Source: Maribellus maritimus
GTDB lineage: Bacteria > Bacteroidota > Bacteroidia > Bacteroidales > Prolixibacteraceae
Length of the DNA stretch: 64,000 bases
NCBI RefSeq assembly: GCF_022267315.1
Contig: NZ_JAIKLE010000017.1
Location: 62,001 to 126,000 of the forward strand
Reading direction: 5' to 3'
Below are positions 1 to 64,000 of the stretch, in pieces. Under the pieces are notes generated by a model, which worked only from the letters and a program-made list of their open reading frames with translations, made no database searches and was not told where the DNA came from. The first letter of the stretch is position 1. Each line of letters opens with the position of its first letter. Both the position numbers and the translations under genes were made by a program.

Positions 1-2109
1 AGTGTCTTTGTTTTTTATCTTTCCCTTTTGAAAGATTAGGCGGAAAAACAGATCCCTTATGTTCTTGTTATAGGATCCGTCGTATAATAATCCTTCATTG
101 TTGTCAACTTCAACATATGCAATCAGTGCTTCCGGGTGATTGTACTTGATTTCAGTTGCCTCGTTACCTGTAATTAGTGAAATTAGTGAAAGAGGAATTA
201 CATATTTTTCATTTTTCCCTTCAAGGTAAAAGATTTCAATCAGAAAAATGTAAGATTTTAACGGACCATCAGAAAGGGGAATGGTGTCTTTTATTTCAAT
301 ACTTTTTATTTTTTTTGCTTTTCCTCTAAACCATCGGCTTTTGGGTAAATAGTTTGAAAACAGCTTTTGAAGTTCTGTTTTTGTTGTCATTTTCATTTGA
401 TTCCATGCGGTGCCTGAAATTTCCAATTGCGGATTGGTTGACAAAGATTCGGCAAATTCCTCCACTTCCTTTTTGCTCAATTCAAACCAAAAATAGTTCT
501 TCAATTGCAGTGGAAAGATATAAGGCTCTTTTCCTATGGCCGCAAACTCGTTTTGACTGAATACTTCTGTTGGTACATAGCCTTCGTATTCAGACAAATC
601 GAGTTCGGCTTGTTGTGAATATCTTGAAAGATTGATTACAACCAGTATTCTTTCTTCTTTGTAACTTCGGGTAAATGCAAGTATTTTTGAGTTATTTGTA
701 TCAATAAACCTGATGTCGCCACGACTAAAAGCTTTAAATTGTTTTCGTTTGTCAATTACTCTGCGCATCCACCATAAAAGCGAACTTAGATTTTTTTCGT
801 GGTTCTCCACGTTAAGGGTCTCGTAATGATAATCGTGGCTGAATATCACAGGTAAGAACAATTGCTGAGGTTCAGCGGGAGAAAAACCGGCATTTTTGTC
901 GGATGACCACTGCATTGGTGTTCTTACTCCATCGCGGTCGCCTAAGTAATAATTGTCCCCCATACCAATTTCATCTCCGTAATAGATTATTGGTGTTCCC
1001 GGCAATGAAAAAAGCAGGATGTTCATTAACTCAATATTTTTCCTGTTGTTTTCGAGCAACGGAGCCAACCTTCGCCTGATGCCAAGGTTTATCCGCTGTT
1101 TGGGGTTTTTTGCAAATGCTTTATACATATAGTCCCGTTCTTCATCCGATACCATTTCGAGGGTGAGCTCGTCGTGGTTTCTCAGGAATATCGCCCACTG
1201 GCAATTGTCGGGGATTTTGGGTGTTTGTTCAATAATATCTATCAGCGGAAAGCGGTCTTCCATGCTCATCGACATGTATAATCTTGGCATGAGCGGAAAA
1301 TGGAAATTCATGTGGCATTCATCGCCTTCACCAAAATATTCGGAAGCATCATCGGGCCACTGGTTTGCTTCTGCCAGCAACATTTTATCCTCATAATTAT
1401 CGTCAATGTGTTTGCGAAGTTTTTTTAGAAACTGGTGTGTTTCAGGTAAGTTTTCACAGTTGGTTCCTTCTCTTTCATATAAGTAAGGCACGGCATCAAG
1501 CCGCAACCCGTCGACACCGATTTTAAACCAAAAATCGAGCACTTTTATCACTGCTTTATGCACACTGGGGTTGTCAAAATTTAAATCGGGCTGGTGTGAA
1601 TAGAAACGGTGCCAGTAATACGCGCCTGCCACAGGATCCCACGTCCAGTTTGAAATTTCGAAATCCTGGAAAATTATCCTTGCGTCTGTATATTTTTCGG
1701 TGGAATCATTCCATACATAAAAATCGCGGTACACCGAGCCTGGTTTTGCTCTTCGGGCACGTTCAAACCATTTGTGTTCGTTTGATGTATGATTAAGGAC
1801 AAGTTCTGTAATTATCCGTAATCCACGGTTGTGTGCTTCGCGGATGAAACGTTTAAAGTCGGCCATTGTACCATAATCCGGATTAATTGCAGTGAAATCA
1901 GAAATATCATATCCGCCGTCTTTTAAAGGTGATTTGTAAAAGGGTAAAATCCAGATAGCTGTAACCCCCAGCGATTTCAGATAATCCAGTTTTTCTATCA
2001 ATCCCTTAAAATCGCCAATCCCATCTCCATTACTGTCTTTAAAAGAACGCACATGCGCCTGGTAAATGACAGCATCTTTATACCAATTATTTTTTTCGTT
2101 TTTATTCAT
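1..2109 (-). CDS. treS: Trehalose synthase-maltokinase fusion (partial, C-terminus off the left edge)
   Basis: Interconverts maltose and trehalose (TreS, GH13); the fused maltokinase (Mak) would phosphorylate maltose to maltose-1-phosphate for GlgE. I read one open frame of 703 codons from the ATG at 2109 to the window edge. It opens with the TreS N-terminus (NWYKDAVIYQAHVRSF). GH13 signatures are ELVLNHTS (about 103), GLRLDAVPYL with nucleophile D205, LLAEANQW with acid/base E247, and LRNHDEL. After about residue 560 the sequence turns into a maltokinase N-cap with LPKSRWFRGKAKKI, so this is a TreS-Mak fusion whose kinase core lies outside the window. It is the third gene of the operon, 11 nt after glgE. 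Family assignment is secure; the length of the Mak part cannot be seen. Confidence 0.93.
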   Translation of the reverse strand, partial: MNKNEKNNWYKDAVIYQAHVRSFKDSNGDGIGDFKGLIEKLDYLKSLGVTAIWILPFYKSPLKDGGYDISDFTAINPDYGTMADFKRFIREAHNRGLRIITELVLNHTSNEHKWFERARRAKPGSVYRDFYVWNDSTEKYTDARIIFQDFEISNWTWDPVAGAYYWHRFYSHQPDLNFDNPSVHKAVIKVLDFWFKIGVDGLRLDAVPYLYEREGTNCENLPETHQFLKKLRKHIDDNYEDKMLLAEANQWPDDASEYFGEGDECHMNFHFPLMPRLYMSMSMEDRFPLIDIIEQTPKIPDNCQWAIFLRNHDELTLEMVSDEERDYMYKAFAKNPKQRINLGIRRRLAPLLENNRKNIELMNILLFSLPGTPIIYYGDEIGMGDNYYLGDRDGVRTPMQWSSDKNAGFSPAEPQQLFLPVIFSHDYHYETLNVENHEKNLSSLLWWMRRVIDKRKQFKAFSRGDIRFIDTNNSKILAFTRSYKEERILVVINLSRYSQQAELDLSEYEGYVPTEVFSQNEFAAIGKEPYIFPLQLKNYFWFELSKKEVEEFAESLSTNPQLEISGTAWNQMKMTTKTELQKLFSNYLPKSRWFRGKAKKIKSIEIKDTIPLSDGPLKSYIFLIEIFYLEGKNEKYVIPLSLISLITGNEATEIKYNHPEALIAYVEVDNNEGLLYDGSYNKNIRDLFFRLIFQKGKIKNKDT

Positions 2110-2120
2110 CGTTACTTTTT

Positions 2121-4115
2121 TTACATGAAATAATCAAAATCTCTTTCGCTGCGTACTTTCCTCCTCACCTTAAAAATATGTACAGGCATAACTCCGGGAT
2201 TGATTTCCACGTAGTTGTGCTCGCCATTCCACAGAAAGTAGGAGCCGCTTATCAGGTCATGAACCTGATAGGGAACATTGTCATCCATTTCAAAATCTTT
2301 TAAAGGAAACCGCAGCCAGCCGGAATGTGTATGATAAGGATCGAGGCTAACCACAACTAAAATAATGCTACTCAAGTCGTCCGATTTTTTGCTGTAACAA
2401 ACTAAAGCTTCATTATCAATTTTATGGAATTTGAGAGAATGTGTGTTCTGTAAAGCTTTGTTTTCCTGCCTGATTTTGTTGAACCTTGTTATTATCTTTT
2501 TTAAACTTTTTGAGTTTTTAAAGTCCCAGTCTTTTATCTCGTATTTTTCTGAATTCAGATACTCTTCTTTTCCCGGTTGAATGGGTGTGTTTTCCATTAA
2601 TTCAAAAGCGGGGCCGTAAATTCCGTAGTTTGAACTCAGGGTTGCAGCGAGAGCAATACGTTGTATAAATCCTGCCCGGTTGGTCACCTGCAGAAATTCT
2701 GGCAAAATATCCGGTGTATTGGGCCAAAAGTTAGGACGAAAAAATTCACTTGTATCCGTATCCACAAGTTCTTTACAATAGGCTTCCAGATCGTATTTTG
2801 TATTTCGCCAGGTAAAATAGGTGTACGATTGTGTAAAGCCCTGTTTTGCAAGGTTGTTCATCACCTTTGGACGAGTAAACGCCTCGGCCAGAAATATGAC
2901 ATCGGGATGCTCCTTTTTTATCTCTTGAATAACCCAGCCCCAAAAGTTAAATGATTTTGTGTGTGGATTATCAACCCGGAAAATTTTTATTCCTTTTTCA
3001 ATCCAGAAGAGAAATACGCTTTTTAGTTCTTCCCACAGATTTTCCCAGTCTTCAGTTTCAAAATTTAATGGGTAGATGTCTTCATATTTTTTGGGCGGGT
3101 TTTCTGCATATTGCAGCGAACCATCGGGACGTTGCCTGAACCAATCAGGGTGTTCCGTTACATACGGATGATCTGGTGAGCATTGGAAAGCAATGTCCAT
3201 GGCAATTTCAATACCTTGTTCTTCTGCTTTCTGGACCAGTTGCTCAAAATCATGCAATGTACCCAGTTCGGGGTGAACTGATTTATGGCCTCCTTCTTTG
3301 CTCCCAATGGCCCAGGGGGAACCCGGTTCTCCCGATTTTGCTTTTACACTGTTGTTTTTACCTTTTCGTTTGGTTTCGCCAATAGGATGAATCGGCGGAA
3401 GATACAACACATCAAATCCCATTTCTGCAACATACGGAAGAAAGCTTATACAGTCGTTAAAGGTTCCGTGTTTGTTTCTTTCAGGATGTAGCGAGCGGGG
3501 AAAAACTTCATACCAAGTACTAAAATTTGCTTTTTTTCGCTCTACACTAACTTCAAAAAATTTTTCGAAGCTGGTAACATGATTTTTTAAAGGATATCTG
3601 ATCATTGTCAGGTAGAGCTTGTTATTTAAAATCGATTCGATTTTGTTTTCCATGGAGGTTTCGCCCGATGTAAACTTCCCCATTATTTTTTGAAGGAAAT
3701 TTTTGTCCTCCTCGCCCATGGGGGGATAAGCATCAATGGTTTGGCGGATAATAACCGCACCTACTTTTAAATCAATCTCAAAATCAACAGCTGCATCAAT
3801 TTTTTTTAATATGTCGCGATGCCACGACTTGAAATGATCAACCCAGGCATTTACGGTATAATAGCATGAGCCCATCTCCAATAAACGAAATTCTCCTTTC
3901 CAGGTGTCGTTAATTACATATTCCATTTCTGTTTGATGCCATTCTTCCTCCCTGTTATACCTGTACAAAATTTCGGCGCTTAAAACATCATGACTATCAC
4001 AATAAATGTCGGCTGTAACTTTAAGATTGTCACCCATTATTCGCTTTACAGGAAACTGTCCATCGTTAACTTTTGGTTTGATATTTTCAATAAAAACTCT
4101 TTGTTGACCGTTCAT
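2121..4115 (-). CDS. glgE: Alpha-1,4-glucan:maltose-1-phosphate maltosyltransferase
   Basis: GlgE extends alpha-1,4-glucans using maltose-1-phosphate as donor. The 664-residue protein has the family architecture: an N-terminal beta domain (about 1-105), a helical insertion (about 110-190), then the GH13_3 catalytic barrel starting with WYEVFPRS (201-208). Visible motifs are the phosphate-pocket stretch GSPWAIGSKEGGH (about 265-277), IFRVDNPHTKSFNFW with nucleophile D382, and FLAEAFTRPK with acid/base E411. It sits 6 nt after treZ and 11 nt before treS-mak, so the maltokinase and its consumer are co-transcribed. Length is normal for the family (about 660-700). A branching enzyme glgB is expected nearby but is not in the window. 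Confidence 0.96.
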   Translation of the reverse strand: MNGQQRVFIENIKPKVNDGQFPVKRIMGDNLKVTADIYCDSHDVLSAEILYRYNREEEWHQTEMEYVINDTWKGEFRLLEMGSCYYTVNAWVDHFKSWHRDILKKIDAAVDFEIDLKVGAVIIRQTIDAYPPMGEEDKNFLQKIMGKFTSGETSMENKIESILNNKLYLTMIRYPLKNHVTSFEKFFEVSVERKKANFSTWYEVFPRSLHPERNKHGTFNDCISFLPYVAEMGFDVLYLPPIHPIGETKRKGKNNSVKAKSGEPGSPWAIGSKEGGHKSVHPELGTLHDFEQLVQKAEEQGIEIAMDIAFQCSPDHPYVTEHPDWFRQRPDGSLQYAENPPKKYEDIYPLNFETEDWENLWEELKSVFLFWIEKGIKIFRVDNPHTKSFNFWGWVIQEIKKEHPDVIFLAEAFTRPKVMNNLAKQGFTQSYTYFTWRNTKYDLEAYCKELVDTDTSEFFRPNFWPNTPDILPEFLQVTNRAGFIQRIALAATLSSNYGIYGPAFELMENTPIQPGKEEYLNSEKYEIKDWDFKNSKSLKKIITRFNKIRQENKALQNTHSLKFHKIDNEALVCYSKKSDDLSSIILVVVSLDPYHTHSGWLRFPLKDFEMDDNVPYQVHDLISGSYFLWNGEHNYVEINPGVMPVHIFKVRRKVRSERDFDYFM

Positions 4116-4121
4116 ATTTTT

Positions 4122-5945
4122 TTATTTTGAATATATTATTATAGACTTTTTTTGTATTGAAAGATTTTGGTTGTCAACCAAGATAGCAGGAGCTATCTCT
4201 CCCGGCCCTTTCCATTTTGTTGCTGATGAATCGACTATTTTTTGTAGCTTTTCTTTACTGTCCAACTGAACTCCTGTTGATTTTTCTTTGTCTTCAAAAT
4301 TCATAAATGCAATCAGACGTTTTTCTCCATGCCACCTTTCCATTTTAAACAGTTTACCATCTTCTGTGATGGTCAGATTGTCTTTATCCGGTATTTGGAG
4401 AACAGGATGATTTTTTCTTAAATGGATGAGTTCCCGGTAGAAATCAAACATTGCTGTTTTTTCTGCATCACCTTCAATATTCCACGATAGTTTTGAATCA
4501 TTAAAAGCTGTCCTGGAATCCGGGGCGATAGCTGCGCTTGTATCTGCGAAAAAATCTTTAAACTCTTTTTTTCGGCCTTCGCTAACAAGCTTATTTAATT
4601 TCGGGTCGAGGTGGCTAACGAAATAATAAAACGGGTTTCGTTCACCATACTCTTCTCCCATAAAAAGCATTGGAATATTGGGGGTAACAAACATGGCGCC
4701 TGCGATGGTTTTTGCTGTTTCAAAATCAGTGAGCGAAATTAGTCTGTCGCCACGCAGCCGGTTTCCTATCTGATCGTGGTTTTGGTTAAAAATGACAAAC
4801 TGTTTGCCCGGATTATTTTTTGTGGAATTTCCGTATGACTTTTTTCTGAACTCGGAATATTGTCCGTCAAAAACAAAAACATCTTTTATTGATTTTGAAA
4901 GTTGCTGAGGTTTACCAAAATCCATGTAATATCCTTTTTTTTCACCGGTGACCAATGTGTGAATTGCATGATGAAAATCATCGGTCCACTGTGCATCAAG
5001 TCCATAACCACCGGCTGAAACCGCGTTTATGTAACGTACATCATTTAAATGTGATTCGGCTATTAAATAATGTTTTCGACCCGTTTTATAACTTAAATCT
5101 TCCATATTTTCTGCCAGTTCCTGCATGATATGCCGGGCACCAAAATCAAAAATGGAATGAACCGCATCCAATCGAAGTCCATCTATATGAAAATCACGAC
5201 ACCACATTAAGGCATTTTGAATTATAAAATTTCTGACCTGGTCGGAATGTGGTCCATCGAAATTGACAGGATTTCCCCATGGTGTGGAATATTTTCCCGA
5301 AAAATAGTGGCCAAAGTTCCCCACATAATTTCCTTCGGGGCCAAAATGGTTATAAACAACATCCAGAATTACGGCAATTTTATTTTGGTGACATTCATCT
5401 ACCAGCTTCATTAATTCGAATGCTCCCCCATAAGAGTTTTGCACTGCAAAAGGGTAAACGCCGTCGTATCCCCAGTTTCTTTTTCCGCTAAATTGAGCAA
5501 CCGGTAGTAGTTCTATGGTGTTTATTCCCAGTTTTTTAAGATAGCTTATCTTTTTTTGAATTCCCTTGAACGTACCCTCAGAAGAAAAAGTTCCGGTGTG
5601 TAGTTCATATTGAATCATATCTTCAGGAGGGATGCCCTTCCATTTATCATCGTTCCACTTAAAGGCCTTTGTGTTAATTACTTCGGAGGCTTCATGCACT
5701 CCTCCGGGTTGGGAAAGTGATGCCGGGTCAGGAAAGCTGTCCTTGTTGTTTAAACGGTATTTGTATCGCGTTCCGGAACTTATTTTTTTTACGTTTACTG
5801 TCCAGTATCCCGACTCTAATGGCTGCATTTCAATTGATTGACCTTTTTGTGGGAGTTCAAGATGAACAGAATTGGCTTTTGGCGCCCAGGTGGTAAATTC
5901 ACATGAACTCTCTTGAACGAGAGGGAAAATGGTTTGATATTTCAT
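4122..5945 (-). CDS. treZ: Malto-oligosyltrehalose trehalohydrolase
   Basis: TreZ releases trehalose from malto-oligosyltrehalose made by TreY. The 607-residue GH13 protein has an N-terminal CBM48-like domain (1-100) and a barrel with YELHTGTFSSEGTF (113-126), DVVYNHFGPEGNY (195-207), GLRLDAVH with nucleophile D260, LIAESHLND with acid E297, GGYGLDAQWTDDFHHA (312-327) and NQNHDQIGNR with D391. The ELHTGTF and GLDAQWTDDFHHA signatures separate TreZ from the branching enzyme GlgB. It is the first gene of the minus-strand operon treZ-glgE-treS/mak. No treY is visible; it may lie beyond the left edge. The start is the ATG at 5945, with a 233-bp divergent intergenic region to glgX. Confidence 0.95.
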   Translation of the reverse strand: MKYQTIFPLVQESSCEFTTWAPKANSVHLELPQKGQSIEMQPLESGYWTVNVKKISSGTRYKYRLNNKDSFPDPASLSQPGGVHEASEVINTKAFKWNDDKWKGIPPEDMIQYELHTGTFSSEGTFKGIQKKISYLKKLGINTIELLPVAQFSGKRNWGYDGVYPFAVQNSYGGAFELMKLVDECHQNKIAVILDVVYNHFGPEGNYVGNFGHYFSGKYSTPWGNPVNFDGPHSDQVRNFIIQNALMWCRDFHIDGLRLDAVHSIFDFGARHIMQELAENMEDLSYKTGRKHYLIAESHLNDVRYINAVSAGGYGLDAQWTDDFHHAIHTLVTGEKKGYYMDFGKPQQLSKSIKDVFVFDGQYSEFRKKSYGNSTKNNPGKQFVIFNQNHDQIGNRLRGDRLISLTDFETAKTIAGAMFVTPNIPMLFMGEEYGERNPFYYFVSHLDPKLNKLVSEGRKKEFKDFFADTSAAIAPDSRTAFNDSKLSWNIEGDAEKTAMFDFYRELIHLRKNHPVLQIPDKDNLTITEDGKLFKMERWHGEKRLIAFMNFEDKEKSTGVQLDSKEKLQKIVDSSATKWKGPGEIAPAILVDNQNLSIQKKSIIIYSK

Positions 5946-6005
5946 AAAAACTGTCTTTTACTTCAGGTTCATAATTCGGATTTGGGTGTTTGATACAAAA
6001 TCTGT

Positions 6006-6030
6006 TGCAAGGTTTTTGCCAAACCTTGCA
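6006..6030. promoter_or_regulatory. Perfect 10-bp inverted repeat in the treZ/glgX divergent region
   Basis: TGCAAGGTTT (6006-6015) and AAACCTTGCA (6021-6030) are exact reverse complements around a 5-nt spacer. They sit 61-85 bp upstream of the treZ start and about 150 bp upstream of glgX. It could be an operator for a sugar-responsive regulator, a 5'UTR hairpin, or a dispersed Bacteroidota repeat. The sequence shows only the symmetry; no regulator gene is next to it. Confidence 0.4.
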
Positions 6031-6178
6031 TTAAAAATTGATGGAATGAAGTTTTAAGCAGATGTACTTTGAGGCCGCGCGGTAAAAAATTATAGCTGCT
6101 TGAACCGAATGGTATAGTATTTAGTAATTAGTAAATAATGAGGCAAAATCTACAGAATTCAAAAAAAACAGAGGATTT

Positions 6179-8341
6179 ATGAATAAACCAGACGAAACAA
6201 GAATTAGTTATAGTGGAAGAGTTTTACCGGGAAAACCTTATCCGTTGGGGGCAACGTACGACGGGAAAGGGGTAAATTTTGCTCTTTTTAGTGAAAATGC
6301 TACAGGAGTCCGCCTCTGTCTTTTTAAATATCCCGAGGATTTGCAGGAATATATGCATGTTGATTTTGACGAAGTAACCGACTATGTGTGGCATGCTTAT
6401 TTACCGGGAATCAAACCCGGGCAGCTTAATGGGTACCGTATTTTTGGACGGTATCAACCCAAAAAGGGGTTTCGTTTTAATTCACAAAAACTTTTGATTG
6501 ATCCTTATGCCAAATCAATTTATGGTCGGGTAGATGTGCGTAATAACATGTTTGACTACGAAATAAATAAAGAAGGTGAAAGAATCAGACTAAAAAAAGG
6601 CGGAGAAGACAGTGCTGCTGACATAAAAAAGTCAGTGGTTATTGATACGTCATTTGACTGGGAAGGAGTTGTTAAACCCGATATCTCCATGCACAACTCG
6701 ATTATTTATGAATTGCATGTAAAAGGTTTTACTGCAAGGCATCCGGGGATTCCGGAGGCAGAGCGCGGAAGCTATAAAGCTTTGGCTAATCCGCAAATCA
6801 TAAATTATTTTAAAGAGCTGGGAATAACAGCTATCGAGTTAATGCCGATACATCACTTTGTACACAATAAATTTTTACTTGATAAAGGACTTTCTAATTA
6901 TTGGGGCTATAATTCCATCGGTTATTTTGCTCCTCATGCAGAATACAGCGCTTCTGGTGTCAGAGGTGAACAAGTTACCGAATTTAAAGAAATGGTAAAA
7001 GCTTATCACCAGGCAGGTATCGAAGTGATCCTTGATGTGGTTTACAATCATACCGCAGAAGGAAATCATTTAGGGCCAACACTGGCATTTAGGGGGATTG
7101 ACAATCACCACTACTACAGGTTGGAGCGTAAAAAGCCTTTGTATTACACCGATTACACCGGAACCGGAAATACATTAAATATGCTTAGCAGCCGAACTCT
7201 CCAACTTGTTATGGACAGCCTCAGGTATTGGGCAACCGAGATGCAGGTTGACGGTTTTCGGTTTGACCTTGCATCAACGCTTGCTCGGGGGCTTTACGAT
7301 GTGGGAAAACTTTCGACTTTTTTGGATACGATCCATCAGGACCCGATTATTTCACAATTGAAACTGATTGCTGAACCATGGGATTTGGGGGAAGGTGGTT
7401 ACCAGGTTGGTAATTTTCCGGTGCTGTGGGCAGAGTGGAATGGGAAGTTTCGCGACTCTGTGCGGAAATTCTGGCGCGGCGACGAAAGCCAGGTTAGTGA
7501 ACTGGCTTACCGTTTAAGTGGAAGTAGCGATTTATATAAAGATAACGGAAAATTGCCTTCATCAAGCATTAATTTTGTAACAGCACACGACGGTTTTACG
7601 CTGCACGACCTTGTAAGCTATAATAAAAAGCATAACGAAGACAATCAGGAAGACAGCAGGGATGGTGAAGATCATAATATCAGCTGGAATAGCGGAGTGG
7701 AAGGTCCTACTGATGATCCGGAAATAAATAAACTCAGAGAAAAACGAAAACGTAATTTTTTGAGTACCCTTTTGTTGAGTCAGGGAGTTCCGATGATTAG
7801 CCACGGCGATGAGTATGGACGGACGCAAAACGGTAATAACAACGCATATTGTCAAGATAATGAAATTGCCTGGATGGATTGGGATTGGGATGAAAAACAG
7901 AAAAATTTATTTGAGTTCACAAAAAAAATAATTTCAATCAGAAACGAACATCCGATATTACATCCGCGACGTTATTTTAAAAACAGAAGTATACAGGGCG
8001 AAGGAGTTTTTGATATCCGCTGGTTGAATACAGATGGAATAGACATGAGTCAGGAGGAATGGGACACCAGTTTTATTCGCGCTATGGGAATGTTGTTAAA
8101 CGGAGAACTGATGAAAGAGGTAGATGAGTTTGGAAATAGTTTAAAAGAAGAGATTTTGCTTATTTTGGTAAATAGTTATTGGGAACCGATAACATTTACA
8201 TTGCCACACGAAGGCTTAGCGCCGAATTGGGAAATATTGGCAGACACCGAAAAAGAAAACACAGATTATCCTTTTCTTACGGTACAGAATGTTTATGAAA
8301 TTCAGGCCCGATCTCTGGTTTTGCTAAAGAACTTATTGTAA
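6179..8341 (+). CDS. glgX: Glycogen debranching enzyme GlgX/TreX
   Basis: Hydrolyses alpha-1,6 branches of glycogen, supplying linear malto-oligosaccharides to TreY/TreZ and phosphorylase. The 720-residue protein starts with the GlgX hallmark PGKPYPLGATYDGKGVNFALF (18-38, CBM48), then DVVYNHTAEGN (286-296), GFRFDLASTL with nucleophile D363, LIAEPWDLG with E399 and FVTAHDGFTLHDLVSYN with D471. The C-terminal beta domain occupies about 600-720. It is transcribed away from the treZ operon, across a 233-bp region with an inverted repeat. Length is normal for GlgX. The next gene is 170 bp downstream, so it is probably monocistronic. Confidence 0.95.
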   Translation: MNKPDETRISYSGRVLPGKPYPLGATYDGKGVNFALFSENATGVRLCLFKYPEDLQEYMHVDFDEVTDYVWHAYLPGIKPGQLNGYRIFGRYQPKKGFRFNSQKLLIDPYAKSIYGRVDVRNNMFDYEINKEGERIRLKKGGEDSAADIKKSVVIDTSFDWEGVVKPDISMHNSIIYELHVKGFTARHPGIPEAERGSYKALANPQIINYFKELGITAIELMPIHHFVHNKFLLDKGLSNYWGYNSIGYFAPHAEYSASGVRGEQVTEFKEMVKAYHQAGIEVILDVVYNHTAEGNHLGPTLAFRGIDNHHYYRLERKKPLYYTDYTGTGNTLNMLSSRTLQLVMDSLRYWATEMQVDGFRFDLASTLARGLYDVGKLSTFLDTIHQDPIISQLKLIAEPWDLGEGGYQVGNFPVLWAEWNGKFRDSVRKFWRGDESQVSELAYRLSGSSDLYKDNGKLPSSSINFVTAHDGFTLHDLVSYNKKHNEDNQEDSRDGEDHNISWNSGVEGPTDDPEINKLREKRKRNFLSTLLLSQGVPMISHGDEYGRTQNGNNNAYCQDNEIAWMDWDWDEKQKNLFEFTKKIISIRNEHPILHPRRYFKNRSIQGEGVFDIRWLNTDGIDMSQEEWDTSFIRAMGMLLNGELMKEVDEFGNSLKEEILLILVNSYWEPITFTLPHEGLAPNWEILADTEKENTDYPFLTVQNVYEIQARSLVLLKNLL

Positions 8342-8511
8342 CAACTTCTTTTATTCAGCTAAAGTCTAGAATTGTTTTTATTCAAAATTGTCTGAATTAA
8401 ACTTGTCTCATTTCTTTTGGTTAAAGTTTTAGTAATGAAAATATTATCTTTTTAGAATTTATTTTATAACTTGAATGCCATAAAATATCAGAAAACTAAT
8501 AGCCCCGTTTT

Positions 8512-8934
8512 ATGAAAGATTTGAATTGGAAAAATCAGTACAGTGTAGGTGTTTTCGAAATTGATGCTGAACACAGGATTTTTCTTAAAACCATCAAAAA
8601 AATTTATCATGCCTTTGAGAGTGAAATGGATGACGAAATTATAAAACTTTTGCTTGAAGAATTGTATAAATATGCCGATTTTCATTTTACGAGTGAAGAA
8701 AATGTAATGTTGATGAACGATTATCCTGACTATAAATCACATAAGAAGCAGCACGATGAACTGATTCAGACTCTTGCGAATACCATTAATTTTCTGGATG
8801 TTAAGAAGATTGATAAAGAACAGTTGATTCGTTTCCTGATTCAGTGGTTTAAAGAGCACACTGCGTCAATTGATTTAAAGCTTGGAACCTATTTGAAAGA
8901 GAGTAAAGCCAGCCATCTTCTGGAAAACTACTGA
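8512..8934 (+). CDS. Bacteriohemerythrin
   Basis: Single-domain four-helix hemerythrin, 140 residues, predicted to bind O2 at a carboxylate-bridged di-iron centre in the cytoplasm. All seven expected ligands are present: H21 (DAEHRIF), H58 and E62 (HFTSEENVM), H77 and H81 (HKKQH), H116 and D121 (WFKEHTASID). There is no signal peptide and no fused sensor domain. It stands alone between glgX and the efflux operon, so the context does not show whether it stores oxygen, senses it, or protects against NO or oxygen. Confidence 0.93.
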   Translation: MKDLNWKNQYSVGVFEIDAEHRIFLKTIKKIYHAFESEMDDEIIKLLLEELYKYADFHFTSEENVMLMNDYPDYKSHKKQHDELIQTLANTINFLDVKKIDKEQLIRFLIQWFKEHTASIDLKLGTYLKESKASHLLENY

Positions 8935-9016
8935 ATCAAATTTTTTGCAAAATTCCGCTTTTCTTCTCCAACTTCGAAATAGTAGAAAAGAAACAGCTAG
9001 CGGTTGCCGGAGACTT

Positions 9017-10135
9017 TTAAGTCGTTTTTCTGTAGCGCCAAATCGCCAAACTCAAAAAGATAACTCCCAGGAGCAAAAGAGAAAGAAATTCTTCCAGTAA
9101 ATCGATAAAGCCAGATCCCTTTAGTACTACATTTCTCATTATTTTCATAAAGTAGTACATTGGGTTGGCCCGGTCAATTGTTTGCGCCCAGTGTGGCATA
9201 CTTTCCACGGGCGTGAAAATCCCTCCCATCATTATAAAAATCATCATAAAAAAGAAACTTATAAACATGACTTGCTGCTGTGTGTCACTTACTGTCGAAA
9301 TAAACAAGCCAAGCCCGAGCGCACCCAAAAGAAAAACACTTGCAAAGGCGAATAAAACAAGGAGGTTGCCAACAACGGGCAGATCAAATACCAGCCAGGC
9401 GACTAAAAGGCCAAAGGCCAAATCAAACAAGGCGATTAACCAGAAAGGTACCAACTTGCCAATGATAAACTGATATTTTTTTACAGGAGTTACATTGAGT
9501 TGCTCAATGGTTCCGATTTCTTTTTCACGCACCAGGTTCATTCCCGACATAAACATACCAATAACAGTAACTAAAACGGCCAGAATGCCGGGTGCCATAA
9601 ACCAATGGTAATCGAGTTCGGTATTATACCAGTAGCTTTCTGATATTTTTACTTCGCCGGGTGGCGAAAATTCAGGAATACCTTTCCATTCGGCAATCAT
9701 ATTCTTGTTAAAATTCCCAATAATTCTCGATGAATAGGAATAAATAAGTTGTGCTGAATTTCCGTCGATGGCATTTACAAGGAGTTGTACCTGGGCTTTG
9801 TCATCGCGGATAAGGTTACGTTCCATATTGGGAGGTATAACGAGAATTGCATCAGCTTCATCGCTGAAGAGCATCTCTTCTCCAATGGTTTCGTCTGGCA
9901 CTGCAAATTCAAGATTATAGAACGGTATGGCATCGAATTTTGCAATCATTTCCCGGGATGTCTCAGAAAGATCTTTATCAACTACAACCATGTCGATTTT
10001 TTTCATATCGAAAGTTGCGGCAAAAACGAGTACAAGCATTTGTAGCAACGGCACTCCAAAAATCATAGGTAGCATCGTTTTATTCCGGAAAATCTGCCGG
10101 AATTCTTTCTGTAATATGTAGCGAATTGTTTTCAT
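9017..10135 (-). CDS. ABC-2 type transporter permease (YbhR-like)
   Basis: Membrane subunit of an ABC-2 exporter, 372 residues. One N-terminal transmembrane helix (about 20-42) is followed by a large periplasmic domain (about 45-170) and five C-terminal helices (about 175-365), the layout of the YhhJ/YbhR/YbhS group. The sequence VREKEIGTIEQLNVTPVKKYQFIIGKLVPF (about 203-232) is the typical cytoplasmic coupling segment. It is the last gene of the operon tetR-tolC-hlyD-ATPase-ATPase-permease-permease. A 70-bp repeat-filled gap separates it from its partner permease, with which it probably forms a heterodimer. The substrate is unknown; relatives export drugs or hydrophobic compounds. Confidence 0.9.
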   Translation of the reverse strand: MKTIRYILQKEFRQIFRNKTMLPMIFGVPLLQMLVLVFAATFDMKKIDMVVVDKDLSETSREMIAKFDAIPFYNLEFAVPDETIGEEMLFSDEADAILVIPPNMERNLIRDDKAQVQLLVNAIDGNSAQLIYSYSSRIIGNFNKNMIAEWKGIPEFSPPGEVKISESYWYNTELDYHWFMAPGILAVLVTVIGMFMSGMNLVREKEIGTIEQLNVTPVKKYQFIIGKLVPFWLIALFDLAFGLLVAWLVFDLPVVGNLLVLFAFASVFLLGALGLGLFISTVSDTQQQVMFISFFFMMIFIMMGGIFTPVESMPHWAQTIDRANPMYYFMKIMRNVVLKGSGFIDLLEEFLSLLLLGVIFLSLAIWRYRKTT

Positions 10136-10144
10136 TTGTTAATT

Positions 10145-10172
10145 GTTTCAGGTTGCACGTTACAAGCTGCAT
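10145..10172. repeat. Degenerate 7-bp-period tract
   Basis: Four consecutive heptamers, GTTTCAG GTTGCAC GTTACAA GCTGCAT, share the pattern GTTnCAn. The tract lies in the gap between the two permease genes, directly next to a GC-rich hairpin. The period matches the tracts at 11327, 12192, 12639, 60709 and 61149, although the unit sequence differs from tract to tract. Confidence 0.55.
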
Positions 10173-10177
10173 AGTTT

Positions 10178-10205
10178 CTCCCCCCTGGGGGAGTCAGAGG
10201 GGCTT
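10178..10205. repeat. REP-like GC-rich hairpin after the permease stop
   Basis: A C-run/G-run palindrome (CTCCCCCCTGGGGGAG, 10178-10193) is followed by TCAGAGGGGC and abuts the stop codon of the upstream permease at 10206. The element at 11433-11463 has the same plan: palindrome, then T(C/T)AG, then a G-rich block, then GCTT, then a stop codon. I read both as one dispersed repeat family placed immediately 3' of genes. It might also act as a weak terminator or mRNA stabiliser. Confidence 0.55.
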
Positions 10206-11312
10206 TTATTCCAACCTAATCTTAAATTTCCGTACGCTCACCGCAATAAAAAACAGAGTCATTCCAATCAGTATTAATGTTTCTTTCCATACGAAAAGAA
10301 TTCCCACTCCTTTAAGCATAATTGCACGAATAATGGTAACAAAATAACGGGCTGGCATAATATGGCTTATTACTTGTAAAACAACCGGCATGTTCTCTAT
10401 CGGGTAAATAAATCCTGACAAAATAATGGTTGGCAACATTAATCCAATCATCGATATAAACATGGCAGTCATTTGATTTTTTGCAGCAGTAGAAATAAGG
10501 ATACCCAAACACAGGGCCATCATGATAAACAAAATGGTTTCAAGCATCAATAAGATAAAACTTCCGGTAATGGGAACTCCAAAAACCAGATTACCAATAA
10601 GTACAATGACAAATGCATTTGCAACCGACAGCATAAGGTAGGGGATAACTTTCCCAATAATAATTTGCGCAGGTCGTAACGGCGAAACCAGTAGTATTTC
10701 CATGGTGCCCAATTCTTTTTCGCGAGTGATGGAAATAGAAGTCATCATAGCAGAAATGAGCATTAAAATGAGTGCCATAACACCGGGAACAAACATATAG
10801 GCACTTTTCATTTCTTCATTAAAATACATCCGTACTTCAGGTTGAATTTGCATAGGTAGCTGCAGATTCGGATACATCTTCTTTATGTAGTCGTTAATGA
10901 TTCCGGAAGTGTAAGAAATAACCAGGCGTGCGGTGTTTGGATCGGAAGCATCGGCAATAAGCTGTACATTTGCCTTTCCCTCCTTTTTTAATTTTTCTCC
11001 AAAATTGCTTTCAAAAACAATTACTTCTTTTACTTTTCCTTTTCTGAAAATATCTTCTATGCCGTTTGTATTTTCCAGGTTTTTATCGAGAATAAAATAT
11101 CCTGACGACAGTATTTTATTTGTAATTTGCTGCGTGGTTATATCTTTCGACTGGTCGTAAACAGCAATGTGTACATCCTTGATTTCGCTTTTAATAACTG
11201 TCCCGAAAATTAGCAGTTGGGCAATCGGAATTCCAAATAAAATCAACATCGTCCGCGGATCACGAAAAATGTGGAAGAATTCTTTTTTTATAAAAGATTT
11301 AAGCTGTTTCAT
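10206..11312 (-). CDS. ABC-2 type transporter permease (YbhS-like)
   Basis: Second membrane subunit of the exporter, 368 residues. It has the same architecture as its neighbour: an N-terminal helix (about 18-38) after KEFFHIFRDPRTM, a periplasmic domain to about 165, then five helices. The coupling segment TREKELGTMEILLVSPLRPAQIIIGKVIPY (about 195-224) is well conserved. The two permeases are alike but clearly diverged, which suggests a heterodimer driven by the two ATPase genes upstream. The stop codon touches a REP-like hairpin, and the 151-bp gap to the upstream ATPase holds two repeats. Confidence 0.9.
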   Translation of the reverse strand: MKQLKSFIKKEFFHIFRDPRTMLILFGIPIAQLLIFGTVIKSEIKDVHIAVYDQSKDITTQQITNKILSSGYFILDKNLENTNGIEDIFRKGKVKEVIVFESNFGEKLKKEGKANVQLIADASDPNTARLVISYTSGIINDYIKKMYPNLQLPMQIQPEVRMYFNEEMKSAYMFVPGVMALILMLISAMMTSISITREKELGTMEILLVSPLRPAQIIIGKVIPYLMLSVANAFVIVLIGNLVFGVPITGSFILLMLETILFIMMALCLGILISTAAKNQMTAMFISMIGLMLPTIILSGFIYPIENMPVVLQVISHIMPARYFVTIIRAIMLKGVGILFVWKETLILIGMTLFFIAVSVRKFKIRLE

Positions 11313-11326
11313 ATTTTAAAATAGCT

Positions 11327-11354
11327 GGAAGACGGAAGTCAGAAGAAAGAAGTT
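11327..11354. repeat. Degenerate 7-bp-period tract
   Basis: GGAAGAC GGAAGTC AGAAGAA AGAAGTT: four heptamers sharing the pattern (G/A)GAAGnn, in the permease/ATPase gap of the efflux operon. It has the same period as the tracts flanking the four-helix-bundle genes, but no such gene is beside it. Confidence 0.5.
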
Positions 11355-11432
11355 GAACCATTCAATTCCGATTTTTTGTCTTTCATTTTTATATTTCATT
11401 CTTTGTTGTTTATTCTTAGCTTATTTCCGGTT

Positions 11433-11463
11433 CCCCTCCGTTGGAGGGGTTAGGGGAGGCTTC
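11433..11463. repeat. REP-like GC-rich hairpin after the ATPase stop
   Basis: CCCCTCC-GTT-GGAGGGG (11433-11449) forms a perfect 7-bp hairpin, followed by TTAGGGGAGGCTTC, and abuts the stop codon of the ATPase gene at 11464. It is a structural relative of the element at 10178-10205. Confidence 0.55.
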
Positions 11464-12183
11464 TTACCTTGCTATTTTTATAAATACTTCGTCCATGTTT
11501 TTTGCATTGTATCTTTCTTTTAGTTTTGCGGGTGTGTCCAGTGCTTCAATTTTTCCGGCATCCATAATCGAAACGCGGTCGCAATATTCGGCTTCATCCA
11601 TGTAATGCGTAGTAACAAAAACAGTTATTCCGTTACTGGCTGCTTCATAAATCAAATCCCAGAATTTTCTGCGTGTAACCGGGTCAACGCCGCCAGTGGG
11701 CTCATCGAGAAATACGATTTTAGGTTCATGAAAAATGGCTACCGAAAAGGCCAGTTTCTGTTTCCATCCCAGAGGCAAGCCTGCAATCAACTTGTTTCTC
11801 GCATTTTCCATTTCCAGCTTTTTTAACAGTTCCGCCATTTTCTCTTTTCTTTTTTTGGGCGGTATTCCATAAATTCCAGCGTAAAGTCGTATGTTTTCAG
11901 CAACGGTTAAATCCTCATATAACGAGAATTTCTGACTCATATATCCTATGTTTTTTTTGATTTTTTCGGTCTCCCGGTAAATATCAAAACCTGCAACTTT
12001 TACATCTCCCGAAGTGGGAGAGGAGAGACCACATAAAATCCGGATAGCTGTTGTTTTGCCCGCACCATTTGCCCCAAGAAATCCAAATATTTCGCCTTTG
12101 TAAACGTCAAAACTCAGGTTGTCGTTGGCAGTGAAGGAACCGAATTTTTTGATGAGATTTTTTACTTTGATAATTTCTTCCAT
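11464..12183 (-). CDS. ABC transporter ATP-binding protein (second of two)
   Basis: Cytoplasmic ATPase subunit, 239 residues. Walker A is GANGAGKTT (about 38-46), the Q-loop is YMSQKFSLYEDL, and Walker B with the catalytic Glu is IVFLDEPTGG. The ABC signature reads LPLGWKQK instead of LSGGQ, a degenerate form also seen in the second ATPase half of YbhF-type proteins. In gammaproteobacterial relatives the two ATPase halves are fused; here they are separate genes with a four-helix-bundle gene between them. It probably pairs with the 302-residue ATPase at 12669-13577 to drive the two permeases. Confidence 0.92.
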   Translation of the reverse strand: MEEIIKVKNLIKKFGSFTANDNLSFDVYKGEIFGFLGANGAGKTTAIRILCGLSSPTSGDVKVAGFDIYRETEKIKKNIGYMSQKFSLYEDLTVAENIRLYAGIYGIPPKKRKEKMAELLKKLEMENARNKLIAGLPLGWKQKLAFSVAIFHEPKIVFLDEPTGGVDPVTRRKFWDLIYEAASNGITVFVTTHYMDEAEYCDRVSIMDAGKIEALDTPAKLKERYNAKNMDEVFIKIAR

Positions 12184-12191
12184 GTTGAATA

Positions 12192-12222
12192 AGTGATCAG
12201 TGGTCAGTCGCAGTGATCAGTT
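12192..12222. repeat. 7-bp-period tract, one flank of the four-helix-bundle gene
   Basis: Read on the plus strand the units are AGTGATC AGTGGTC AGTCGC AGTGATC AGTT, an AGTGATC-type heptamer with one 6-bp unit. The stop codon of the four-helix-bundle gene (12217-12219) lies inside it. The matching tract at 12639-12673 carries AGTGATC/AGTGAAC units on the opposite strand, so the two tracts bound the gene in inverted orientation. Confidence 0.7.
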
Positions 12223-12591
12223 AAGGTCTTTACTGCTACTGAATTTTTCTGGATTTAAAATCATGTAATTTATAAGTTTGCCAATTTCCTGTGTTTTGGC
12301 CTCGAATTTTTTAAATTCATCTTCTCCAATGTATTTACAGGCATAAGCAAATTCGAGCCAAACTAATGTCTCACTGTTTTCACCATCGGAATCCGTGAGT
12401 TTACTTTTATGCTTCGGATAATTTTTTTTACGGTAAGCTTCCGCAACATTGCTGCAGGTTGATCGGGAAGAACGCCGAATTTGGTCAGTCAGCGAATATT
12501 TTTCTTCCTTCGGAAAACTTTTGGAAATCTCGTATATTTCCATTGCTAGTTGGAAACCTATTTTGTAAACATGTAAGCTTCTGAAGTCCAT
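12217..12591 (-). CDS. Four-helix-bundle protein (23S rRNA IVP family)
   Basis: A 124-residue protein of the four-helix-bundle/S23 intervening-sequence family: MDFRSLHVYKIGFQLAMEIY at the start, SLTDQIRRSSRSTCSNVAEAYRKKN (about 38-62) in the middle, SETLVWLEFAYACKYI (about 73-88), then a last helix. Family members occur inside 23S rRNA intervening sequences in some bacteria and free-standing elsewhere; their biochemical function is not established. It sits within an efflux operon, in the same orientation, and heptamer tracts enclose it on both sides. Its stop codon and that of the upstream ATPase both fall inside those tracts, which suggests insertion as a cassette. The degraded relative at 60789-61153 has similar flanks. 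Confidence 0.88.
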   Translation of the reverse strand: MDFRSLHVYKIGFQLAMEIYEISKSFPKEEKYSLTDQIRRSSRSTCSNVAEAYRKKNYPKHKSKLTDSDGENSETLVWLEFAYACKYIGEDEFKKFEAKTQEIGKLINYMILNPEKFSSSKDLN

Positions 12592-12638
12592 AACTTTTTT
12601 AAAAAAGATTATATTATAATTTTATTACTTTCTAATTT

Positions 12639-12673
12639 GAACAGCGATCACTGTTCACTGATCGCTGTTCACT
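12639..12673. repeat. 7-bp-period tract with a perfect 12-bp inverted repeat
   Basis: On the minus strand the units are AGTGAAC AGCGATC AGTGAAC AGTGATC GCTGTTC. The same stretch contains an exact 12-bp inverted repeat, GAACAGCGATCA (12639-12650) and TGATCGCTGTTC (12659-12670), around an 8-nt loop. The stop codon of the upstream ATPase (12669-12671) lies in it. It could fold as a transcript hairpin at the ATPase 3' end. Confidence 0.7.
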
Positions 12674-13577
12674 TACTATTCGATTGCATACTCATAAATA
12701 CATCCTCAATTCCGGGAGAAATTTCTTCTACCACAATATTGTTATGGTTCTGTTTTTCGAGGTAAATATCCAGTTCATTGGTTTCAACATCGTCGTTAAT
12801 TCCGGTAAAGTGTACAAACTGTCCAAAAGCAAATACAGATTCGGCTTTTTCAAATGCTCTCAAATCGTTGATAAGACGGTACATTTCGTCAGATCTAATC
12901 TGGATAATTCTGCGCGGGAATTTTTCAGTAATTCGTTGTGGAGAATCCACGTTCAGAAGTTCTCCTTTTTGAATCAGAGCAACACGGTCGCATAAATTGG
13001 CTTCGTCCATATAGGGAGTTGAAACGAGTATCGTAATTCCCTTTTTCTGCAGTTTTTTTAGCATTTCCCAGAATTCCTTTCTTGATACTGCATCCACTCC
13101 GGTAGTTGGCTCGTCAAGGACGAGAATTTTGGGTTTATGGATGAGTGCACAGGAAAGTGCCAGTTTTTGTTTCATCCCTCCTGAAAGTTTTCCTGCCCGG
13201 CGGTTTTTGAATGGTTCTATTTGGTAATAAATATCACGTATAAGATCATAATTTTCTTGAACGGTTGTTCCAAAAACGGTAGCAAAAAAGTTAAGATTTT
13301 CCTCCACACTCAAATCCTGGTACAGGGAAAAACGTCCCGGCATATAACCAACGATGTGTCTGATCTTTTTAAAATCATTAACTACGTCCAGCCCATCCAT
13401 TTTAGCTTCACCTGACTCAGGTAGCAACAGTGTCGTTAAAATGCGCATCAAAGTGGTCTTTCCTGCTCCGTCGGGTCCAATTAGCCCAAACAATTCTCCT
13501 TCGTTTACTTTTAGAGAAATTTTTTTTACTGCTTGGTTTTCATTGTAGGACTTTGATATTTGGTTAATCTTTATCAC
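12669..13577 (-). CDS. ABC transporter ATP-binding protein (first of two)
   Basis: ATPase subunit of the efflux system, 302 residues. Walker A is GPDGAGKTT (about 33-41), the signature is the canonical LSGGMKQKLALS, and Walker B is ILVLDEPTTGVD. About 80 extra C-terminal residues follow the nucleotide-binding domain, ending in the typical GIEDVFMSM segment. It follows hlyD by 58 bp. With the LPLGWKQ-type ATPase downstream it corresponds to the two halves of YbhF. Its last codons and stop overlap the heptamer tract flanking the four-helix-bundle gene. Confidence 0.92.
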   Translation of the reverse strand: MIKINQISKSYNENQAVKKISLKVNEGELFGLIGPDGAGKTTLMRILTTLLLPESGEAKMDGLDVVNDFKKIRHIVGYMPGRFSLYQDLSVEENLNFFATVFGTTVQENYDLIRDIYYQIEPFKNRRAGKLSGGMKQKLALSCALIHKPKILVLDEPTTGVDAVSRKEFWEMLKKLQKKGITILVSTPYMDEANLCDRVALIQKGELLNVDSPQRITEKFPRRIIQIRSDEMYRLINDLRAFEKAESVFAFGQFVHFTGINDDVETNELDIYLEKQNHNNIVVEEISPGIEDVFMSMQSNSK

Positions 13578-13635
13578 CCTTTAAATTATTATAGTTTCGC
13601 TTTTAATTGTTGACAAATACGACCGAGACTGTATG

Positions 13636-14514
13636 CTATAAGTTCACTTCCCCGGGCATTCCAACCTTCAACGTACCATCGTTTTTTACTTTTACTTTAA
13701 CGGCATAAACCAGTTTAACTCTCTCTTCTTTTGTTTGAATAATTTTGGGTGTGAATTCAGCCTCCGAAGAAATCCAGTTTACCCTTCCACTTAGTTCCTG
13801 ATTTTCCGTTTCTGATTTGTCGATGACAACATTCACCTGTTGCCCGATTTTAACATTTGGGAGTTGTGCTCCGCTAACATAAACTTTTAATGTGAGTTCA
13901 TCTAAATCAGCTATTTTAAAAAGTGGTTTCCCCGGGGTTGCCAATTCACCCTGTTCTATGTAGGTTTCCAGAATTGTTCCACTTACGGGTGACTCTACCT
14001 GACAACGTTGAAATAAATCTTCGGCAGTTTCTTTTTGAGTTTCCAAAATATCCAGTTCCTTGTTAACAGATGTAAATTGTGTTCGCGTGCCTGCAATTTG
14101 TTTTTTTATTACACTGATTTGGCTTGTTACATCGTCCAGTTGCTTTTGTGTGGCAGCCTGATCTTTTACCATCTGTGCTACCCTTTTCTTATTTGTCTCC
14201 AGATTTTTAATCTGTTCCTCATATATTTCTATTTGCGATTGTATCGATTGTTTTTTTGATAGTGTAGCTGATTTTTGCGCATCAATTTGTTTTAGTTTTA
14301 AATCAATCTGAACAGTATCGATTAAGGCAGCCATAAAACCGGCTTCTATTTTTTGCCCTTTTTCAATATTTAACTGAAGAATTTTTCCTGATGATTCGGA
14401 TGATACAATTACGGGGTCAGCTTCAAAATTCCCAAAAGCATCCGATTTTTCGTCTGTATTGTTGCAGCTAAAAAGAAGTGCTGCAAACAACATAATTAAT
14501 AAAATCTTTTTCAT
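13636..14514 (-). CDS. HlyD/YbhG-type membrane fusion lipoprotein
   Basis: Periplasmic adaptor linking the ABC exporter to TolC, 292 residues. An SPII signal with lipobox LLFSC (C17) anchors it to a membrane. Next come a biotinyl-lipoyl half (EADPVIVSSESSGKILQL, about 31-48), a long coiled-coil hairpin (about 75-170), the second lipoyl half with VESPVSGTILETYIEQGELA, and a beta-barrel domain to the end (LKVGMPGEVNL). It lies between tolC and the first ATPase gene. A lipid-anchored adaptor is common in Bacteroidota efflux systems. Confidence 0.92.
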   Translation of the reverse strand: MKKILLIMLFAALLFSCNNTDEKSDAFGNFEADPVIVSSESSGKILQLNIEKGQKIEAGFMAALIDTVQIDLKLKQIDAQKSATLSKKQSIQSQIEIYEEQIKNLETNKKRVAQMVKDQAATQKQLDDVTSQISVIKKQIAGTRTQFTSVNKELDILETQKETAEDLFQRCQVESPVSGTILETYIEQGELATPGKPLFKIADLDELTLKVYVSGAQLPNVKIGQQVNVVIDKSETENQELSGRVNWISSEAEFTPKIIQTKEERVKLVYAVKVKVKNDGTLKVGMPGEVNL

Positions 14515-14571
14515 TGTATTTTGGTTTTAAATCCTTTACATATTTCTGAATACTCTAGCTCTGAACAGCGA

Positions 14572-15837
14572 CTATTCATTGAATATTTTTCCTTTAATTA
14601 AATTATACTTTTCTTTTGCTTCGTTGAGTTGAATGCGGTGAAGTTCAACGTTCAATTTTGCAATGGTTTCTGCTTGTACATCCTGTATATAATCTGAAGT
14701 TGTTATTGTTTCGTTTTCCAACCTTGAGGCGGATGATTGGGCAATTTCGGTGCGCAGCGTTACTATTTTTGTATCTGTTTCAATTAATTTTTCAAGTTTG
14801 CTGATTTGTTCATTCTGCTGGGCGAGAAGCAGTTTTATATTTTGATTGAATGTTTCTTCCTGTTGTGAAATCATTTTCGATTGCAGCTGAAGTATTTCCT
14901 TCTGGCGGTTGGTTTTTTTCCAATCGAACGCATTCCACGATAATCCAACTCCGACAAGATAATAGGTGTCAAATTTGTCATTCAACATATTTAAAGCAGG
15001 TTTACCGTAACCAGCCTGTCCAAATCCAAAAACTTTTGGGTTGCGACTTTTTGTCAATAAATCGCTTTGCCTTTCGAATTGATTTTTTTGGGAAGCAAAC
15101 AAATCCAGTTCCGGTCGTGATAATTCATCGTGCTTATTTAGTTCCGAAGCGTTATATTTCAGTACTGAATTTTTATTGATTGTTTGTCCGGTTAAAATGG
15201 TCAGTATCTGAATCGCTGTTTTTTTGCCGGCGTCCAATTGCAGAGCACTTTGTTCGATGTTTAAGATTTCAACTTCGAGAGAAAGTGCGTTGGATTTTTC
15301 TATCATTTGGTTTTCCACTCCTGATTGAACCATTTTGAGTTTTTCCTGCAATACTTTTTTTTGGGCAGCCAGCACTTCCTTTTGTTTGTCCATTGCCAGC
15401 GCTGTAAAAAATGCCTGTGAAATCTGTTCAGTCAACTTGTACAATTCTACTTCAAGCTGGCTAAGATTACTTTGTAGAATTGCTTCCTCCAGTTTTGTGT
15501 TCGATGTCGAAATTCCACCATCCCAGATGTTTTGTTTAAACTCTGCATAGGTTTTATACTGGTCTTTCGAAACGGAAGGGATATCAATTCCCGGCATGGA
15601 AATATTTACGCTGGTAACATCCGACTGGTAGGTTGCCTGTCCGTTTAGCGCAAGCTGCGGCAGATAATTGGTTTTTATGTTTTCTTTTTTTAAAGACGTA
15701 ATTTCCTGCCAAACTTCCGCTTGTTTTAAATTAGGGTAGTTTTCACGCGCCCAGTTATAACAATTGTCCAACAGAATCTCCTGTTGTGCAAATGCCAACT
15801 GCGTGGGTAGCAGTAATAAAATTAATAGCTTTTTCAT
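14572..15837 (-). CDS. TolC family outer-membrane efflux protein
   Basis: Outer-membrane channel of the tripartite exporter, 421 residues, with a signal peptide ending LAFAQ. Two OEP repeats made of long coiled-coil helices are visible (about 90-210 and 290-410), with heptad-like stretches such as QSNLSQLEVELYKLTEQ and FNQNIKLLLAQQNEQISKL. Its start overlaps the tetR stop by 4 nt (ATGA), indicating translational coupling. The stop lies in a short sequence resembling the GAACAGCGA repeat of 12639-12670. Confidence 0.92.
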   Translation of the reverse strand: MKKLLILLLLPTQLAFAQQEILLDNCYNWARENYPNLKQAEVWQEITSLKKENIKTNYLPQLALNGQATYQSDVTSVNISMPGIDIPSVSKDQYKTYAEFKQNIWDGGISTSNTKLEEAILQSNLSQLEVELYKLTEQISQAFFTALAMDKQKEVLAAQKKVLQEKLKMVQSGVENQMIEKSNALSLEVEILNIEQSALQLDAGKKTAIQILTILTGQTINKNSVLKYNASELNKHDELSRPELDLFASQKNQFERQSDLLTKSRNPKVFGFGQAGYGKPALNMLNDKFDTYYLVGVGLSWNAFDWKKTNRQKEILQLQSKMISQQEETFNQNIKLLLAQQNEQISKLEKLIETDTKIVTLRTEIAQSSASRLENETITTSDYIQDVQAETIAKLNVELHRIQLNEAKEKYNLIKGKIFNE

Positions 15838-16448
15838 TTTATTAAAATTGAATGTAAAATGAATTCTGTAATTGTTTTTTTTCTTCGCTCAATAAATGTC
15901 TTGTAGGCTTCTTTGTCGTTTTCAAAAAACATTATGGTCATTAGCGGTCCGGCTGCAATAGGAAAAATACTTAACCCAAGGATATTGACCAGGAGGTCCC
16001 GCGGATCCATTTTTCTAATTCTTCCGGCTTCCATTTCTTTTTTGAACATAGCAAAAATCTTGTCAGGTTGAATTCCGGTTCCTTTTATGATTTTTGCCAA
16101 AAAATCAGGATTTCGATTCATTTCTTTCAAAATAAAAGTTGGAAGAAATGGATTCTTCATTAATAAATCAATGTAGCTCTCAACAAAAATTCCCAGCTTT
16201 TTCTCAATCGGTAAATCAGAGTACACCATATCCATGAGGTTGGGTAATATTTTGCTAAAAACTTTTTTGAAAATAGCATCAAACAATTTTTCTTTTGTTC
16301 TGAAATAGTAATGAAGCAAAGCCTTGTTAATGCCTGCTTCGTCTGCAATTTCCTGCATCCGGGCGCCATCCATTCCTTTTTTGATAAATACATTTTGTGC
16401 GGCGTTCAGAATCTTTTCTTCAGCGTTGTCTTTTTTTATTTCATTCAT
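15834..16448 (-). CDS. TetR family transcriptional regulator
   Basis: A 204-residue repressor-type protein. The N-terminal helix-turn-helix (about 8-55) reads EEKILNAAQNVFIKKGMDGARMQEIADEAGINKALLHYYFRTKEKLFDAIF, a clear TetR_N domain; the rest is a helical ligand-binding and dimerisation domain. It is the first gene of the efflux operon and overlaps tolC by 4 nt, so it likely autoregulates and senses an exported compound. An inverted repeat at 16478-16549 upstream of its start is the plausible operator. Confidence 0.93.
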   Translation of the reverse strand: MNEIKKDNAEEKILNAAQNVFIKKGMDGARMQEIADEAGINKALLHYYFRTKEKLFDAIFKKVFSKILPNLMDMVYSDLPIEKKLGIFVESYIDLLMKNPFLPTFILKEMNRNPDFLAKIIKGTGIQPDKIFAMFKKEMEAGRIRKMDPRDLLVNILGLSIFPIAAGPLMTIMFFENDKEAYKTFIERRKKTITEFILHSILIK

Positions 16449-16477
16449 TTTATTAAAAAGTTTAACTAAATTGTTTA

Positions 16478-16549
16478 ACTACTTGGTCAAAATTAGAATG
16501 AATATATTGATTAACCAAATGTTTTAACTGAAAAGTTTAACCAAGTAGT
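16478..16549. promoter_or_regulatory. Putative TetR operator and efflux-operon promoter region
   Basis: ACTACTTGGTCAAA (16478-16491) and TTTAACCAAGTAGT (16536-16549) are inverted copies with one mismatch in 14 bp. They are 44 bp apart and 30-101 bp upstream of tetR. Between and around them GTTTAAC/TTTAACT half-sites recur (near 16470, 16474, 16531, 16536). This fits a two-site operator for the adjacent TetR. The rest of the 16449-16833 intergenic stretch shows no gene that I can support. Confidence 0.5.
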
Positions 16550-16833
16550 AAAAAATATATCACAATCTTTTTAATTTGTTTTTGTTACGCCTTTACAAGT
16601 GAGATAGGGGGCTTTTCAAGTTGCTTCGATTGCTTTGTTAATTGTTTTCTTTTTAAAAAGAATTAATAGCTGATCGATTCGAAAAACAAAATGGGGCAAA
16701 TTGTCCAGATTTTAGAAAAACTTTGATTATCAGGTTTATTAACTGCGTTTTCTTAAAGATGTTCTGCATCTTCTGTTATTTTTGTAATGAAGTTTTATGG
16801 ATGTTGTTAATCTTCTTTATTAAAAAAATAGGC

Positions 16834-19800
16834 ATGTCCTTATTTCGTAAAATATCAATTTTGTTTGAGAAATCATCTTGGAGATCAGGATTTTTCGAAA
16901 AAGTATACGGTATTCGGTCTGTAGTTTTATCGCCGGTTTTTTCGCTAATTTTGACGGTTGTTTTTCTGTTAGCATTCGAAAGTGTTGCTGCGCAAAACTG
17001 GAATTGGACGGGAGATGTTAGCAACGACTGGCACGAAGCTGCCAACTGGGATCAGGGAAGTGTGCCGGATGGCAACGCTAAAGTGATTATAGGTCTTATT
17101 GCATCTGGTATTTATCCGGAAATAAAAAGCGATGTAACAGTTTCAACCCTTACTGTTAGTGATTGGTATGGCGGAGCTATAGCCGTGGTGAATGGTGCAA
17201 CACTTACCATTGAAAATAATCTTGATATTCAGGACTACGGAGAAATATTACTTGACAGCGGGAATCTTCAATTTAATGGAAAAGGGAATAACGGACACGA
17301 TATTACCATGGCGTTTCTCAATACTTCTATCAGGATCATTAATTCTGGAACACTAAACTCGCCGGATTGTAAATTAACCATAAATGGTGAATTGATACTT
17401 GAGGACGGGAATATTAATCTGGGGGATGGGTTTGAGTTGGCCTCGGGGAAGACTTTTGATGTGTTGCGGGGAAGTGTAAATGTGTATGGCTCAACATTGA
17501 TTAAAGGAACGCTAAATGGAGGAGTCGGAAATTTTGTTTTTGACGGGGATTCCTCGAATAGCACCCACAAGGCTGAAATAAGAAGTGAAGGGCGTTTTTA
17601 CATGTCTCCTTCCGCTTCTGATGTGCAGACCTTGGATTGTACTTCTGATGATCCCGAATTCTCTGGTGGAACTGTTGATTTTTATACACCGTGCTACATT
17701 CAGAACTCCGGTTATTTTTACGGAGGAAATGCGTATGTTACTTTTTACAATTCGATTAGCCCGAATGGAACAGCCGTGATAGAAACTCATAATGGTATGC
17801 TTTTGTTTAAAGGAGATCTTACTGCTTATGGTACAGCTAATATAAATATTACATGTAGAGGCACACTTCAGGTAAACGGGAATACTACTTTGAAATCAGC
17901 AGGCTATATAAATGCTGTAAGTGGTGATATTTATTTTGGAGGCAGTTTAAGAACTGAAAACAGCAGTGGAACAATAAATGCAGGAGGAAGTACAATTTAT
18001 TTTAGCGGAAGCAGCTTTGAAAATGAAGGTTTTTTTAATGCAGGAACAAGTACTTTTATTTTTAATGGAGACAATCAGGTGTTTAGTACACACAGCTGGA
18101 GGGATGACAATACGTTTTATAATCTTGTTGTAGAAAGCGGAGCTGATGTGCAGTCTACCCACAATGTGATGGTTTTAAATGATTTGGAAGTTGGTGAAAC
18201 TGGGAGTTTTACGATTGAGCCTGGTAAAACGCTCGATGCAGTTGGTTATGTTACCGGCGAAGATTACATTTTTACCAATCGTCCGTATATTGTATCGTTA
18301 GTAATTAATTCAGAAAATACAATCACGGCCATTTTTAACGAACCCCTGGATCCTGTTTCATCACAAACTGCATCTAATTACCGGGTAGAAAATGAGACGG
18401 GGAATACAATTGACTATCCAAAAAATCCGGTTCTTGGAGGGGCAAATAACAATGAGGTTTCCTTGGTACTTGGTTTTAATATTGCGTCGGATGTTAATTA
18501 TTATCTTATCGGGAATAATGTTAAAAATTTGAATAATTATACTTTAAGTGCTAATCATAAAAAAAGATTTCTGGAAACAGAGCCGGCAAATTTTTGGAGA
18601 TGGGCAGGAACAATTGATTCAGAATGGGAAAAAGCGGGGAACTGGGTAAAGAACAAACTGCCTCAAACCAGTTCACATGTTGTTATCCCGATAACACCAA
18701 ATGATCCCCTGATATCGTCGCAGGGGAACCGTATTTTTGATCTTGAAATAAAGACAGGAGCATCGTTAACGATCGGCTCAACAGGGAATTTAACTGTGGA
18801 TAACAGTGTTTCAAACAGTGCGGGATCCGGAGGTTTACTTATTGCTTCTGATACCGAAGGAACCGGTTCGTTAATTCATAATACCAACGGCGTTTTGGCA
18901 ACATTTCAACGGTATATTTCGGGCGAACCTCAAACATGGCAAATGATTTCTTCGCCTGTGGCAGACCAGGAAATTTCGGGAAATTTTACACCTACCGGGG
19001 GGAGTGATGCATACGGCGACAATACACGATACGATTTTTATTCGTGGTATGAGCCGGATACCTCCTGGGTGTATCTTCTGAATACCAATCAGCCGCCAAC
19101 GTGGCTGACAAGCAATAACAATAGTAATAATTTTATATCAGGAAGGGGGTATCTCATTTCTTACAAGGATGCCCATCCAACCAAAGCTTTTCAGGGAACC
19201 CTGAGTAACGGAGAAGTTTCTGTTCAATTGTCCAAAACAGCAGGAACGGGAACAGAGTTTGGATTTAACCTCGTTGGAAATCCGTATCCTTCTTCTGTCG
19301 ACTGGAAATCTTCCGGCTGGGGAAGAAACACATTGGAAGGTAATAATCAAGGTTATGATATCTGGATTTGGAGCGAAACAAACAATAATTATGGTGCTTA
19401 CAATTCAGCTTCTGCATCAGATGATGGTACTCTTGGAGTTTCGCGTTATATAGCACCAACTCAGGGATTTTTTGTGAAAGCCAGTCAATCGGGAGTGCTT
19501 TCCATGAGTAATTCCGTCAGGGTAAATGAAGGAGCCGGAAATTGGCTTAAAAATGCTAATAGCACTCAGAATAGAATTGTGGTTGATGTGAAATCTACCG
19601 ACGGATTTGGTAAAGATGAAGTTATTATTGAATTTGGACATACGGGACAAGAAACGGGTACGGCGAAACGATTTAGTTTTGTGCCTGCCTCTCCGAGTTT
19701 GTTTCTGGAGGAAGAGCAAATGGCTTACTCAATACGCTTGTTGGGAGAAAAAGAAGATTATCCGGTTTTGCCCGTCTCTTTTGATGCCGGAGAAAACGGA

Positions 19801-20220
19801 AATTATGAACTTACCTTTCAATTTAATTCAACAGCTTTTGAGACCTTTAAATTGTATGATAGAATTACCGGTCAATGGAATGATATAGAAGAAGGAGAAG
19901 TCTATTCTTTTGAAGCTGAAAAAGACGAAAAAACCGACCGTTTTGTTTTGCAAATTGTATCAGGAGATTATGCAGATCCTTACGAAACACTTCCGGTTAT
20001 TATTTATTCTGAACAAAGAAAAATAACAGCTGATTTACGTCTTGTCGAAGGCGAATACACTTGTGATATTTATACTCTGACAGGGCAGAAATTAGTGACC
20101 CGCAAACTTTTCGGGGGACAGACCGCAGAGTTTGTTGTCCCCTCGGCAAGTTCGATAGTTATTGTTCAGATAGTGGGGCAAGACGGAAGAAAAATAGAAA
20201 AAGTCCCTGTTATTTATTAG
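16834..20220 (+). CDS. Large secreted surface protein with an atypical T9SS-like C-terminus
   Basis: From the ATG at 16834 the protein has 1128 residues. An upstream in-frame ATG at 16723 would add 37 hydrophobic residues before the signal peptide, so I prefer 16834. The signal ends near SVAAQ. A module NWTGDVSNDWHEAANWD (about 51-67) begins a repetitive beta-rich region (to about 480) of glycine/asparagine-rich strands, likely a right-handed beta-helix. An SbsA-like Ig domain follows (IVSLVINSENTITAIFNEPLDP), then a second WRWAGTIDSEWEKAGNW module (about 590) and a beta-rich C-terminal half. The last about 80 residues (YTCDIYTLTGQKLVTRKLF) resemble a T9SS sorting domain but lack the usual YPNP start. 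It is probably an adhesin or surface-layer protein; the ligand is unknown. Confidence 0.8.
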   Translation: MSLFRKISILFEKSSWRSGFFEKVYGIRSVVLSPVFSLILTVVFLLAFESVAAQNWNWTGDVSNDWHEAANWDQGSVPDGNAKVIIGLIASGIYPEIKSDVTVSTLTVSDWYGGAIAVVNGATLTIENNLDIQDYGEILLDSGNLQFNGKGNNGHDITMAFLNTSIRIINSGTLNSPDCKLTINGELILEDGNINLGDGFELASGKTFDVLRGSVNVYGSTLIKGTLNGGVGNFVFDGDSSNSTHKAEIRSEGRFYMSPSASDVQTLDCTSDDPEFSGGTVDFYTPCYIQNSGYFYGGNAYVTFYNSISPNGTAVIETHNGMLLFKGDLTAYGTANINITCRGTLQVNGNTTLKSAGYINAVSGDIYFGGSLRTENSSGTINAGGSTIYFSGSSFENEGFFNAGTSTFIFNGDNQVFSTHSWRDDNTFYNLVVESGADVQSTHNVMVLNDLEVGETGSFTIEPGKTLDAVGYVTGEDYIFTNRPYIVSLVINSENTITAIFNEPLDPVSSQTASNYRVENETGNTIDYPKNPVLGGANNNEVSLVLGFNIASDVNYYLIGNNVKNLNNYTLSANHKKRFLETEPANFWRWAGTIDSEWEKAGNWVKNKLPQTSSHVVIPITPNDPLISSQGNRIFDLEIKTGASLTIGSTGNLTVDNSVSNSAGSGGLLIASDTEGTGSLIHNTNGVLATFQRYISGEPQTWQMISSPVADQEISGNFTPTGGSDAYGDNTRYDFYSWYEPDTSWVYLLNTNQPPTWLTSNNNSNNFISGRGYLISYKDAHPTKAFQGTLSNGEVSVQLSKTAGTGTEFGFNLVGNPYPSSVDWKSSGWGRNTLEGNNQGYDIWIWSETNNNYGAYNSASASDDGTLGVSRYIAPTQGFFVKASQSGVLSMSNSVRVNEGAGNWLKNANSTQNRIVVDVKSTDGFGKDEVIIEFGHTGQETGTAKRFSFVPASPSLFLEEEQMAYSIRLLGEKEDYPVLPVSFDAGENGNYELTFQFNSTAFETFKLYDRITGQWNDIEEGEVYSFEAEKDEKTDRFVLQIVSGDYADPYETLPVIIYSEQRKITADLRLVEGEYTCDIYTLTGQKLVTRKLFGGQTAEFVVPSASSIVIVQIVGQDGRKIEKVPVIY

Positions 20221-20224
20221 TTGG

Positions 20225-20275
20225 TGTGTGTAAGTAATAGAAGTGTAATATCTTTGAGGAAGTTACTTCCACACA
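20225..20275 (+). terminator. Inverted repeat after the surface-protein gene
   Basis: TGTGTGTAAGTAA (20225-20237) pairs with TTACTTCCACACA (20263-20275) with one mismatch, and is followed by AAAAATAAATC rather than a T-run. A nested palindrome GGAAGTTACTTCC lies in its 3' part. It begins 5 nt after the stop codon, which suits a 3'-end hairpin, although the missing U-tract makes intrinsic termination uncertain. Confidence 0.4.
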
Positions 20276-20511
20276 AAAATAAATCAAGTAAGTCAGTTTT
20301 TTTTACCCTTAAAATCAGTTAAAATTACCCTCTCTTTCAGAGACACTCTGTTTTATTTATTTGTTGCATTTGGTTAAATTTATATCGACGTTTTGAATTG
20401 CCTTGTAAATTTTTAAAACCCTGAGAGATAAAAAAAGTTTTTTTTATCTTTTTTTTAAACAAGGTGAAAACGTTCTTTGTTTTACAAATTAGGAATTTAA
20501 ACAAAACAAAA

Positions 20512-21015
20512 ATGGACGCTTTGATATTTTGTAAATTTCCTAGGTGCTTGCATATAATAATCAGATTGAAAAATACTTTTGTATTGACGATTGTATTTTT
20601 ATTTATTATGTTAGGTTTTGGAAAGGTTGGCGCACAGGTAAGGGCCACTGGACATGTATTTGCTGAAATAGTAGAACCGGCAATGCTTACTGCCAGTACC
20701 AGCAACGATCACATTATTTATAATAATGAGAATACAACATCATCAGATTTGATTCTTGCAGAAATAGCTGTTGCCGGAAGCGCTGATACTGATATGGGTG
20801 TATCGGTTCAAACTACAGTGCTGGAAGGAAAAAATGGAGAAATTTATTCTTTTGATACTTTCTTTTGTCCCGATTCTAATCAGTCGGCGGCCGGGAATAC
20901 CATAGATGCTGATAAAAGAGTATTTAAGCTAAACGGAACACCACAAAAAGACATTGTCGGGGAAAAAAATAATATGTTTACCGGGCAATATGAGGTAACA
21001 TTTATGTACAATTGA
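20512..21015 (+). CDS. Pilin-like secreted protein 1 (divergent, DUF4402-type layout)
   Basis: The first of four small exported proteins, 167 residues from the ATG at 20512; a GTG at 20464 in frame would add 16 residues. A long N-region precedes a hydrophobic signal ending near KVGAQ. The mature start VRATGHVFAEIVEPAMLTA alternates hydrophobic residues, as does ITAEVFAEVIEALAA of the protein at 22041. The end YEVTFMYN has the penultimate tyrosine of chaperone-usher subunits. The central LNFG-like motif is missing and there are 23 extra residues around FFCPDSNQSAAGN, so it is a distant member. Its role, whether minor subunit or adaptor, is inferred only from layout and neighbours. Confidence 0.65.
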   Translation: MDALIFCKFPRCLHIIIRLKNTFVLTIVFLFIMLGFGKVGAQVRATGHVFAEIVEPAMLTASTSNDHIIYNNENTTSSDLILAEIAVAGSADTDMGVSVQTTVLEGKNGEIYSFDTFFCPDSNQSAAGNTIDADKRVFKLNGTPQKDIVGEKNNMFTGQYEVTFMYN

Positions 21016-21422
21016 TGTATCCTTTTTTAAACCTTTTGGGTGTGTCTTTCGTCATTTATATAAAATCTCTGCTGTTACAAATCCTGATTTTACTTTCCGT
21101 TTCCTTTTTCTGTCTGTTTAAAAGCTCAGCAATGAAAATAAAATAAAAACTGAGTGATGTAGATTTCCAAAATCCGGAATTTTCGTCCCGCTTTCCCAAT
21201 CGATCTAATTTATACTTATTTTTTTATTCTTTCCCCTGTTATCTTAAAATGAGTCTGCGTCCCATTTTGAACACTCTATTCCCTTGGGGAGAGTGTTTTT
21301 GTGTTGATTGGTGATGTTATATTGTTGTTTATCAGTGTTTTGCATAAAAAGGCATGCGCATTGCTTAAGGGGTGGCACGAAAATGTTAAACGAAAATTAA
21401 TAAAATTTAAAAACACAAAATC
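21016..21422. other. Intergenic region before the major DUF4402 gene
   Basis: A 407-bp gap without any supportable open frame. It holds a terminator-like hairpin (21270-21300) and an AT-rich leader directly before the ATG at 21423. I see no clear TAnnTTTG box. Its size, compared with the 12-14 nt gaps further downstream, suggests that the DUF4402 gene has its own promoter and leader. Confidence 0.5.
21270..21300 (+). terminator. Terminator-like hairpin upstream of the DUF4402 gene
   Basis: AACACTCT (21270-21277) pairs with AGAGTGTT (21290-21297). The loop can form an inner CCC/GGG stem, and five T's end at 21300. It lies 255 bp after the stop of the preceding gene and 123 bp before the next start, so it could end the upstream transcript or act in a long leader. 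Confidence 0.5.
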
Positions 21423-21959
21423 ATGAAAAAGTTAGTTTTTTTATTCGCAAGCCTTTTTATTATCGTAGTTGCAACGCAGAGTGTAAAAGCACAAGAATCG
21501 GCGACTGCAGAAAGTTCTGCTACAATTATTACGCCGATTAGTATTTCTAAGAATACGAGTGCTGTGGGAGGAGGAGATTTAAATTTTGGTAACATCGCAG
21601 TTCAGTCAACTAATGGAGGAACTGTTATTTTATCTACTGACCCAGAACAAGACAGGGAAGCTACTGGTGGAGTTACATTGCCCGTCTCAACGGGAATAGT
21701 AAGCCCAGCATCCTTTACAGTAACAGGAGATGGAGAAAGGACTTTTTCTATAAGCCTACCAACTACTTCAATAGTTTTAACAAGTGGAGAAAATGAAATG
21801 ACTTTAGGCTCATTTGAAAGTTCTCCAAGTGGTTCGAGTTCACTTTCAAGTGGTACAAAAACTGTTACAGTTGGTGGAGTTCTTCAAGTTAATGCACAAC
21901 AACCAGCAGGTGTATATACAAATGCAAATGGATTGGAGGTAACTGTTAACTATAATTAA
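21423..21959 (+). CDS. DUF4402 protein, candidate major pilin subunit
   Basis: A 178-residue secreted protein with signal peptide ending VKAQ. It carries the full DUF4402 pattern: SATIITPISISK (beta strand A), DLNFGNIAV (about 55-63), GGTVILST, a central FTVTGDGERTFSISLP (about 99-114), the KTVTVGGVLQV block (about 146-156), and a C-terminal strand GLEVTVNYN whose penultimate residue is Tyr. DUF4402 domains are Ig-like beta sandwiches resembling donor-strand subunits. A strong terminator follows at once (21976-22008), a typical arrangement for an abundantly expressed subunit with limited read-through. It is upstream of the chaperone and usher genes. Pilin function is inferred; the DUF4402 match is direct. 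Confidence 0.88.
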   Translation: MKKLVFLFASLFIIVVATQSVKAQESATAESSATIITPISISKNTSAVGGGDLNFGNIAVQSTNGGTVILSTDPEQDREATGGVTLPVSTGIVSPASFTVTGDGERTFSISLPTTSIVLTSGENEMTLGSFESSPSGSSSLSSGTKTVTVGGVLQVNAQQPAGVYTNANGLEVTVNYN

Positions 21960-21975
21960 GATACAAAACGATTTC

Positions 21976-22008
21976 AAAAAAAGGGCGGCCAGGGTTGCCC
22001 TTTTTTTT
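21976..22008 (+). terminator. Strong Rho-independent terminator after the DUF4402 gene
   Basis: An A-run plus GGGC (21976-21986) pairs with GCCC (21997-22000) followed by eight T's (22001-22008), giving an 11-bp stem and a 10-nt loop. It lies 17 nt after the stop codon of the major DUF4402 gene and 33 nt before the next one, and would uncouple their expression levels. Confidence 0.85.
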
Positions 22009-22040
22009 ACCCAGTTGTTAAGGTTTTAAAATTCACAAAC

Positions 22041-22553
22041 ATGTACCGTTATTTTTTTATCGCTTTTATTTCTTTCTTTCTCATACCTGGTGTGGCACGT
22101 TCGCAAGAAAGCAGCATTACAGCAGAGGTGTTTGCCGAAGTAATTGAAGCGCTGGCCGCCAACGAAGATCAGGCTTTAAACTTTGGCCGTTTTACAACGG
22201 GGAATAACGGTGGTTCAATTGTTATTTCTCCGGGAGGAATTCGTTCGGCGCAGGGATCGGTAATTGCGGCTGGCGGCGGATACAGTCCCGGTAAATTTTT
22301 AGTGGAAGGAGAGCCGGGCGCTACTTTCAGTATACAGCTTCCCCGAACAGCCACTACATTGGTGCATTCTGAAAGCGGAAAAACGATGGATGTTGAAGGC
22401 TGGGTTTCGGACCCTCCATCGGGAGATGCAGCTACCTTGTCGGACGGAGAACGTTTGGTAAGTATAGGAGCTACGCTCAACATCGGTCCGGTTGATGAGA
22501 ATCCAGTTGGTATATATTCGGGTTCTTTTATTGTAACCTTTGCCTACAATTAG
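22041..22553 (+). CDS. DUF4402 protein, candidate pilin subunit 3
   Basis: A 170-residue exported protein, signal ending GVARSQ. The mature N-terminus SSITAEVFAEVIEALAA is an alternating hydrophobic segment, as expected for a donor strand. Then come ALNFGRF (about 50-56), GGSIVISPGG, FLVEGEPGATFSIQLPRTATTL (about 88-109), ERLVSIGATLNIG, and the C-terminus GIYSGSFIVTFAYN. That ending has a glycine 14 residues from the end and a penultimate tyrosine, the classical chaperone-usher subunit signature. It follows the strong terminator and is 172 bp before the chaperone gene. Confidence 0.85.
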   Translation: MYRYFFIAFISFFLIPGVARSQESSITAEVFAEVIEALAANEDQALNFGRFTTGNNGGSIVISPGGIRSAQGSVIAAGGGYSPGKFLVEGEPGATFSIQLPRTATTLVHSESGKTMDVEGWVSDPPSGDAATLSDGERLVSIGATLNIGPVDENPVGIYSGSFIVTFAYN

Positions 22554-22676
22554 CCATTTCATAATATTCCGGAGTATTTAAGATCTTATCGTTTTGTTTA
22601 TTTAAACCTCATTCCTGTTCTGTAAGTTTATTTTCCGCCGACACGTGCTGGTGATTATTTTTGTATCACAGTATTG

Positions 22677-22708
22677 TTGTTGATATTTATTAAAAAAATG
22701 TAGTTTTG
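22677..22708 (+). promoter_or_regulatory. Bacteroidota-type promoter for the chaperone-pilin-usher genes
   Basis: TTG at 22677-22679, then 21 nt, then TAGTTTTG at 22701-22708, fits the Bacteroidota consensus TTTG-N19/21-TAnnTTTG. It lies 18 nt before the chaperone ATG, so the leader would be very short. It would give the chaperone, the fourth subunit and the usher a promoter independent of the major subunit. Confidence 0.5.
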
Positions 22709-22725
22709 AAAGAAAATTCCCAATT

Positions 22726-23601
22726 ATGATACAGAAAAAACAGATTAATACCGCTCAGTTTAGACTATCCTTTTTGTATAAAAGCATGTTGTTCTTTTCG
22801 GTTGTTGTTCTTCTTCTTCCACAAATTAGCAGGGCACAGGGAGATTTGCTGATAACACCGCGGCGTGTCGTTTTTGAAGGGGGTAAACAAAGAGAGGAAA
22901 TAACACTGGCGAATACGGGACAGGACACCGCTTATTATTCAATTTCTTTTTTACAATACAGAATGACCGAGGATGGCAATTTCAAGGAAGTAACTGAGCC
23001 GGAGGAAGGACAAATGTTTGCAGATCCGTATATCCGGTTTTTTCCACGCTCGGTCGAGCTTGCTCCGGGTGAGTCACAGGTGGTTAGAATGCAGTTGAGA
23101 CGGATGCCCAATATGGTTGATGGTGAATATCGCTCTCATTTGTATTTTAGGGCCGTGCCGGAAGAAAAACCATTGGGCGAAGAAGATATATTAACCGATA
23201 GTACAGCAATTGGAATACGATTGACTCCTATTTTTGGAATTTCCATACCGGTTATAGCAAGGATTGGTAACCTTTCGTCTGACGTAGTTTTGAGCGATTT
23301 GAATGTTCAGCAAAATAGTCAGGGAGCGAATGTGCTTAATGTTGTGCTTAACCGGGAAGGAACCCAGTCGGTTTATGGCGACCTGAAAGCAGAATACATT
23401 ACTCCTGAAGGCGAAAAGTACTATGTTGGGCTTGTAAAAGGAATTGCTGTTTATACACCCAATCTGTTGCGGCGTTTTACCATGACACTCAATACTCCTG
23501 AAGGAATTGAATTAAATAAGGGGAAATTGCTTGTTCGGTACAGCAGTTCAAACGAAGCAAAACCTCAGGTGTACGATGAAAAAGAATTGGGGCTAAAATA
23601 A
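22726..23601 (+). CDS. PapD-like periplasmic pilus chaperone
   Basis: A 291-residue protein with an N-terminal signal ending near ISRAQ. The first Ig-like domain carries DLLITPRRVVFEGGKQREEITLANTG (about 43-68), with the basic residue expected at the subunit-anchoring position. The motif PYIRFFPRSVELAPGESQVVRMQLRR (about 101-126) and GEYRSHLYFRAVPEE (about 132-146) match COG3121 fimbrial chaperones. A second domain (about 185-291) completes the boomerang. The partner subunits are the flanking DUF4402 proteins. It is 12 nt before the fourth subunit gene, which is 14 nt before the usher gene. The fold assignment is confident. Its client range and whether it performs donor-strand complementation are inferred. 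Confidence 0.87.
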   Translation: MIQKKQINTAQFRLSFLYKSMLFFSVVVLLLPQISRAQGDLLITPRRVVFEGGKQREEITLANTGQDTAYYSISFLQYRMTEDGNFKEVTEPEEGQMFADPYIRFFPRSVELAPGESQVVRMQLRRMPNMVDGEYRSHLYFRAVPEEKPLGEEDILTDSTAIGIRLTPIFGISIPVIARIGNLSSDVVLSDLNVQQNSQGANVLNVVLNREGTQSVYGDLKAEYITPEGEKYYVGLVKGIAVYTPNLLRRFTMTLNTPEGIELNKGKLLVRYSSSNEAKPQVYDEKELGLK

Positions 23602-23613
23602 AAAAGACGCTTT

Positions 23614-24171
23614 ATGCCATTCGGAGAAAATCCCGCAAGTCATCAAAACTTTTGTTTACGAGCAATTTTTATTCGCTTCTGTAAAACTTTTATCCTTGTT
23701 GTGGCTTTTTTAATTTTTTCAGAAAATTCATTTGGACAATCTCCGTTTCCTCCGCCGAATCAGTTGCAGGTTTTTGCGGCCCAGGAATTAAGTTTTGGCA
23801 GCTTTTATACAGGAGCTTCCGGCGGAGAAGTTATTGTCAGCCCGGAAGGCAACTGTATGACTAACGGGTCGGTTATGGAACTTGCCCTTTCTCCTGCTAC
23901 TCCTGCTGTATTCGATGTCCGGCTTATTCCCGGTAGAATAGTTCACATTTCTTTTCCTGCCTCGGCAATGCTTACCAGAGTTGGGAGCAGTGAGAGTATG
24001 ATGATTAGCGGGTTTACCTCTGATAAGCAAGGAAATTATTTTGTTACTACATCTGCTCATCCTTTTATTAATCCGGTGAAAGTTGGTGCTACGCTTCATG
24101 TTGGCAGTGAAGCTTCCAATCCCTCAGGAGATTACGTTGGTAGTTTTTCAGTAACATTTATTCAGGAATAA
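23614..24171 (+). CDS. DUF4402 protein, candidate tip or terminating subunit
   Basis: 185 residues with a long N-region and signal ending SFGQ. It has the DUF4402 core: QELSFGSFYTGASGGEVIVSPEGN (about 57-80), VFDVRLIPGRIVHISFPASAML, NPVKVGATLHVG, and GDYVGSFSVTFIQE with glycine 14 from the end. Two differences from its paralogues are clear. It lacks the alternating N-terminal strand, since the mature start is a proline-rich SPFPPPNQ running straight into the core. Its last residues are QE rather than YN. A subunit that can accept but not donate a strand would sit at a fibre end, so I propose a tip or cap role. It lies between the chaperone and usher genes with 12-14 nt gaps. Confidence 0.8.
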   Translation: MPFGENPASHQNFCLRAIFIRFCKTFILVVAFLIFSENSFGQSPFPPPNQLQVFAAQELSFGSFYTGASGGEVIVSPEGNCMTNGSVMELALSPATPAVFDVRLIPGRIVHISFPASAMLTRVGSSESMMISGFTSDKQGNYFVTTSAHPFINPVKVGATLHVGSEASNPSGDYVGSFSVTFIQE

Positions 24172-24185
24172 AACCTCATTTCAGA

Positions 24186-26822
24186 TTGAAAAGAGTGCAA
24201 ATAAAAACTCAGCCGTCAGAAATAATAAGGCCAGATTTTTTTTCAAGTCTGACCGGTTTTATGGTGGTTAAGCTTTTGATAATTTTGCTTCCTTTGTTGC
24301 TTTTTTGTAATATTTCAATAAGTCAGAATGTTGAATTTGAGGAGATTCCTGTTACCTTGAGAGTAGAAGGAGTGGGAGCTACGAACCTGGATCCCTTGTA
24401 CAGTTATGATGTGGAAAAGTTATTTTTACCAGTCTTAGATGTTTTCCACCTGCTTCAGATAAAAGCGGAATCCTCGTTAAATATGGACAGGATATCTGGT
24501 TTTATGGCAGATGAAAGCAACAAATATATGATAGACAACATAAATAAACAGGTTTTTGCCAATGGGAAAACGTATAATTTAGAAGTTACTGATTTAATAA
24601 AAACTGAATTTGGTTTGTATTTAGATCATCAACTGTGGGGAGAGTTATTTGGTTTGTATTGCGATTTTAATTTCAGAAGTCTTACTGTAAATGTTAAACC
24701 AGGCTTTGAAGTTCCGGCCATACGGGAAATGCGGCTCAAGCAGTTTCGCGAAAATGTAAATATTCTTAAAGGGGAAGAAAAGGTAGATACATCTATAAAC
24801 CGCGATTATCATTTTTTAAAGTTCGGAATGGTTGACTGGGCTGTCAGTTCTACACAAAGTACCGCACAATATAACGATACAAGAATCTGGTTGGGAACAG
24901 GAGCCGAATTGTTTGGAGGAGAAACAAGCCTGCTGTTAAATTATTCATCCCGCGATGGTTTTAATAACCGAAACCAGCAGTATTACTGGCGTTGGGTGAA
25001 CAATCAGGCAAAAATGGCCCGGCAAATCAGGATCGGAAAAATCAGTTCTTCTGCAATTGCATCCATATACGACCCATTGATTGGAATGAGTATTACCAAT
25101 GCCCCAACAACTTACCGCCGTTCTTTTGGAGAATATACAATCAATGACTATACAGAACCGGGTTGGACGGTGGAGTTGTATGTAAACAATGTGATTGTTG
25201 ATTATCAAACAGCTGATGCCTCGGGATTTTATAGTTTTAATGTGCCGCTTGTATACGGAACGTCGCAGGTAAGACTAAAATTTTATGGCCCCTATGGAGA
25301 AGAGCGGACAAAAGAAGAATTTCTTAATATACCGTTTAATTTTTTGCCTGCCGGAGAAATGGAATATACGTTGAGTTCAGGTATTGTTATGGACGGGGAT
25401 TATTCCAGGTTTGGCCGCGCAGAAGTAAAGTATGGAGTGAGCCGATTTTTAACAATCGGTGGAGGAATAGAATATCTTTCCTCAATTGCAAATGGAGATA
25501 AAATTCCTTTTTTTTTGGCTTCAGTCACTCCTTTTCCCAACTTTATGTTAACGGGCGAATATGCCGATGGTGTGCGTACAAAAGCGCTTGTAAACTACAG
25601 GTTGGCGTCAGGTCCAATGCTTGAACTTAACTATGTTCTTTATGATAAAGAACAGCAGGCAATAAGGCTCAACTATCTGGAAGAACGTGGCGCAACTTTG
25701 TCTGTGCCTTTGAATTTTAAATTTTTAAATGGTTACACCCGTTGGTCTTTTAAACAAAATGTATACGAAATGCTTACGTATAACACTGCCGATGTAACTT
25801 TTTCATCCTTCTTTGGCAATGTAAATACAAACATAAGCGCTTACGCCAACTGGTTGGGAGGAAGAGACCCTTATATATACAGTAATCTTGGTTTGGGAAT
25901 CAGGCTGGGGCATGGCTTTACAGTCAGACCACAAAGCCAGGTCGACATCACGAATAAAGATATAACTTCTGTAAAAGCAGAGGTTGAGAAACGTATTGCC
26001 CGATCGGGATACTTATCCGTTTCCGGAGAAGAGAATTTTAGATCCTCTTATCGCAGTTTGCAGTTTTCATTTCGTTGGGATTTTTCTTTTTCTCAGGTTA
26101 ATTTCTCTGCCCGTGTTTCCAATAATGAATTTTTGTCGACTCAGGGGGCCCGTGGCAGTTTTGCTTTTGGTGGAGGCAATGGATATATTCATAAAGATAA
26201 CAGATCGGCAATTGGGCGATGTGGAATTGCTGTTGTCCCATTTGTAGACATTGATCATGATGGTTTTAAAGATTCGGATGAACCATTTGCTCAAGGATTG
26301 AGCATTGGATTGAGAGGAGGGAGGACTTTAAAAAATCTCCAGGACTCTATAATCAGAGTTGTTGGATTAGAACCATATACAAGTTATGTATTAACGCTCG
26401 ATGATAAAGGCCTGGAACAAATTTCGTGGCAGCTGGAGCATAAAAGCTATCGTATTTATACCGATCCAAATCAGTTCAAAAAAGTATATATTCCTGTTTT
26501 GCCTATGGGGGAAGTGAATGGTTGGGTTTATTTGAATGACGACAGGGGGGAAAAAGGCCAGGGACGGATTGTTGTAAACTTTTACAATGCTGACGGAGAA
26601 ATGGTTGCCTCAACAATGACTGAGAGAGACGGCGGCTTTACTTTTTTGGGTTTGCCACCCGGACAATATTATGCTGAAGTGGATAGAGCACAATTGGAAA
26701 GTTTAAAAATGAAATCAGTACCGGTAAAAACAGACTTTACAATAAAACCTATGGCCATTGGCGACATTGTTTATGATATTCAGTTTGTAATTCAGCGTAT
26801 CTCTGAAGATATCAAAGAATAA
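24186..26822 (+). CDS. Usher-like outer-membrane assembly protein
   Basis: 878 residues from a TTG at 24186 (14 nt after the previous stop, matching the operon spacing); an ATG at 24261 would give an 853-residue protein with a compact signal peptide. Domain order (TTG numbering): signal ending ISISQ (47); an N-terminal domain with IPVTLRVEGVGATNLDP (54-70); an outer-membrane beta-barrel from about 210 to 685; inside it a plug-like segment, GWTVELYVNNVIVDYQTADA then GFYSFNVPLVYG (about 325-358), matching the usher pattern of a named appendage strand followed by a glycine-phenylalanine turn; then FVDIDHDGFKDSDEP (about 686) and a carboxypeptidase-regulatory-like domain (about 778-840). Overall sequence is far from FimD/PapC. 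The chaperone and subunit neighbours support the role. Confidence 0.8.
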   Translation: MKRVQIKTQPSEIIRPDFFSSLTGFMVVKLLIILLPLLLFCNISISQNVEFEEIPVTLRVEGVGATNLDPLYSYDVEKLFLPVLDVFHLLQIKAESSLNMDRISGFMADESNKYMIDNINKQVFANGKTYNLEVTDLIKTEFGLYLDHQLWGELFGLYCDFNFRSLTVNVKPGFEVPAIREMRLKQFRENVNILKGEEKVDTSINRDYHFLKFGMVDWAVSSTQSTAQYNDTRIWLGTGAELFGGETSLLLNYSSRDGFNNRNQQYYWRWVNNQAKMARQIRIGKISSSAIASIYDPLIGMSITNAPTTYRRSFGEYTINDYTEPGWTVELYVNNVIVDYQTADASGFYSFNVPLVYGTSQVRLKFYGPYGEERTKEEFLNIPFNFLPAGEMEYTLSSGIVMDGDYSRFGRAEVKYGVSRFLTIGGGIEYLSSIANGDKIPFFLASVTPFPNFMLTGEYADGVRTKALVNYRLASGPMLELNYVLYDKEQQAIRLNYLEERGATLSVPLNFKFLNGYTRWSFKQNVYEMLTYNTADVTFSSFFGNVNTNISAYANWLGGRDPYIYSNLGLGIRLGHGFTVRPQSQVDITNKDITSVKAEVEKRIARSGYLSVSGEENFRSSYRSLQFSFRWDFSFSQVNFSARVSNNEFLSTQGARGSFAFGGGNGYIHKDNRSAIGRCGIAVVPFVDIDHDGFKDSDEPFAQGLSIGLRGGRTLKNLQDSIIRVVGLEPYTSYVLTLDDKGLEQISWQLEHKSYRIYTDPNQFKKVYIPVLPMGEVNGWVYLNDDRGEKGQGRIVVNFYNADGEMVASTMTERDGGFTFLGLPPGQYYAEVDRAQLESLKMKSVPVKTDFTIKPMAIGDIVYDIQFVIQRISEDIKE

Positions 26823-27007
26823 GAAATTGCTGTAAGTCAAATAATGAATTTGTTACAGCCTTGGTTTTACCGGTTTAATATTTTCTGTCTCATGTTATTT
26901 CGCTTTTTGTCATGCATCTGTTTTCTGATTCAGTAAGATTATGTTGGATAATATTATTATTACCTTTACAAAATCTAAATCAATTAAAAACTCTTAAAAA
27001 GAAAAAA

Positions 27008-27850
27008 ATGCGTACACTTTTTTTATCATCAAAAATTTTAATTGTAGCCTTTGTATTGGTGTTATCGGCTTGCAATTCAAAACCCAAAAATCAGGAAGCG
27101 GAGCAAAAATCTGCGGAAACAGCAACTGAAGAGAACTGGATTCAATTATTTAACGGAGAAGATTTAAACGACTGGCAGATAAAATTTACCGGACACGAGT
27201 TGGGAGATAATTACAACAACACCTTTCGTGTAGAGGATGGTTTACTGCGTGTTCGTTATGATAATTGGGATGAATGGAACGGTGCATTTGGACACATTTT
27301 TTACAAAGATGAATTTTCGCATTATAAGCTGCGGGTAGAATACCGGTTTGTTGACGAGCAAGTCAAAAACGGTCCGGGATGGGCATTCCGCAACAATGGA
27401 TTGATGATACACGGCCAAAGTGCAGAGTCAATGGAATTGGATCAACAATTTCCTACATCAATTGAAGTTCAGTTGCTTGGCGGAATAAACGGGAAAGATG
27501 GCTATGATCCGCGTTCAAATTTAAATCTTTGCACGCCGGGAACCAATGTTGTTATGAACGGTGAATTGATTGAGCAACATTGTACGAACTCAAAATCAGA
27601 AACATGTTATGGTGATGGATGGGTTACGGCAGAAGTTGAAGTTCACGGTGGTGAAATCATAAGGCATTTTGTAAATGGTGAAGAAGTGATGCATTACGAA
27701 CAACCACAACTCGACCCGCGAGATGCAACCTATGAAAAATTATTACCCGCCGACGGAAATAAATTGATAACAAAAGGAACAATCTCACTACAGGCTGAAA
27801 GTCATCCAACCGATTTTAGAAAAATTGAATTGCTGGTGCTTGATGAATAA
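27008..27850 (+). CDS. DUF1080 (3-keto-disaccharide hydrolase-type) lipoprotein
   Basis: 280 residues from the ATG at 27008. The upstream frame from 26912 has no signal features, whereas this start gives MRTLFLSSK and a lipobox VLSAC (C22). The DUF1080 jelly-roll starts at WIQLFNGEDLNDWQIKFTGHELGDN and continues through FRNNGLMIHGQS and TSIEVQLLGG to the final IELLVLDE. DUF1080 proteins are concanavalin-like sugar-binding or hydrolase domains, common in glycan-degrading Bacteroidota. It is probably exported to the cell surface or periplasm. Not part of the preceding pilus region: 185 bp separate it, and a terminator follows at 27878. Confidence 0.87.
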   Translation: MRTLFLSSKILIVAFVLVLSACNSKPKNQEAEQKSAETATEENWIQLFNGEDLNDWQIKFTGHELGDNYNNTFRVEDGLLRVRYDNWDEWNGAFGHIFYKDEFSHYKLRVEYRFVDEQVKNGPGWAFRNNGLMIHGQSAESMELDQQFPTSIEVQLLGGINGKDGYDPRSNLNLCTPGTNVVMNGELIEQHCTNSKSETCYGDGWVTAEVEVHGGEIIRHFVNGEEVMHYEQPQLDPRDATYEKLLPADGNKLITKGTISLQAESHPTDFRKIELLVLDE

Positions 27851-27877
27851 TATTTTAGAACTAAACGAAAACATCAT

Positions 27878-27914
27878 AAAGCCGGTTTCTTTGTAAGAGA
27901 ACCGGCTTTAATTT
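27878..27914 (+). terminator. Rho-independent terminator after the DUF1080 gene
   Basis: AAAGCCGGTT (27878-27887) and AACCGGCTTT (27900-27909) form a perfect 10-bp stem with a 12-nt loop, followed by AATTTT. It starts 28 nt after the stop codon. The last stem bases overlap the stop of a minus-strand open frame. Confidence 0.75.
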
Positions 27915-28171
27915 TGGTCTTTTATAATATAATAGATGAATTTTATTTCTTTTCCGGGATATAAATAATTATACACCCCCTGATTTTGTACCTGCTTTCT
28001 TTCTTCGCTACCACCAGTAATTATATATCGAGTAGCGTAGCCACCAAAAGACAATTTATATTCTCCCAATATTTCACTGCTTGTTTTATAGAAAGCTCTG
28101 GGTTTTACTCCGGGCTGGCTCCAATAAAAGCAATCCCTGGTTGGATTTATTCGTGTAGTTTGAATGTATAG
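27908..28171 (-). pseudogene. Orphan 87-codon open frame without a start, possible gene remnant
   Basis: The 440-bp gap 27851-28290 has no conventional gene. On the minus strand a stop-to-stop frame of 87 codons reads, in part, NPTRDCFYWSQPGVKPRAF and EYKLSFGGYATRYIITGG, ending FIYYIIKDQN. The composition looks protein-like, but there is no ATG in the frame. GTG appears only near the end and TTG only internally. It may be the degraded 3' part of a gene, or chance. I recognise no family. Confidence 0.3.
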
Positions 28172-28290
28172 TTAGTTGTGTTGAATTGAATTTCCTTTCG
28201 AACACTAACAATAAATAATTTTGAAAGTTATTCGATAAGAAAACTTTTTAAAATTCCATTATATTTAACAAGATTAATTAACCTTTGCTT

Positions 28291-31017
28291 ATGAATTTAA
28301 GAACTGTAGCGGTTGGGTTGAAATTTATTCGTGCTTTTAGTATCGTTTTTTTCGGCCAGTTTACCGGTATACTTTTATGGGCAGGTGAATCGGATTTCAT
28401 TTTGGATGAGCTGGCTGTTTTCGAAATTTCAGAAGAAAAATCAGGTATTACATTTAGTCAATCCGGAAATTATTATAAGGAGGCTTTTTACCTTTCTTTA
28501 TCAACTACTCCGACATCGACAATAATTTTCACCACCGACTGTTCTACTCCAACTATAAATAATGGTACGGTGTATACTGACCCCATCCTAATTGATTCAA
28601 CCACTATAATAAAGGCAATTGCTTTTTCAGATACCAATACATCTGAAATGGTTACAAACAGCTATTTATTTGTGTCGAGCGTTAAAGAACAATCGAAAAA
28701 TCATATTGGATTTCCTGAAACATGGGGTGGTTCCAAAACCATACCTGCCGATTATGAAGTGGATCCTGAAGTTATAAATGATCCGGAGTACACATTTGAA
28801 ATTGATTCAGCTTTTTCAGATCTTCCGTCACTGTCGTTAACCATGGATGTGAATAGTTGGTTTAATCCGGATACCGGAATGTATGTGGGTTATCCAAACT
28901 CTGATATTTCAATAGAAAAAGCAGTAATTGCTGAGTTTATTTTTCCGGAAGAAATTGAAGAAAGTTTTGCTGTTTCCTGCGGTGTGCAAAACCAGGGAGG
29001 CACAAGTATTGTAAACTGGAAATCACCTAAACAATCAATGAGACTGCTATTTAAAGAAATGTATGGCCCAACCAAATTGAAATATAAACTTTTCCCTGAT
29101 TCAGAAATAAATTCAATAAATACACTGGTGGTTGATGCGATGTTAAATTCCACCTGGATTCATCCAACCGACGAAGATCAACGTTTTCATGCGCTTTACC
29201 TGCGCGACCAGTTAACGTCAGACCTGCAAAACGATATGGGCAGGTTAAGTTTTCACGGAAGATATTTTCATTTGTATCTAAACGGGTTGTATTGGGGAAT
29301 TTGTAATTTACACGAAAGGCCCGATGATGCTTTTTTAGCAGAATATCTGGATGCAGAAAGAGAAAAATTTGATGTATTAAAACACAATCCGAATACAGTT
29401 GTAGCAGGGACAAATAGTTTCTACACGACCATGCTCACAAGTGCGCGGAATGGTTTTTCGGAAGTCAGACAGTTGTTGGATTTTGAGAAATACCTCGATA
29501 TTTCGGCTTTTATCGATTACATGCTGTTGAATTTTTATCTGGGAAATTACGACTGGGCGCATCAGAATTTTTATGTTGCAAGAAACCAAACATCAGCAGA
29601 CGGATTTAGGTTTTATCCTTGGGATTCAGAACTTGTTATGCGTTTTGCCGATGTTACCTACGACAACACCGGAAAAAACGATGAAGGCGGACCCACGGAA
29701 ATTCACAGCTTGTTAAAAGAAAATGAGGAGTACAGGATGATGTTTGCCGATGCTGTGTACAAACATCTTTTTAATGATGGAGCTTTAACACCTGAAAATT
29801 TCAGAAAACGATTTTTGTTTCGCAAAAGTGAGATTGAAAATGCAATCATTTTGGAGTCAGCCCGGTGGGGAGATTATCGTAAAGACGTTTCGGGAACAAC
29901 CTACACAAAAAAAGATTTCTGGATTCAGGAAGTAAACAGAATTCTGGATGATTACATTCCCAAAAGGCGAGATATTGTTATAGGACAATTAAGAAAAAGC
30001 AGCAATAATTTGTTTCCGAAATACCTGCCTCCGGAGATTGAGGCAAATACCCTGGAAGACGGAGAAATCGAGATAACCTTAAATTCGCAACATGAATCTT
30101 TGGGGGAAGTATATTTTACTTTGGACGGTACCGACCCGAGAGCAGTTGGCGGAGAAGTAAACGGAGCTGTGTATGCTGACAAATTTGTTGTTGGAAAGAC
30201 TTTGATTTTGAAAGCCCGGTTTTATTCTGCGTCAGATAAAACATGGAGTGCTCTCACTGAAGAGAAGTTTGTCTTTGATGATGTTTACGGAGGAGATATA
30301 GTAATCAATGAAATTATGTATCACCCGGAAGATGATTATCCTGAATTTATTGAGATTATGAATTTTGGAGAAGATCCCGTGAATTTGAAAGGATTTAGAT
30401 TTTCCGGTGGAATTAATTATTTGTTCGGCACCAATGAGAATATCAACCCCGATGCCGGGCTTGTACTTACCAACGACAATGTTTTATTTTCCAGAGTATA
30501 TAAATTTAGTGCTTTTGGTCAGTTTCAGAAAAATTTGAGCAATAGTGGAGAAACCATTTATCTTACAAACGGGTTTGAGCAATTGATTGATTCTGTTGCC
30601 TATTCCGATACTATTCCTTGGCCAGAAGAGGCTGATGGAGACGGATATTCTCTCGAATTAAAAGATCCTGAACTGGATAATGCCTTGTGGTCCAGTTGGA
30701 GAGTTTCGGAGAAAATTTACGGCTCTCCTTATCATCAAAAATCACTGAAAGATACGGATGCTTTTATTTATCCAAATCCTTTTCTGTCGGATATTTATGT
30801 TGAGCTTGGAGATGAAAATCTGGCACAGGAATCATTTAAACTTGAAGTTTACAACCAGTTAGGAGTACGAATAAAAGTCGTTAAGGTCGAAAGTTTTAAT
30901 GCACAAATTCATGTTTCGCTGGCGAGTTTACCTTCCGGACTTTACTTTTTTAGATTAATTCCTGATAAAAAATCAATATTTAAATCGCAAATGCTAAAAG
31001 CAGTGAAATTGAAATAG
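28291..31017 (+). CDS. Secreted CotH kinase-like protein with CHB_HEX, lamin-tail and T9SS domains
   Basis: 908 residues from the ATG at 28291 (an in-frame TTG lies two codons earlier). Order: signal region (1-33); a chitobiase/hexosaminidase C-terminal-type domain (about 48-130, FTTDCSTPTINNGTVYTDPI); a CotH domain (about 160-560) with LYLNGLYWGICNLHERPDD and FRFYPWDSELVMRFADVTYDN, the last containing the metal-binding Asp of CotH kinases; a second CHB_HEX-like domain (VYFTLDGTDPRAVGGEVNG, about 610-628); a lamin-tail domain (DIVINEIMYHPEDDYPEFIE, about 670-689); and a type A T9SS sorting domain starting IYPNPF (about 828). CotH homologues phosphorylate proteins in other bacteria; the substrate here is unknown. 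Likely exported to the cell surface. Confidence 0.88.
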   Translation: MNLRTVAVGLKFIRAFSIVFFGQFTGILLWAGESDFILDELAVFEISEEKSGITFSQSGNYYKEAFYLSLSTTPTSTIIFTTDCSTPTINNGTVYTDPILIDSTTIIKAIAFSDTNTSEMVTNSYLFVSSVKEQSKNHIGFPETWGGSKTIPADYEVDPEVINDPEYTFEIDSAFSDLPSLSLTMDVNSWFNPDTGMYVGYPNSDISIEKAVIAEFIFPEEIEESFAVSCGVQNQGGTSIVNWKSPKQSMRLLFKEMYGPTKLKYKLFPDSEINSINTLVVDAMLNSTWIHPTDEDQRFHALYLRDQLTSDLQNDMGRLSFHGRYFHLYLNGLYWGICNLHERPDDAFLAEYLDAEREKFDVLKHNPNTVVAGTNSFYTTMLTSARNGFSEVRQLLDFEKYLDISAFIDYMLLNFYLGNYDWAHQNFYVARNQTSADGFRFYPWDSELVMRFADVTYDNTGKNDEGGPTEIHSLLKENEEYRMMFADAVYKHLFNDGALTPENFRKRFLFRKSEIENAIILESARWGDYRKDVSGTTYTKKDFWIQEVNRILDDYIPKRRDIVIGQLRKSSNNLFPKYLPPEIEANTLEDGEIEITLNSQHESLGEVYFTLDGTDPRAVGGEVNGAVYADKFVVGKTLILKARFYSASDKTWSALTEEKFVFDDVYGGDIVINEIMYHPEDDYPEFIEIMNFGEDPVNLKGFRFSGGINYLFGTNENINPDAGLVLTNDNVLFSRVYKFSAFGQFQKNLSNSGETIYLTNGFEQLIDSVAYSDTIPWPEEADGDGYSLELKDPELDNALWSSWRVSEKIYGSPYHQKSLKDTDAFIYPNPFLSDIYVELGDENLAQESFKLEVYNQLGVRIKVVKVESFNAQIHVSLASLPSGLYFFRLIPDKKSIFKSQMLKAVKLK

Positions 31018-31192
31018 CCTGGTTACTTTCTGCATTCTCCATTTTTTAATATTGTTTCAGTGGAATAAATCACTACAGGTGTGTGCAGTTTATTAGGTGT
31101 TCAAAAATAAATTAGACAATTGTGTTGTAATTTTAATTCAAAATCCGGAACAAATAGGTTGTTATAAATTTTAATTTCAGAATAAATTTAAA

Positions 31193-33244
31193 ATGAAATC
31201 AAACAAAAGAACTTCAGTAGCGGCAATGTATTTATTCGCAATTACTTTTGTTGCTTTGGCTTTTACAAATTGCACAAAAAAAAATGAACCATCCATCCGG
31301 ACAGATTACATGGATTTGTCGATTAACCCCGGAGATGATTTTTACAGATATGTGAACGGAAGCTGGATTAAAAACAACTCAGTTCCGGAAGACCGTTCCA
31401 GTTATGGTTCGTTTGATATTGTGCGAAAGAAACGGGATGCCGATGTAAAAGCTTTGTTGGAGGAAGTGGCTCAAAAGACTGATACTGAAAAAGGCAGCGT
31501 AACACAAAAAATACGCGATTTTTATGTCACAGCAACGGATACGGTTGAAATTGAATTGCAGGGAATCAGTCCGCTTCAGCCGGAGCTGGATTTAATTGAT
31601 AATATCAAAACAAGTCAGGATTTTCAGGATGCCGTTGCACGTTTTCATACATATGGCCTGGACCCTTTATTCGAAGGTGGGGTTATGCAGGATTTGATGA
31701 ATAGTAAAATATTTAAATTTTACCTCATGCAGGCAGGAATCGGTTTGCCCGACCGCGATTACTATACCAACCAGGACGCTCGTTCAAAAGAAATACGTGA
31801 AGAATATGTAAAACATGTGGCGAAGATGTTTGAACTTGCCGGTCTCGAATCTCAAACAGCACGGGAAAATGCGGAAACAATTATGGGGATTGAGACGCGT
31901 TTGGCAGAAAGTTCAAAAACACGTGTTGAAATGAGAAATATTCCGGCGCTGTATAATAAAATGAGTTTGGAAGAGCTTTCAGAATTGGCTCCCGGATTTA
32001 ACTGGACTCGTTATTTTAACCAAATCAGCGATACCGATTTTGGAGATGTAATAGTAGGTATGCCCCTATTTTTTCAGGAAGTGGGCGAGTTGATGAAAGA
32101 TGTTCCTGTTGACGACTGGAAAGTTTATCTCAAATGGAACCTGATAAATCGTTCTTCAGAGTTTTTAAGCTCCGATTTTGTAAATCAGGATTTTAACTTT
32201 TATTCCAAATTTCTTTCAGGGAGCGAAAAAATAAAACCTCGCTGGGAAAGAGTAGTTGGATTTGCTAATGGTGCATTAGGAGAGCCGCTTGGGGAATTGT
32301 ATGTGGCAGAATATTTTCCGCCGGAATATAAAGCAAAAATGGAAGAGTTGGTTGGGAATTTGAAAAAAGCACTTCGTTTAAGGTTGGAAAATCTTACGTG
32401 GATGACCGACTCAACAAAACAGGCAGCACTGGCCAAACTTGATGCGATGGGCGTAAAAATTGGGTATCCCGACAAGTGGAAAGACTACTCAAAACTGACA
32501 ATAGAGACAGATTCTTATGTTATGAACGTAAGACGTGCCAATTATTTTGCTTATTACGACCAGTTGGACAAATTTGGCAAACCGGTAGACAAATCGGAGT
32601 GGGGAATGACGCCGCAAACAGTAAATGCCGGATATAATCCATTGATGAATGATATTACGTTTCCAGCTGCAATATTACAGCCGCCGTTTTTTTACGCCAA
32701 CGCCGACGATGCCGTAAATTATGGTGCTATTGGAATGGCTATTGGTCATGAAATGACACATGGTTTTGATGATCAGGGAAGAAATTTTGATAAAAACGGG
32801 AATATGATTGATTGGTGGACACCAAAAGATGCGGAACAGTTTAACAATCGTACACAACTTTTGGTGGATCAGTACAGCGATTTTACTGTAGGCGACAGTG
32901 TACATGTTAACGGCCATTTATCGCTTGGTGAAAACATTGCGGATTTTGGAGGGTTAACAGTGTCGCTTGAAGCATATAAACTAAGCAAGGAAGGAAAAGC
33001 CGCCCCAAAAGATATAGAAGGGTTTTCCGATATTCAACGTTTTTTCCTCTCTTATGCACAGGTATGGAAGGGATTAATAAGGGAAAAAGCTTTGTTGCGT
33101 TTGGTTCAGGAAGATGTACATCCCTGGGGTGAGTTTCGTGTAAACGGAGCTACTTTTAATGTTCCGGAATTTTATGAAGCGTTTAATATTAAACCTGATG
33201 ATAAATTATATCGTACGCAGGAACAGCGACCAGTAATTTGGTAA
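31193..33244 (+). CDS. pepO: M13 family zinc metallopeptidase (PepO/neprilysin-like) lipoprotein
   Basis: A 683-residue endopeptidase. The lipobox AFTNC is at residue 28 and the mature protein opens with MDLSINPGDDFYRYVNGSW, the M13_N hallmark. The zinc site is H519-E-M-T-H523 in IGHEMTHGFDDQGRNFD, with the third ligand E580 and D584 in ENIADFGGL. The preceding VNAGYNPLMNDITFPAAILQPPFF matches the substrate-binding NAYY-like loop region. The C-terminus ends in Trp (RPVIW), as usual for the family. It probably cleaves peptides in the periplasm or at the surface. A terminator follows 23 nt after the stop. Confidence 0.95.
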   Translation: MKSNKRTSVAAMYLFAITFVALAFTNCTKKNEPSIRTDYMDLSINPGDDFYRYVNGSWIKNNSVPEDRSSYGSFDIVRKKRDADVKALLEEVAQKTDTEKGSVTQKIRDFYVTATDTVEIELQGISPLQPELDLIDNIKTSQDFQDAVARFHTYGLDPLFEGGVMQDLMNSKIFKFYLMQAGIGLPDRDYYTNQDARSKEIREEYVKHVAKMFELAGLESQTARENAETIMGIETRLAESSKTRVEMRNIPALYNKMSLEELSELAPGFNWTRYFNQISDTDFGDVIVGMPLFFQEVGELMKDVPVDDWKVYLKWNLINRSSEFLSSDFVNQDFNFYSKFLSGSEKIKPRWERVVGFANGALGEPLGELYVAEYFPPEYKAKMEELVGNLKKALRLRLENLTWMTDSTKQAALAKLDAMGVKIGYPDKWKDYSKLTIETDSYVMNVRRANYFAYYDQLDKFGKPVDKSEWGMTPQTVNAGYNPLMNDITFPAAILQPPFFYANADDAVNYGAIGMAIGHEMTHGFDDQGRNFDKNGNMIDWWTPKDAEQFNNRTQLLVDQYSDFTVGDSVHVNGHLSLGENIADFGGLTVSLEAYKLSKEGKAAPKDIEGFSDIQRFFLSYAQVWKGLIREKALLRLVQEDVHPWGEFRVNGATFNVPEFYEAFNIKPDDKLYRTQEQRPVIW

Positions 33245-33266
33245 ATCATAGAATATTATATTATTT

Positions 33267-33296
33267 AATCCCGTGGAATTTGCCGCGGGATTTTTT
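33267..33296 (+). terminator. Rho-independent terminator after pepO
   Basis: AATCCCGTGG (33267-33276) pairs with CCGCGGGATT (33283-33292) with one G-T wobble and a 6-nt loop, followed by a T-run to 33296. It separates pepO from the convergent transporter gene. Confidence 0.8.
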
Positions 33297-33300
33297 GGGA

Positions 33301-34233
33301 TCATTTTTTTGCCAAATTTTTACCCAAGGCTTTTGAGCTTTTCCTATTGGCATAATTTAATGCTAGTAATGACAGTGCAATAAAACTCATTCCAATAATA
33401 GAAAAGAGATCAGGCTTTTCATTGGATATAATTATCCAGCTGAGAATGGCGCCTGATACCGGGATGAGAAATTTCCACACATTTAAAAGCGAAACTTTTA
33501 CACCCGGGCGTTGCAAAAGAATATTCCAAATTGTAATGGCTGCCGCTGATAAGAAACTAAGCCAGGTTAGGGCGTAAAAATAAGCTGGCGGGAAAGGTCC
33601 GGGCTGAATCCCTTCTATCGGGATAGAAATCAGAAAAAGCATAAGTCCACCAACCGAAAGAGATGTTGCACTTAACACAATCGGCGAAACTCCTTTTGAA
33701 TATTTTGAGACCATTACATTTGAATATCCGGAAACCAGATTATTCAATAACAATAACCCGATTCCAAGAAGCTCCAGTTCGCCTTTCATTTTTACTTTTG
33801 AACGTCCAAGGGTAATAATGGCAATTCCTGTAACACCAATTAAAATGCTGGCCGTTTTCAGTGGTGTCATCTTATCATTCTGGAAAGTAAAATGAGCCAC
33901 AAGTGCAATAAAAAGCGGAGATGAACCAATTATCATTGCTCCCAGAGAACTGGGTACGAGGTTTAAACCGCTGTAAAAGAGCGCATATTGTGTGAAAATC
34001 TGTACGATGGCCAAAAGTAGTACAAACTTCCAGTGCTTTTTAAGCTCCCGGAAGAATTTGAGCGGTTTTCCAAAATAAATAAAAATGAGAATACCGGATA
34101 TAAAAAAACGGATACCTGCAAATTGAAACGGAGTTTGATATTGCAATCCAATTTTTACACCAACAAAAGCTGTTGACCAAAGCCAGCATGCAAAAATTGC
34201 CAGAAATGTGGTACTACGTAGAAGATTTTTCAT
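33301..34233 (-). CDS. EamA/DMT superfamily transporter
   Basis: A 310-residue inner-membrane protein with ten predicted helices in two EamA repeats (about 10-145 and 160-300). Typical features are ACWLWSTAFVGVKIGLQY at the start, PSSLGAMIIGSSPLFIALVAHF at the end of the first repeat, and a positively charged C-terminus. Substrates of this family are metabolites or drugs and cannot be told from sequence. Convergent with pepO across its terminator; 188 bp divergent from the MaoC gene. Confidence 0.9.
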   Translation of the reverse strand: MKNLLRSTTFLAIFACWLWSTAFVGVKIGLQYQTPFQFAGIRFFISGILIFIYFGKPLKFFRELKKHWKFVLLLAIVQIFTQYALFYSGLNLVPSSLGAMIIGSSPLFIALVAHFTFQNDKMTPLKTASILIGVTGIAIITLGRSKVKMKGELELLGIGLLLLNNLVSGYSNVMVSKYSKGVSPIVLSATSLSVGGLMLFLISIPIEGIQPGPFPPAYFYALTWLSFLSAAAITIWNILLQRPGVKVSLLNVWKFLIPVSGAILSWIIISNEKPDLFSIIGMSFIALSLLALNYANRKSSKALGKNLAKK

Positions 34234-34421
34234 CGCTCGACTGTATTTGCAAAGGTGAAAAAAAAGAGTGGATTATTTGAAATTTGACTAAAAAATAGAA
34301 CGAGGCGTCTAAAAATTCAGTTTGACTTTATAAAACCTTATTTAAATTTCCTGTTTATCAAACAAAAATTGGGGTTCAGTACAATTAAAAACTTTAATTT
34401 GCATCATCAAAAATTTGTCAA

Positions 34422-34886
34422 ATGGGAAAAACAATCATTAACAGCTACGAAGAGTTTGAATCTTATCTGGGAAAAGAAATCGGCACATCAGAATATATCC
34501 AGATTACACAGGATCAAATCGATAAATTTGCTGATGCCACACTCGATTATCAATGGATTCATACTGATCCGGAAAGAGCGGCCAAAGAATCGCCGTTTAA
34601 AAGTACAATTGCACACGGCTATTTAACACTTTCGATGTTAACTTATTTGTGGTATTCTATTGTTGATGTGCGCAATGTGAAAATGATTGTAAATTATGGA
34701 ATTGAGAAACTGCGGTTTCAGCAGCCGGTTTTGGTAAACGACAAAATCCGCGCAATTGTTTCCTTAAACGATATTCGTAATTTGCGTGGTATTGCCAAAA
34801 TTCAGGTAAAAATCGTGGTTGAAATTGAAGGAAAAAAGAAACCGGCATATGACGCTTTTGTAACCTTTCTTTATCATTTCGAATAG
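34422..34886 (+). CDS. MaoC-like (R)-enoyl hydratase
   Basis: A 154-residue hot-dog fold protein. The hydratase-2 motif is visible as D42-YQWI-H47 followed by DPERAA, and the second signature STIAHGYLTLSML lies at 61-73. Single-domain MaoC proteins hydrate (R)-enoyl-CoA or act on related acyl thioesters. No other fatty-acid gene is adjacent, so the pathway is open. A terminator lies 22 nt downstream. Confidence 0.9.
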   Translation: MGKTIINSYEEFESYLGKEIGTSEYIQITQDQIDKFADATLDYQWIHTDPERAAKESPFKSTIAHGYLTLSMLTYLWYSIVDVRNVKMIVNYGIEKLRFQQPVLVNDKIRAIVSLNDIRNLRGIAKIQVKIVVEIEGKKKPAYDAFVTFLYHFE

Positions 34887-34907
34887 TGAATTTCCAGTAA
34901 AAATATT

Positions 34908-34945
34908 AATGCCGTTTGATTGTTGAAATCAGGCGGCATTTTTTT
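34908..34945 (+). terminator. Rho-independent terminator after the MaoC gene
   Basis: AATGCCG (34908-34914) pairs with CGGCATT (34934-34940); the inner part can extend imperfectly with TTGATT/AATCAG, and seven T's end at 34945. Confidence 0.8.
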
Positions 34946-35033
34946 GCCATCATTTGTTTGGGGCGATAATTATGAGGACATATTTTAAATCAAAGCGTTA
35001 ATTTGTAAATTGGAGGTTGATAAAAGAATTTAA

Positions 35034-35741
35034 ATGGATTACATCAACGAAGTATTAACAACAACCGAGATTACCTGGCAAGTTGCTCTGGTGAGAATTC
35101 TGGTTAGTTTTTTCATCGGTATGCTGATTGGTATTGAACGTGAAACTCACGATCAGCCCGCAGGATTACGGACACATATTTTAATAAGCATCGGTTCAAC
35201 TGTAGTGATGTTGATTTCTATTTTTATTCCGCAAACATTCACCGACTTTCAAAACGGAGACCCTGGCCGAATAGCAGCACAGGTAGTTTCAGGAATTGGA
35301 TTTTTAGGGGCTGGAGCAATTTTGAAATTTGGAGCCGATGTGAAAGGTCTAACAACGGCAGCTTCAATTTGGGCAATGGCAGCACTTGGACTGGCTGTTG
35401 GGGCCGGCATGTATATTATCGGATTCATTGGTGTTGTGGTGATTCTGTTTGCGTTAACAGTAATGAATTTATTTGAAAAGCGTGTTTTTAAAGAAAGAAC
35501 AATCCGGAAAATAGAGTTGTACGTAAAAAAAAGAAATTCTGATATACAGGTTCTGAAAGAAATTCTGAAGAGTCAGGATATACGAATTATGTCAACCGGT
35601 TTTGAACGAAATATTAATGAGGCTACTGATAAAATTGTGTTTCTGGTGGGGGTAACACGCAAAATGAATATACAGAAACTTTCAGATAATTTTGAAAAAC
35701 ATCCCGGGATTGTTGCTGTAAAAGTGGATATACTGGAATAA
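35034..35741 (+). CDS. MgtC/SapB family membrane protein
   Basis: 235 residues. Four or five transmembrane helices (about 15-150) include the family signatures LIGIERETHDQPAGLRTHILISIGS (about 36-60) and SGIGFLGAGAILKFG (about 85-99). A cytoplasmic ACT-like domain (about 165-235) ends in GIVAVKVDILE. MgtC proteins influence Mg2+ homeostasis and ATP synthase activity in pathogens; in free-living bacteria the role is unclear. It is monocistronic and convergent with the phosphatase gene. Confidence 0.92.
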   Translation: MDYINEVLTTTEITWQVALVRILVSFFIGMLIGIERETHDQPAGLRTHILISIGSTVVMLISIFIPQTFTDFQNGDPGRIAAQVVSGIGFLGAGAILKFGADVKGLTTAASIWAMAALGLAVGAGMYIIGFIGVVVILFALTVMNLFEKRVFKERTIRKIELYVKKRNSDIQVLKEILKSQDIRIMSTGFERNINEATDKIVFLVGVTRKMNIQKLSDNFEKHPGIVAVKVDILE

Positions 35742-35749
35742 TTTTTAGC

Positions 35750-36220
35750 TTATTCCAGCTTTTTTAGCAATCCTTCGCAACTGTCTTCCAGTAAATCGAG
35801 AACCAGCTCAAAACCTTCTTCTCCGCCATAATACGGATCGGGAACTTCCTCGTAATTCCATTCTTTGGCAAAATCAGTCATTTTATGAATTTTTGCTAAA
35901 TCGGCACTGTTTTGCGTCATCGATTTTAATGCTTCAACATTCTGATCATCCATCCCGATAACCAAATCAAAATGCCCGAAATCAACATCCGGATTAAATT
36001 TTCGCGAAATACTTGTGAGATCATATCCGCGTTTTACCGCATGTTGTTTCATCCTGCGATCGGCAGGTTCACCTGCATGCCAGCCCGATGTTCCTGCAGA
36101 ATCAATTTCATATTTCTCTGCCAGCCCTTCTTTTTTTACAATTCCTTTAAATACTGCTTCAGCGCTGGGCGATCGACAAATATTACCCAAACAAACAAAC
36201 AGAACTTTCTTCTTTTCCAT
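35750..36220 (-). CDS. Low-molecular-weight protein-tyrosine phosphatase
   Basis: A 156-residue cytoplasmic phosphatase. The P-loop FVCLGNICRSPSAEAVF gives C10-x5-R16, and the general acid lies in VPDPYYGG near the C-terminus. GTSGWHAGEPADRRM is the usual second conserved block. It is the third gene of a minus-strand group with DUF368 and aroE (gaps of 5 and 14 nt). Such enzymes often reset tyrosine kinases of polysaccharide export, but no such kinase is in the window. Confidence 0.94.
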   Translation of the reverse strand: MEKKKVLFVCLGNICRSPSAEAVFKGIVKKEGLAEKYEIDSAGTSGWHAGEPADRRMKQHAVKRGYDLTSISRKFNPDVDFGHFDLVIGMDDQNVEALKSMTQNSADLAKIHKMTDFAKEWNYEEVPDPYYGGEEGFELVLDLLEDSCEGLLKKLE

Positions 36221-36234
36221 AAATAATTTCCAAT

Positions 36235-36984
36235 CTATTCTTTACTATTCCAGATTTCATATGACTTTAATGCCTGGCCGAGCAACATTTCGTATCCGTT
36301 CTTTGCAGTGGCTCCCCTGGCTTTTCCTTTGTTCATAAACTGTGTTATTTCAGGGTTATAAACCAAATCAAACAGCAAATGTTTTTCGCCTATAAATTCA
36401 TAAGGAATGGGAGGAAAGGTTTCCGTTTTGGGGTAGGTTCCAAGTGGAGTTGCATTGATAATTATCGTTCGTTCCGTCATCATTTGTTCATCAATCTCTT
36501 CGTAACGAATTTCATTTTCTTTTAACTCTTCAATAGAAGCAGAAATAAACTCAATTCCAAGATGATTTAAAACGTATTTTAAAGCTTTTGAGGCTCCGCC
36601 GGTCCCAAGTATCAGTGCTTTTTTGTGATACTCTTTTAACAACGGTTTTAAGGAGTTTTCAAAACCAAAGGTATCGGTGTTAAATCCTTTTAAATAAACT
36701 CCCGAGTCAGAACGGATTATTTTCACCGTATTCACTGCGCCAATTTTTCGTGCCGAGTCATTTAAATCATCCAGAAAAGGAATGACCTGTTCTTTATACG
36801 GAATGGTCACATTGAGACCAATTACTTCGGGGTTATTTTTTATAATCTCCGGAAACTTTTGAATCGTATCAATCTCAAAGTTCTCGTATGTAGAATTTAT
36901 TTTTTCGGTTTCAAATTTTTCTGTAAAAAAACGTTTTGAAAATGAATGGGTGAGCGGGTAGCCTATTAATCCGTATCTTTTCAT
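36235..36984 (-). CDS. aroE: Shikimate dehydrogenase
   Basis: 249 residues; reduces 3-dehydroshikimate with NADPH in the aromatic amino-acid pathway. The substrate site shows S14 and S16 (LTHSFSKRFF), the catalytic K64 (NVTIPYKEQ) and D104 (FNTDTFGFENSL). The nucleotide-binding loop is ILGTGGASKAL (about 125-135), and NATPLGTYP is present in the C-terminal domain. It lies 5 nt after the DUF368 gene and 14 nt before the phosphatase, forming an operon without other shikimate genes. Confidence 0.95.
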   Translation of the reverse strand: MKRYGLIGYPLTHSFSKRFFTEKFETEKINSTYENFEIDTIQKFPEIIKNNPEVIGLNVTIPYKEQVIPFLDDLNDSARKIGAVNTVKIIRSDSGVYLKGFNTDTFGFENSLKPLLKEYHKKALILGTGGASKALKYVLNHLGIEFISASIEELKENEIRYEEIDEQMMTERTIIINATPLGTYPKTETFPPIPYEFIGEKHLLFDLVYNPEITQFMNKGKARGATAKNGYEMLLGQALKSYEIWNSKE

Positions 36985-36989
36985 CTGTA

Positions 36990-37928
36990 TTAATTCGCTT
37001 TTTTTGGTTTTGTTAATCCTTCAATTATAAAAATAATGGCAAATCCGGCCACAGCCAATAAAATTGCACCAACTAAAAGAGCATTGTCTCCTGTAATTTG
37101 TTCATAGGTTCCCGGTAAAATATTTACTTCAACCAGTGGTTTTATTTCTCCGTGCCGATCTGTAAAAGTTTCGGTAACTTGTTTCCAGGGCCAGACTTTA
37201 TTTAATGAACCCACCATGAAACCGGCCAAAACAGCAATGGTTTGATTATGAAATTTTTTTAATAACCAAGACAAGATATTTGAAAAAGTAATAATTCCGA
37301 TGGCTGCTCCCACCATAAAGGTAAGAATCACGGCTATCTGCAGATTTCCAACAGCATCAAGGACGAACTTGTACATCCCAAGCAGAACAAGAATAAAACT
37401 CCCAGAAATTCCTGGTAAAATCATGGCACAAATGGCGATAGCTCCTGAAACAAATATAAACCATGTGGTTGTGTTGGCCTCCGCAGGTGTAATTACGGTG
37501 ATGAAATAAGCAACGATAATTCCCGCAATACCTGCAACAACAGTTGAAATATCCCATTTTTTTATCGTTCTTGCCACATAAATTGCCGAAGCGACAATTA
37601 ATCCGAAAAAGAAAGACCATACCAAAACAGGATGGTTGTCAAGCAGATACTTCAATCCTTTTGCCAGCGAAAAAACGCTGATTCCGATTCCCAATAAAAC
37701 GCATACCAGAAAAGTTCCGTTAATGGCTTTCCAAAAGTCTGCGATTTTTCCGCTTAGAATAAGTTTTAATGCATTTAAGTTGATGGATTTTATTGAGTTA
37801 ATTAACTCTTCATAAATTCCGGTAATAAATGCGATGGTTCCGCCGGAAACACCCGGGACCACATCAGCAGCTCCCATTCCCATTCCTTTTAAAACCAAAA
37901 CGAAGTAATCTTTTGCTGTTCTGTTCAT
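36990..37928 (-). CDS. DUF368 membrane protein (PopT-type polyprenyl-phosphate transporter)
   Basis: I place the start at the ATG at 37928 (312 residues, MNRTAKDYFVLVLKG); the frame upstream to 37994 adds a charged stretch without support. Two inverted repeats each carry the family motif: MGAADVVPGVSGGTIAFITG near the N-terminus and ILPGISGSFILVLLGMY in the second half, with 8-10 helices in all. DUF368 proteins have been shown to recycle undecaprenyl phosphate across the inner membrane, which would support cell-wall and O-antigen synthesis. First gene of the operon with aroE and the phosphatase. Confidence 0.9.
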   Translation of the reverse strand: MNRTAKDYFVLVLKGMGMGAADVVPGVSGGTIAFITGIYEELINSIKSINLNALKLILSGKIADFWKAINGTFLVCVLLGIGISVFSLAKGLKYLLDNHPVLVWSFFFGLIVASAIYVARTIKKWDISTVVAGIAGIIVAYFITVITPAEANTTTWFIFVSGAIAICAMILPGISGSFILVLLGMYKFVLDAVGNLQIAVILTFMVGAAIGIITFSNILSWLLKKFHNQTIAVLAGFMVGSLNKVWPWKQVTETFTDRHGEIKPLVEVNILPGTYEQITGDNALLVGAILLAVAGFAIIFIIEGLTKPKKAN

Positions 37929-38097
37929 ATTAAATTTTACGTTTCTCCTTGTCTCTTTTTTGTTCTCTGCTGTTATACTTCCAGCAAAGCTCACTCAAAA
38001 TTCACGGAGATTTTTGTCTTTAAATTTTGGAGGTGCCAAAATAACAAAAACTTACCATAAATTGTTATGAAAAATAAAAAGCTCAAATCGTTTAAAA

Positions 38098-38676
38098 ATG
38101 AATTTAAGAAAGATTTTAACTGTTATTATTGTTTTTGGTATGATACAATCCTACGCTCAGAAAAATATAGAGGCGGAAGTGAAAACTTTACAACTCGAAG
38201 AAAACGGAAATTTTCTCAATAATTCCGGATTGCCTGTATTGTTGTATAAAGATGTTTTTCGTTTTGAAGGGAAAGACCCTGCGTCGACCATCGAAAGAGT
38301 TTTTGCTGAAAACAACTGGGGAGCTTCGTGGCGAAATGGTATTTATGATTTTCAGCATTACCACAGTACGGCGCACGAAGCATTGGGTATTTACGGCGGC
38401 TGGGCAGAGGTTCAACTGGGCGGGTCGGGTAGCGAAATAGTACGGATTGAAAAAGGCGACCTGGTAGTTTTACCAGTTGGAACGGCACACAAAAGAATTA
38501 ATTCCGGTGACGGTTTCGCCGTTGTTGGTGCTTATCCGGATGGACAACAGTGGGATATGAATTACGGGAAAGCAGAAGAAGTTCAATCAGCAAAAGAAAA
38601 TATTTCAAAAGTAAAACTTCCTGAAAACGATCCGGTTTTTGGTAGAGACGGTAAAATGTTTGAGTTTTGGAAATAA
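38098..38676 (+). CDS. Exported cupin-domain protein
   Basis: 192 residues with an N-terminal signal (ending near QSYAQ). A single cupin fold carries motif 1 as YDFQHYHSTAHEALGIYGG (His residues for metal) and motif 2 as IEKGDLVVLPVGTAHKRI. It resembles the YjlB cupin group. The cofactor and substrate are unknown. Transcribed divergently from the DUF368 operon and convergent with a DMT transporter. Confidence 0.87.
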   Translation: MNLRKILTVIIVFGMIQSYAQKNIEAEVKTLQLEENGNFLNNSGLPVLLYKDVFRFEGKDPASTIERVFAENNWGASWRNGIYDFQHYHSTAHEALGIYGGWAEVQLGGSGSEIVRIEKGDLVVLPVGTAHKRINSGDGFAVVGAYPDGQQWDMNYGKAEEVQSAKENISKVKLPENDPVFGRDGKMFEFWK

Positions 38677-38682
38677 TGAAAA

Positions 38683-39582
38683 CTAGCGGCTTCCCAAAGT
38701 AATCAGTAAAATGCCGGCAAGAATTCCAATTAAATAAATTCCTTTTCTTTTTAGATTTTGTTCTTTAAAAAGTAAAGCGCCTAAAGTGAAGGTAATCAGA
38801 ACGCTACTTCTGCGCAGTGCGGAGATCATCGAAATCATTGAGTCTTCCAAACTTAATGCGTAGAAATATAAAAAGTCAGCAACCACCAGGGTAACTCCTA
38901 TCAGCGGGATTGTCCAGCGCCAACGAAATTTTGTAGTATTTTTGCGGTTGGGAAACCAGAAAACCGCCAAAACCGGAAACAAAATAATTACCTGGTAAAA
39001 TGAAAACCATGCCTGTACCGCAATTCTATCTATGCGTGAAATAATAAATTTATCGTACAATCCGCTGATGGAACCCAAAATAGTTGCACCAATGATAAGG
39101 TAAATCCACTTGTTTTTCCTGAATTCAATACCTTCGAGCTTGCCGGCGGTTGAAAAGAGATAGAAAAAGATGAGGGTTAGTGAAACGCCTACCCATTGCA
39201 AACCATTAAGTCTTTCCTGAAAAATAAGCAATGCTCCGGCTAATGTCCATAACGGACCAGTGGAGCGAATCGGCGCAAAAATAGTAACAGGCAGATGTTT
39301 CATTGCAAAAAAGGCCAGGATCCAGCTGGAGACTACAATAACTGATTTTAGTATGATTTGCATGTGTTCAGTAAGGGTAAGTGAAGGCGCAAAAAGCCCA
39401 ATCGCAGCTAACTTATCAGGAAAGAGGCCTGACCCGATTACAACCGGTAAAAATAGTGCCGTACTTGTAAGCGTGGAAAAAAAGAGAACCGGCATAACAG
39501 CATTTCCGTTTAGCGATGTCTTTTTAAAAATGTCATAAATACCCAGAAAAAGGGCGGAAAGAAGTCCTGCAAAAGCCCACAT
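38683..39582 (-). CDS. EamA/DMT superfamily transporter
   Basis: 299 residues, ten predicted helices in two EamA repeats. Recognisable blocks are LSALFLGIYDIFKKTSLNGNAVMPVLF at the start, FAPIRSTGPLWTLAGALLIFQERLNGLQW at the end of repeat one, and SMISALRRSSVLITFTLGALLFKEQN in repeat two. It is not closely similar to the DMT protein at 33301. Substrate unknown. Its end lies 6 nt from the cupin stop on the other strand. Confidence 0.89.
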   Translation of the reverse strand: MWAFAGLLSALFLGIYDIFKKTSLNGNAVMPVLFFSTLTSTALFLPVVIGSGLFPDKLAAIGLFAPSLTLTEHMQIILKSVIVVSSWILAFFAMKHLPVTIFAPIRSTGPLWTLAGALLIFQERLNGLQWVGVSLTLIFFYLFSTAGKLEGIEFRKNKWIYLIIGATILGSISGLYDKFIISRIDRIAVQAWFSFYQVIILFPVLAVFWFPNRKNTTKFRWRWTIPLIGVTLVVADFLYFYALSLEDSMISMISALRRSSVLITFTLGALLFKEQNLKRKGIYLIGILAGILLITLGSR

Positions 39583-39680
39583 ATTTAACTTTTTTGCAAA
39601 GATATATTATGGTAATCCGGGAAAGTAATTTACTGATATTCCGATACCTTTAATAATGAATTATTAAATTTAGATAACAC

Positions 39681-41105
39681 TTATTCAAAATTATTGGCCT
39701 TCCGAAATTCATCGACCAGTTTTTTAAGTCGCTTGTTTTTAGGAGCTTTGGGATAAAAATCAAAAAGAAGGTTGATTTGAAGAAAGTCCTGTTTCATTGC
39801 AGTGTTCAACATTTCAAAAGCATCGGGTTCATCCTTGTTTTCAAGATATAAACTCACCAACCGGTATTTTAATATCGCGTCACCGTTCTTTTTTATTGCG
39901 GCTTTTAAAATCTGAATGGCGTTTTCGAGTTCTTCAAAGTTCAGATATACGTCAGCCCATGTTAGCCATATTTCGCTGTTTTCCGGCTCCAGTTTGACAG
40001 CTTTCTTTAACGCTTTAACCGCGTTCTTTTTGTGGTTGAAATCGTTGTATACTTTTGAAAGCGTCAGCCAGTATTCTGGATTGGAATCGTCAATCTCCAA
40101 TGCTTTTTTGATAAAAACAATACTTTCCGGGAATTTTTTCTCCACCCACATAATTAAGCCTACACCAAACCAGGCAGTATCATTATCTTCGTTAATATCA
40201 ATGGCTTTCTGATAATGTTCTGCTGATTTTGTATAATCTTCCAGATTCAGATAACATTCGCCTATATAACAATAAGCATCGTCGTTTTCCGGCTCAAACT
40301 CCAGATATTCAAAATATTTTTTAATGGCATCTTTATATCTGGCGGCATTCGCATAAGCATTGGCGATATTAAAAAGAGCCTGGTGAAATTCGTCGTTCAG
40401 CGCGAGAGCAAATTCATAGGCCTCAACTGCTTTGTCATGATTACCTGCTTTATTTTGTGTGATACCTAAATTAAACCAGGTTGAATAATTAAACGGATCA
40501 ATATCAAGATATTGATTGTAATACGAAACGCTTTTTTTGTAGTCGCCCTGCTGGTCACAGAAAAATCCCAGTTCATAAAGCGCCATTTCATTTTTCGGAT
40601 TAGCAATCAGTGCCTGCTCAAAGTGTTGAATGGCAGTTGGAATATCACCGGTTTGAATATAGGCCGCCCCGATATGATACAATATGTCATCGACCTCTTT
40701 GCCTGCGCTCTTAATGGCTTTTCGGAATGACCGTCCTGCTTTAGGTTCATCTCCCAAAACCAACCATGCCGAACCTTTTATAAGGTGTACATCGGGGTTG
40801 GTAGATTCAATCTTTTCAACAAGATTAAGGTGTTTTATTGCATCTTCAATTTTTCCTTTACTCAATAAAACCTGCGCATACTTTAGGTGGAGAGTTACCG
40901 CATTGGGATGAATTTGAATACCCTGCCGTGCTGCTATTTCTGAAGCGTTTATATCCCCTTCTTCGAGCAACTGTTCTACAATTCCTTCAAATTCAGAAAC
41001 ATCGAAATATTTTTTATTACCCGATATCAGCGAACGTTTAAAACGGTTCAGGGCTTCACTGATATCTTCCTCACTGCTAAAATTTTTCCTCTCTTCTTCG
41101 TTCAT
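39681..41105 (-). CDS. Tetratricopeptide repeat protein
   Basis: 474 residues composed almost entirely of TPR units from about residue 50 to 440, roughly eleven, for example AIQHFEQALIANPKNEMALYELGFFCDQQGDYKKSVSYYNQYLDIDP. There is no signal peptide or enzyme domain, so it is likely a cytoplasmic scaffold. The highly conserved WFNLG/WFGVG and LEPENSEIW repeats resemble those of housekeeping Bacteroidota TPR proteins. The partner is unknown. It stands alone, 59 bp from the DUF4301 gene. Confidence 0.9.
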   Translation of the reverse strand: MNEEERKNFSSEEDISEALNRFKRSLISGNKKYFDVSEFEGIVEQLLEEGDINASEIAARQGIQIHPNAVTLHLKYAQVLLSKGKIEDAIKHLNLVEKIESTNPDVHLIKGSAWLVLGDEPKAGRSFRKAIKSAGKEVDDILYHIGAAYIQTGDIPTAIQHFEQALIANPKNEMALYELGFFCDQQGDYKKSVSYYNQYLDIDPFNYSTWFNLGITQNKAGNHDKAVEAYEFALALNDEFHQALFNIANAYANAARYKDAIKKYFEYLEFEPENDDAYCYIGECYLNLEDYTKSAEHYQKAIDINEDNDTAWFGVGLIMWVEKKFPESIVFIKKALEIDDSNPEYWLTLSKVYNDFNHKKNAVKALKKAVKLEPENSEIWLTWADVYLNFEELENAIQILKAAIKKNGDAILKYRLVSLYLENKDEPDAFEMLNTAMKQDFLQINLLFDFYPKAPKNKRLKKLVDEFRKANNFE

Positions 41106-41164
41106 CTGCGTAACAATGAATTCGCGAAATTAATAATTCCAATGAATTAACGGACAATTTTATA

Positions 41165-42694
41165 TTATTGATGTTGTTCTCGTAACAAATCGTTCACAGT
41201 TTTAACCGGGTTAAATGTCTCAATCGGAACTTCTGCAAAGAGCGTATTCCAGTTACTCATTGCTCCGTTCCAAAGCCCCGGAAGCTCCTGCGCTTTCAAA
41301 TTCTTCCCGTCTTTCGATTTTTTTGAAATAAAGCCTGTTGCCGGATCGGTATATTCAAGTAGGTTGTATTTTTCACCTTTATAATTTTTTATTCCGCAAA
41401 CCAGGTCAACAGGATTAAAATGTGTGGCATGTGAAATTATTGTCTGCTGTTGCATACTATTCGGGTCAATTTGCGAGCTTTCCACAACCTGCAACGAAAC
41501 TGTCTCATCCGGATTTTTTGCCCAGAACGGTCCGCCACCCGGCTCACCTTCGTTTTTTACCATCCCGCATACCCGTAAAGGGCGGTTGTATTTTTCTTTT
41601 AAATAATGATAAAGTTGTTCCTTTTCAGTGTAATACTGACTCTCTGCCGGTTTTGTATTGAGCTGGTTTTCCAGAAAATTGGCAGCTTCCGCCAAAAATG
41701 CATGATCCAGTGCCACCGGATGTTTTTCGTTTAGCTCTTTTTGGTAAAGGAAAATTTTTTCCTGGTATTTTAACAAAACGCCGGCCAATGCTTTTTTATA
41801 ATCAACCGAGGGTTTCTTTAGTTTGTCGGGAACAACATTGTCAATGTTTTTTATAAAAATGATGTCGGCATCCAAATCGTTCAGGTTTTCAATCAGAGCT
41901 CCGTGACCTCCCGGCCGGAATAACAAACTATCATCAGCTTCCCTGAACGGTTCGTTTTCCATATCAACAGCAATTGTATCGGTGGATGGTTTTTGTTGGC
42001 TAAAAGAAACGTCAAAGGTTACGCTTAGCTCATTTTCATAGGATTCTTTTATTTTTTGAAGCAGATTCTCAAAACTTTCCTGGTGTTCGGGCGAGACCGT
42101 AAAATGCAGTCGCACTTTTCCCGCACTGTCTTTTGCGTATTTTGCGCCTTCTGCCAGATGCTCTTCAAAAGGGGTACGGTCAATATTTTTATATTTATGA
42201 AATTTTAAAAGTCCTTTGGGAAGCGAGCCGTAATTTAATCCTTTTTCACTCAACAAATATCCTACCTGGTTTTTACAACTTTCTTCTTCGCTGTTTTCGC
42301 TGATTTTGTTTTTAAGTTCCTGATAAAAAGCAAACTTTTCTATCTCGTCAACAAATTGTTTTACTGCTTTATTTTCTTTTAAAACTTCCTCGGGTGTTTT
42401 CGAAGTCTCACACTCTTTCAGAGCCTCGAAAAGCGCTTTAAACATTCGGCTGGCTGCACCGGAAGCCGGCACAAATTTTAGTGGTTTGATACCAGATATT
42501 ACCTTTGCCTCGTAACGTTCTATATTTTTTTGAAGTTTTTCTTTGTCGAGTTGAATAATCCCTTTGCCAACAGAAGCAGCTTCTTCCACATGCAAAAAAG
42601 GAAAACCTTTTTTGAATTTTTCAATCTGTTGATTTACAATTTCAATGTTGCTTCCGCGATTTTGTATTTGTAGTTTGTCTTTTTCAGAGAACAT
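41165..42694 (-). CDS. DUF4301 family protein
   Basis: 509 residues, the usual length for DUF4301. Recognisable conserved segments are KPLKFVPASGAASRMFKALFEAL (about 91-113), RPGGHGALIENLNDLDADIIFIKNIDNVVPD (about 262-292), RVCGMVKNEGEPGGGPFW and SHATHFNPVDLVCGIKNYKG. The PASGAASRM and GGHGALIENLN blocks look like nucleotide-sugar or phosphoryl-transfer loops, but no function is established. Cytoplasmic and monocistronic. Confidence 0.88.
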   Translation of the reverse strand: MFSEKDKLQIQNRGSNIEIVNQQIEKFKKGFPFLHVEEAASVGKGIIQLDKEKLQKNIERYEAKVISGIKPLKFVPASGAASRMFKALFEALKECETSKTPEEVLKENKAVKQFVDEIEKFAFYQELKNKISENSEEESCKNQVGYLLSEKGLNYGSLPKGLLKFHKYKNIDRTPFEEHLAEGAKYAKDSAGKVRLHFTVSPEHQESFENLLQKIKESYENELSVTFDVSFSQQKPSTDTIAVDMENEPFREADDSLLFRPGGHGALIENLNDLDADIIFIKNIDNVVPDKLKKPSVDYKKALAGVLLKYQEKIFLYQKELNEKHPVALDHAFLAEAANFLENQLNTKPAESQYYTEKEQLYHYLKEKYNRPLRVCGMVKNEGEPGGGPFWAKNPDETVSLQVVESSQIDPNSMQQQTIISHATHFNPVDLVCGIKNYKGEKYNLLEYTDPATGFISKKSKDGKNLKAQELPGLWNGAMSNWNTLFAEVPIETFNPVKTVNDLLREQHQ

Positions 42695-42826
42695 ATACCT
42701 GTTTTTTGATATTTAAAAATAAAAATAAGATTCCGGTTTTTTATACGAATAACAGCCTGTAAGGACTAAAGTTTTCAAGATTTTGTTAACAGTTTTCTGA
42801 ATCGGTTGATACTGACTTATTTTGTT

Positions 42827-42834
42827 TATTTTTG
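42827..42834 (+). promoter_or_regulatory. TAnnTTTG -7 box upstream of the yhcC-type gene
   Basis: TATTTTTG lies 18 nt before the ATG at 42853, with a TTGA-like element about 20 nt further upstream. It matches the Bacteroidota -7 consensus. Confidence 0.4.
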
Positions 42835-42852
42835 CGCTGTTAATTTGATGGG

Positions 42853-43797
42853 ATGACGGACAAGAATTTTTTCTGGAATCATAAAAAACGATACAACGAT
42901 TTTCCAACCTATTTTAAAAATAAGTTTTCGGAAAGAGTGCAGAAGGTTTCCGTCGATGCGGGGTTTACCTGTCCGAACCGCGATGGATTAAAAGGGAAAA
43001 GTGGCTGTACTTACTGCAATAACAAAACCTTCAAACCAACCTACTGTAACCTGGAAAACAGCGTTACAAATCAAATTCAAAAAGGTGTGGATTTTTTTGC
43101 CAAAAAATACGCTGCGATGAAATTTTTGGCGTATTTCCAAGCCTATACAAATACTTATGCTCCCCTGGAGGATTTAAAACGGCTTTATGAAGAAGCGCTT
43201 CAGCATCCTAAAATTGTTGGTTTGGTAATTTCAACCCGCCCTGATTCGGTAGATGAAGAATTGCTGGATTATTTGTCGGAGCTGAGTAAAGGAGCTTATG
43301 TAATGGTTGAGTTTGGGGTAGAGTCGCATCTTGATAAGTCGCTGGAATTAATCAATCGCGGGCATTCATTTGCCGATTCAGTTTGGGCGCTGGAACAAAC
43401 CGAAAAACGCGGCATTAATAACTGTGCTCATATGATTTTAGGGCTTCCCGGTGAAAACCACTCCGACTGGCTCGAACAGGCAAAGATTATTTCAAAACTG
43501 CCGGTTAAAAACTTAAAATTGCATCAGCTTCAGATTCATAAAGGAACCATACTCGAAAAGCAATACCGCGAGAAACCCGATTCATTTTTTCTTTTTTCTG
43601 CAGAAGAATACATTGAACTGGTGGTTGATTATCTTGAGTTGTTAAGTCCACAGATTATTGTGGAGCGGTTTATTAGCCAGGCGCCACCCGACATGTTGCT
43701 TGCTCCCAAATGGGGGCTGAAAAATTTTGAGTTTGTTGCTAAAGTAGAGAAACGCCTGAAAGAAAGAGATACCTGGCAGGGGAGATTATACAAATAA
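42853..43797 (+). CDS. Radical SAM protein, YhcC family (TIGR01212)
   Basis: 314 residues. The iron-sulfur cysteines are C40, C52 and C55 in FTCPNRDGLKGKSGCTYCNN, the expanded spacing typical of the YhcC group. Further family motifs are KFLAYFQAYTNTYAPLEDLK, GLVISTRPDSVDEELLDYL and CAHMILGLPGENHSDWLEQAK. The C-terminus contains IVERFISQAPPDMLLAPKWG. The reaction is not firmly established. Transcribed divergently from DUF4301. Confidence 0.93.
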   Translation: MTDKNFFWNHKKRYNDFPTYFKNKFSERVQKVSVDAGFTCPNRDGLKGKSGCTYCNNKTFKPTYCNLENSVTNQIQKGVDFFAKKYAAMKFLAYFQAYTNTYAPLEDLKRLYEEALQHPKIVGLVISTRPDSVDEELLDYLSELSKGAYVMVEFGVESHLDKSLELINRGHSFADSVWALEQTEKRGINNCAHMILGLPGENHSDWLEQAKIISKLPVKNLKLHQLQIHKGTILEKQYREKPDSFFLFSAEEYIELVVDYLELLSPQIIVERFISQAPPDMLLAPKWGLKNFEFVAKVEKRLKERDTWQGRLYK

Positions 43798-43882
43798 ATC
43801 CGGGGATTTTGAATGTCTAACGTTTTGAAAACAAAAAAACGAATCCTGGGATTTATTTGATTGAATACTATATTTTAAAATT

Positions 43883-46210
43883 TTATTTTGCCGGTGTATT
43901 TGTCATATAAAATTTAATTTCTCCGCCGTTCATAATGTCGCTGTGTTTTAAAGTGAGTCCATCGATTTTTTTTCCGTTGATTTCTACTTTTTCAACATAC
44001 ACATTTTCCGGGCTTTGATTTTTAGTATTGATTACCAGCGTTTTTCCATTATCTAAATAAAGGTTCGCTTTTTTTACCATGGGGCTGCCTATGGAATATT
44101 CGTCGGCTCCGGGCAAAACGGGATAAAAACCAAGCGAGCTAAATATATACCAGGCGCTCATTTGGCCGGCATCATCGTTGCCGCACAAACCGTCTTCCTT
44201 ACTGCTGTACATGGTTTTCATAATCATTCGAACACGTTCCTGTGTTTTCCATGGTTGGCCGGTCCAGTTGTAAAGATAAGGGATATGATGTCCCGGTTCA
44301 TTTCCATGAACGTAATTCCCGATAATCCCGTCTCTGGTAATATCTTCGTTATTTTCGATATATTTTTCTGCAATTTCAGTCGTAAATATTTTGTCGAGCG
44401 ACTGGGCGAATTTTTCTTTTCCCCCCATCATTTCAATCATTGTATCAATTTCGTGTGGAACATATAAACCATAATTCCATGCATTTCCTTCAATAAAACC
44501 CTGGCCATGTGTATCCATCGGATCGAAATTTTTGCGCCATTCACCATTTTTGAGTTTTGGCCGCATAAAACCAATTTCTTTATCGTAAATATTTTTAAAG
44601 TTTTCAGAGCGTTTTAAGTATTGGTTATACACTTCAGTTTTGCCAAGTTTTTGAGCTATCTGTGCGATGCACCAATCGTTATAAGCATACTCCAATGTTA
44701 AAGAAACTGAATAGTCGCTTTTTTCTTCTGATACATAACCATTCCTTACAAATTCATCGATCCCGTTAAAATAACCAACATTTGAAGTGCTTATACATGC
44801 ATCAAGGGTTTTATTAAGGTCGGCATCTGTATTTCCTTTTGCAACAGCATCGGCTATTACTGAAACAGCATGGTAACCAATCATACACCAGTTTTCGTTG
44901 GCATAATGACTCCAAATCGGTAACATGTGGTGTACACTTTGCTCCTGATGGGCCAGCATCGATTTAACCATGTCGTTATTTTTTTGTGGATGAAAGATAT
45001 TAAAAAGCGGATGCAGTGCCCGGTAAGTATCCCATAATGAAAATATGGTGTAATTTGTAAAACCTTCACTTTGGTGAATATTTTGGTCGAGTCCCAGGTA
45101 CCGGCCATCCACATCTTCGTAGATAATCGGGCTTAACATGCTGTGGTACATGGCGGTATAGAACGTTTGTTTTTCTTCCGGAGTTGAAGTTTCCACTTGC
45201 ACTTTTGCAAGTTCTCTGTTCCATCTTTGCCGCGTTTCTTCTTTTATCTGTTTAAAATTCCAGCCCGGTATTTCAGCCCTGAGGTTTTTTATTGCTCCTT
45301 CGGTGCTCACCGATGAAAGAGCAAATTTTATTTTTATTTTTTCGTCTTTTTGAGTTTTAAAATTGAAATATGCGCGAATATTTCGACCTGCCATTTCCGG
45401 GAAATTCTCCTCTTCTTCAAACCGGCGGTAAAATCCGTTGTAGGTGAGTTTGTCATATTTCTTATGTCCGTAAGTCTCAAAAGGTTTTGAAAAAGCCATT
45501 GCAAAGTAAACTTTCCGATTTCGCGCCCATCCCTTGGTTTGCCTAAATCCGGTTACCAGAGAGTCGTTTTCAACGCGGATAAAAGTCCACACATTTTTTT
45601 CATCGTAATTATAAATGTTGTAGACCAAATCGAGAATAATGTGGGCATCTTCCGACGCCGGAAATGAGTATTGATGAAATCCCACACGGTCACTGGCTGT
45701 TAGTTCTGCTTTGATATCATAATCTTCAAGATGGACTTTGTAATAGCCCGGTTCTGCTGTTTCTGTCTCATGTGAAAATTGCGAATGATAACCACTTCCC
45801 GGATTGTTGACTTCACCCGGATTAAGAACGAGATCGCCTGTTGTAGGCATCACTAGAAAATCACCCAGATCGGAGTGGCCAACTCCGCTAAAATGCGTAT
45901 GAGCAAAACCAAAAATAGTATGGTCGTCGTATTGATAACCTGAGCAGTACCGGTATGTTTCTCCATTGTATTCTCCATCAATAGAGTAAGGCTCTATATT
46001 GGTTTCCGGGCTTAACTGAACCATTCCAAACGGAGTTGTAGCCCCGGGGTAGGTATGGCCCATATTTTTTGTGCCAACCATAGGATTGACAAATTGAGCC
46101 AAATCCGGAATTGGCAAATTTTCTTTTTGGTTTTGTATTTTTTGATTTGGTTTTTGACAGGAAAATAACACAATTGTACCAATAGTAGCAAACAGCAGCA
46201 GTTTCTTCAT
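43883..46210 (-). CDS. Glycoside hydrolase family 92 alpha-mannosidase lipoprotein
   Basis: A 775-residue exo-alpha-mannosidase with lipobox LFSC (C18), so membrane-anchored. The N-terminal beta-sandwich opens with FVNPMVGTKNMGHTYPGATTPFGMVQLSPET. The (alpha/alpha)6 catalytic domain carries SLWDTYRALHPLFNI, MIGYHAVSVIADA, EGNAWNYGLYVPHEID, GNEPGHHIPYLYNWTGQPWKTQ (with the expected acidic residue) and GNDDAGQMSAWYIFSSLGFYPVLPG. GH92 enzymes trim N-glycans or mannans in a calcium-dependent way. No SusC/SusD pair or other CAZyme is adjacent, so it is an isolated enzyme. Confidence 0.95.
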   Translation of the reverse strand: MKKLLLFATIGTIVLFSCQKPNQKIQNQKENLPIPDLAQFVNPMVGTKNMGHTYPGATTPFGMVQLSPETNIEPYSIDGEYNGETYRYCSGYQYDDHTIFGFAHTHFSGVGHSDLGDFLVMPTTGDLVLNPGEVNNPGSGYHSQFSHETETAEPGYYKVHLEDYDIKAELTASDRVGFHQYSFPASEDAHIILDLVYNIYNYDEKNVWTFIRVENDSLVTGFRQTKGWARNRKVYFAMAFSKPFETYGHKKYDKLTYNGFYRRFEEEENFPEMAGRNIRAYFNFKTQKDEKIKIKFALSSVSTEGAIKNLRAEIPGWNFKQIKEETRQRWNRELAKVQVETSTPEEKQTFYTAMYHSMLSPIIYEDVDGRYLGLDQNIHQSEGFTNYTIFSLWDTYRALHPLFNIFHPQKNNDMVKSMLAHQEQSVHHMLPIWSHYANENWCMIGYHAVSVIADAVAKGNTDADLNKTLDACISTSNVGYFNGIDEFVRNGYVSEEKSDYSVSLTLEYAYNDWCIAQIAQKLGKTEVYNQYLKRSENFKNIYDKEIGFMRPKLKNGEWRKNFDPMDTHGQGFIEGNAWNYGLYVPHEIDTMIEMMGGKEKFAQSLDKIFTTEIAEKYIENNEDITRDGIIGNYVHGNEPGHHIPYLYNWTGQPWKTQERVRMIMKTMYSSKEDGLCGNDDAGQMSAWYIFSSLGFYPVLPGADEYSIGSPMVKKANLYLDNGKTLVINTKNQSPENVYVEKVEINGKKIDGLTLKHSDIMNGGEIKFYMTNTPAK

Positions 46211-46339
46211 TTCAATAATTTGTTTTTGGTTTTTATAACAACGCTTATTTTCGAGGGTAGGAATACAAAAGTAGCATTTTTGAAAATGCGTGAAAATATA
46301 AAAATTAAAAGATATTGTATTGACTATTGAAACGACTTG

Positions 46340-47467
46340 CTATTTCAATAGTTGTAATGTCTCTTTAATACTTTTTATCAGTTGATTAATGTCTTTTTGA
46401 GGTAACGTGAGTGGTGGCATAAAACGAAGTGTATTAAATTTGTTCCCCGTAACAAAACCATTATCAAAAAGCTGACTGTGGATTTTTTCTGAGTTTATCT
46501 CTTTTTGAAATTCCAAAGCCAACATCATTCCTCGTGCCCTGATTTCCTTTATTGTACCGGAATGATTTTTAGCCACTTTTTCCAGTTCTTTTTTGAAAAA
46601 TACTCCGGTGAGGGCTCCTTTTTCAACATGGTTTTCTTCTTCCATTATTCTGAAAACTTCCAACGCAACCGCACAACCCAGCGGATCGTTTTGGTGCGAC
46701 TGTGCATAGCGGAAAGGAGCGTCTTCAAATTCTTTTGCTATCTCTTTCGAAACAGAAACAGCACTAACAGGGTATCCGTTACCCAATGCTTTTCCTGTAG
46801 TTACCATGTCGGGGAGAACATTGTAGTGCTGAAATCCAAACCATTTTCCCGTGCGTCCCATTCCGGTGGTTACTTCATTTGCAATAACAATTACACCATT
46901 TTGTTTTGCCTGTTTTGCCAGTTTTTGGATAAACTGAAAATCAGGAAATTTAATAATTCCCAGCGATGCGCCTCCGGTTTCTATTACAAGTGCAGCAATT
47001 TGGCTGAAATCGATATTTTGAGTTGCAGCACTATTGTTAAAAGGAATAACGATTAAATTGTTGTTTTTTTGTGAATTTTGCCCGTCTCCGTAAGCACTGA
47101 GGTACGAAATGTCTGTCGTGAGAATTTTATTCCGGCCTGTAATTTGTTTGGCTAATGTAATGGCAAGGTTTACAGCTTCGGATCCGGAACTTAGAAATAC
47201 ACTTTTCCCATTTATTAATTCGGTTTTTTGTGCTATTTTTTCTGAAAGTTTTTCAGCATGCCTGTTTCTGAAAAAATATCCCTGGTGAATTGATTTTTCT
47301 AGTTGGTTTTTAACTACATGATTAATTTTTGGATGATTGTGTCCCAGATTTGCACACCAAACACCCGATTCAAAATCGATATACTTTTTCCCTTCAGTAT
47401 CATATAAATAGCAATCTTCTGATTTTTCGAGGTATTTTTCAAAAGGGGTATAAAACTGAATTATCAT
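46340..47467 (-). CDS. Class III aminotransferase-like protein with an altered PLP-binding Asp
   Basis: 375 residues with the fold of acetylornithine/GABA aminotransferases: YDTEGKKYIDFESGVWCANLGHNHP (22-46), SSGSEAVNLAITLAK (93-107) and TTGKALGNGYPVSAVSV with the Schiff-base K226. Two substitutions stand out. The segment that normally reads DE(V/I)QTG is ANEVTTGMGRTGKWFGF, so the Asp that pairs with the PLP nitrogen is N197. The usual EPvqgegG block is ETGGASLGI. It may belong to a subfamily with different chemistry or substrate. Placed just downstream of a LytTR two-component pair (20-nt gap) on the same strand. Confidence 0.85.
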   Translation of the reverse strand: MIIQFYTPFEKYLEKSEDCYLYDTEGKKYIDFESGVWCANLGHNHPKINHVVKNQLEKSIHQGYFFRNRHAEKLSEKIAQKTELINGKSVFLSSGSEAVNLAITLAKQITGRNKILTTDISYLSAYGDGQNSQKNNNLIVIPFNNSAATQNIDFSQIAALVIETGGASLGIIKFPDFQFIQKLAKQAKQNGVIVIANEVTTGMGRTGKWFGFQHYNVLPDMVTTGKALGNGYPVSAVSVSKEIAKEFEDAPFRYAQSHQNDPLGCAVALEVFRIMEEENHVEKGALTGVFFKKELEKVAKNHSGTIKEIRARGMMLALEFQKEINSEKIHSQLFDNGFVTGNKFNTLRFMPPLTLPQKDINQLIKSIKETLQLLK

Positions 47468-47487
47468 TGAAATAAATTTTTAAACAT

Positions 47488-48243
47488 CTATTTATCCAGC
47501 CATTTTTTGAAAACAGGAGACCGATCGACACTTACCACAGTTTCAGTTTCGTCTTCCACCGGCGGGTTTAGTTTTAGTTTTATCCGGCTTCGCGACCAGG
47601 CTGTCATGTTTTCAATGGCATTCAAATTGACGATATATTTCCTGTTGATGCGGAAAAATTGATTGGGATTGAGTTGCGTTTCCAGTTTGTCGAGACTAAA
47701 TTCAAGAGGGTAGGATTGGCCATCGAATGTTTTTATGAAGACGTTTTTTCCTATCGCATTGAACCAGGCAATCGCGGCAGTTTCTACCATTCTTATTTTT
47801 TGACCGATTTGAATGATAAAACGTTTTTTGAATTCCGGCTGAGTACCTTTTATTTCAGATAACAAACTTTCGAAGTCGATAGTAAAGACTGATTTTACCG
47901 ATTTGTATTTTTGAAGACTAAGGGTCAAATCTTCCTTTCGAATTGGCTTTAACAAATAGGCGATACTATTCAGTTCAAAAGCTTTTATCGAATACTGGTC
48001 GTAAGCAGTTGTGAAAATAACGGGAGTATTAACCTGAACCTGTTCAAAAATACTAAAACTTATTCCGTCAGAGAGCTGGATGTCCAGAAAAATCAGATCG
48101 GCCTGGTTTTTTGTAAACCACTTTACTGATTCTTTTACAGAGCCTAAATTGGCTCCAATTGAAAAGTCGGGGGCAACTTCTTCCAGCATTTTTTTAAGCC
48201 GTTCTGCAGCTACTGCTTCATCTTCAACTATAACTACTCTCAT
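47488..48243 (-). CDS. LytTR-type response regulator
   Basis: 251 residues. An N-terminal receiver domain has E7/D8 (VIVEDEA), phospho-acceptor D54 (LIFLDIQLSDG), T/A in FTTAYDQ and K in LLKPIRKED. A C-terminal LytTR DNA-binding domain (about 145-250) shows FFRINRKYIVNLNAIENM. It overlaps the histidine kinase stop by 4 nt (ATGA). Such pairs usually act on a few nearby promoters; the following aminotransferase gene, 20 nt downstream, may be a co-transcribed output. Confidence 0.94.
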   Translation of the reverse strand: MRVVIVEDEAVAAERLKKMLEEVAPDFSIGANLGSVKESVKWFTKNQADLIFLDIQLSDGISFSIFEQVQVNTPVIFTTAYDQYSIKAFELNSIAYLLKPIRKEDLTLSLQKYKSVKSVFTIDFESLLSEIKGTQPEFKKRFIIQIGQKIRMVETAAIAWFNAIGKNVFIKTFDGQSYPLEFSLDKLETQLNPNQFFRINRKYIVNLNAIENMTAWSRSRIKLKLNPPVEDETETVVSVDRSPVFKKWLDK

Positions 48244-49313
48244 ATTTCTTCCGGTTTTATCAGCGGTAGTTCTACTTCATAGAAGTTGGTTTTAACCATA
48301 AATTTTGGAGTCTGTTCGGTTATCATCGCATAACGTTTTATCATATTTTTTTGTCCCAATCCGGTAGAACCTCCGGATGAAATTTTGGGTTGCAAGTTGT
48401 TCCGCACTACCAGCCATTTATCTTTAGCGCAAAGTTCTATTTTTAATGGATTTGAAGTGTTGACAATGTTGTGTTTAATAGCATTTTCGATGGTTACCTG
48501 CAGCGATAGTGGCGGTAAATATTTTTTTAGAAAATCACCCGGCAAATCAACATCAAGATACAATGAATTGTCGTAACGCATTTGCTGGAGAGAAATATAC
48601 GAGCGGATAAATTTTAATTCTTCGTTAAGCGACACAACCGGTTTTTCAATAGTTTCCAGAACATAGCGGTAAATCATTGAAAACTCATCGATAAATTGTT
48701 GGGCTTTTTTTACATCTTTATCAATTAATCCGGAAAGGACATTTAAGCTGTTAAACATAAAATGCGGATTGATCTGACTTTTTAACACTTCGAATTTGAT
48801 TTGCGAGAGTTCTCTTTCAAGGTTTTCGGCTTTTATTTTTGAACGGTTACTTTCATTAAAATAAAGCCAGGCTTCGAGAGAAATCATCATCAAAATATTT
48901 ACTCCAACTGTAATTAGTGCGTTATAAAAAAGAATTGAATTTAAATCGTCGTTGGTAAACGGGCTTACTGCATTTGAGATTAGTGTAACAAAAAATGAAA
49001 TGAAAACGGCCATAAGAAACGCAAACAGAAACTGAACCGTTATTCGCAAAAAGATTTTTTTGTGCCATGGTAATTTTTTGTTCAAAAAATGAATAAGGAA
49101 CAAATTGGGGTAAGCCAACATAAAACCGCCAACAAGACTGAGAAACGAGCCAAATGCAAGGCGAATAAAAAAATGTGTTGCACCTTCAATTATTGCGTAC
49201 CCCGAATAGTGATTGTATAAAATGATAACCAATTGGACTCCGACGGAAATTCCCAGCAAAAAGTTAAGAAGTTTTCGAAAAGGGAAAAGTTGATTTACGG
49301 TTGAAAAGCTCAT
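48240..49313 (-). CDS. LytS/YehU-type sensor histidine kinase
   Basis: 357 residues with four transmembrane helices (about 15-33, 48-75, 88-113, 127-150) and no extracytoplasmic domain of note. A short coiled coil (155-175) leads to the His_kinase domain with H184 in KSQINPHFMFNSLNVLSGL, the diagnostic sequence of this kinase family. The ATP-binding half has IENAIKHN and GLGQKNMIKRY. It probably senses a membrane or envelope signal and phosphorylates the overlapping LytTR regulator. Confidence 0.93.
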   Translation of the reverse strand: MSFSTVNQLFPFRKLLNFLLGISVGVQLVIILYNHYSGYAIIEGATHFFIRLAFGSFLSLVGGFMLAYPNLFLIHFLNKKLPWHKKIFLRITVQFLFAFLMAVFISFFVTLISNAVSPFTNDDLNSILFYNALITVGVNILMMISLEAWLYFNESNRSKIKAENLERELSQIKFEVLKSQINPHFMFNSLNVLSGLIDKDVKKAQQFIDEFSMIYRYVLETIEKPVVSLNEELKFIRSYISLQQMRYDNSLYLDVDLPGDFLKKYLPPLSLQVTIENAIKHNIVNTSNPLKIELCAKDKWLVVRNNLQPKISSGGSTGLGQKNMIKRYAMITEQTPKFMVKTNFYEVELPLIKPEEI

Positions 49314-49395
49314 GCCGGAATTTGATTTTTTAATGAAAGTAAAAATAGAAAATTATACTATTTTGTATCAAATAATAAAAGTAATATTTGGAAAG

Positions 49396-49429
49396 ATGCA
49401 GCCTTGAAAATGATTTTCCAAAGCTGCAT
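49396..49429 (-). terminator. Hairpin downstream of the outer-membrane protein gene
   Basis: ATGCAGC (49396-49402) pairs with GCTGCAT (49423-49429), extended inward by imperfect CTTGAAAA/TTTTCCAA pairing. It lies 9 nt after the stop codon of the minus-strand gene at 49438. There is no clear U-run, so termination is uncertain. Confidence 0.4.
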
Positions 49430-49437
49430 GTTAAAGT

Positions 49438-50070
49438 CTAAAAAATGCCATATTTTATGGATATGCCTACATTAAATTGTTCAAATATGTCGTCGGCAGT
49501 TTCATTAAGTTCTACAGGCGATGTGTCGCGGTAACTTCCCTGTACACCCAACCACCAGTTTCCGGCCAACCGGAACATAAATTCTGCCGCAAGTTCATTG
49601 GCAGCAAAACGCTCCTGATCAATAATTTCTTCATACCACAATTTGTTTTCTTTGAACTCTTTGTTGTAAACATATTGTGCAAGTCCCATTCCGGTTGTCC
49701 AAGAAAATGAAAGCTTTGCTTTGTCTTTTAAAGGAACAATGTACTCGAGAAACAAACCGGAATAACCAGCCTCCAATCGGTAAGTTCCGTTCGCAACCAG
49801 CCGATCGAGATTTTTATCGTAATTCAGAGCACTTCCGGCGAAACCGATTCCCCAGTGTTGGTTAAAAACCAAGCCAGCTTTGTAGCCCAACCAGTTTGCT
49901 GAATTATCCATAACCGTTGAATAGGTTCCGGATACGCCGCCATACAGCCCAATGGTGTTGGTTCTTTTTTTTCCCTCGTAACTCCAGATGTAGTTTTTCT
50001 TTTCCTGTGCCAGGCTTGTTAAACACAGTAATCCGGACAATGCAATTGTTAGCCATACTTTTGTTTTCAT
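49438..50070 (-). CDS. Predicted outer-membrane beta-barrel protein
   Basis: 210 residues with a cleavable signal (ending SLAQ) followed by alternating aromatic/hydrophobic strands such as TIGLYGGVSGTYSTV, YKAGLVFNQHWGIGFAGSALNY, GYSGLFLEYIVPLKDKAKLSFSWTTGMGLAQYV and NVGISIKYGIF at the end. This fits an eight-stranded OmpA/OmpX-like barrel. No family name is secure. It lies upstream of the kinase gene on the same strand, separated by a hairpin. Confidence 0.75.
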   Translation of the reverse strand: MKTKVWLTIALSGLLCLTSLAQEKKNYIWSYEGKKRTNTIGLYGGVSGTYSTVMDNSANWLGYKAGLVFNQHWGIGFAGSALNYDKNLDRLVANGTYRLEAGYSGLFLEYIVPLKDKAKLSFSWTTGMGLAQYVYNKEFKENKLWYEEIIDQERFAANELAAEFMFRLAGNWWLGVQGSYRDTSPVELNETADDIFEQFNVGISIKYGIF

Positions 50071-50299
50071 TGTTTAATTGTTTTTTGAGTTTTTAATTAT
50101 TTTTCAATGATTCAAAAGTAGAGTGCTTTCTTGCCTGAAGAAAATAAAAGAGAGCGAACGCGAAAAAAGAGGGAGTGAGTATGAAAGCAAAAAGGAAAGG
50201 TGTCTTGCCGGCGGAAGGTTTTTGCTTGATTTGTTGAGATAGAACTATCTCAACAGGAAAAGTTGTACACTTAATTGTTTGGCGAAAATTTGCTGTTCT

Positions 50300-51070
50300 C
50301 TATCCTTTTATCTCCTCATCAATTATTCCCAGAATGGCATCCAGTTCTTCCATTAACGGATTGTAGTGAGTTGATTCTGTAGCACGGGTGGTAAGAATAA
50401 ATATAAGAATGTTATTTTCAAATTCCTTGGAATTCAGAAGATTCAGGTTACTGATGTTATTTTTTCCGGGCAGTAAACCTAATTCTTTACCGGATACATC
50501 TGTTAAATCAAAGATGGTCCTGATGCTGTTGGATTCTTTTCGAAACATATCGAGAACCTTTTCTCTTTGAATACCAAGATCGTTCTCCTGTTTGGCAATA
50601 TCTTCCAGTGTCGAAATCCAGGTTGTCAGGTATGTTTTAAGTATGGGATTGGAAATGTCTTTTAAGCTTCCCGAATTTATCATTTCATTTAGAAGCGAAT
50701 TATTAGGGTTGAAAGCAATGTCGAAAGCAAAAGTATTGTAAAGCAATTCTGAAAATTCACTTTCATCTGGTTGTATATTTTCGTCAGATATATATTCAAC
50801 GATTTTTTTTGCACCCTCAAAGTTACTATTGTTTACCTCAATAAGTCTCTGTAGTTTTGATTTGCTGGTTTGAAATTCATTTTTTAATCCAATGAGGTAT
50901 ACCTGTTCTTTTTCTCTTATAATTCGTTTTTGATTGCTGTTATTAATGGCAAGTGCAATTAAAATTCCGATAACCACAAGAATGATTTCTCCAAATGCGT
51001 AGAGCAGGTAATTACTGATTTTTTTTTCAGTGATTAACCTTTGTCTGATTCTTCGAAAAAATTTAATCAT
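50300..51070 (-). CDS. DUF6090 family membrane-anchored protein
   Basis: 256 residues. The characteristic N-terminus is MIKFFRRIRQRLITEKKISNYLLYAFGEIILVVIGILIALAINNSNQ: a basic stretch followed by one transmembrane helix (about 24-42) ending LALAINNWN-like. The rest is a mostly helical soluble domain (about 50-256) facing the periplasm. DUF6090 proteins occur in multiple copies in many Bacteroidota; the function is unknown. It is 17 nt downstream of the PAS protein gene. Confidence 0.85.
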   Translation of the reverse strand: MIKFFRRIRQRLITEKKISNYLLYAFGEIILVVIGILIALAINNSNQKRIIREKEQVYLIGLKNEFQTSKSKLQRLIEVNNSNFEGAKKIVEYISDENIQPDESEFSELLYNTFAFDIAFNPNNSLLNEMINSGSLKDISNPILKTYLTTWISTLEDIAKQENDLGIQREKVLDMFRKESNSIRTIFDLTDVSGKELGLLPGKNNISNLNLLNSKEFENNILIFILTTRATESTHYNPLMEELDAILGIIDEEIKG

Positions 51071-51087
51071 TACCTGCTACAATCCGT

Positions 51088-51504
51088 TTAGTGCTTGCGT
51101 GTGCGATCCTCAATTACTACCAAACGATATTTATCTCCGTGCATTACCACCCGGTGTGTATCGATGTGCAGATGTTTGGTTACAATTTTATTGTTGATGT
51201 AAAATTCCCGAATTAGTGCCACTTCTGAAAGATTACCGCCGGAAAGCAATTCGCGCATCTGGCATTTTTTACAAAAATTGCTTTCGCGGGTAACAGCGGT
51301 TCCCCGTTGTGTACATCCCATTATTTCACAAAACTCGTGGTCAATAATATCACCTTTGTCGCTTTTTGTTAGCTTTTGAAATGATTTGTTAAAATATTTG
51401 ACTTTAAAGTCGTGGTCGGTTAGAAAGATGGCTTGCGGATGGTGCTCAATCAGTTGGTTTACCAGGTCGTTTGCCTCTTCAATTCGTACAAATTCAAGTC
51501 GCAT
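51088..51504 (-). CDS. Small PAS-domain protein with a four-cysteine cluster
   Basis: 138 residues forming one PAS domain without an attached output module: PQAIFLTDHDFKVKYFNKSFQKLT (23-46) is the core and YRLVVIEDRTRKH the last strand. Between them four cysteines are spaced C59-x4-C64-x13-C78-x2-C81, which suggests a metal or iron-sulfur site and a redox or oxygen sensing role. It must signal by binding a partner. Same strand and close to the DUF6090 gene (17 nt). The biological partner is unknown. Confidence 0.8.
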   Translation of the reverse strand: MRLEFVRIEEANDLVNQLIEHHPQAIFLTDHDFKVKYFNKSFQKLTKSDKGDIIDHEFCEIMGCTQRGTAVTRESNFCKKCQMRELLSGGNLSEVALIREFYINNKIVTKHLHIDTHRVVMHGDKYRLVVIEDRTRKH

Positions 51505-51651
51505 GGCAGTAAGTATTAATGAGTTAATTTTTTGCCTGAATGAAAACCTACATCAGTTAATTCATCTTTGGCAATTGGAAATTAACAATAAAAATTAAAA
51601 TTTTCAATGGAACATGTTTTAGAATCTAAAAATATTTTCAACAGTTTGAGT

Positions 51652-52413
51652 TTAGCTGCTAACTGAACCAAACACACGTTTTAAAATATCAGTGACCCTT
51701 GCAGCCGGATCTTCCCGGATTAATTTCTCCTGGTTTTCTATTTTTAGAAATAGTCCGTCGAGTGCTTTTTGTGTCAAATATTCATCTAAGTCGATTTCAA
51801 CAGGTTTAAAACCGGCAACTTTTCCAACCATCGAATTTGCAACTTCATTCCATTTTCCGGTAAGCAAATCCCAGCTTTGTCCTGTCGATACATTTCCAAC
51901 CAGTTTTTTATCTACTGAAGCTTTTATTTTTGGGCGGTACAAAGCAAAAAGCTGATTATATGTCGTATTGTGTAAATAGTGTGTTGCGGCATTGTCGGCT
52001 CCTCTCAGTATTCCAATAGCATCGGTAATGGTCATACTTTTTATACTGTTTACAAAAATAGGTTTAGCTTCTGAAACTGCGTCTTCTGCCGCTCTGTTAA
52101 TTCGCAACAAAACATCTTCAACCAATTTTTGGCCTCCCGGAATTTTGCTGACGTTGTCTACAATCATACCGGCTTCCGGTGGTAATAAAATCTTTGCCAT
52201 TTCATCTTTGTAGTAGCCATCGGTAACCCCTAGAATATCTACTGATTTGTTTGTTCCAACAACAAGTGCTTCTTTTAGCCCGGCAACAATCTCAGTCCGC
52301 GTTAACGATTGTCCCTGGCTTTCTTCAAGTGTTTGTTGTGCAATTTGCGCCAGTTCGGCGCAAGCTGTAAAAAGAAATAGAAATGTAAAGGGTAAAATTT
52401 TAATAATTTTCAT
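51652..52413 (-). CDS. DUF4197 family lipoprotein
   Basis: 253 residues with lipobox LFTAC (C18). DUF4197 features are visible: EIVAGLKEALVVGTNKSVDILG (about 42-63), ILLPPEAGMIVDNVSKIPGGQKLVEDV, SMTITDAIGILRGADNAATHYLHNTTYNQL and VEIDLDEYLTQKALDGLFLKIENQEKLIREDPAARVTDILKRVFG at the end. Predominantly helical, probably periplasmic. Function unknown. Confidence 0.88.
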   Translation of the reverse strand: MKIIKILPFTFLFLFTACAELAQIAQQTLEESQGQSLTRTEIVAGLKEALVVGTNKSVDILGVTDGYYKDEMAKILLPPEAGMIVDNVSKIPGGQKLVEDVLLRINRAAEDAVSEAKPIFVNSIKSMTITDAIGILRGADNAATHYLHNTTYNQLFALYRPKIKASVDKKLVGNVSTGQSWDLLTGKWNEVANSMVGKVAGFKPVEIDLDEYLTQKALDGLFLKIENQEKLIREDPAARVTDILKRVFGSVSS

Positions 52414-52470
52414 TTTGAAAGTTTTTTGAAATCTTTTTTAATATACAACGAATTTTTCAGGAGGTACGAT

Positions 52471-54309
52471 TCATTTTTTGAACAATTGCTTGACCAAATC
52501 ATTGCGTCCCTTTTTTTCAAGGTCTTTTTTGATCGAATTTTTAAATTCATTTTTATACCAGAAGAAAAACTGCCGCTGGTTTTCCTTATCATGTTTATTT
52601 TTGGCGGTGAAAATTTTTTCCATGGTGTACGGATGGTAGCCCGAGTAATAAACAACTGTTGCCAGCGTCATTGGCGTAGGGGTAAAATCCTGAACTTGTT
52701 CCAGTCTGAAATTCATTTTTTTTGTTCGAATAGCCAAATCGGCCATATCTTCTGATTTGCTTCCAGGATGGCTTGAAATAAAATAGGGAACTAACTGCTG
52801 GTTTAGTTTTTCTTCCTTGTTTATTTTAATGAATTCATCATTTAATTTTTCAAACAATTGAAATGAAGGCTTTCGCATAAATTTTAATACTTCGTCCGAG
52901 GAATGCTCCGGCGCCACTTTTAACCGGCCCGAAACATGGTGTTTTATAACTTCCCGTAAATATTCCTTGTTGCTTTTGTCTGTTTCTTTGTTCCCGGTTT
53001 TTTCCAATATCATATCGTAGCGAATTCCACTTCCCACAAATGCCTTTTTTATTTTTGGATTCTGTCGCACCTTTTTGTATAAATCAAGCATGGGTTTATG
53101 GCTGGTGTCGAGGTTTTTACAAATGGAAGGGAAAATACACGACGGTCGTTTACACTTCCTGCAAATTTCTTCATGGATTCCTTTCATTTTGTACATATTG
53201 GCAGAGGGACCTCCCAAATCAGAAATGTAGCCTTTAAAATCAGGCATTTCTGTAACCTTTTCAACTTCTTTTAAAACCGATTTTTGTGAACGGCTGGCGA
53301 TAAATTTTCCCTGATGTGCTGAAATGGTACAAAATGTACATCCGCCAAAGCAACCACGGTGAATGTTTATCGAATGCCGGATCATTTCATAAGCCGGAAT
53401 CGTCTCTTTGTTATTGTAACGCGGGTGGGGGAGTCGGGTGTATGGCAGGTCGTAAACCCGATCGATTTCTTTTTCTTTGAAAGTAGGCCAGGGCGGATTT
53501 ACCACAATTTTGCGGTTGTCAACTTTCTGAATCAGTTTTTTTGCCTCCATTTTATTCGATTCTTCCTCGATATGCATAAAATTCCGGGCAAATGTTTTTC
53601 GGTCGGCCAGACATTCTTCGTGTGACGCCAGTTCCAACTCATCCCAGTTCTTTTTTGTAGCATAGTTTTTCTTGGCATCAACTATAAATGAGGTTTGCGG
53701 AATGGTAGTCAGGTTTTCAACCGGTACTCCTCTTTTTACCAACCGGGCAAATTCAATAATCGATTTTTCCCCCATTCCGTAAAAAAGCATGTCGGCCTTT
53801 GAATCCACCAAAATGGAAGGCATTAGCTTATCCGACCAGTAGTCATAGTGTGTAACCCTTCGCAGCGATGCTTCAATCCCACCAACCACGAGCGGGATTT
53901 CAGGGTAAAGTTTTTTTAGAATATTGGAATAAACAATGGTCGCATAATCGGGCCTGTATCCCGATCTTCCGCCCGGTGTATAGGCATCGTTGCTTCTTTT
54001 CCGCTTTCCTGCGGTATAATGATTAACCATCGAATCCATGTTTCCACCGGTTACTGCAAAAAAAAGTCTTGGTTTCCCCAGTTTTTTGAAATCACGCAGG
54101 TCGTCTTCCCAGTTGGGTTGCGGAATCACCGCTACCCGAAGTCCTTCCGCTTCCAGAACGCGTCCGATTACGGCTGCTCCAAATGAGGGATGATCAATAT
54201 ATGCATCTCCCGTAAAAAGTATTACATCGATATCGCTCCATCCCAGCTGTTTTACCTCTTTCTTCGATGTGGGCAACCATTGGCTGCTATTTGTTTGAAT
54301 ATTGGTCAT
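52471..54309 (-). CDS. YgiQ family radical SAM protein
   Basis: 612 residues. An N-terminal domain opens with WLPTSKKEVKQLGWSDIDVILFTGDAYIDHPSFG, typical of YgiQ. The radical SAM cluster motif is HRGCFGGCTFCTISAHQG (C-x3-C-x2-C, about 319-336), followed by ISDLGGPSANMYKMKG, a second cysteine-rich part CRKCKRPSCIFPSICKNL, and VAPEHSSDEVLKFMRKP. The C-terminal region holds EQVQDFTPTPMTLATVVYYSG. The substrate is unknown in the literature. It is 57 bp upstream of the DUF4197 gene. Confidence 0.95.
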   Translation of the reverse strand: MTNIQTNSSQWLPTSKKEVKQLGWSDIDVILFTGDAYIDHPSFGAAVIGRVLEAEGLRVAVIPQPNWEDDLRDFKKLGKPRLFFAVTGGNMDSMVNHYTAGKRKRSNDAYTPGGRSGYRPDYATIVYSNILKKLYPEIPLVVGGIEASLRRVTHYDYWSDKLMPSILVDSKADMLFYGMGEKSIIEFARLVKRGVPVENLTTIPQTSFIVDAKKNYATKKNWDELELASHEECLADRKTFARNFMHIEEESNKMEAKKLIQKVDNRKIVVNPPWPTFKEKEIDRVYDLPYTRLPHPRYNNKETIPAYEMIRHSINIHRGCFGGCTFCTISAHQGKFIASRSQKSVLKEVEKVTEMPDFKGYISDLGGPSANMYKMKGIHEEICRKCKRPSCIFPSICKNLDTSHKPMLDLYKKVRQNPKIKKAFVGSGIRYDMILEKTGNKETDKSNKEYLREVIKHHVSGRLKVAPEHSSDEVLKFMRKPSFQLFEKLNDEFIKINKEEKLNQQLVPYFISSHPGSKSEDMADLAIRTKKMNFRLEQVQDFTPTPMTLATVVYYSGYHPYTMEKIFTAKNKHDKENQRQFFFWYKNEFKNSIKKDLEKKGRNDLVKQLFKK

Positions 54310-54495
54310 ACAAGTTTGTTTTTCATTCTAACAAATAAATCAGTGTTTTGATGAAAAAATATAGAAATCATTCATTTTTCAGAAGATATTACAAAATTAT
54401 TTGTGTATTTATTTGATATCCAGCAAAAATAATATTTGCGGTCAAAGAAGAGGTGTGTTTTGCTGTGATAAAAAATAAAAATTGAAAAAACATTC

Positions 54496-54503
54496 TATTT
54501 TTG
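54496..54503 (+). promoter_or_regulatory. TAnnTTTG -7 box upstream of the acyltransferase gene
   Basis: TATTTTTG matches the Bacteroidota -7 element and ends 41 nt before the ATG at 54545. No good -33 TTTG at the correct spacing is present, so this is tentative. Confidence 0.35.
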
Positions 54504-54544
54504 TACCTTTATTTCGGTTGGCTTTAATCGTAATGCAGCAATAA

Positions 54545-56335
54545 ATGGAATTATTAAAACCTAAGGACATTTTTAAAACACGTCCTGCATTTACTCTACT
54601 CGGAGGTGAATATTTTGCCAAATTTCTGATGTATATTCTCCGTTTCAACAAACTAAATAAAATTTACAGCCAGATAGCTGAAAAACATGGACTCGAATTT
54701 ATAGACGAGGTGATTAAAAGCTTCGAATTTAATATTGAGTTTGATGAACAGGAATTAAAAAGGATCCCTCAAAAAGGTCCGGTAATAGTGGTTTCCAATC
54801 ACCCGTTTGGAGGACTTGACGGGCTGATTTTGATAAAATACCTTTCAATGGTCAGAAGCGATGTAAAGGTTATCGCCAACTTTTTGTTGCAGAAAATTGA
54901 ACCGGTTTCCAACTATTTTATTGCTGATAATCCATTTGATAAAAACAATACAGAAAATGGTTTTGCCGGAATAAAACAGGCCATTACGCATTTAAAAAAC
55001 GAAGGGGTTTTGTGTTTATTCCCGGCCGGCGATGTAAGTACTTACGGTACTTTCGACAGCGCTACCGATCACGTTTGGCAGTTTCCGGTGGTTAAATTTG
55101 TAAAAAAGGCGAGAGTGCCGGTTATTCCTGTACATTTTCAGGGAACAAACAGCCGCCTTTTTCATATTCTGGCCAAAATACACCCTTCGCTCCGGCAGGT
55201 AAGGCTTCCTTCCGAACTGCTCAGCAAAAAGCATAAAAACATCAAAATTCGGATAGGCAGTCCGATAAAGGTTGAAGAGCAGGATCGATTCGACGATGTG
55301 TACCAGTTCGGGCGTTTTGTCCGGGCAAAAACATACAGTATGGAATCGAATATTGAAGTCAGGCGATTCTTTAATTATTCAATGAAACCATCCTCGAAAC
55401 CTGAGGCCATTATTGACCCCGTTCCACAAGAAGAAATTTTAAAGGAAATTCAAAAAATAAAACAGGATTACACGCTGTTTAATCTTAAAAATTATACGGC
55501 ATACTGCGCTCCTTCAAAAGAAATTCCCAATATTTTGAATGAAATTGGCCGGCTTCGTGAAATTACTTTTCGCGATGTGGGGGAGGGAACAAATCAGAGC
55601 ATTGATATTGATGAGTTTGATTTGTACTACAACCAGATGTTTATCTGGGATGAAGAAGAACAACGCCTGGTTGGTGCTTACCGGATTGGTTTAGGGAAAG
55701 ACATCCTTACTCAATACGGGAAGCGTGGCTTTTATTTACATACTCTTTTCCGGATTGATGAGGAGTTTAAACCTGTTTTGAGTGAAAGCCTTGAACTTGG
55801 ACGTTCGTTTGTGATTAAAGAATACCAGCGAAAACCAATGCCGCTTTTCTTGCTTTGGAAAGGGATTCTTTACTTTTTGCTGAAAAACCCGGAGTACCGC
55901 TATTTGATCGGTCCGGTGAGCATCAGTAATAATTATTCAAAAATTTCGAAAGACCTGATTATTAAATTTATCATGTCGAATCATCTGAACTGGAAAATGG
56001 CGCAACACATAAAACCGAGGAACAGTTACAAATTTAAAAGTAACAATCCGGATATTAATATTCTGATGGAGAATATGGAGCGTGATATCAACCGCCTGGA
56101 TAAAACCATCGGCGACTTGGATGAAACGAATTCAGGGCTACCGGTTCTTTTGAAGAAGTATATCAAGCTGAATTCAAAAATCATCGGGTTTAACGTAGAT
56201 CCAAAATTTAATAACTGTCTTGACGGATTGATTGTTTTGGATGTTTATGATGTGCCAAAGAATACCATCGAGTCGCTTTCAAAAGAAGCCAACGACGGCT
56301 CCATTCTGGAACGTTTTTACAGCAACAGGGAATAG
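54545..56335 (+). CDS. olsF: OlsF-like bifunctional acyltransferase for acyl-amino-acid lipids
   Basis: 596 residues with two fused parts. The N-terminal half (about 60-280) is a PlsC/OlsA-type O-acyltransferase with VSNHPFGGLDG (H86, D92), LCLFPAGDVSTYG and PVIPVHFQGTNS. The C-terminal half (about 310-520) is an OlsB/GNAT-type N-acyltransferase with EIGRLREITFRDVGEG, VGAYRIGLG, ELGRSFVIKEYQRKPMPLFLLWKGI and LIGPVSISNNY. The combination corresponds to OlsF, known to make ornithine lipids in Serratia and Flavobacterium. In Bacteroidota the product may instead be glycine or other N-acyl amino-acid lipid. The spacing H-x5-D, rather than H-x4-D, is worth noting. Confidence 0.85.
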   Translation: MELLKPKDIFKTRPAFTLLGGEYFAKFLMYILRFNKLNKIYSQIAEKHGLEFIDEVIKSFEFNIEFDEQELKRIPQKGPVIVVSNHPFGGLDGLILIKYLSMVRSDVKVIANFLLQKIEPVSNYFIADNPFDKNNTENGFAGIKQAITHLKNEGVLCLFPAGDVSTYGTFDSATDHVWQFPVVKFVKKARVPVIPVHFQGTNSRLFHILAKIHPSLRQVRLPSELLSKKHKNIKIRIGSPIKVEEQDRFDDVYQFGRFVRAKTYSMESNIEVRRFFNYSMKPSSKPEAIIDPVPQEEILKEIQKIKQDYTLFNLKNYTAYCAPSKEIPNILNEIGRLREITFRDVGEGTNQSIDIDEFDLYYNQMFIWDEEEQRLVGAYRIGLGKDILTQYGKRGFYLHTLFRIDEEFKPVLSESLELGRSFVIKEYQRKPMPLFLLWKGILYFLLKNPEYRYLIGPVSISNNYSKISKDLIIKFIMSNHLNWKMAQHIKPRNSYKFKSNNPDINILMENMERDINRLDKTIGDLDETNSGLPVLLKKYIKLNSKIIGFNVDPKFNNCLDGLIVLDVYDVPKNTIESLSKEANDGSILERFYSNRE

Positions 56336-56360
56336 AGCTTCTTAATGTAACGCTGCCAAA

Positions 56361-57980
<1,620 letters not shown>

Positions 57981-58120
57981 TTAAATGTGTTTTCTAAACT
58001 GTTTGCTTCTGAAAAAGGCTGCAAACCTAAGAATTAAATCAGATTAAACGGAATATTATTCAGAAAAGAGGGGGTGATAACTGATTTGTTAACAGTGAAA
58101 TATTTATTTGGAGTTTTGAT

Positions 58121-58336
58121 TTAATCCTCCACAATAATTCTTTTTACACGCCCAACTTCCCCTGTTTCAAGCATAACTTTAATTCCGTGTGGGTGGTTTG
58201 TTGAGTTGGTTAAAATTCGTTTGACAATACCATCGGTTAATTCGCCGGTTTGCTGATGGTGTTTTTGTACGATTTCAACTTCCAGTCCAATCTTGATATT
58301 TTTTCGAAGTCGTCCGTCTTTGTTCTTATTTTCCAT
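58121..58336 (-). CDS. YwbE family protein (DUF2196)
   Basis: 71 residues, the usual size for YwbE. The core is NIKIGLEVEIVQKHHQQTGELTDGIVKRILTNSTNHPHGIKVMLETGEVGRVKRII, a small SH3-like barrel. Function unknown. The start codon lies 2 nt after the queA stop, so the genes are co-transcribed and probably translationally coupled. Confidence 0.92.
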   Translation of the reverse strand: MENKNKDGRLRKNIKIGLEVEIVQKHHQQTGELTDGIVKRILTNSTNHPHGIKVMLETGEVGRVKRIIVED

Positions 58337-58338
58337 TG

Positions 58339-59550
58339 TTATTTCATATATAAATTACTGTCGCCATAACTTAAAAAGCGGAAATTGTTTTCAAGCGCAT
58401 AATCGTAAATTTCTTTCCATTTTTCTCCCAAAAATGCACTGATTAAAAGCAAGAGTGTGCTTTGTGGCTGATGAAAATTGGTAAACATTCCACTAATAAT
58501 TTTAAAATCGTAGCCCGGCAGAATAATGATTTGTGTAGAAAACTGAATTGCTTCCAGCCTGGAACTTTCAATATAATTGAGGATATTTTGCAAAGCCTTT
58601 TCAGTAGTTATCACAGCTTCTTTTTCATAAGGTTCCCATTGAAGTACTTCAGGGAAACCGGGGTTAAATGTATCGTCTTCCAATTGTAAGCCCAGCCAGT
58701 ATAAACTTTCCATTGAACGCACCGAGGTTGTGCCCACCGCAATTATATTTTCCGGGTTCTGAATAAAACTTTCAATAATAGATTTTTTAACAATAACTTG
58801 CTCGTGATGCATGGAGTGCCCTTCAATTGTTGCGGATTTTACCGGCTGAAAAGTTCCCGCACCAACATGAAGCGTGATTTCTTTGTTCGCTATATTTTTT
58901 TCGGAAAGTTGTGAAAGTACTTTTTCTGTAAAATGCAAACCTGCTGTAGGAGCCGCCACCGACCCATCTGTTTTTGCATAAACGGTCTGGTAGGTTTTTT
59001 CGTCCGATTCCTCTGTTTCGCGATTTAAATAAGGAGGAATGGGAAGTTGCCCAATTTGTTCAATTATTTCAGAGAAGTGAAAATTGCCGTTCCAGCTAAA
59101 TTCAATCAAAAATGAATTCTCTTCCTGTGCTTTTTTTTCTGCGCACAGCGTAACTGTTTTTCCGTCAATTTTGAATTGGTTTTTGAGAATTCCGGTTTTC
59201 CATTTTTTTGAATTTCCAACCATACATTTCCAGGTTGCTTTTTCTGCTTGCCGGAAAGAGATCTGATAGTCAGCTGGTTCAATCGGCTCTAAACAAAAAA
59301 TTTCGATTTTTGCCCCGGTTTCTTTTCTGAAAAACAAACGTGCGTGAATTACGCGTGTGTTGTTAAAAACCAACTGTGCATTTTCCGGCAAATACCGACC
59401 GCAATTCTCAAAAATATCTTCTTTTATTTCCCCGTTTTTCCAGGTGAGAAGTTTCGATTTGTCGCGTTCGCTCAGCGGATATTTTGCAATTCGTTCTTCG
59501 GGAAGGTTGTAGGAGAAATCGGTAATTTTTATGTCTTTGTACGAACTCAA
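58339..59550 (-). CDS. queA: S-adenosylmethionine:tRNA ribosyltransferase-isomerase
   Basis: 403 residues; transfers the ribosyl moiety of SAM to preQ1 in tRNA to make epoxyqueuosine. Family blocks visible: FSYNLPEERIAKYPLSERDKSKLL at the N-terminus, VFNNTRVIHARLFFRKETGAKIEIFCLEP, QLPIPPYLNRETEESDEKTYQTVYAKTDGSVAAPTAGLHFTEKVLSQL, TLHVGAGTFQPVKS and NFHQPQSTLLLLISAFLG. It is longer than the approximately 350 residues of many QueA proteins because of internal insertions (about 120-180). It is followed by ywbE at a 2-nt distance. Confidence 0.96.
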   Translation of the reverse strand: MSSYKDIKITDFSYNLPEERIAKYPLSERDKSKLLTWKNGEIKEDIFENCGRYLPENAQLVFNNTRVIHARLFFRKETGAKIEIFCLEPIEPADYQISFRQAEKATWKCMVGNSKKWKTGILKNQFKIDGKTVTLCAEKKAQEENSFLIEFSWNGNFHFSEIIEQIGQLPIPPYLNRETEESDEKTYQTVYAKTDGSVAAPTAGLHFTEKVLSQLSEKNIANKEITLHVGAGTFQPVKSATIEGHSMHHEQVIVKKSIIESFIQNPENIIAVGTTSVRSMESLYWLGLQLEDDTFNPGFPEVLQWEPYEKEAVITTEKALQNILNYIESSRLEAIQFSTQIIILPGYDFKIISGMFTNFHQPQSTLLLLISAFLGEKWKEIYDYALENNFRFLSYGDSNLYMK

Positions 59551-59641
59551 TTTTTCTCTTTTTTCAACCGCAAAAGTAGTATTTTTTCGTTGTGCGCCCT
59601 GCGTTTGTTTTGCGAAAGGCTGTTGCTTGATTTTTAAATTG

Positions 59642-59649
59642 TACTTTTG
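59642..59649 (+). promoter_or_regulatory. TAnnTTTG -7 box upstream of the DUF2027-Smr gene
   Basis: TACTTTTG lies 17 nt before the ATG at 59667 and matches the Bacteroidota -7 consensus; a TTG element lies about 17 nt upstream. The same octamer precedes rnpB at 61185. Confidence 0.4.
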
Positions 59650-59666
59650 CAGAAAATTCTACGAAA

Positions 59667-60713
59667 ATGGTAAAAATTGGAGACAGAGTACGTTTTTTGA
59701 ATGATGTTGGCGGGGGAGTTGTAACAAGTTTTGTAAATAAAACTACGGTGAATGTTGAAGGCGAAGACGGGTTTGAAATTCCTTATCCGGTTTCTCAACT
59801 GGTGAATTTAAGTGAATTTGAGCGGGAGGAAAAAGGAATTGAGCAGGAGCCTGCACCTGAACGAATTACAGAGTCAGTAAAAAACGAACCGGAACCGCAG
59901 CAAACCGAAGGAATGAAACTGGCCGGAAAAACGTCGCCCGATTTTTATTTCTGTTTTGTTCCCGATGATTCAAAAAATCCGCTCGCCGGAGAAACTCATC
60001 TGGTTTTGGTTAACGATAGCAATTTTACCTTACTGTATCGTTACTCGCATTATCGGGATGAAAAATACAAGCTTATTACATTTGGTTCGGTTCAGCCCAA
60101 TTCAAAAGTTAATTTGGAAAGTATCGAGCAGAATGACTTAACTGATTTACCTGACTTTGTTTTTCAATTGCTTTATTTTCAGGATAACGAAAAGGAACTG
60201 CATCAATCGGTTGCAAAAAAATTTAAAGTCAGCCCGGTGAAGTTCTATAAGGAAAAGAGTTTTCAGCCCAATGTGTTTTTCCGGAAAAATGCGATGGTTT
60301 TGCAAATTACGCCCAATGTTTTGGCGGTTGAGTTGGATAAATTAACCGACGATGATTTGCAGAAGGTTGTAAAATCAAAAGAAAAGGCGGAAGCTCCGCA
60401 AGCTCCTTCCAGGAAAAAGTCGGCGGAGGTGGTTGAAGTAGATTTGCATATTCAGGAATTGCTTGACGATGCTAGTGGATTGAGTAACCGCGAAATGTTG
60501 GAAATTCAGTTGGAAAAAGTAGAGTCGGAAATGAATGAAGCTATCCGTTCGCATGTAAAACGGATTGTTTTTATTCACGGACTGGGACAAGGGGTATTAA
60601 AACAGGAAGTTGCCAAATTGCTCAAATCCAGATTTTCAAAATATTATTTTCAGGACGCCTCATTCAAAGAATACGGCTACGGCGCCACAATGGTGATTTT
60701 GAGGAAAGGGTGA
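59667..60713 (+). CDS. DUF2027 and Smr domain protein
   Basis: 348 residues. The N-terminal DUF2027 region starts KIGDRVRFLNDVGGGVVTSFVNKTTVNVEGEDGFEIPYPVSQLV and continues to about 230 with a middle domain (FYFCFVPDDSKNPLAGETHLVLVND). The C-terminal Smr domain (about 265-348) has VDLHIQELLDD, the HGLGQGVLKQEV loop and EYGYGATMVILRKG at the end. Smr domains of MutS2-type proteins bind or nick nucleic acid, sometimes at collided ribosomes. The stop codon lies inside the first unit of a 7-bp-period tract (60709-60743). Confidence 0.92.
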   Translation: MVKIGDRVRFLNDVGGGVVTSFVNKTTVNVEGEDGFEIPYPVSQLVNLSEFEREEKGIEQEPAPERITESVKNEPEPQQTEGMKLAGKTSPDFYFCFVPDDSKNPLAGETHLVLVNDSNFTLLYRYSHYRDEKYKLITFGSVQPNSKVNLESIEQNDLTDLPDFVFQLLYFQDNEKELHQSVAKKFKVSPVKFYKEKSFQPNVFFRKNAMVLQITPNVLAVELDKLTDDDLQKVVKSKEKAEAPQAPSRKKSAEVVEVDLHIQELLDDASGLSNREMLEIQLEKVESEMNEAIRSHVKRIVFIHGLGQGVLKQEVAKLLKSRFSKYYFQDASFKEYGYGATMVILRKG

Positions 60714-60743
60714 AAGGTATAAGGATGAAAGATAAAGGATTAA
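60709..60743. repeat. 7-bp-period tract, left flank of the decayed four-helix-bundle gene
   Basis: Five heptamers GGTGAAA GGTATAA GGATGAA AGATAAA GGATTAA follow each other without gaps. The stop of the DUF2027-Smr gene (60711-60713) falls in the first unit. The matching right-hand tract at 61149-61176 carries GATTAAG-type units on the opposite strand. Confidence 0.65.
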
Positions 60744-60788
60744 TTTGGGAAGTTGTAAACTAGACCGAATTAATCACTTAAGCATTTT

Positions 60789-61153
60789 GTTATAGAAAAA
60801 GAAAGAGACCTCAAAAAACGTACAAAAAGATTTTGTATCGATTGTATTCATCTTTTAGAGGAACTCCCAGATGCATTTTTGGGAAATCATATCAAAGGTC
60901 AATTGATTGAGGTTTGACTTCTGTTGCGGCAAATTATAGAGCGGCGAATCTTGCTCAGTCAACTGCCTCATTTGTTTCTAAAACAAGTATTGTTATTGAA
61001 TAAGCAGATGAATCAGAATTTTGGCTGGAATTAATTGCTGATCTCAATCTTATTAAATCGGAAGAAAGAAATAAGCTGGAACAAGAGGCTTCAGAATTGA
61101 CTGCTATTTTTGTTTCATCCGGAAAAAAGTTACAAAATCGCAAATTCACTTAA
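60789..61153 (+). pseudogene. Decayed four-helix-bundle (23S-IVP family) gene
   Basis: The first part reads RTKRFCIDCIHLLEELPDAF then LGNHIKGQLIE before a TGA at 60916-60918. Shifting by one frame, the next part reads TSVAANYRAANLAQSTASF and VSKTSIVIE, a TAA at about 61001, then ADESEFWLELIADLNLI and a final helix ending NRKFT. GQL...GTSVAANYR and EEADESxFWLEL are hallmark four-helix-bundle motifs, so this is a true relative with a frameshift, an internal stop and no start (GTT at the expected ATG). It belongs to a different subgroup than the intact gene at 12217. Heptamer tracts bound it on both sides, and rnpB follows 42 nt later. Confidence 0.8.
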
Positions 61154-61176
61154 TCGTTGATCTTTAATCCTTAATC
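61149..61176. repeat. 7-bp-period tract, right flank of the decayed four-helix-bundle gene
   Basis: On the minus strand the units are GATTAAG GATTAAA GATCAAC GATTAAG, four heptamers. The stop codon of the pseudogene (61151-61153) lies in it. It ends 9 nt before the -7 box of rnpB and so forms part of the rnpB upstream region. Confidence 0.65.
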
Positions 61177-61184
61177 ATTTTCCT

Positions 61185-61192
61185 TACTTTTG
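61185..61192 (+). promoter_or_regulatory. TAnnTTTG -7 box of rnpB
   Basis: TACTTTTG ends about 3-5 nt before the 5' side of the RNase P RNA P1 stem. This fits the Bacteroidota -7 box with a start a few bases downstream. The -33 position (CTTTAATC) is only a partial match to TTTG. Confidence 0.5.
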
Positions 61193-61194
61193 CA

Positions 61195-61606
61195 GTGGCA
61201 GACCGCTTTATCGCTGCCGGCAATTATAGTCGGCAGAGGAAAGTCCGGGCAACACAGGGCACCGTGTTTCCTAGCGGGAAGATCTTTGAAAAAGGATAGC
61301 AACGTAACAGAAAATAACCACCTTGTTTTGACGTGTCATTACGGGGAACGGGTGAAAAGGTGCGGTAAAAGCGCACCGGTGATGATGGCGACATCGTCAG
61401 CCGTACGTCTCACGGGTTGCAAGGCCATGTATATTCTGGTAGTTTGCCGCTGTTGCGGTACTGCGAAGCTGCCCGCTTTGCTTCTCTTCGCACAAGGAAA
61501 TCAGGAGGGGTAGGCTGCACGACTCCGACAGTGATGCCGGAGCCAGATAAATGATAAAGCTTCCCGGGTAACCGGGATGACAGAACCCGGCTTACAGTTC
61601 TGCCAT
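61195..61606 (+). ncRNA. rnpB: RNase P RNA (bacterial type A)
   Basis: The catalytic RNA that matures tRNA 5' ends, about 410 nt. The universally conserved GAGGAAAGTCCGGGC (61236-61250, CR-I) is followed by ACACAGGGCACCGTG, and the 3' side carries GAACCCGGCTTACAG (CR-V region, near 61583-61597). The termini pair as P1: TGGCAGA (61196-61202) with TCTGCCA (61599-61605). The predicted peptide in this interval is a by-product of the RNA. A promoter box lies just upstream and a terminator just downstream. Exact ends are estimated from P1 pairing. Confidence 0.95.
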
Positions 61607-61614
61607 TTTATATT

Positions 61615-61657
61615 TAAGGAGTAACTTTTTGATGAGGGTTACTCCTTAAATTTTTTT
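61615..61657 (+). terminator. Rho-independent terminator of rnpB
   Basis: TAAGGAGTAAC (61615-61625) and GTTACTCCTTA (61638-61648) form a perfect 11-bp stem with a 12-nt loop, followed by AA and seven T's. It lies 9 nt after the P1 stem. On the other strand there is no T-run, so it serves rnpB only. Confidence 0.88.
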
Positions 61658-61666
61658 GAAATGGAT

Positions 61667-62233
61667 CTAATCTGTTTTCCAAATAATTTTTTTGTCCAGC
61701 AAATTTTCAAGAGGAAAAGAGAATCTGAGTTGTTTGCCGAAATCAATTGCTTCATTCATCTCGTAATTTTGGTATTGAACCAGGTATGCAATCATAAAAT
61801 TACTTACCCTTCCGCAACTCGCACAATGAATGAATACTTTGTTGTAGCGGCTGTTTAGTGCGTCTCCAAATTTTATTAAATTTTCTTTTGTATATGAATC
61901 ATTTCCTAAAACAGGGATGGAAATATACTTCATTCCCAGAATGGCTGCCCTCTCTTTTTCGTTAAATGCTGATTTTGCGAATTCATCATTTTCTTTTTCT
62001 GAACGAAGATTAATTATTAAGTCTACTTCCTGCGTTTTTAGCCATTCGAATGTTTCCAGGTTGGGTTGTCCGCTAAAAAATAAATTTCCACTTTGATACA
62101 GATTTGGCGCAATTTCTCCCAGTTTTTGAATTTTGGGAAAGTCTTTCTTTTCAAAGGATTTCGAAAAAGATGTTTCAGTTATAAAAACAAGATTTATTAG
62201 CAGAAGCATTAATAAAAAAGATAAGGATTTCAT
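61667..62233 (-). CDS. Exported DUF442/tyrosine-phosphatase-like protein
   Basis: 188 residues with a signal peptide (hydrophobic 5-20, ending near TSFSKS). The domain starts APNLYQSGNLFFSGQPNLETFEWLKTQEVDLIINLRSEKE, the usual beginning of DUF442/dual-specificity-like phosphatases, and carries a P-loop HCASCGRVSNFMIAYL. This gives the C-x4-R spacing of the DUF442 group, with an extra cysteine where glycine is common. Location would be periplasmic. The substrate is unknown. Convergent with rnpB across its terminator. Confidence 0.85.
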   Translation of the reverse strand: MKSLSFLLMLLLINLVFITETSFSKSFEKKDFPKIQKLGEIAPNLYQSGNLFFSGQPNLETFEWLKTQEVDLIINLRSEKENDEFAKSAFNEKERAAILGMKYISIPVLGNDSYTKENLIKFGDALNSRYNKVFIHCASCGRVSNFMIAYLVQYQNYEMNEAIDFGKQLRFSFPLENLLDKKIIWKTD

Positions 62234-62349
62234 AATGAGTGATTTTTACTTTTTGTACAAAGTTAAAACCCATTATACAGGCTTTGTGTTAACAGTTTGG
62301 AAAAAGTTGTTAAGGAACTGTTATTGAGAGAAAACCAAGAATACGGTTT

Positions 62350-62724
62350 TTATTGTTTCTTTGTTTTTATTGTCACCCAGTTTTTGTCCATCATAAACCG
62401 GATAAACTCACTTTCTCCTTTTTCTTTTATCATCTCAATGCCTTTTCTTCTGCTGGTTTGTGTGATAAATTGCCCGAACCGGACAAGAAGAGGATTGTAG
62501 ATTTTACAATTTTTTATGGTTTTATATTTGTTACAGCTGGCACAGGAATCAAAACCGTTTTTAATACAACATGGTCTCACTTTGCAGGTTTTATACCCAA
62601 CAGCACAGTCGGGAGCATCTCCTTTGCAGCCTGAACATTCTTTTTTGATATACTTTGGACAGGCTCCGCAATAAAACCCGCAATATGAGATTAAGGCGAT
62701 ATCTGGTTGATTGTTCGTTTTCAT
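62350..62724 (-). CDS. DUF3795 cysteine-rich protein
   Basis: 124 residues with twelve cysteines in the first 73: YCGFYCGACPKYIKKECSGCKG (14-35) and further CxxC or CC pairs (CKVRPCC, SCASC). This is the DUF3795 pattern, expected to bind zinc or an iron-sulfur cluster. The C-terminal part (about 75-124) is helical. Its start overlaps the stop of the AlkD-like gene by 4 nt, so the two are translationally coupled. Function unknown. Confidence 0.9.
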   Translation of the reverse strand: MKTNNQPDIALISYCGFYCGACPKYIKKECSGCKGDAPDCAVGYKTCKVRPCCIKNGFDSCASCNKYKTIKNCKIYNPLLVRFGQFITQTSRRKGIEMIKEKGESEFIRFMMDKNWVTIKTKKQ

Positions 62725-63446
62725 TTTTTTGTTCTTTTGAACCTTTCCCTATCTGTTTTACTCATTTTTTCGGTGGCATAGTGAATAATTTTTCTTCCGC
62801 ATTTTTCTTTCCATTTTAAAAGAAAGTTTTCTGCTTTTTCAGGATCATTTTTCCATACTTCCCGTAAAAAAGTCCCAAGTCCTTTCTGAACATCCTCTTC
62901 CGGGTCTTCCATCAAATTTTCAATTACCTTTAAATATGAATCAGCCTGATGTCCCTTTTTTATGGCTTCAACAAAGGTTACCGGAACAGCTCTTCTTTTC
63001 CATTTAGACGGTGATGAGGTCCATCCTGAGAAATCTTTTGGCTGAACAATTTTTTCAAAAATAAAAATTGACAAAACAGACATACACAAAGCATCGGTAT
63101 TTGCCCAGTTTTGAATTCCATTTTCCAGCCATTTTCCAATTCGCTCAAAGGTTTCCGGAGTAAATTCATTTTTTCTTGAGAGAATAAAATATGTCGCGCA
63201 GTGGGCTTCTTCATACTTTCCTGTCGCAACCAATCTGTCTCCAAAATCAAGAAAATCTTTTGTTGTCATATCTTCCTCCCATTCTTTTAGCCATCTGTTG
63301 TGTTGTGCTTCCTCCTTTTTCCTGTCGCAGCCATAAGCATCCAGTCCTTCTCTGAAATACCGGGAAAGTTTTTTTACCACATTTTTATCTGCATTTTTGA
63401 TGTAGAAGTCGATTACCTGTTTGTGCTTTTGTTCAATTTTATTCAT
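62721..63446 (-). CDS. AlkD-like DNA alkylation repair protein
   Basis: 241 residues from the ATG near 63446 (MNKIEQKHKQ); an in-frame TTG at 63494 would add 16 residues. A HEAT-like helical-repeat protein of the AlkD family: LSRYFREGLDAYG near the start, DFLDFGDRLVATGKYEEAHCATYFIL, NWANTDALCMSVLSIFI, SSPSKWKRRAVPVTFVEAIKKG and EDVQKGLGTFLREVWKNDPEKAENFLL. AlkD excises bulky or cationic alkylated bases without flipping them. It lies between an AraC regulator gene and DUF3795 on the same strand. Confidence 0.87.
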   Translation of the reverse strand: MNKIEQKHKQVIDFYIKNADKNVVKKLSRYFREGLDAYGCDRKKEEAQHNRWLKEWEEDMTTKDFLDFGDRLVATGKYEEAHCATYFILSRKNEFTPETFERIGKWLENGIQNWANTDALCMSVLSIFIFEKIVQPKDFSGWTSSPSKWKRRAVPVTFVEAIKKGHQADSYLKVIENLMEDPEEDVQKGLGTFLREVWKNDPEKAENFLLKWKEKCGRKIIHYATEKMSKTDRERFKRTKK

Positions 63447-63513
63447 CGTTTTAGCTTCTTTTAAGTAAAAGTAGGCGATAAAAAATAAAGACAATTGTAA
63501 AAAATCGTCTTTA

Positions 63514-64000
63514 TTATTTTTTGTTAAAAAAGTCTCCGGGAGTTTGGCCTGTTAACTTTTTAAAATCATGAATAAAATGTGATTGGTCGTAATATCCGTT
63601 GTCGATAGCCAATTGATTCAGATCCGGATTTTTGTACTTGTTTTTTGTTTTTATAATATGCTGTAACCTGACAATACCAGAGAATTTTTTTGGAGTCATT
63701 CCGACATGAACAGAGAAAATCCGTTCAAATTGTTTGATTCCCAGGCATATTTCTCCTGCCAGTTGTCGGGTTTTAATTTGTCCTTTATACTGTTCAATTA
63801 GTTTTACAGCATACTCAATACGTTCAAAATCTTTGCTAAAAATAAGTTTTTGAATAAAAAAGCTTTCCAGAATTTCTATTCTTTGTTTATTGTTTTCGGA
63901 ACTTAGTAGTTTGTCCTCCAGTTCGTTGGCCCCTTTTTTTGTAAGGTCTTTGAATGCAAGATTCTCGTTTGATAACTCTTTGGCGGGAAAATGAAAAAAA
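63514..64000 (-). CDS. AraC family regulator (partial, N-terminus off the right edge)
   Basis: The open frame runs from the stop at 63514 to the window edge, 161 codons. The C-terminal DNA-binding domain shows two helix-turn-helix halves: KTRQLAGEICLGIKQFERIFSVHVGMTPKKF and then LNQLAIDNGYYDQSHFIHDFKKLTGQTPGDF, the standard AraC signature. The sensory N-terminal domain is outside the window. It is upstream of the AlkD-like gene on the same strand (67 bp), so it may control the repair genes, as Ada-type AraC proteins do, but nothing visible here confirms that. Confidence 0.9.
   Translation of the reverse strand, partial: FFHFPAKELSNENLAFKDLTKKGANELEDKLLSSENNKQRIEILESFFIQKLIFSKDFERIEYAVKLIEQYKGQIKTRQLAGEICLGIKQFERIFSVHVGMTPKKFSGIVRLQHIIKTKNKYKNPDLNQLAIDNGYYDQSHFIHDFKKLTGQTPGDFFNKK

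Follow-up and report, generated by a model that had tools for sequence, protein, structure and literature searches.

A cluster of six open reading frames from Maribellus maritimus, at positions 20512..26822 of the 64,000-nucleotide stretch of DNA that was analysed (the window), very probably makes hair-like surface fibres by means of a chaperone and an outer-membrane usher. The locus is read here, at a probability of about 0.88, as a branch of the chaperone-usher pathway, divergent and hitherto unrecognised, whose product is a fibre of DUF4402 proteins. The first-pass annotation had proposed a divergent chaperone-usher system with DUF4402 proteins as its pilins, and this proposal is supported by predicted fold, by conserved gene linkage and by profile matches that occur only between corresponding components; the assembly of a fibre we infer from the genes. 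All six reading frames lie on the forward strand and their coordinates were borne out by the sequence. The spacing of 12–14 nt ascribed to the last three genes holds from the chaperone to subunit 4 (12 nt), and from subunit 4 to the usher (14 nt) only when the usher is read from a TTG, the distance being 89 nt to the ATG at 24261. The annotated span does contain these genes and leaves out one likely component, encoded just upstream at 16723-20220.

The protein encoded at 24186..26822 (878 aa from the TTG, 853 aa from the ATG) is the putative usher, that is, the outer-membrane assembly platform. The general plan of ushers comprises a barrel of about 24 strands, a plug and C-terminal beta domains, and all of these are present in the predicted structure (pLDDT 84) as read from DSSP. 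By our own count of DSSP elements the barrel (24816..26165) has 6 + 18 strands. A plug-like domain of low confidence (25116..25325; model strands 284-353, mean pLDDT 56-74) lies between strands 6 and 7, and C-terminal beta domains (26190..26798; model residues 642-844) enclose a match to SdrD_B (E 2e-9). In searches with the model, ranks 1-18 of Foldseek against the PDB and ranks 1-15 of VIA-align were all FimD or PapC, and the barrel and C-terminal beta domains superpose on these ushers over model residues 163-845 at 9-14% identity. A TonB-receptor or TPS fold, named beforehand as an outcome that would tell against an usher, thus did not occur.

The usher assignment stands as a predicted fold and not as membership of a curated Pfam family: no Pfam usher model matches the protein, PF00577 matches nothing in the whole genome, though it does match in an E. 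coli control, and among 50 usher relatives it finds a single one (E 0.013). Single-sequence searches of the PDB returned nothing useful (best E 0.29 for the usher and 0.53 for the chaperone), and the usher alignment profile found SdrD at the usher C-terminus (E 1.2e-6) and otherwise chance matches. Since comparisons of profiles with single K-12 sequences were not sensitive enough to be decisive (2.5% and 0.6%, FimD alone giving 0.6%), profiles of E. coli K-12 protein families were used instead. The usher profile then matched the K-12 usher profile at 71.8%, the chaperone profile matched that of ten K-12 chaperones at 93.7% (hhalign) and the pilin profile matched the K-12 pilins at 27.9%, against 3.9% or less in all six off-diagonal pairs. 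When the usher was compared with FimD domain by domain, the barrel alone matched (68.7%, barrel to barrel), and the N-terminal domain (24336..24701; 0.1% to FimD-type domains by hhalign), the plug (0.9%) and the C-terminal domains did not, so that the plug and C-terminal assignments are structural ones. The N-terminal domain also has no Pfam PapC_N match, lies outside the structurally matched region and is, by these comparisons, not detectably related to its counterpart in FimD/PapC; Cu_amine_oxidN1 weakly matches 8 of the 50 usher relatives at this domain (best E 3.7e-4).

The chaperone gene (22726..23601) is predicted to encode a PapD-like periplasmic chaperone of the non-classical type. Its annotation as PapD-type is sustained by the profile homology given above and not by the Pfam cut-off for PapD_N, which it misses (E 2.5e-4; 21.4 bits against 23); among the Pfam models that the first-pass annotation had put forward as a check, DUF4402 matches three subunits, PapD_N remains below its cut-off, and Usher and PapC_N fail to match. 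The chaperone alignment profile found no match in the PDB. Four residues, P107, R136 (within GEYRSH), R210 and Y243, are invariant in all 33 aligned chaperone relatives, the window protein included, and P107 and R136 are kept in 6/6 proteobacterial relatives as well. In the part of PMC4654587 drawn on here, a proline to which P107 corresponds is described as invariant throughout the chaperone superfamily, an arginine in strand F of domain 1 (Arg89 in CsuC and EcpB) is the hallmark of non-classical chaperones and anchors the subunit carboxylate, and Arg174 and Tyr196 are the anchor residues in domain 2 of CsuC. In an alignment with the EcpB precursor, P107 falls on residue 80 and R136 on residue 109, which are Pro60 and Arg89 given a signal peptide of 20 residues; the alignment has a probability of only 3.6%, and the correspondence leans on its agreement with that portion of PMC4654587. 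In the same low-probability alignment, Tyr169 of EcpB is two columns off Y243 and Arg148 falls in a gap. Judged by its residues, the chaperone carries the proline and arginine hallmarks reported for non-classical chaperones. The locus shares these aligned positions with the alternative (alpha) pilus Ecp, the E. coli common pilus, and differs from it in the usher, whose profile matches EcpC at 1.3%, a single-sequence comparison and hence a weak test (FimD alone, 0.6%).

Three clear DUF4402 proteins and a divergent fourth had been annotated among the small exported proteins, and this division was confirmed. Pfam DUF4402 (PF14352) matches subunit 2 (21423..21959, E 4.8e-26), subunit 3 (22041..22553, E 1.5e-26) and subunit 4 (23614..24171, E 6.7e-21) well above its cut-off. 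Subunit 1 (20512..21015 from an ATG, with a possible GTG start at 20464) is pilin-like and divergent, has no Pfam match and scores only weakly against our own profile of DUF4402 relatives (E 1.1e-3, compared with E 8.6e-5 for the corresponding protein of a sister genome, G031); its C-terminus, GQYEVTFMYN, by eye resembles those of the other subunits. In the AlphaFold2 model of subunit 3 (pLDDT 89.8) the first strand starts at residue 39 with no secondary structure before it, and the nearest solved folds are chaperone-usher pilins at modest match scores; the pilin alignment profile gave only chance matches in the PDB. As modelled, a DUF4402 subunit would consist of an Ig-like body with a loose N-terminal extension and is most like the pilins of chaperone-usher systems.

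These results also bear on whether the subunit genes might belong to a type V (FimA/Mfa1-type) pilus with fortuitous neighbours. The pili known from Bacteroidota are of type V according to the portion of PMC5789003 considered here, where type V subunits are said to mature via signal peptidase II and additional processing steps, and where no chaperone or usher genes are described for Porphyromonas gingivalis. The likeness extends to the phylum and to surface fibres of beta-sandwich subunits, the fibre in our case being deduced from genes. Yet a chaperone and a protein of usher fold are present here, the subunit model resembles chaperone-usher pilins, and the fimbrillin families of Pfam and NCBIfam match none of the four subunits. 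Unless the fold or family results are in error, the type V explanation is already refuted, and we give it practically no weight.

The DUF4402 proteins fall into two classes, a division that the first-pass annotation did not mention, nor did it mention the hairpin after subunit 2 or the T9SS-type protein upstream. Subunits 2 and 3 carry an N-terminal extension of donor type, and subunit 4, adjacent to the usher, has a short, proline-bearing N-terminus. From predicted cleavage to LxFG it counts 17 residues against a median of 25 in the upstream class, lengths that come from a crude cleavage rule; only the subunits for which it yielded a value were used, 55/67 adjacent and 35/62 upstream ones, six of the adjacent values being plainly off through early starts (L053, L096, L117), a later motif (L079, L125) or a cut sequence (L092). 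A proline motif, defined as two prolines within residues 16-70 that either follow each other directly or are separated by a single P, R, Q, K or S, occurs in 51/67 usher-adjacent and 1/62 upstream subunits. These N-termini suggest that the usher-adjacent subunit, devoid of a donor extension, is the tip or initiating subunit.

Directly after subunit 2, on the forward strand at 21976..22007, is a terminator-like hairpin with a 14 bp stem (-17.4 kcal/mol, z -2.8). Such hairpins follow 24 of 62 upstream pilin genes, compared with 4/40 chaperones, 6/66 usher-adjacent subunits and 35/228 other, uncurated ORFs, on a background of 8/1,240 in mononucleotide shuffles, which are a weaker control than dinucleotide ones; in this test subunit 2 is the only upstream subunit of the window with a terminator-like hairpin behind it. 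Between subunits 1 and 2 a further hairpin followed by a T-rich tract (21269..21298, same strand; -14.8 kcal/mol, z -2.2, 56 nt folded) is a possible terminator. A general scan for promoters and terminators in the window found sites no more often than in shuffles (terminators 7, mean 6.0), and it lists part of the hairpin at 21269..21298 and omits that at 21976..22007. The hairpin after subunit 2 may limit read-through and so leave subunit 2 in excess.

Length class and hairpins are relevant to the suggestion that the usher-like protein serves as a pore for secretion and exports DUF4402 monomers or short capsule-like surface material, the chaperone being no more than a holdase and no long fibre being made. 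That no fibre has been seen, that the usher N-terminal domain differs from that of FimD and that DUF4402 proteins are small and single-domained would all suit such a pore. Donor-strand polymers, on the other hand, predict what is found, namely an extension outside the Ig body of the upstream subunits that is short in exactly one class, and many loci have multiple subunit genes, often with a hairpin behind one of them. We regard the pore as improbable, and a chaperone-usher fibre remains the preferred reading.

The gene set is conserved well beyond the window. Usher matches were found in 88 of 395 Bacteroidota genomes and DUF4402 in 63, all of them among the 88, and in 60 of the 63 it lies within 8 kb of the usher. 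Chance is excluded as an explanation because the gene set is conserved in this manner; co-occurrence has a Fisher P of 6e-53, a guide only, since the test counts related genomes as if they were independent. These counts include about 50 of the 88 genomes with a single alignment of more than 700 residues, the others matching in pieces, at least two (G210, G409) in which only a C-terminal stretch matches that need not be an usher, and 4 of the 63 DUF4402-positive genomes that score below the family cut-off. At 27 of 30 loci examined with 1.5 kb flanks, our own included, a chaperone stands beside the usher, and the usher query selects 7 of 72,556 plasmid records, the very ones that the chaperone query selects too. 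Non-pathogenic carriers of the cluster include Chitinophaga pinensis, a soil bacterium (locus L118), and Pedobacter hiemivivus (locus L107). Absence of linkage in relatives had also been named in advance as counter-evidence, and the linkage proved to be conserved. The cluster is found also on alpha-, beta- and gammaproteobacterial plasmids, and no usher relative was confirmed on viral contigs.

The reading frame at 16723..20220 on the forward strand (1165 aa from a TTG, with an ATG at 16759) encodes a large, probably exported surface protein and candidate adhesin. When a profile was made from the C-terminal 190 residues of 40 operon-linked giant proteins, this one not among them, it alone in the window matched with an E of 0.01 or lower (E 9.4e-14), and it is the best match in its genome to alignment A8, which includes the window row (147 bits, the next being 30.6). 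Its own sorting domain scores below the curated cut-offs (NF033708, 13.1 against 40 bits; no PF18962 match). Other operon-linked giants passed TIGR04183 in 3/3 cases scanned with NCBIfam, as T9SS cargo does, and PF18962 reached its cut-off in 0/5 large operon ORFs scanned (best 25.5 against 27 bits). By profile the protein thus appears related to T9SS-type giants, its T9SS signal itself being weak. That these operons alone possess the C-terminal region of the giants was considered and discarded: the region has matches in all 12 genomes searched, which covered 5 of 6 usher-bearing close relatives including the genome itself (G025 was left out), and 7 of the 12 have no usher. Scores in usher-less genomes reach 74.8 bits (G002) and 58.6 bits (G008), and the weakest operon-linked giant (G027) is hardly higher at 79.1 bits.

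A same-strand T9SS-type giant lies in or beside the cluster at 52 of 80 loci, a partly circular count as the profile was seeded from 40 of these loci, the other 12 being found as non-seeds. Upstream of the usher-adjacent subunit, 27 of 46 giants overlap the subunit start and 13 stop 2-12 nt short of it, and SprA is present in the genome of the window. What distinguishes the giants from ordinary T9SS cargo is the position of their genes, inside or next to a chaperone-usher operon. One might hence regard the whole set as a T9SS accessory, in which the large cargo is displayed or anchored by means of the DUF4402 proteins, the chaperone and the usher-like pore, and no pilus is formed; this proximity and the SprA gene speak for it, while no T9SS-type protein is found among the annotated genes of the Pseudomonadota plasmid stretches examined, and 28/80 loci show no giant, many of them being cut by contig ends or by the 10 kb flank. 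We consider it unlikely, if slightly less so than the pore. The chaperone-usher system that we favour is possibly coupled to T9SS. A more specific and tentative proposal, which we judge less likely than not, is a composite fibre served by two export systems, with a pilus whose tip subunit is lectin-less and a giant, T9SS-exported adhesive part that acts in trans, docked at the cell surface on tip or base. FimH occupies the tip position in its pilus, and we know of no pilus for which such a division of labour is described.

In the mechanism envisaged, the subunits would be exported by Sec on signal peptides that look ordinary by eye, and the PapD-like chaperone would lend a strand to each putative incomplete Ig-fold subunit, the C-terminal carboxylate of which may be anchored in the chaperone cleft by R136, perhaps with R210 and Y243. 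Docking of the complex on the usher would open the plug, and the N-terminal extension of the incoming subunit would displace the chaperone strand from the subunit before it. Having no donor extension, subunit 4 could only take the far tip and so would enter the fibre before the others. The rod pilin is likely to be subunit 2, whose terminator-like hairpin may let only part of transcription pass; subunits 1 and 3 may be minor or adaptor pilins, and the upstream T9SS-type protein, exported separately, is a probable adhesive partner.

Classical type 1 and P pili (FimC/FimD/FimA, PapD/PapC) share with this system the usher barrel and C-terminal domains and a remote profile homology of usher and chaperone; they differ in the usher N-terminal domain and in that the K-12 pilins have two invariant cysteines, which the DUF4402 consensus lacks. 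Archaic (sigma) pili such as Csu of Acinetobacter baumannii appear to be set apart by the DUF4402 pilins, the missing Pfam Usher match and the Bacteroidota hosts found here, and also by an usher N-terminal domain unrelated to that of FimD by profile, single-domain subunits without a donor and a large T9SS-type partner. Spore-coat-U type pilins or sigma ushers were not detected in the Pfam scan.

In the list given in PMC4827864, ushers are assigned to Proteobacteria, Spirochaetae, Cyanobacteria and Deinococcus-Thermus, and the relevant section of PMC4654587 places archaic systems in Proteobacteria, Cyanobacteria and Deinococcus-Thermus; Bacteroidota are named in neither of these places. The Cytophaga hutchinsonii genome is reported, in the statement taken from PMC7906972, to be without a chaperone-usher pathway. 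No Bacteroidota chaperone-usher system appeared among the matches listed from the open-access literature, and DUF4402 was not named in that literature as searched, most subscription journals and preprints lying outside its scope. About one in six of the sampled Bacteroidota genomes (63/395) has DUF4402 together with an usher relative that escapes the Pfam usher model. With this, DUF4402 gains a likely function, the textbook boundary between pilus types shifts, and the pilus may be tied to the Bacteroidota's own secretion system, T9SS.

The gene set proposed in the first-pass annotation agrees with six open reading frames on the + strand between positions 20464 and 26822. Three clear DUF4402 proteins (subunits 2, 3 and 4 at 21423-21959, 22041-22553 and 23614-24171) scored far over the Pfam cut-off and are the only DUF4402 matches in the window's genome, while the first small protein (20512-21015, or from a GTG at 20464) is a divergent relative. 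In Pfam the PapD-type chaperone (22726-23601) gave a PapD_N match, but a sub-threshold one, and in this chaperone family fn3_5 scored somewhat better than PapD_N. No usher model matched the usher-like protein (24186-26822) in the Pfam scan, in which its residues 785-834 matched SdrD_B, and a search of the whole genome with PF00577 gave no match, the E. coli control being positive. When profiles were compared three by three with K-12 families, the matching pairs gave 71.8% for the usher, 93.7% for the chaperone (ten K-12 chaperones, 212 columns) and 27.9% for the pilin, and the six off-diagonal cells gave 0.1-3.9%. In 8 of 50 relatives, a model of the Cu amine oxidase N-terminal domain weakly matched the N-terminal domain of the usher (24336-24701 in the window).

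The expected linkage of DUF4402 and usher genes is conserved across Bacteroidota. Among 395 genomes drawn evenly from the phylum, 88 had an usher match (about 50 as one alignment spanning more than 700 residues, the remainder in pieces) and 63 a DUF4402 match (59 over the cut-off), all 63 falling inside the 88. The two genes lay within 8 kb on the same contig in 60 of the 63, and of 30 loci taken with short flanks, the window's own among them, 27 have the chaperone next to the usher. DUF4402 occurs in six of the window's 61 nearest genomes (its own included), and the system is thus patchy within the genus; of the 38 searched for usher, exactly those six had a substantial match, and a seventh, G011, matched over 43 residues only. 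Twelve Bacteroidales loci with an usher relative (L072-L076, L080, L082, L084-L086, L088 and L103) have a different gene order, no chaperone or large T9SS-type protein was found in them, and all except L074 show a subunit match, weak and some 150 residues long; in most, genes for proteins of about 425 and 443 residues lie downstream. One DUF4402 gene (L057:6251-6789) and one chaperone (L058:8481-9336) are each split over two overlapping frames, reflecting either sequencing error or a broken gene.

According to the accessible part of PMC4654587, a single proline is invariant across the entire chaperone superfamily, and archaic and alternative chaperones are characterised above all by an arginine in strand F. 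In a weak pairwise alignment (3.6%), with which a second alignment agrees, P107 and R136 of the window chaperone align with residues 80 and 109 of the EcpB precursor, which are Pro60 and Arg89 if the signal peptide has 20 residues. Neither residue varies among the 33 aligned relatives or the six proteobacterial ones. Judged by these residues, the chaperone is of the non-classical type. R210 and Y243, candidate anchor residues in domain 2, are likewise invariant in the 33; among the six proteobacterial relatives, five keep R210 and all six keep Y243. EcpB Arg148, however, aligns to a gap and EcpB Tyr169 lies two columns off Y243.

In the best 80 of 294 related loci, taken from named records, a DUF4402-type gene directly precedes the usher in 77, eleven of these by a weak match only. 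These adjacent subunits differ from those further upstream: the mature N-terminus reaches the LxFG motif after a median of 17 residues (n = 55 of 67) versus 25 (n = 35 of 62), and a proline motif in the N-terminal region is present in 51/67 versus 1/62. In two Polaromonas plasmids the second DUF4402 protein also has a short N-terminus by eye, without the proline motif. FimH is a tip subunit, and by the known mechanism the tip is the sole position possible for a subunit that donates no strand; the adjacent class, unable to donate one, would thus sit there. A stable hairpin followed by a T-run begins 17 nt 3' of the subunit 2 stop. Similar hairpins follow 24 of 62 upstream pilin genes, spread over 23 of the 38 loci having such genes, against 4/40 chaperones (Fisher P = 0.0014), 6/66 adjacent subunits (P = 0.00012), 35/228 other reading frames (P = 0.00014) and 8/1,240 shuffles. 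The T-run starts 39-50 nt past the stop in 20 of the 24. We read the hairpin as a brake that keeps the major pilin in excess.

Large T9SS-type proteins ("giants") with a shared C-terminal region are encoded in or beside these operons. The giant lies between chaperone and usher in 17 of the 80 loci, upstream of the usher in 30 and downstream only in 5; in 26 of the 30 the chaperone is out of reach, so that the giant may also sit between the two there. All 53 reading frames, in 52 loci, are on the usher's strand; others are missed where a contig stops or the 10 kb flank runs out. Among 46 giants located 5' of a tip-class subunit, 27 run into the start of the subunit gene, in most cases by 4 nt, and another 13 stop 2-12 nt short of it, which argues for a single operon. 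In Chitinophaga sp. CF118 (L094:13033-22555), some 0.5 kb 3' of the first usher, another giant begins and is followed by a second pilin-chaperone pair, suggesting two systems in tandem.

The giants' C-termini look T9SS-like by eye; all three scanned exceeded the TIGR04183 cut-off, and none of five scanned with Pfam reached that of PF18962. The window's gene at 16723-20220, not a seed of the C-terminal profile, was its sole match in the window (9.4e-14). A genome-wide search of five usher-bearing genomes ranked the operon-linked gene first in every one, with 147 bits (next best 31) in the window's genome, 140 (31) in G031, 215 (81) in G041, 105 (53) in G019 and 79 (36) in G027. The window's genome and G041 contributed to the profile and G031 is a very close relative of the former, which leaves G019 and G027 as independent cases; in these two, reading frames of 3,649 and 3,659 codons open at the usher's end. 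That the C-terminal region is peculiar to these operons is ruled out by matches in the usher-less genomes G002 (74.8 bits) and G008 (58.6 bits). The window's genome has a SprA_N match, marking the T9SS translocon, and the T9SS tail family matches it 53 times, so the bare nearness of some T9SS gene is weak evidence. A second T9SS cargo, a CotH-kinase and lamin-tail-domain protein (28285-31017) whose tail exceeds the PF18962 cut-off, lies 1.5 kb 3' of the usher and did not match the profile of operon-linked giants. Elsewhere, a glycogen-type cluster (2121-8341) encodes a GlgE-like maltosyltransferase, an alpha-amylase family protein and a CBM48 alpha-amylase-family protein.

Subunits would be exported via Sec and captured by the chaperone, which would lend a strand and anchor the carboxylate. 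The complex would dock on the usher, whose plug would open, and donor-strand exchange would run from tip (subunit 4) to base, giving a rod of subunit 2, while the large protein would reach the surface via T9SS. Direct support extends to the parts list, the predicted folds, the gene linkage, the two classes of subunit and residue conservation; the remainder of this mechanism we infer.

The available part of PMC4827864 names Proteobacteria, Spirochaetae, Cyanobacteria and Deinococcus-Thermus as groups with ushers, and archaic systems are placed in Proteobacteria, Cyanobacteria and Deinococcus-Thermus in that of PMC4654587. In the open-access literature searched, no mention of DUF4402 was found, nor, among the matches listed, any chaperone-usher report for Bacteroidetes/Bacteroidota, Flavobacterium or Chitinophaga. 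The window usher as query retrieved two Polaromonas plasmids, and the Polaromonas usher and the window chaperone, run separately, retrieved the identical seven plasmid records, from Polaromonas, Novosphingobium, Sphingopyxis and Pseudoalteromonas. Proteobacterial loci harbour an extra small exported protein (L132:3127-3534, L153:3496-3930, L155:2706-3326), whose gene separates the pilin gene from the chaperone gene or one DUF4402 gene from another; the one scanned had no Pfam match. On the Polaromonas plasmids (L132 and L155), IS6 transposase genes lie close to the operon, which may thereby move between plasmids. The gene order in the six records examined is pilin-like gene(s), chaperone, usher, with DUF4402-annotated genes in five. 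With the same gene set on these plasmids, this branch is common to Bacteroidota and to alpha-, beta- and gammaproteobacteria.
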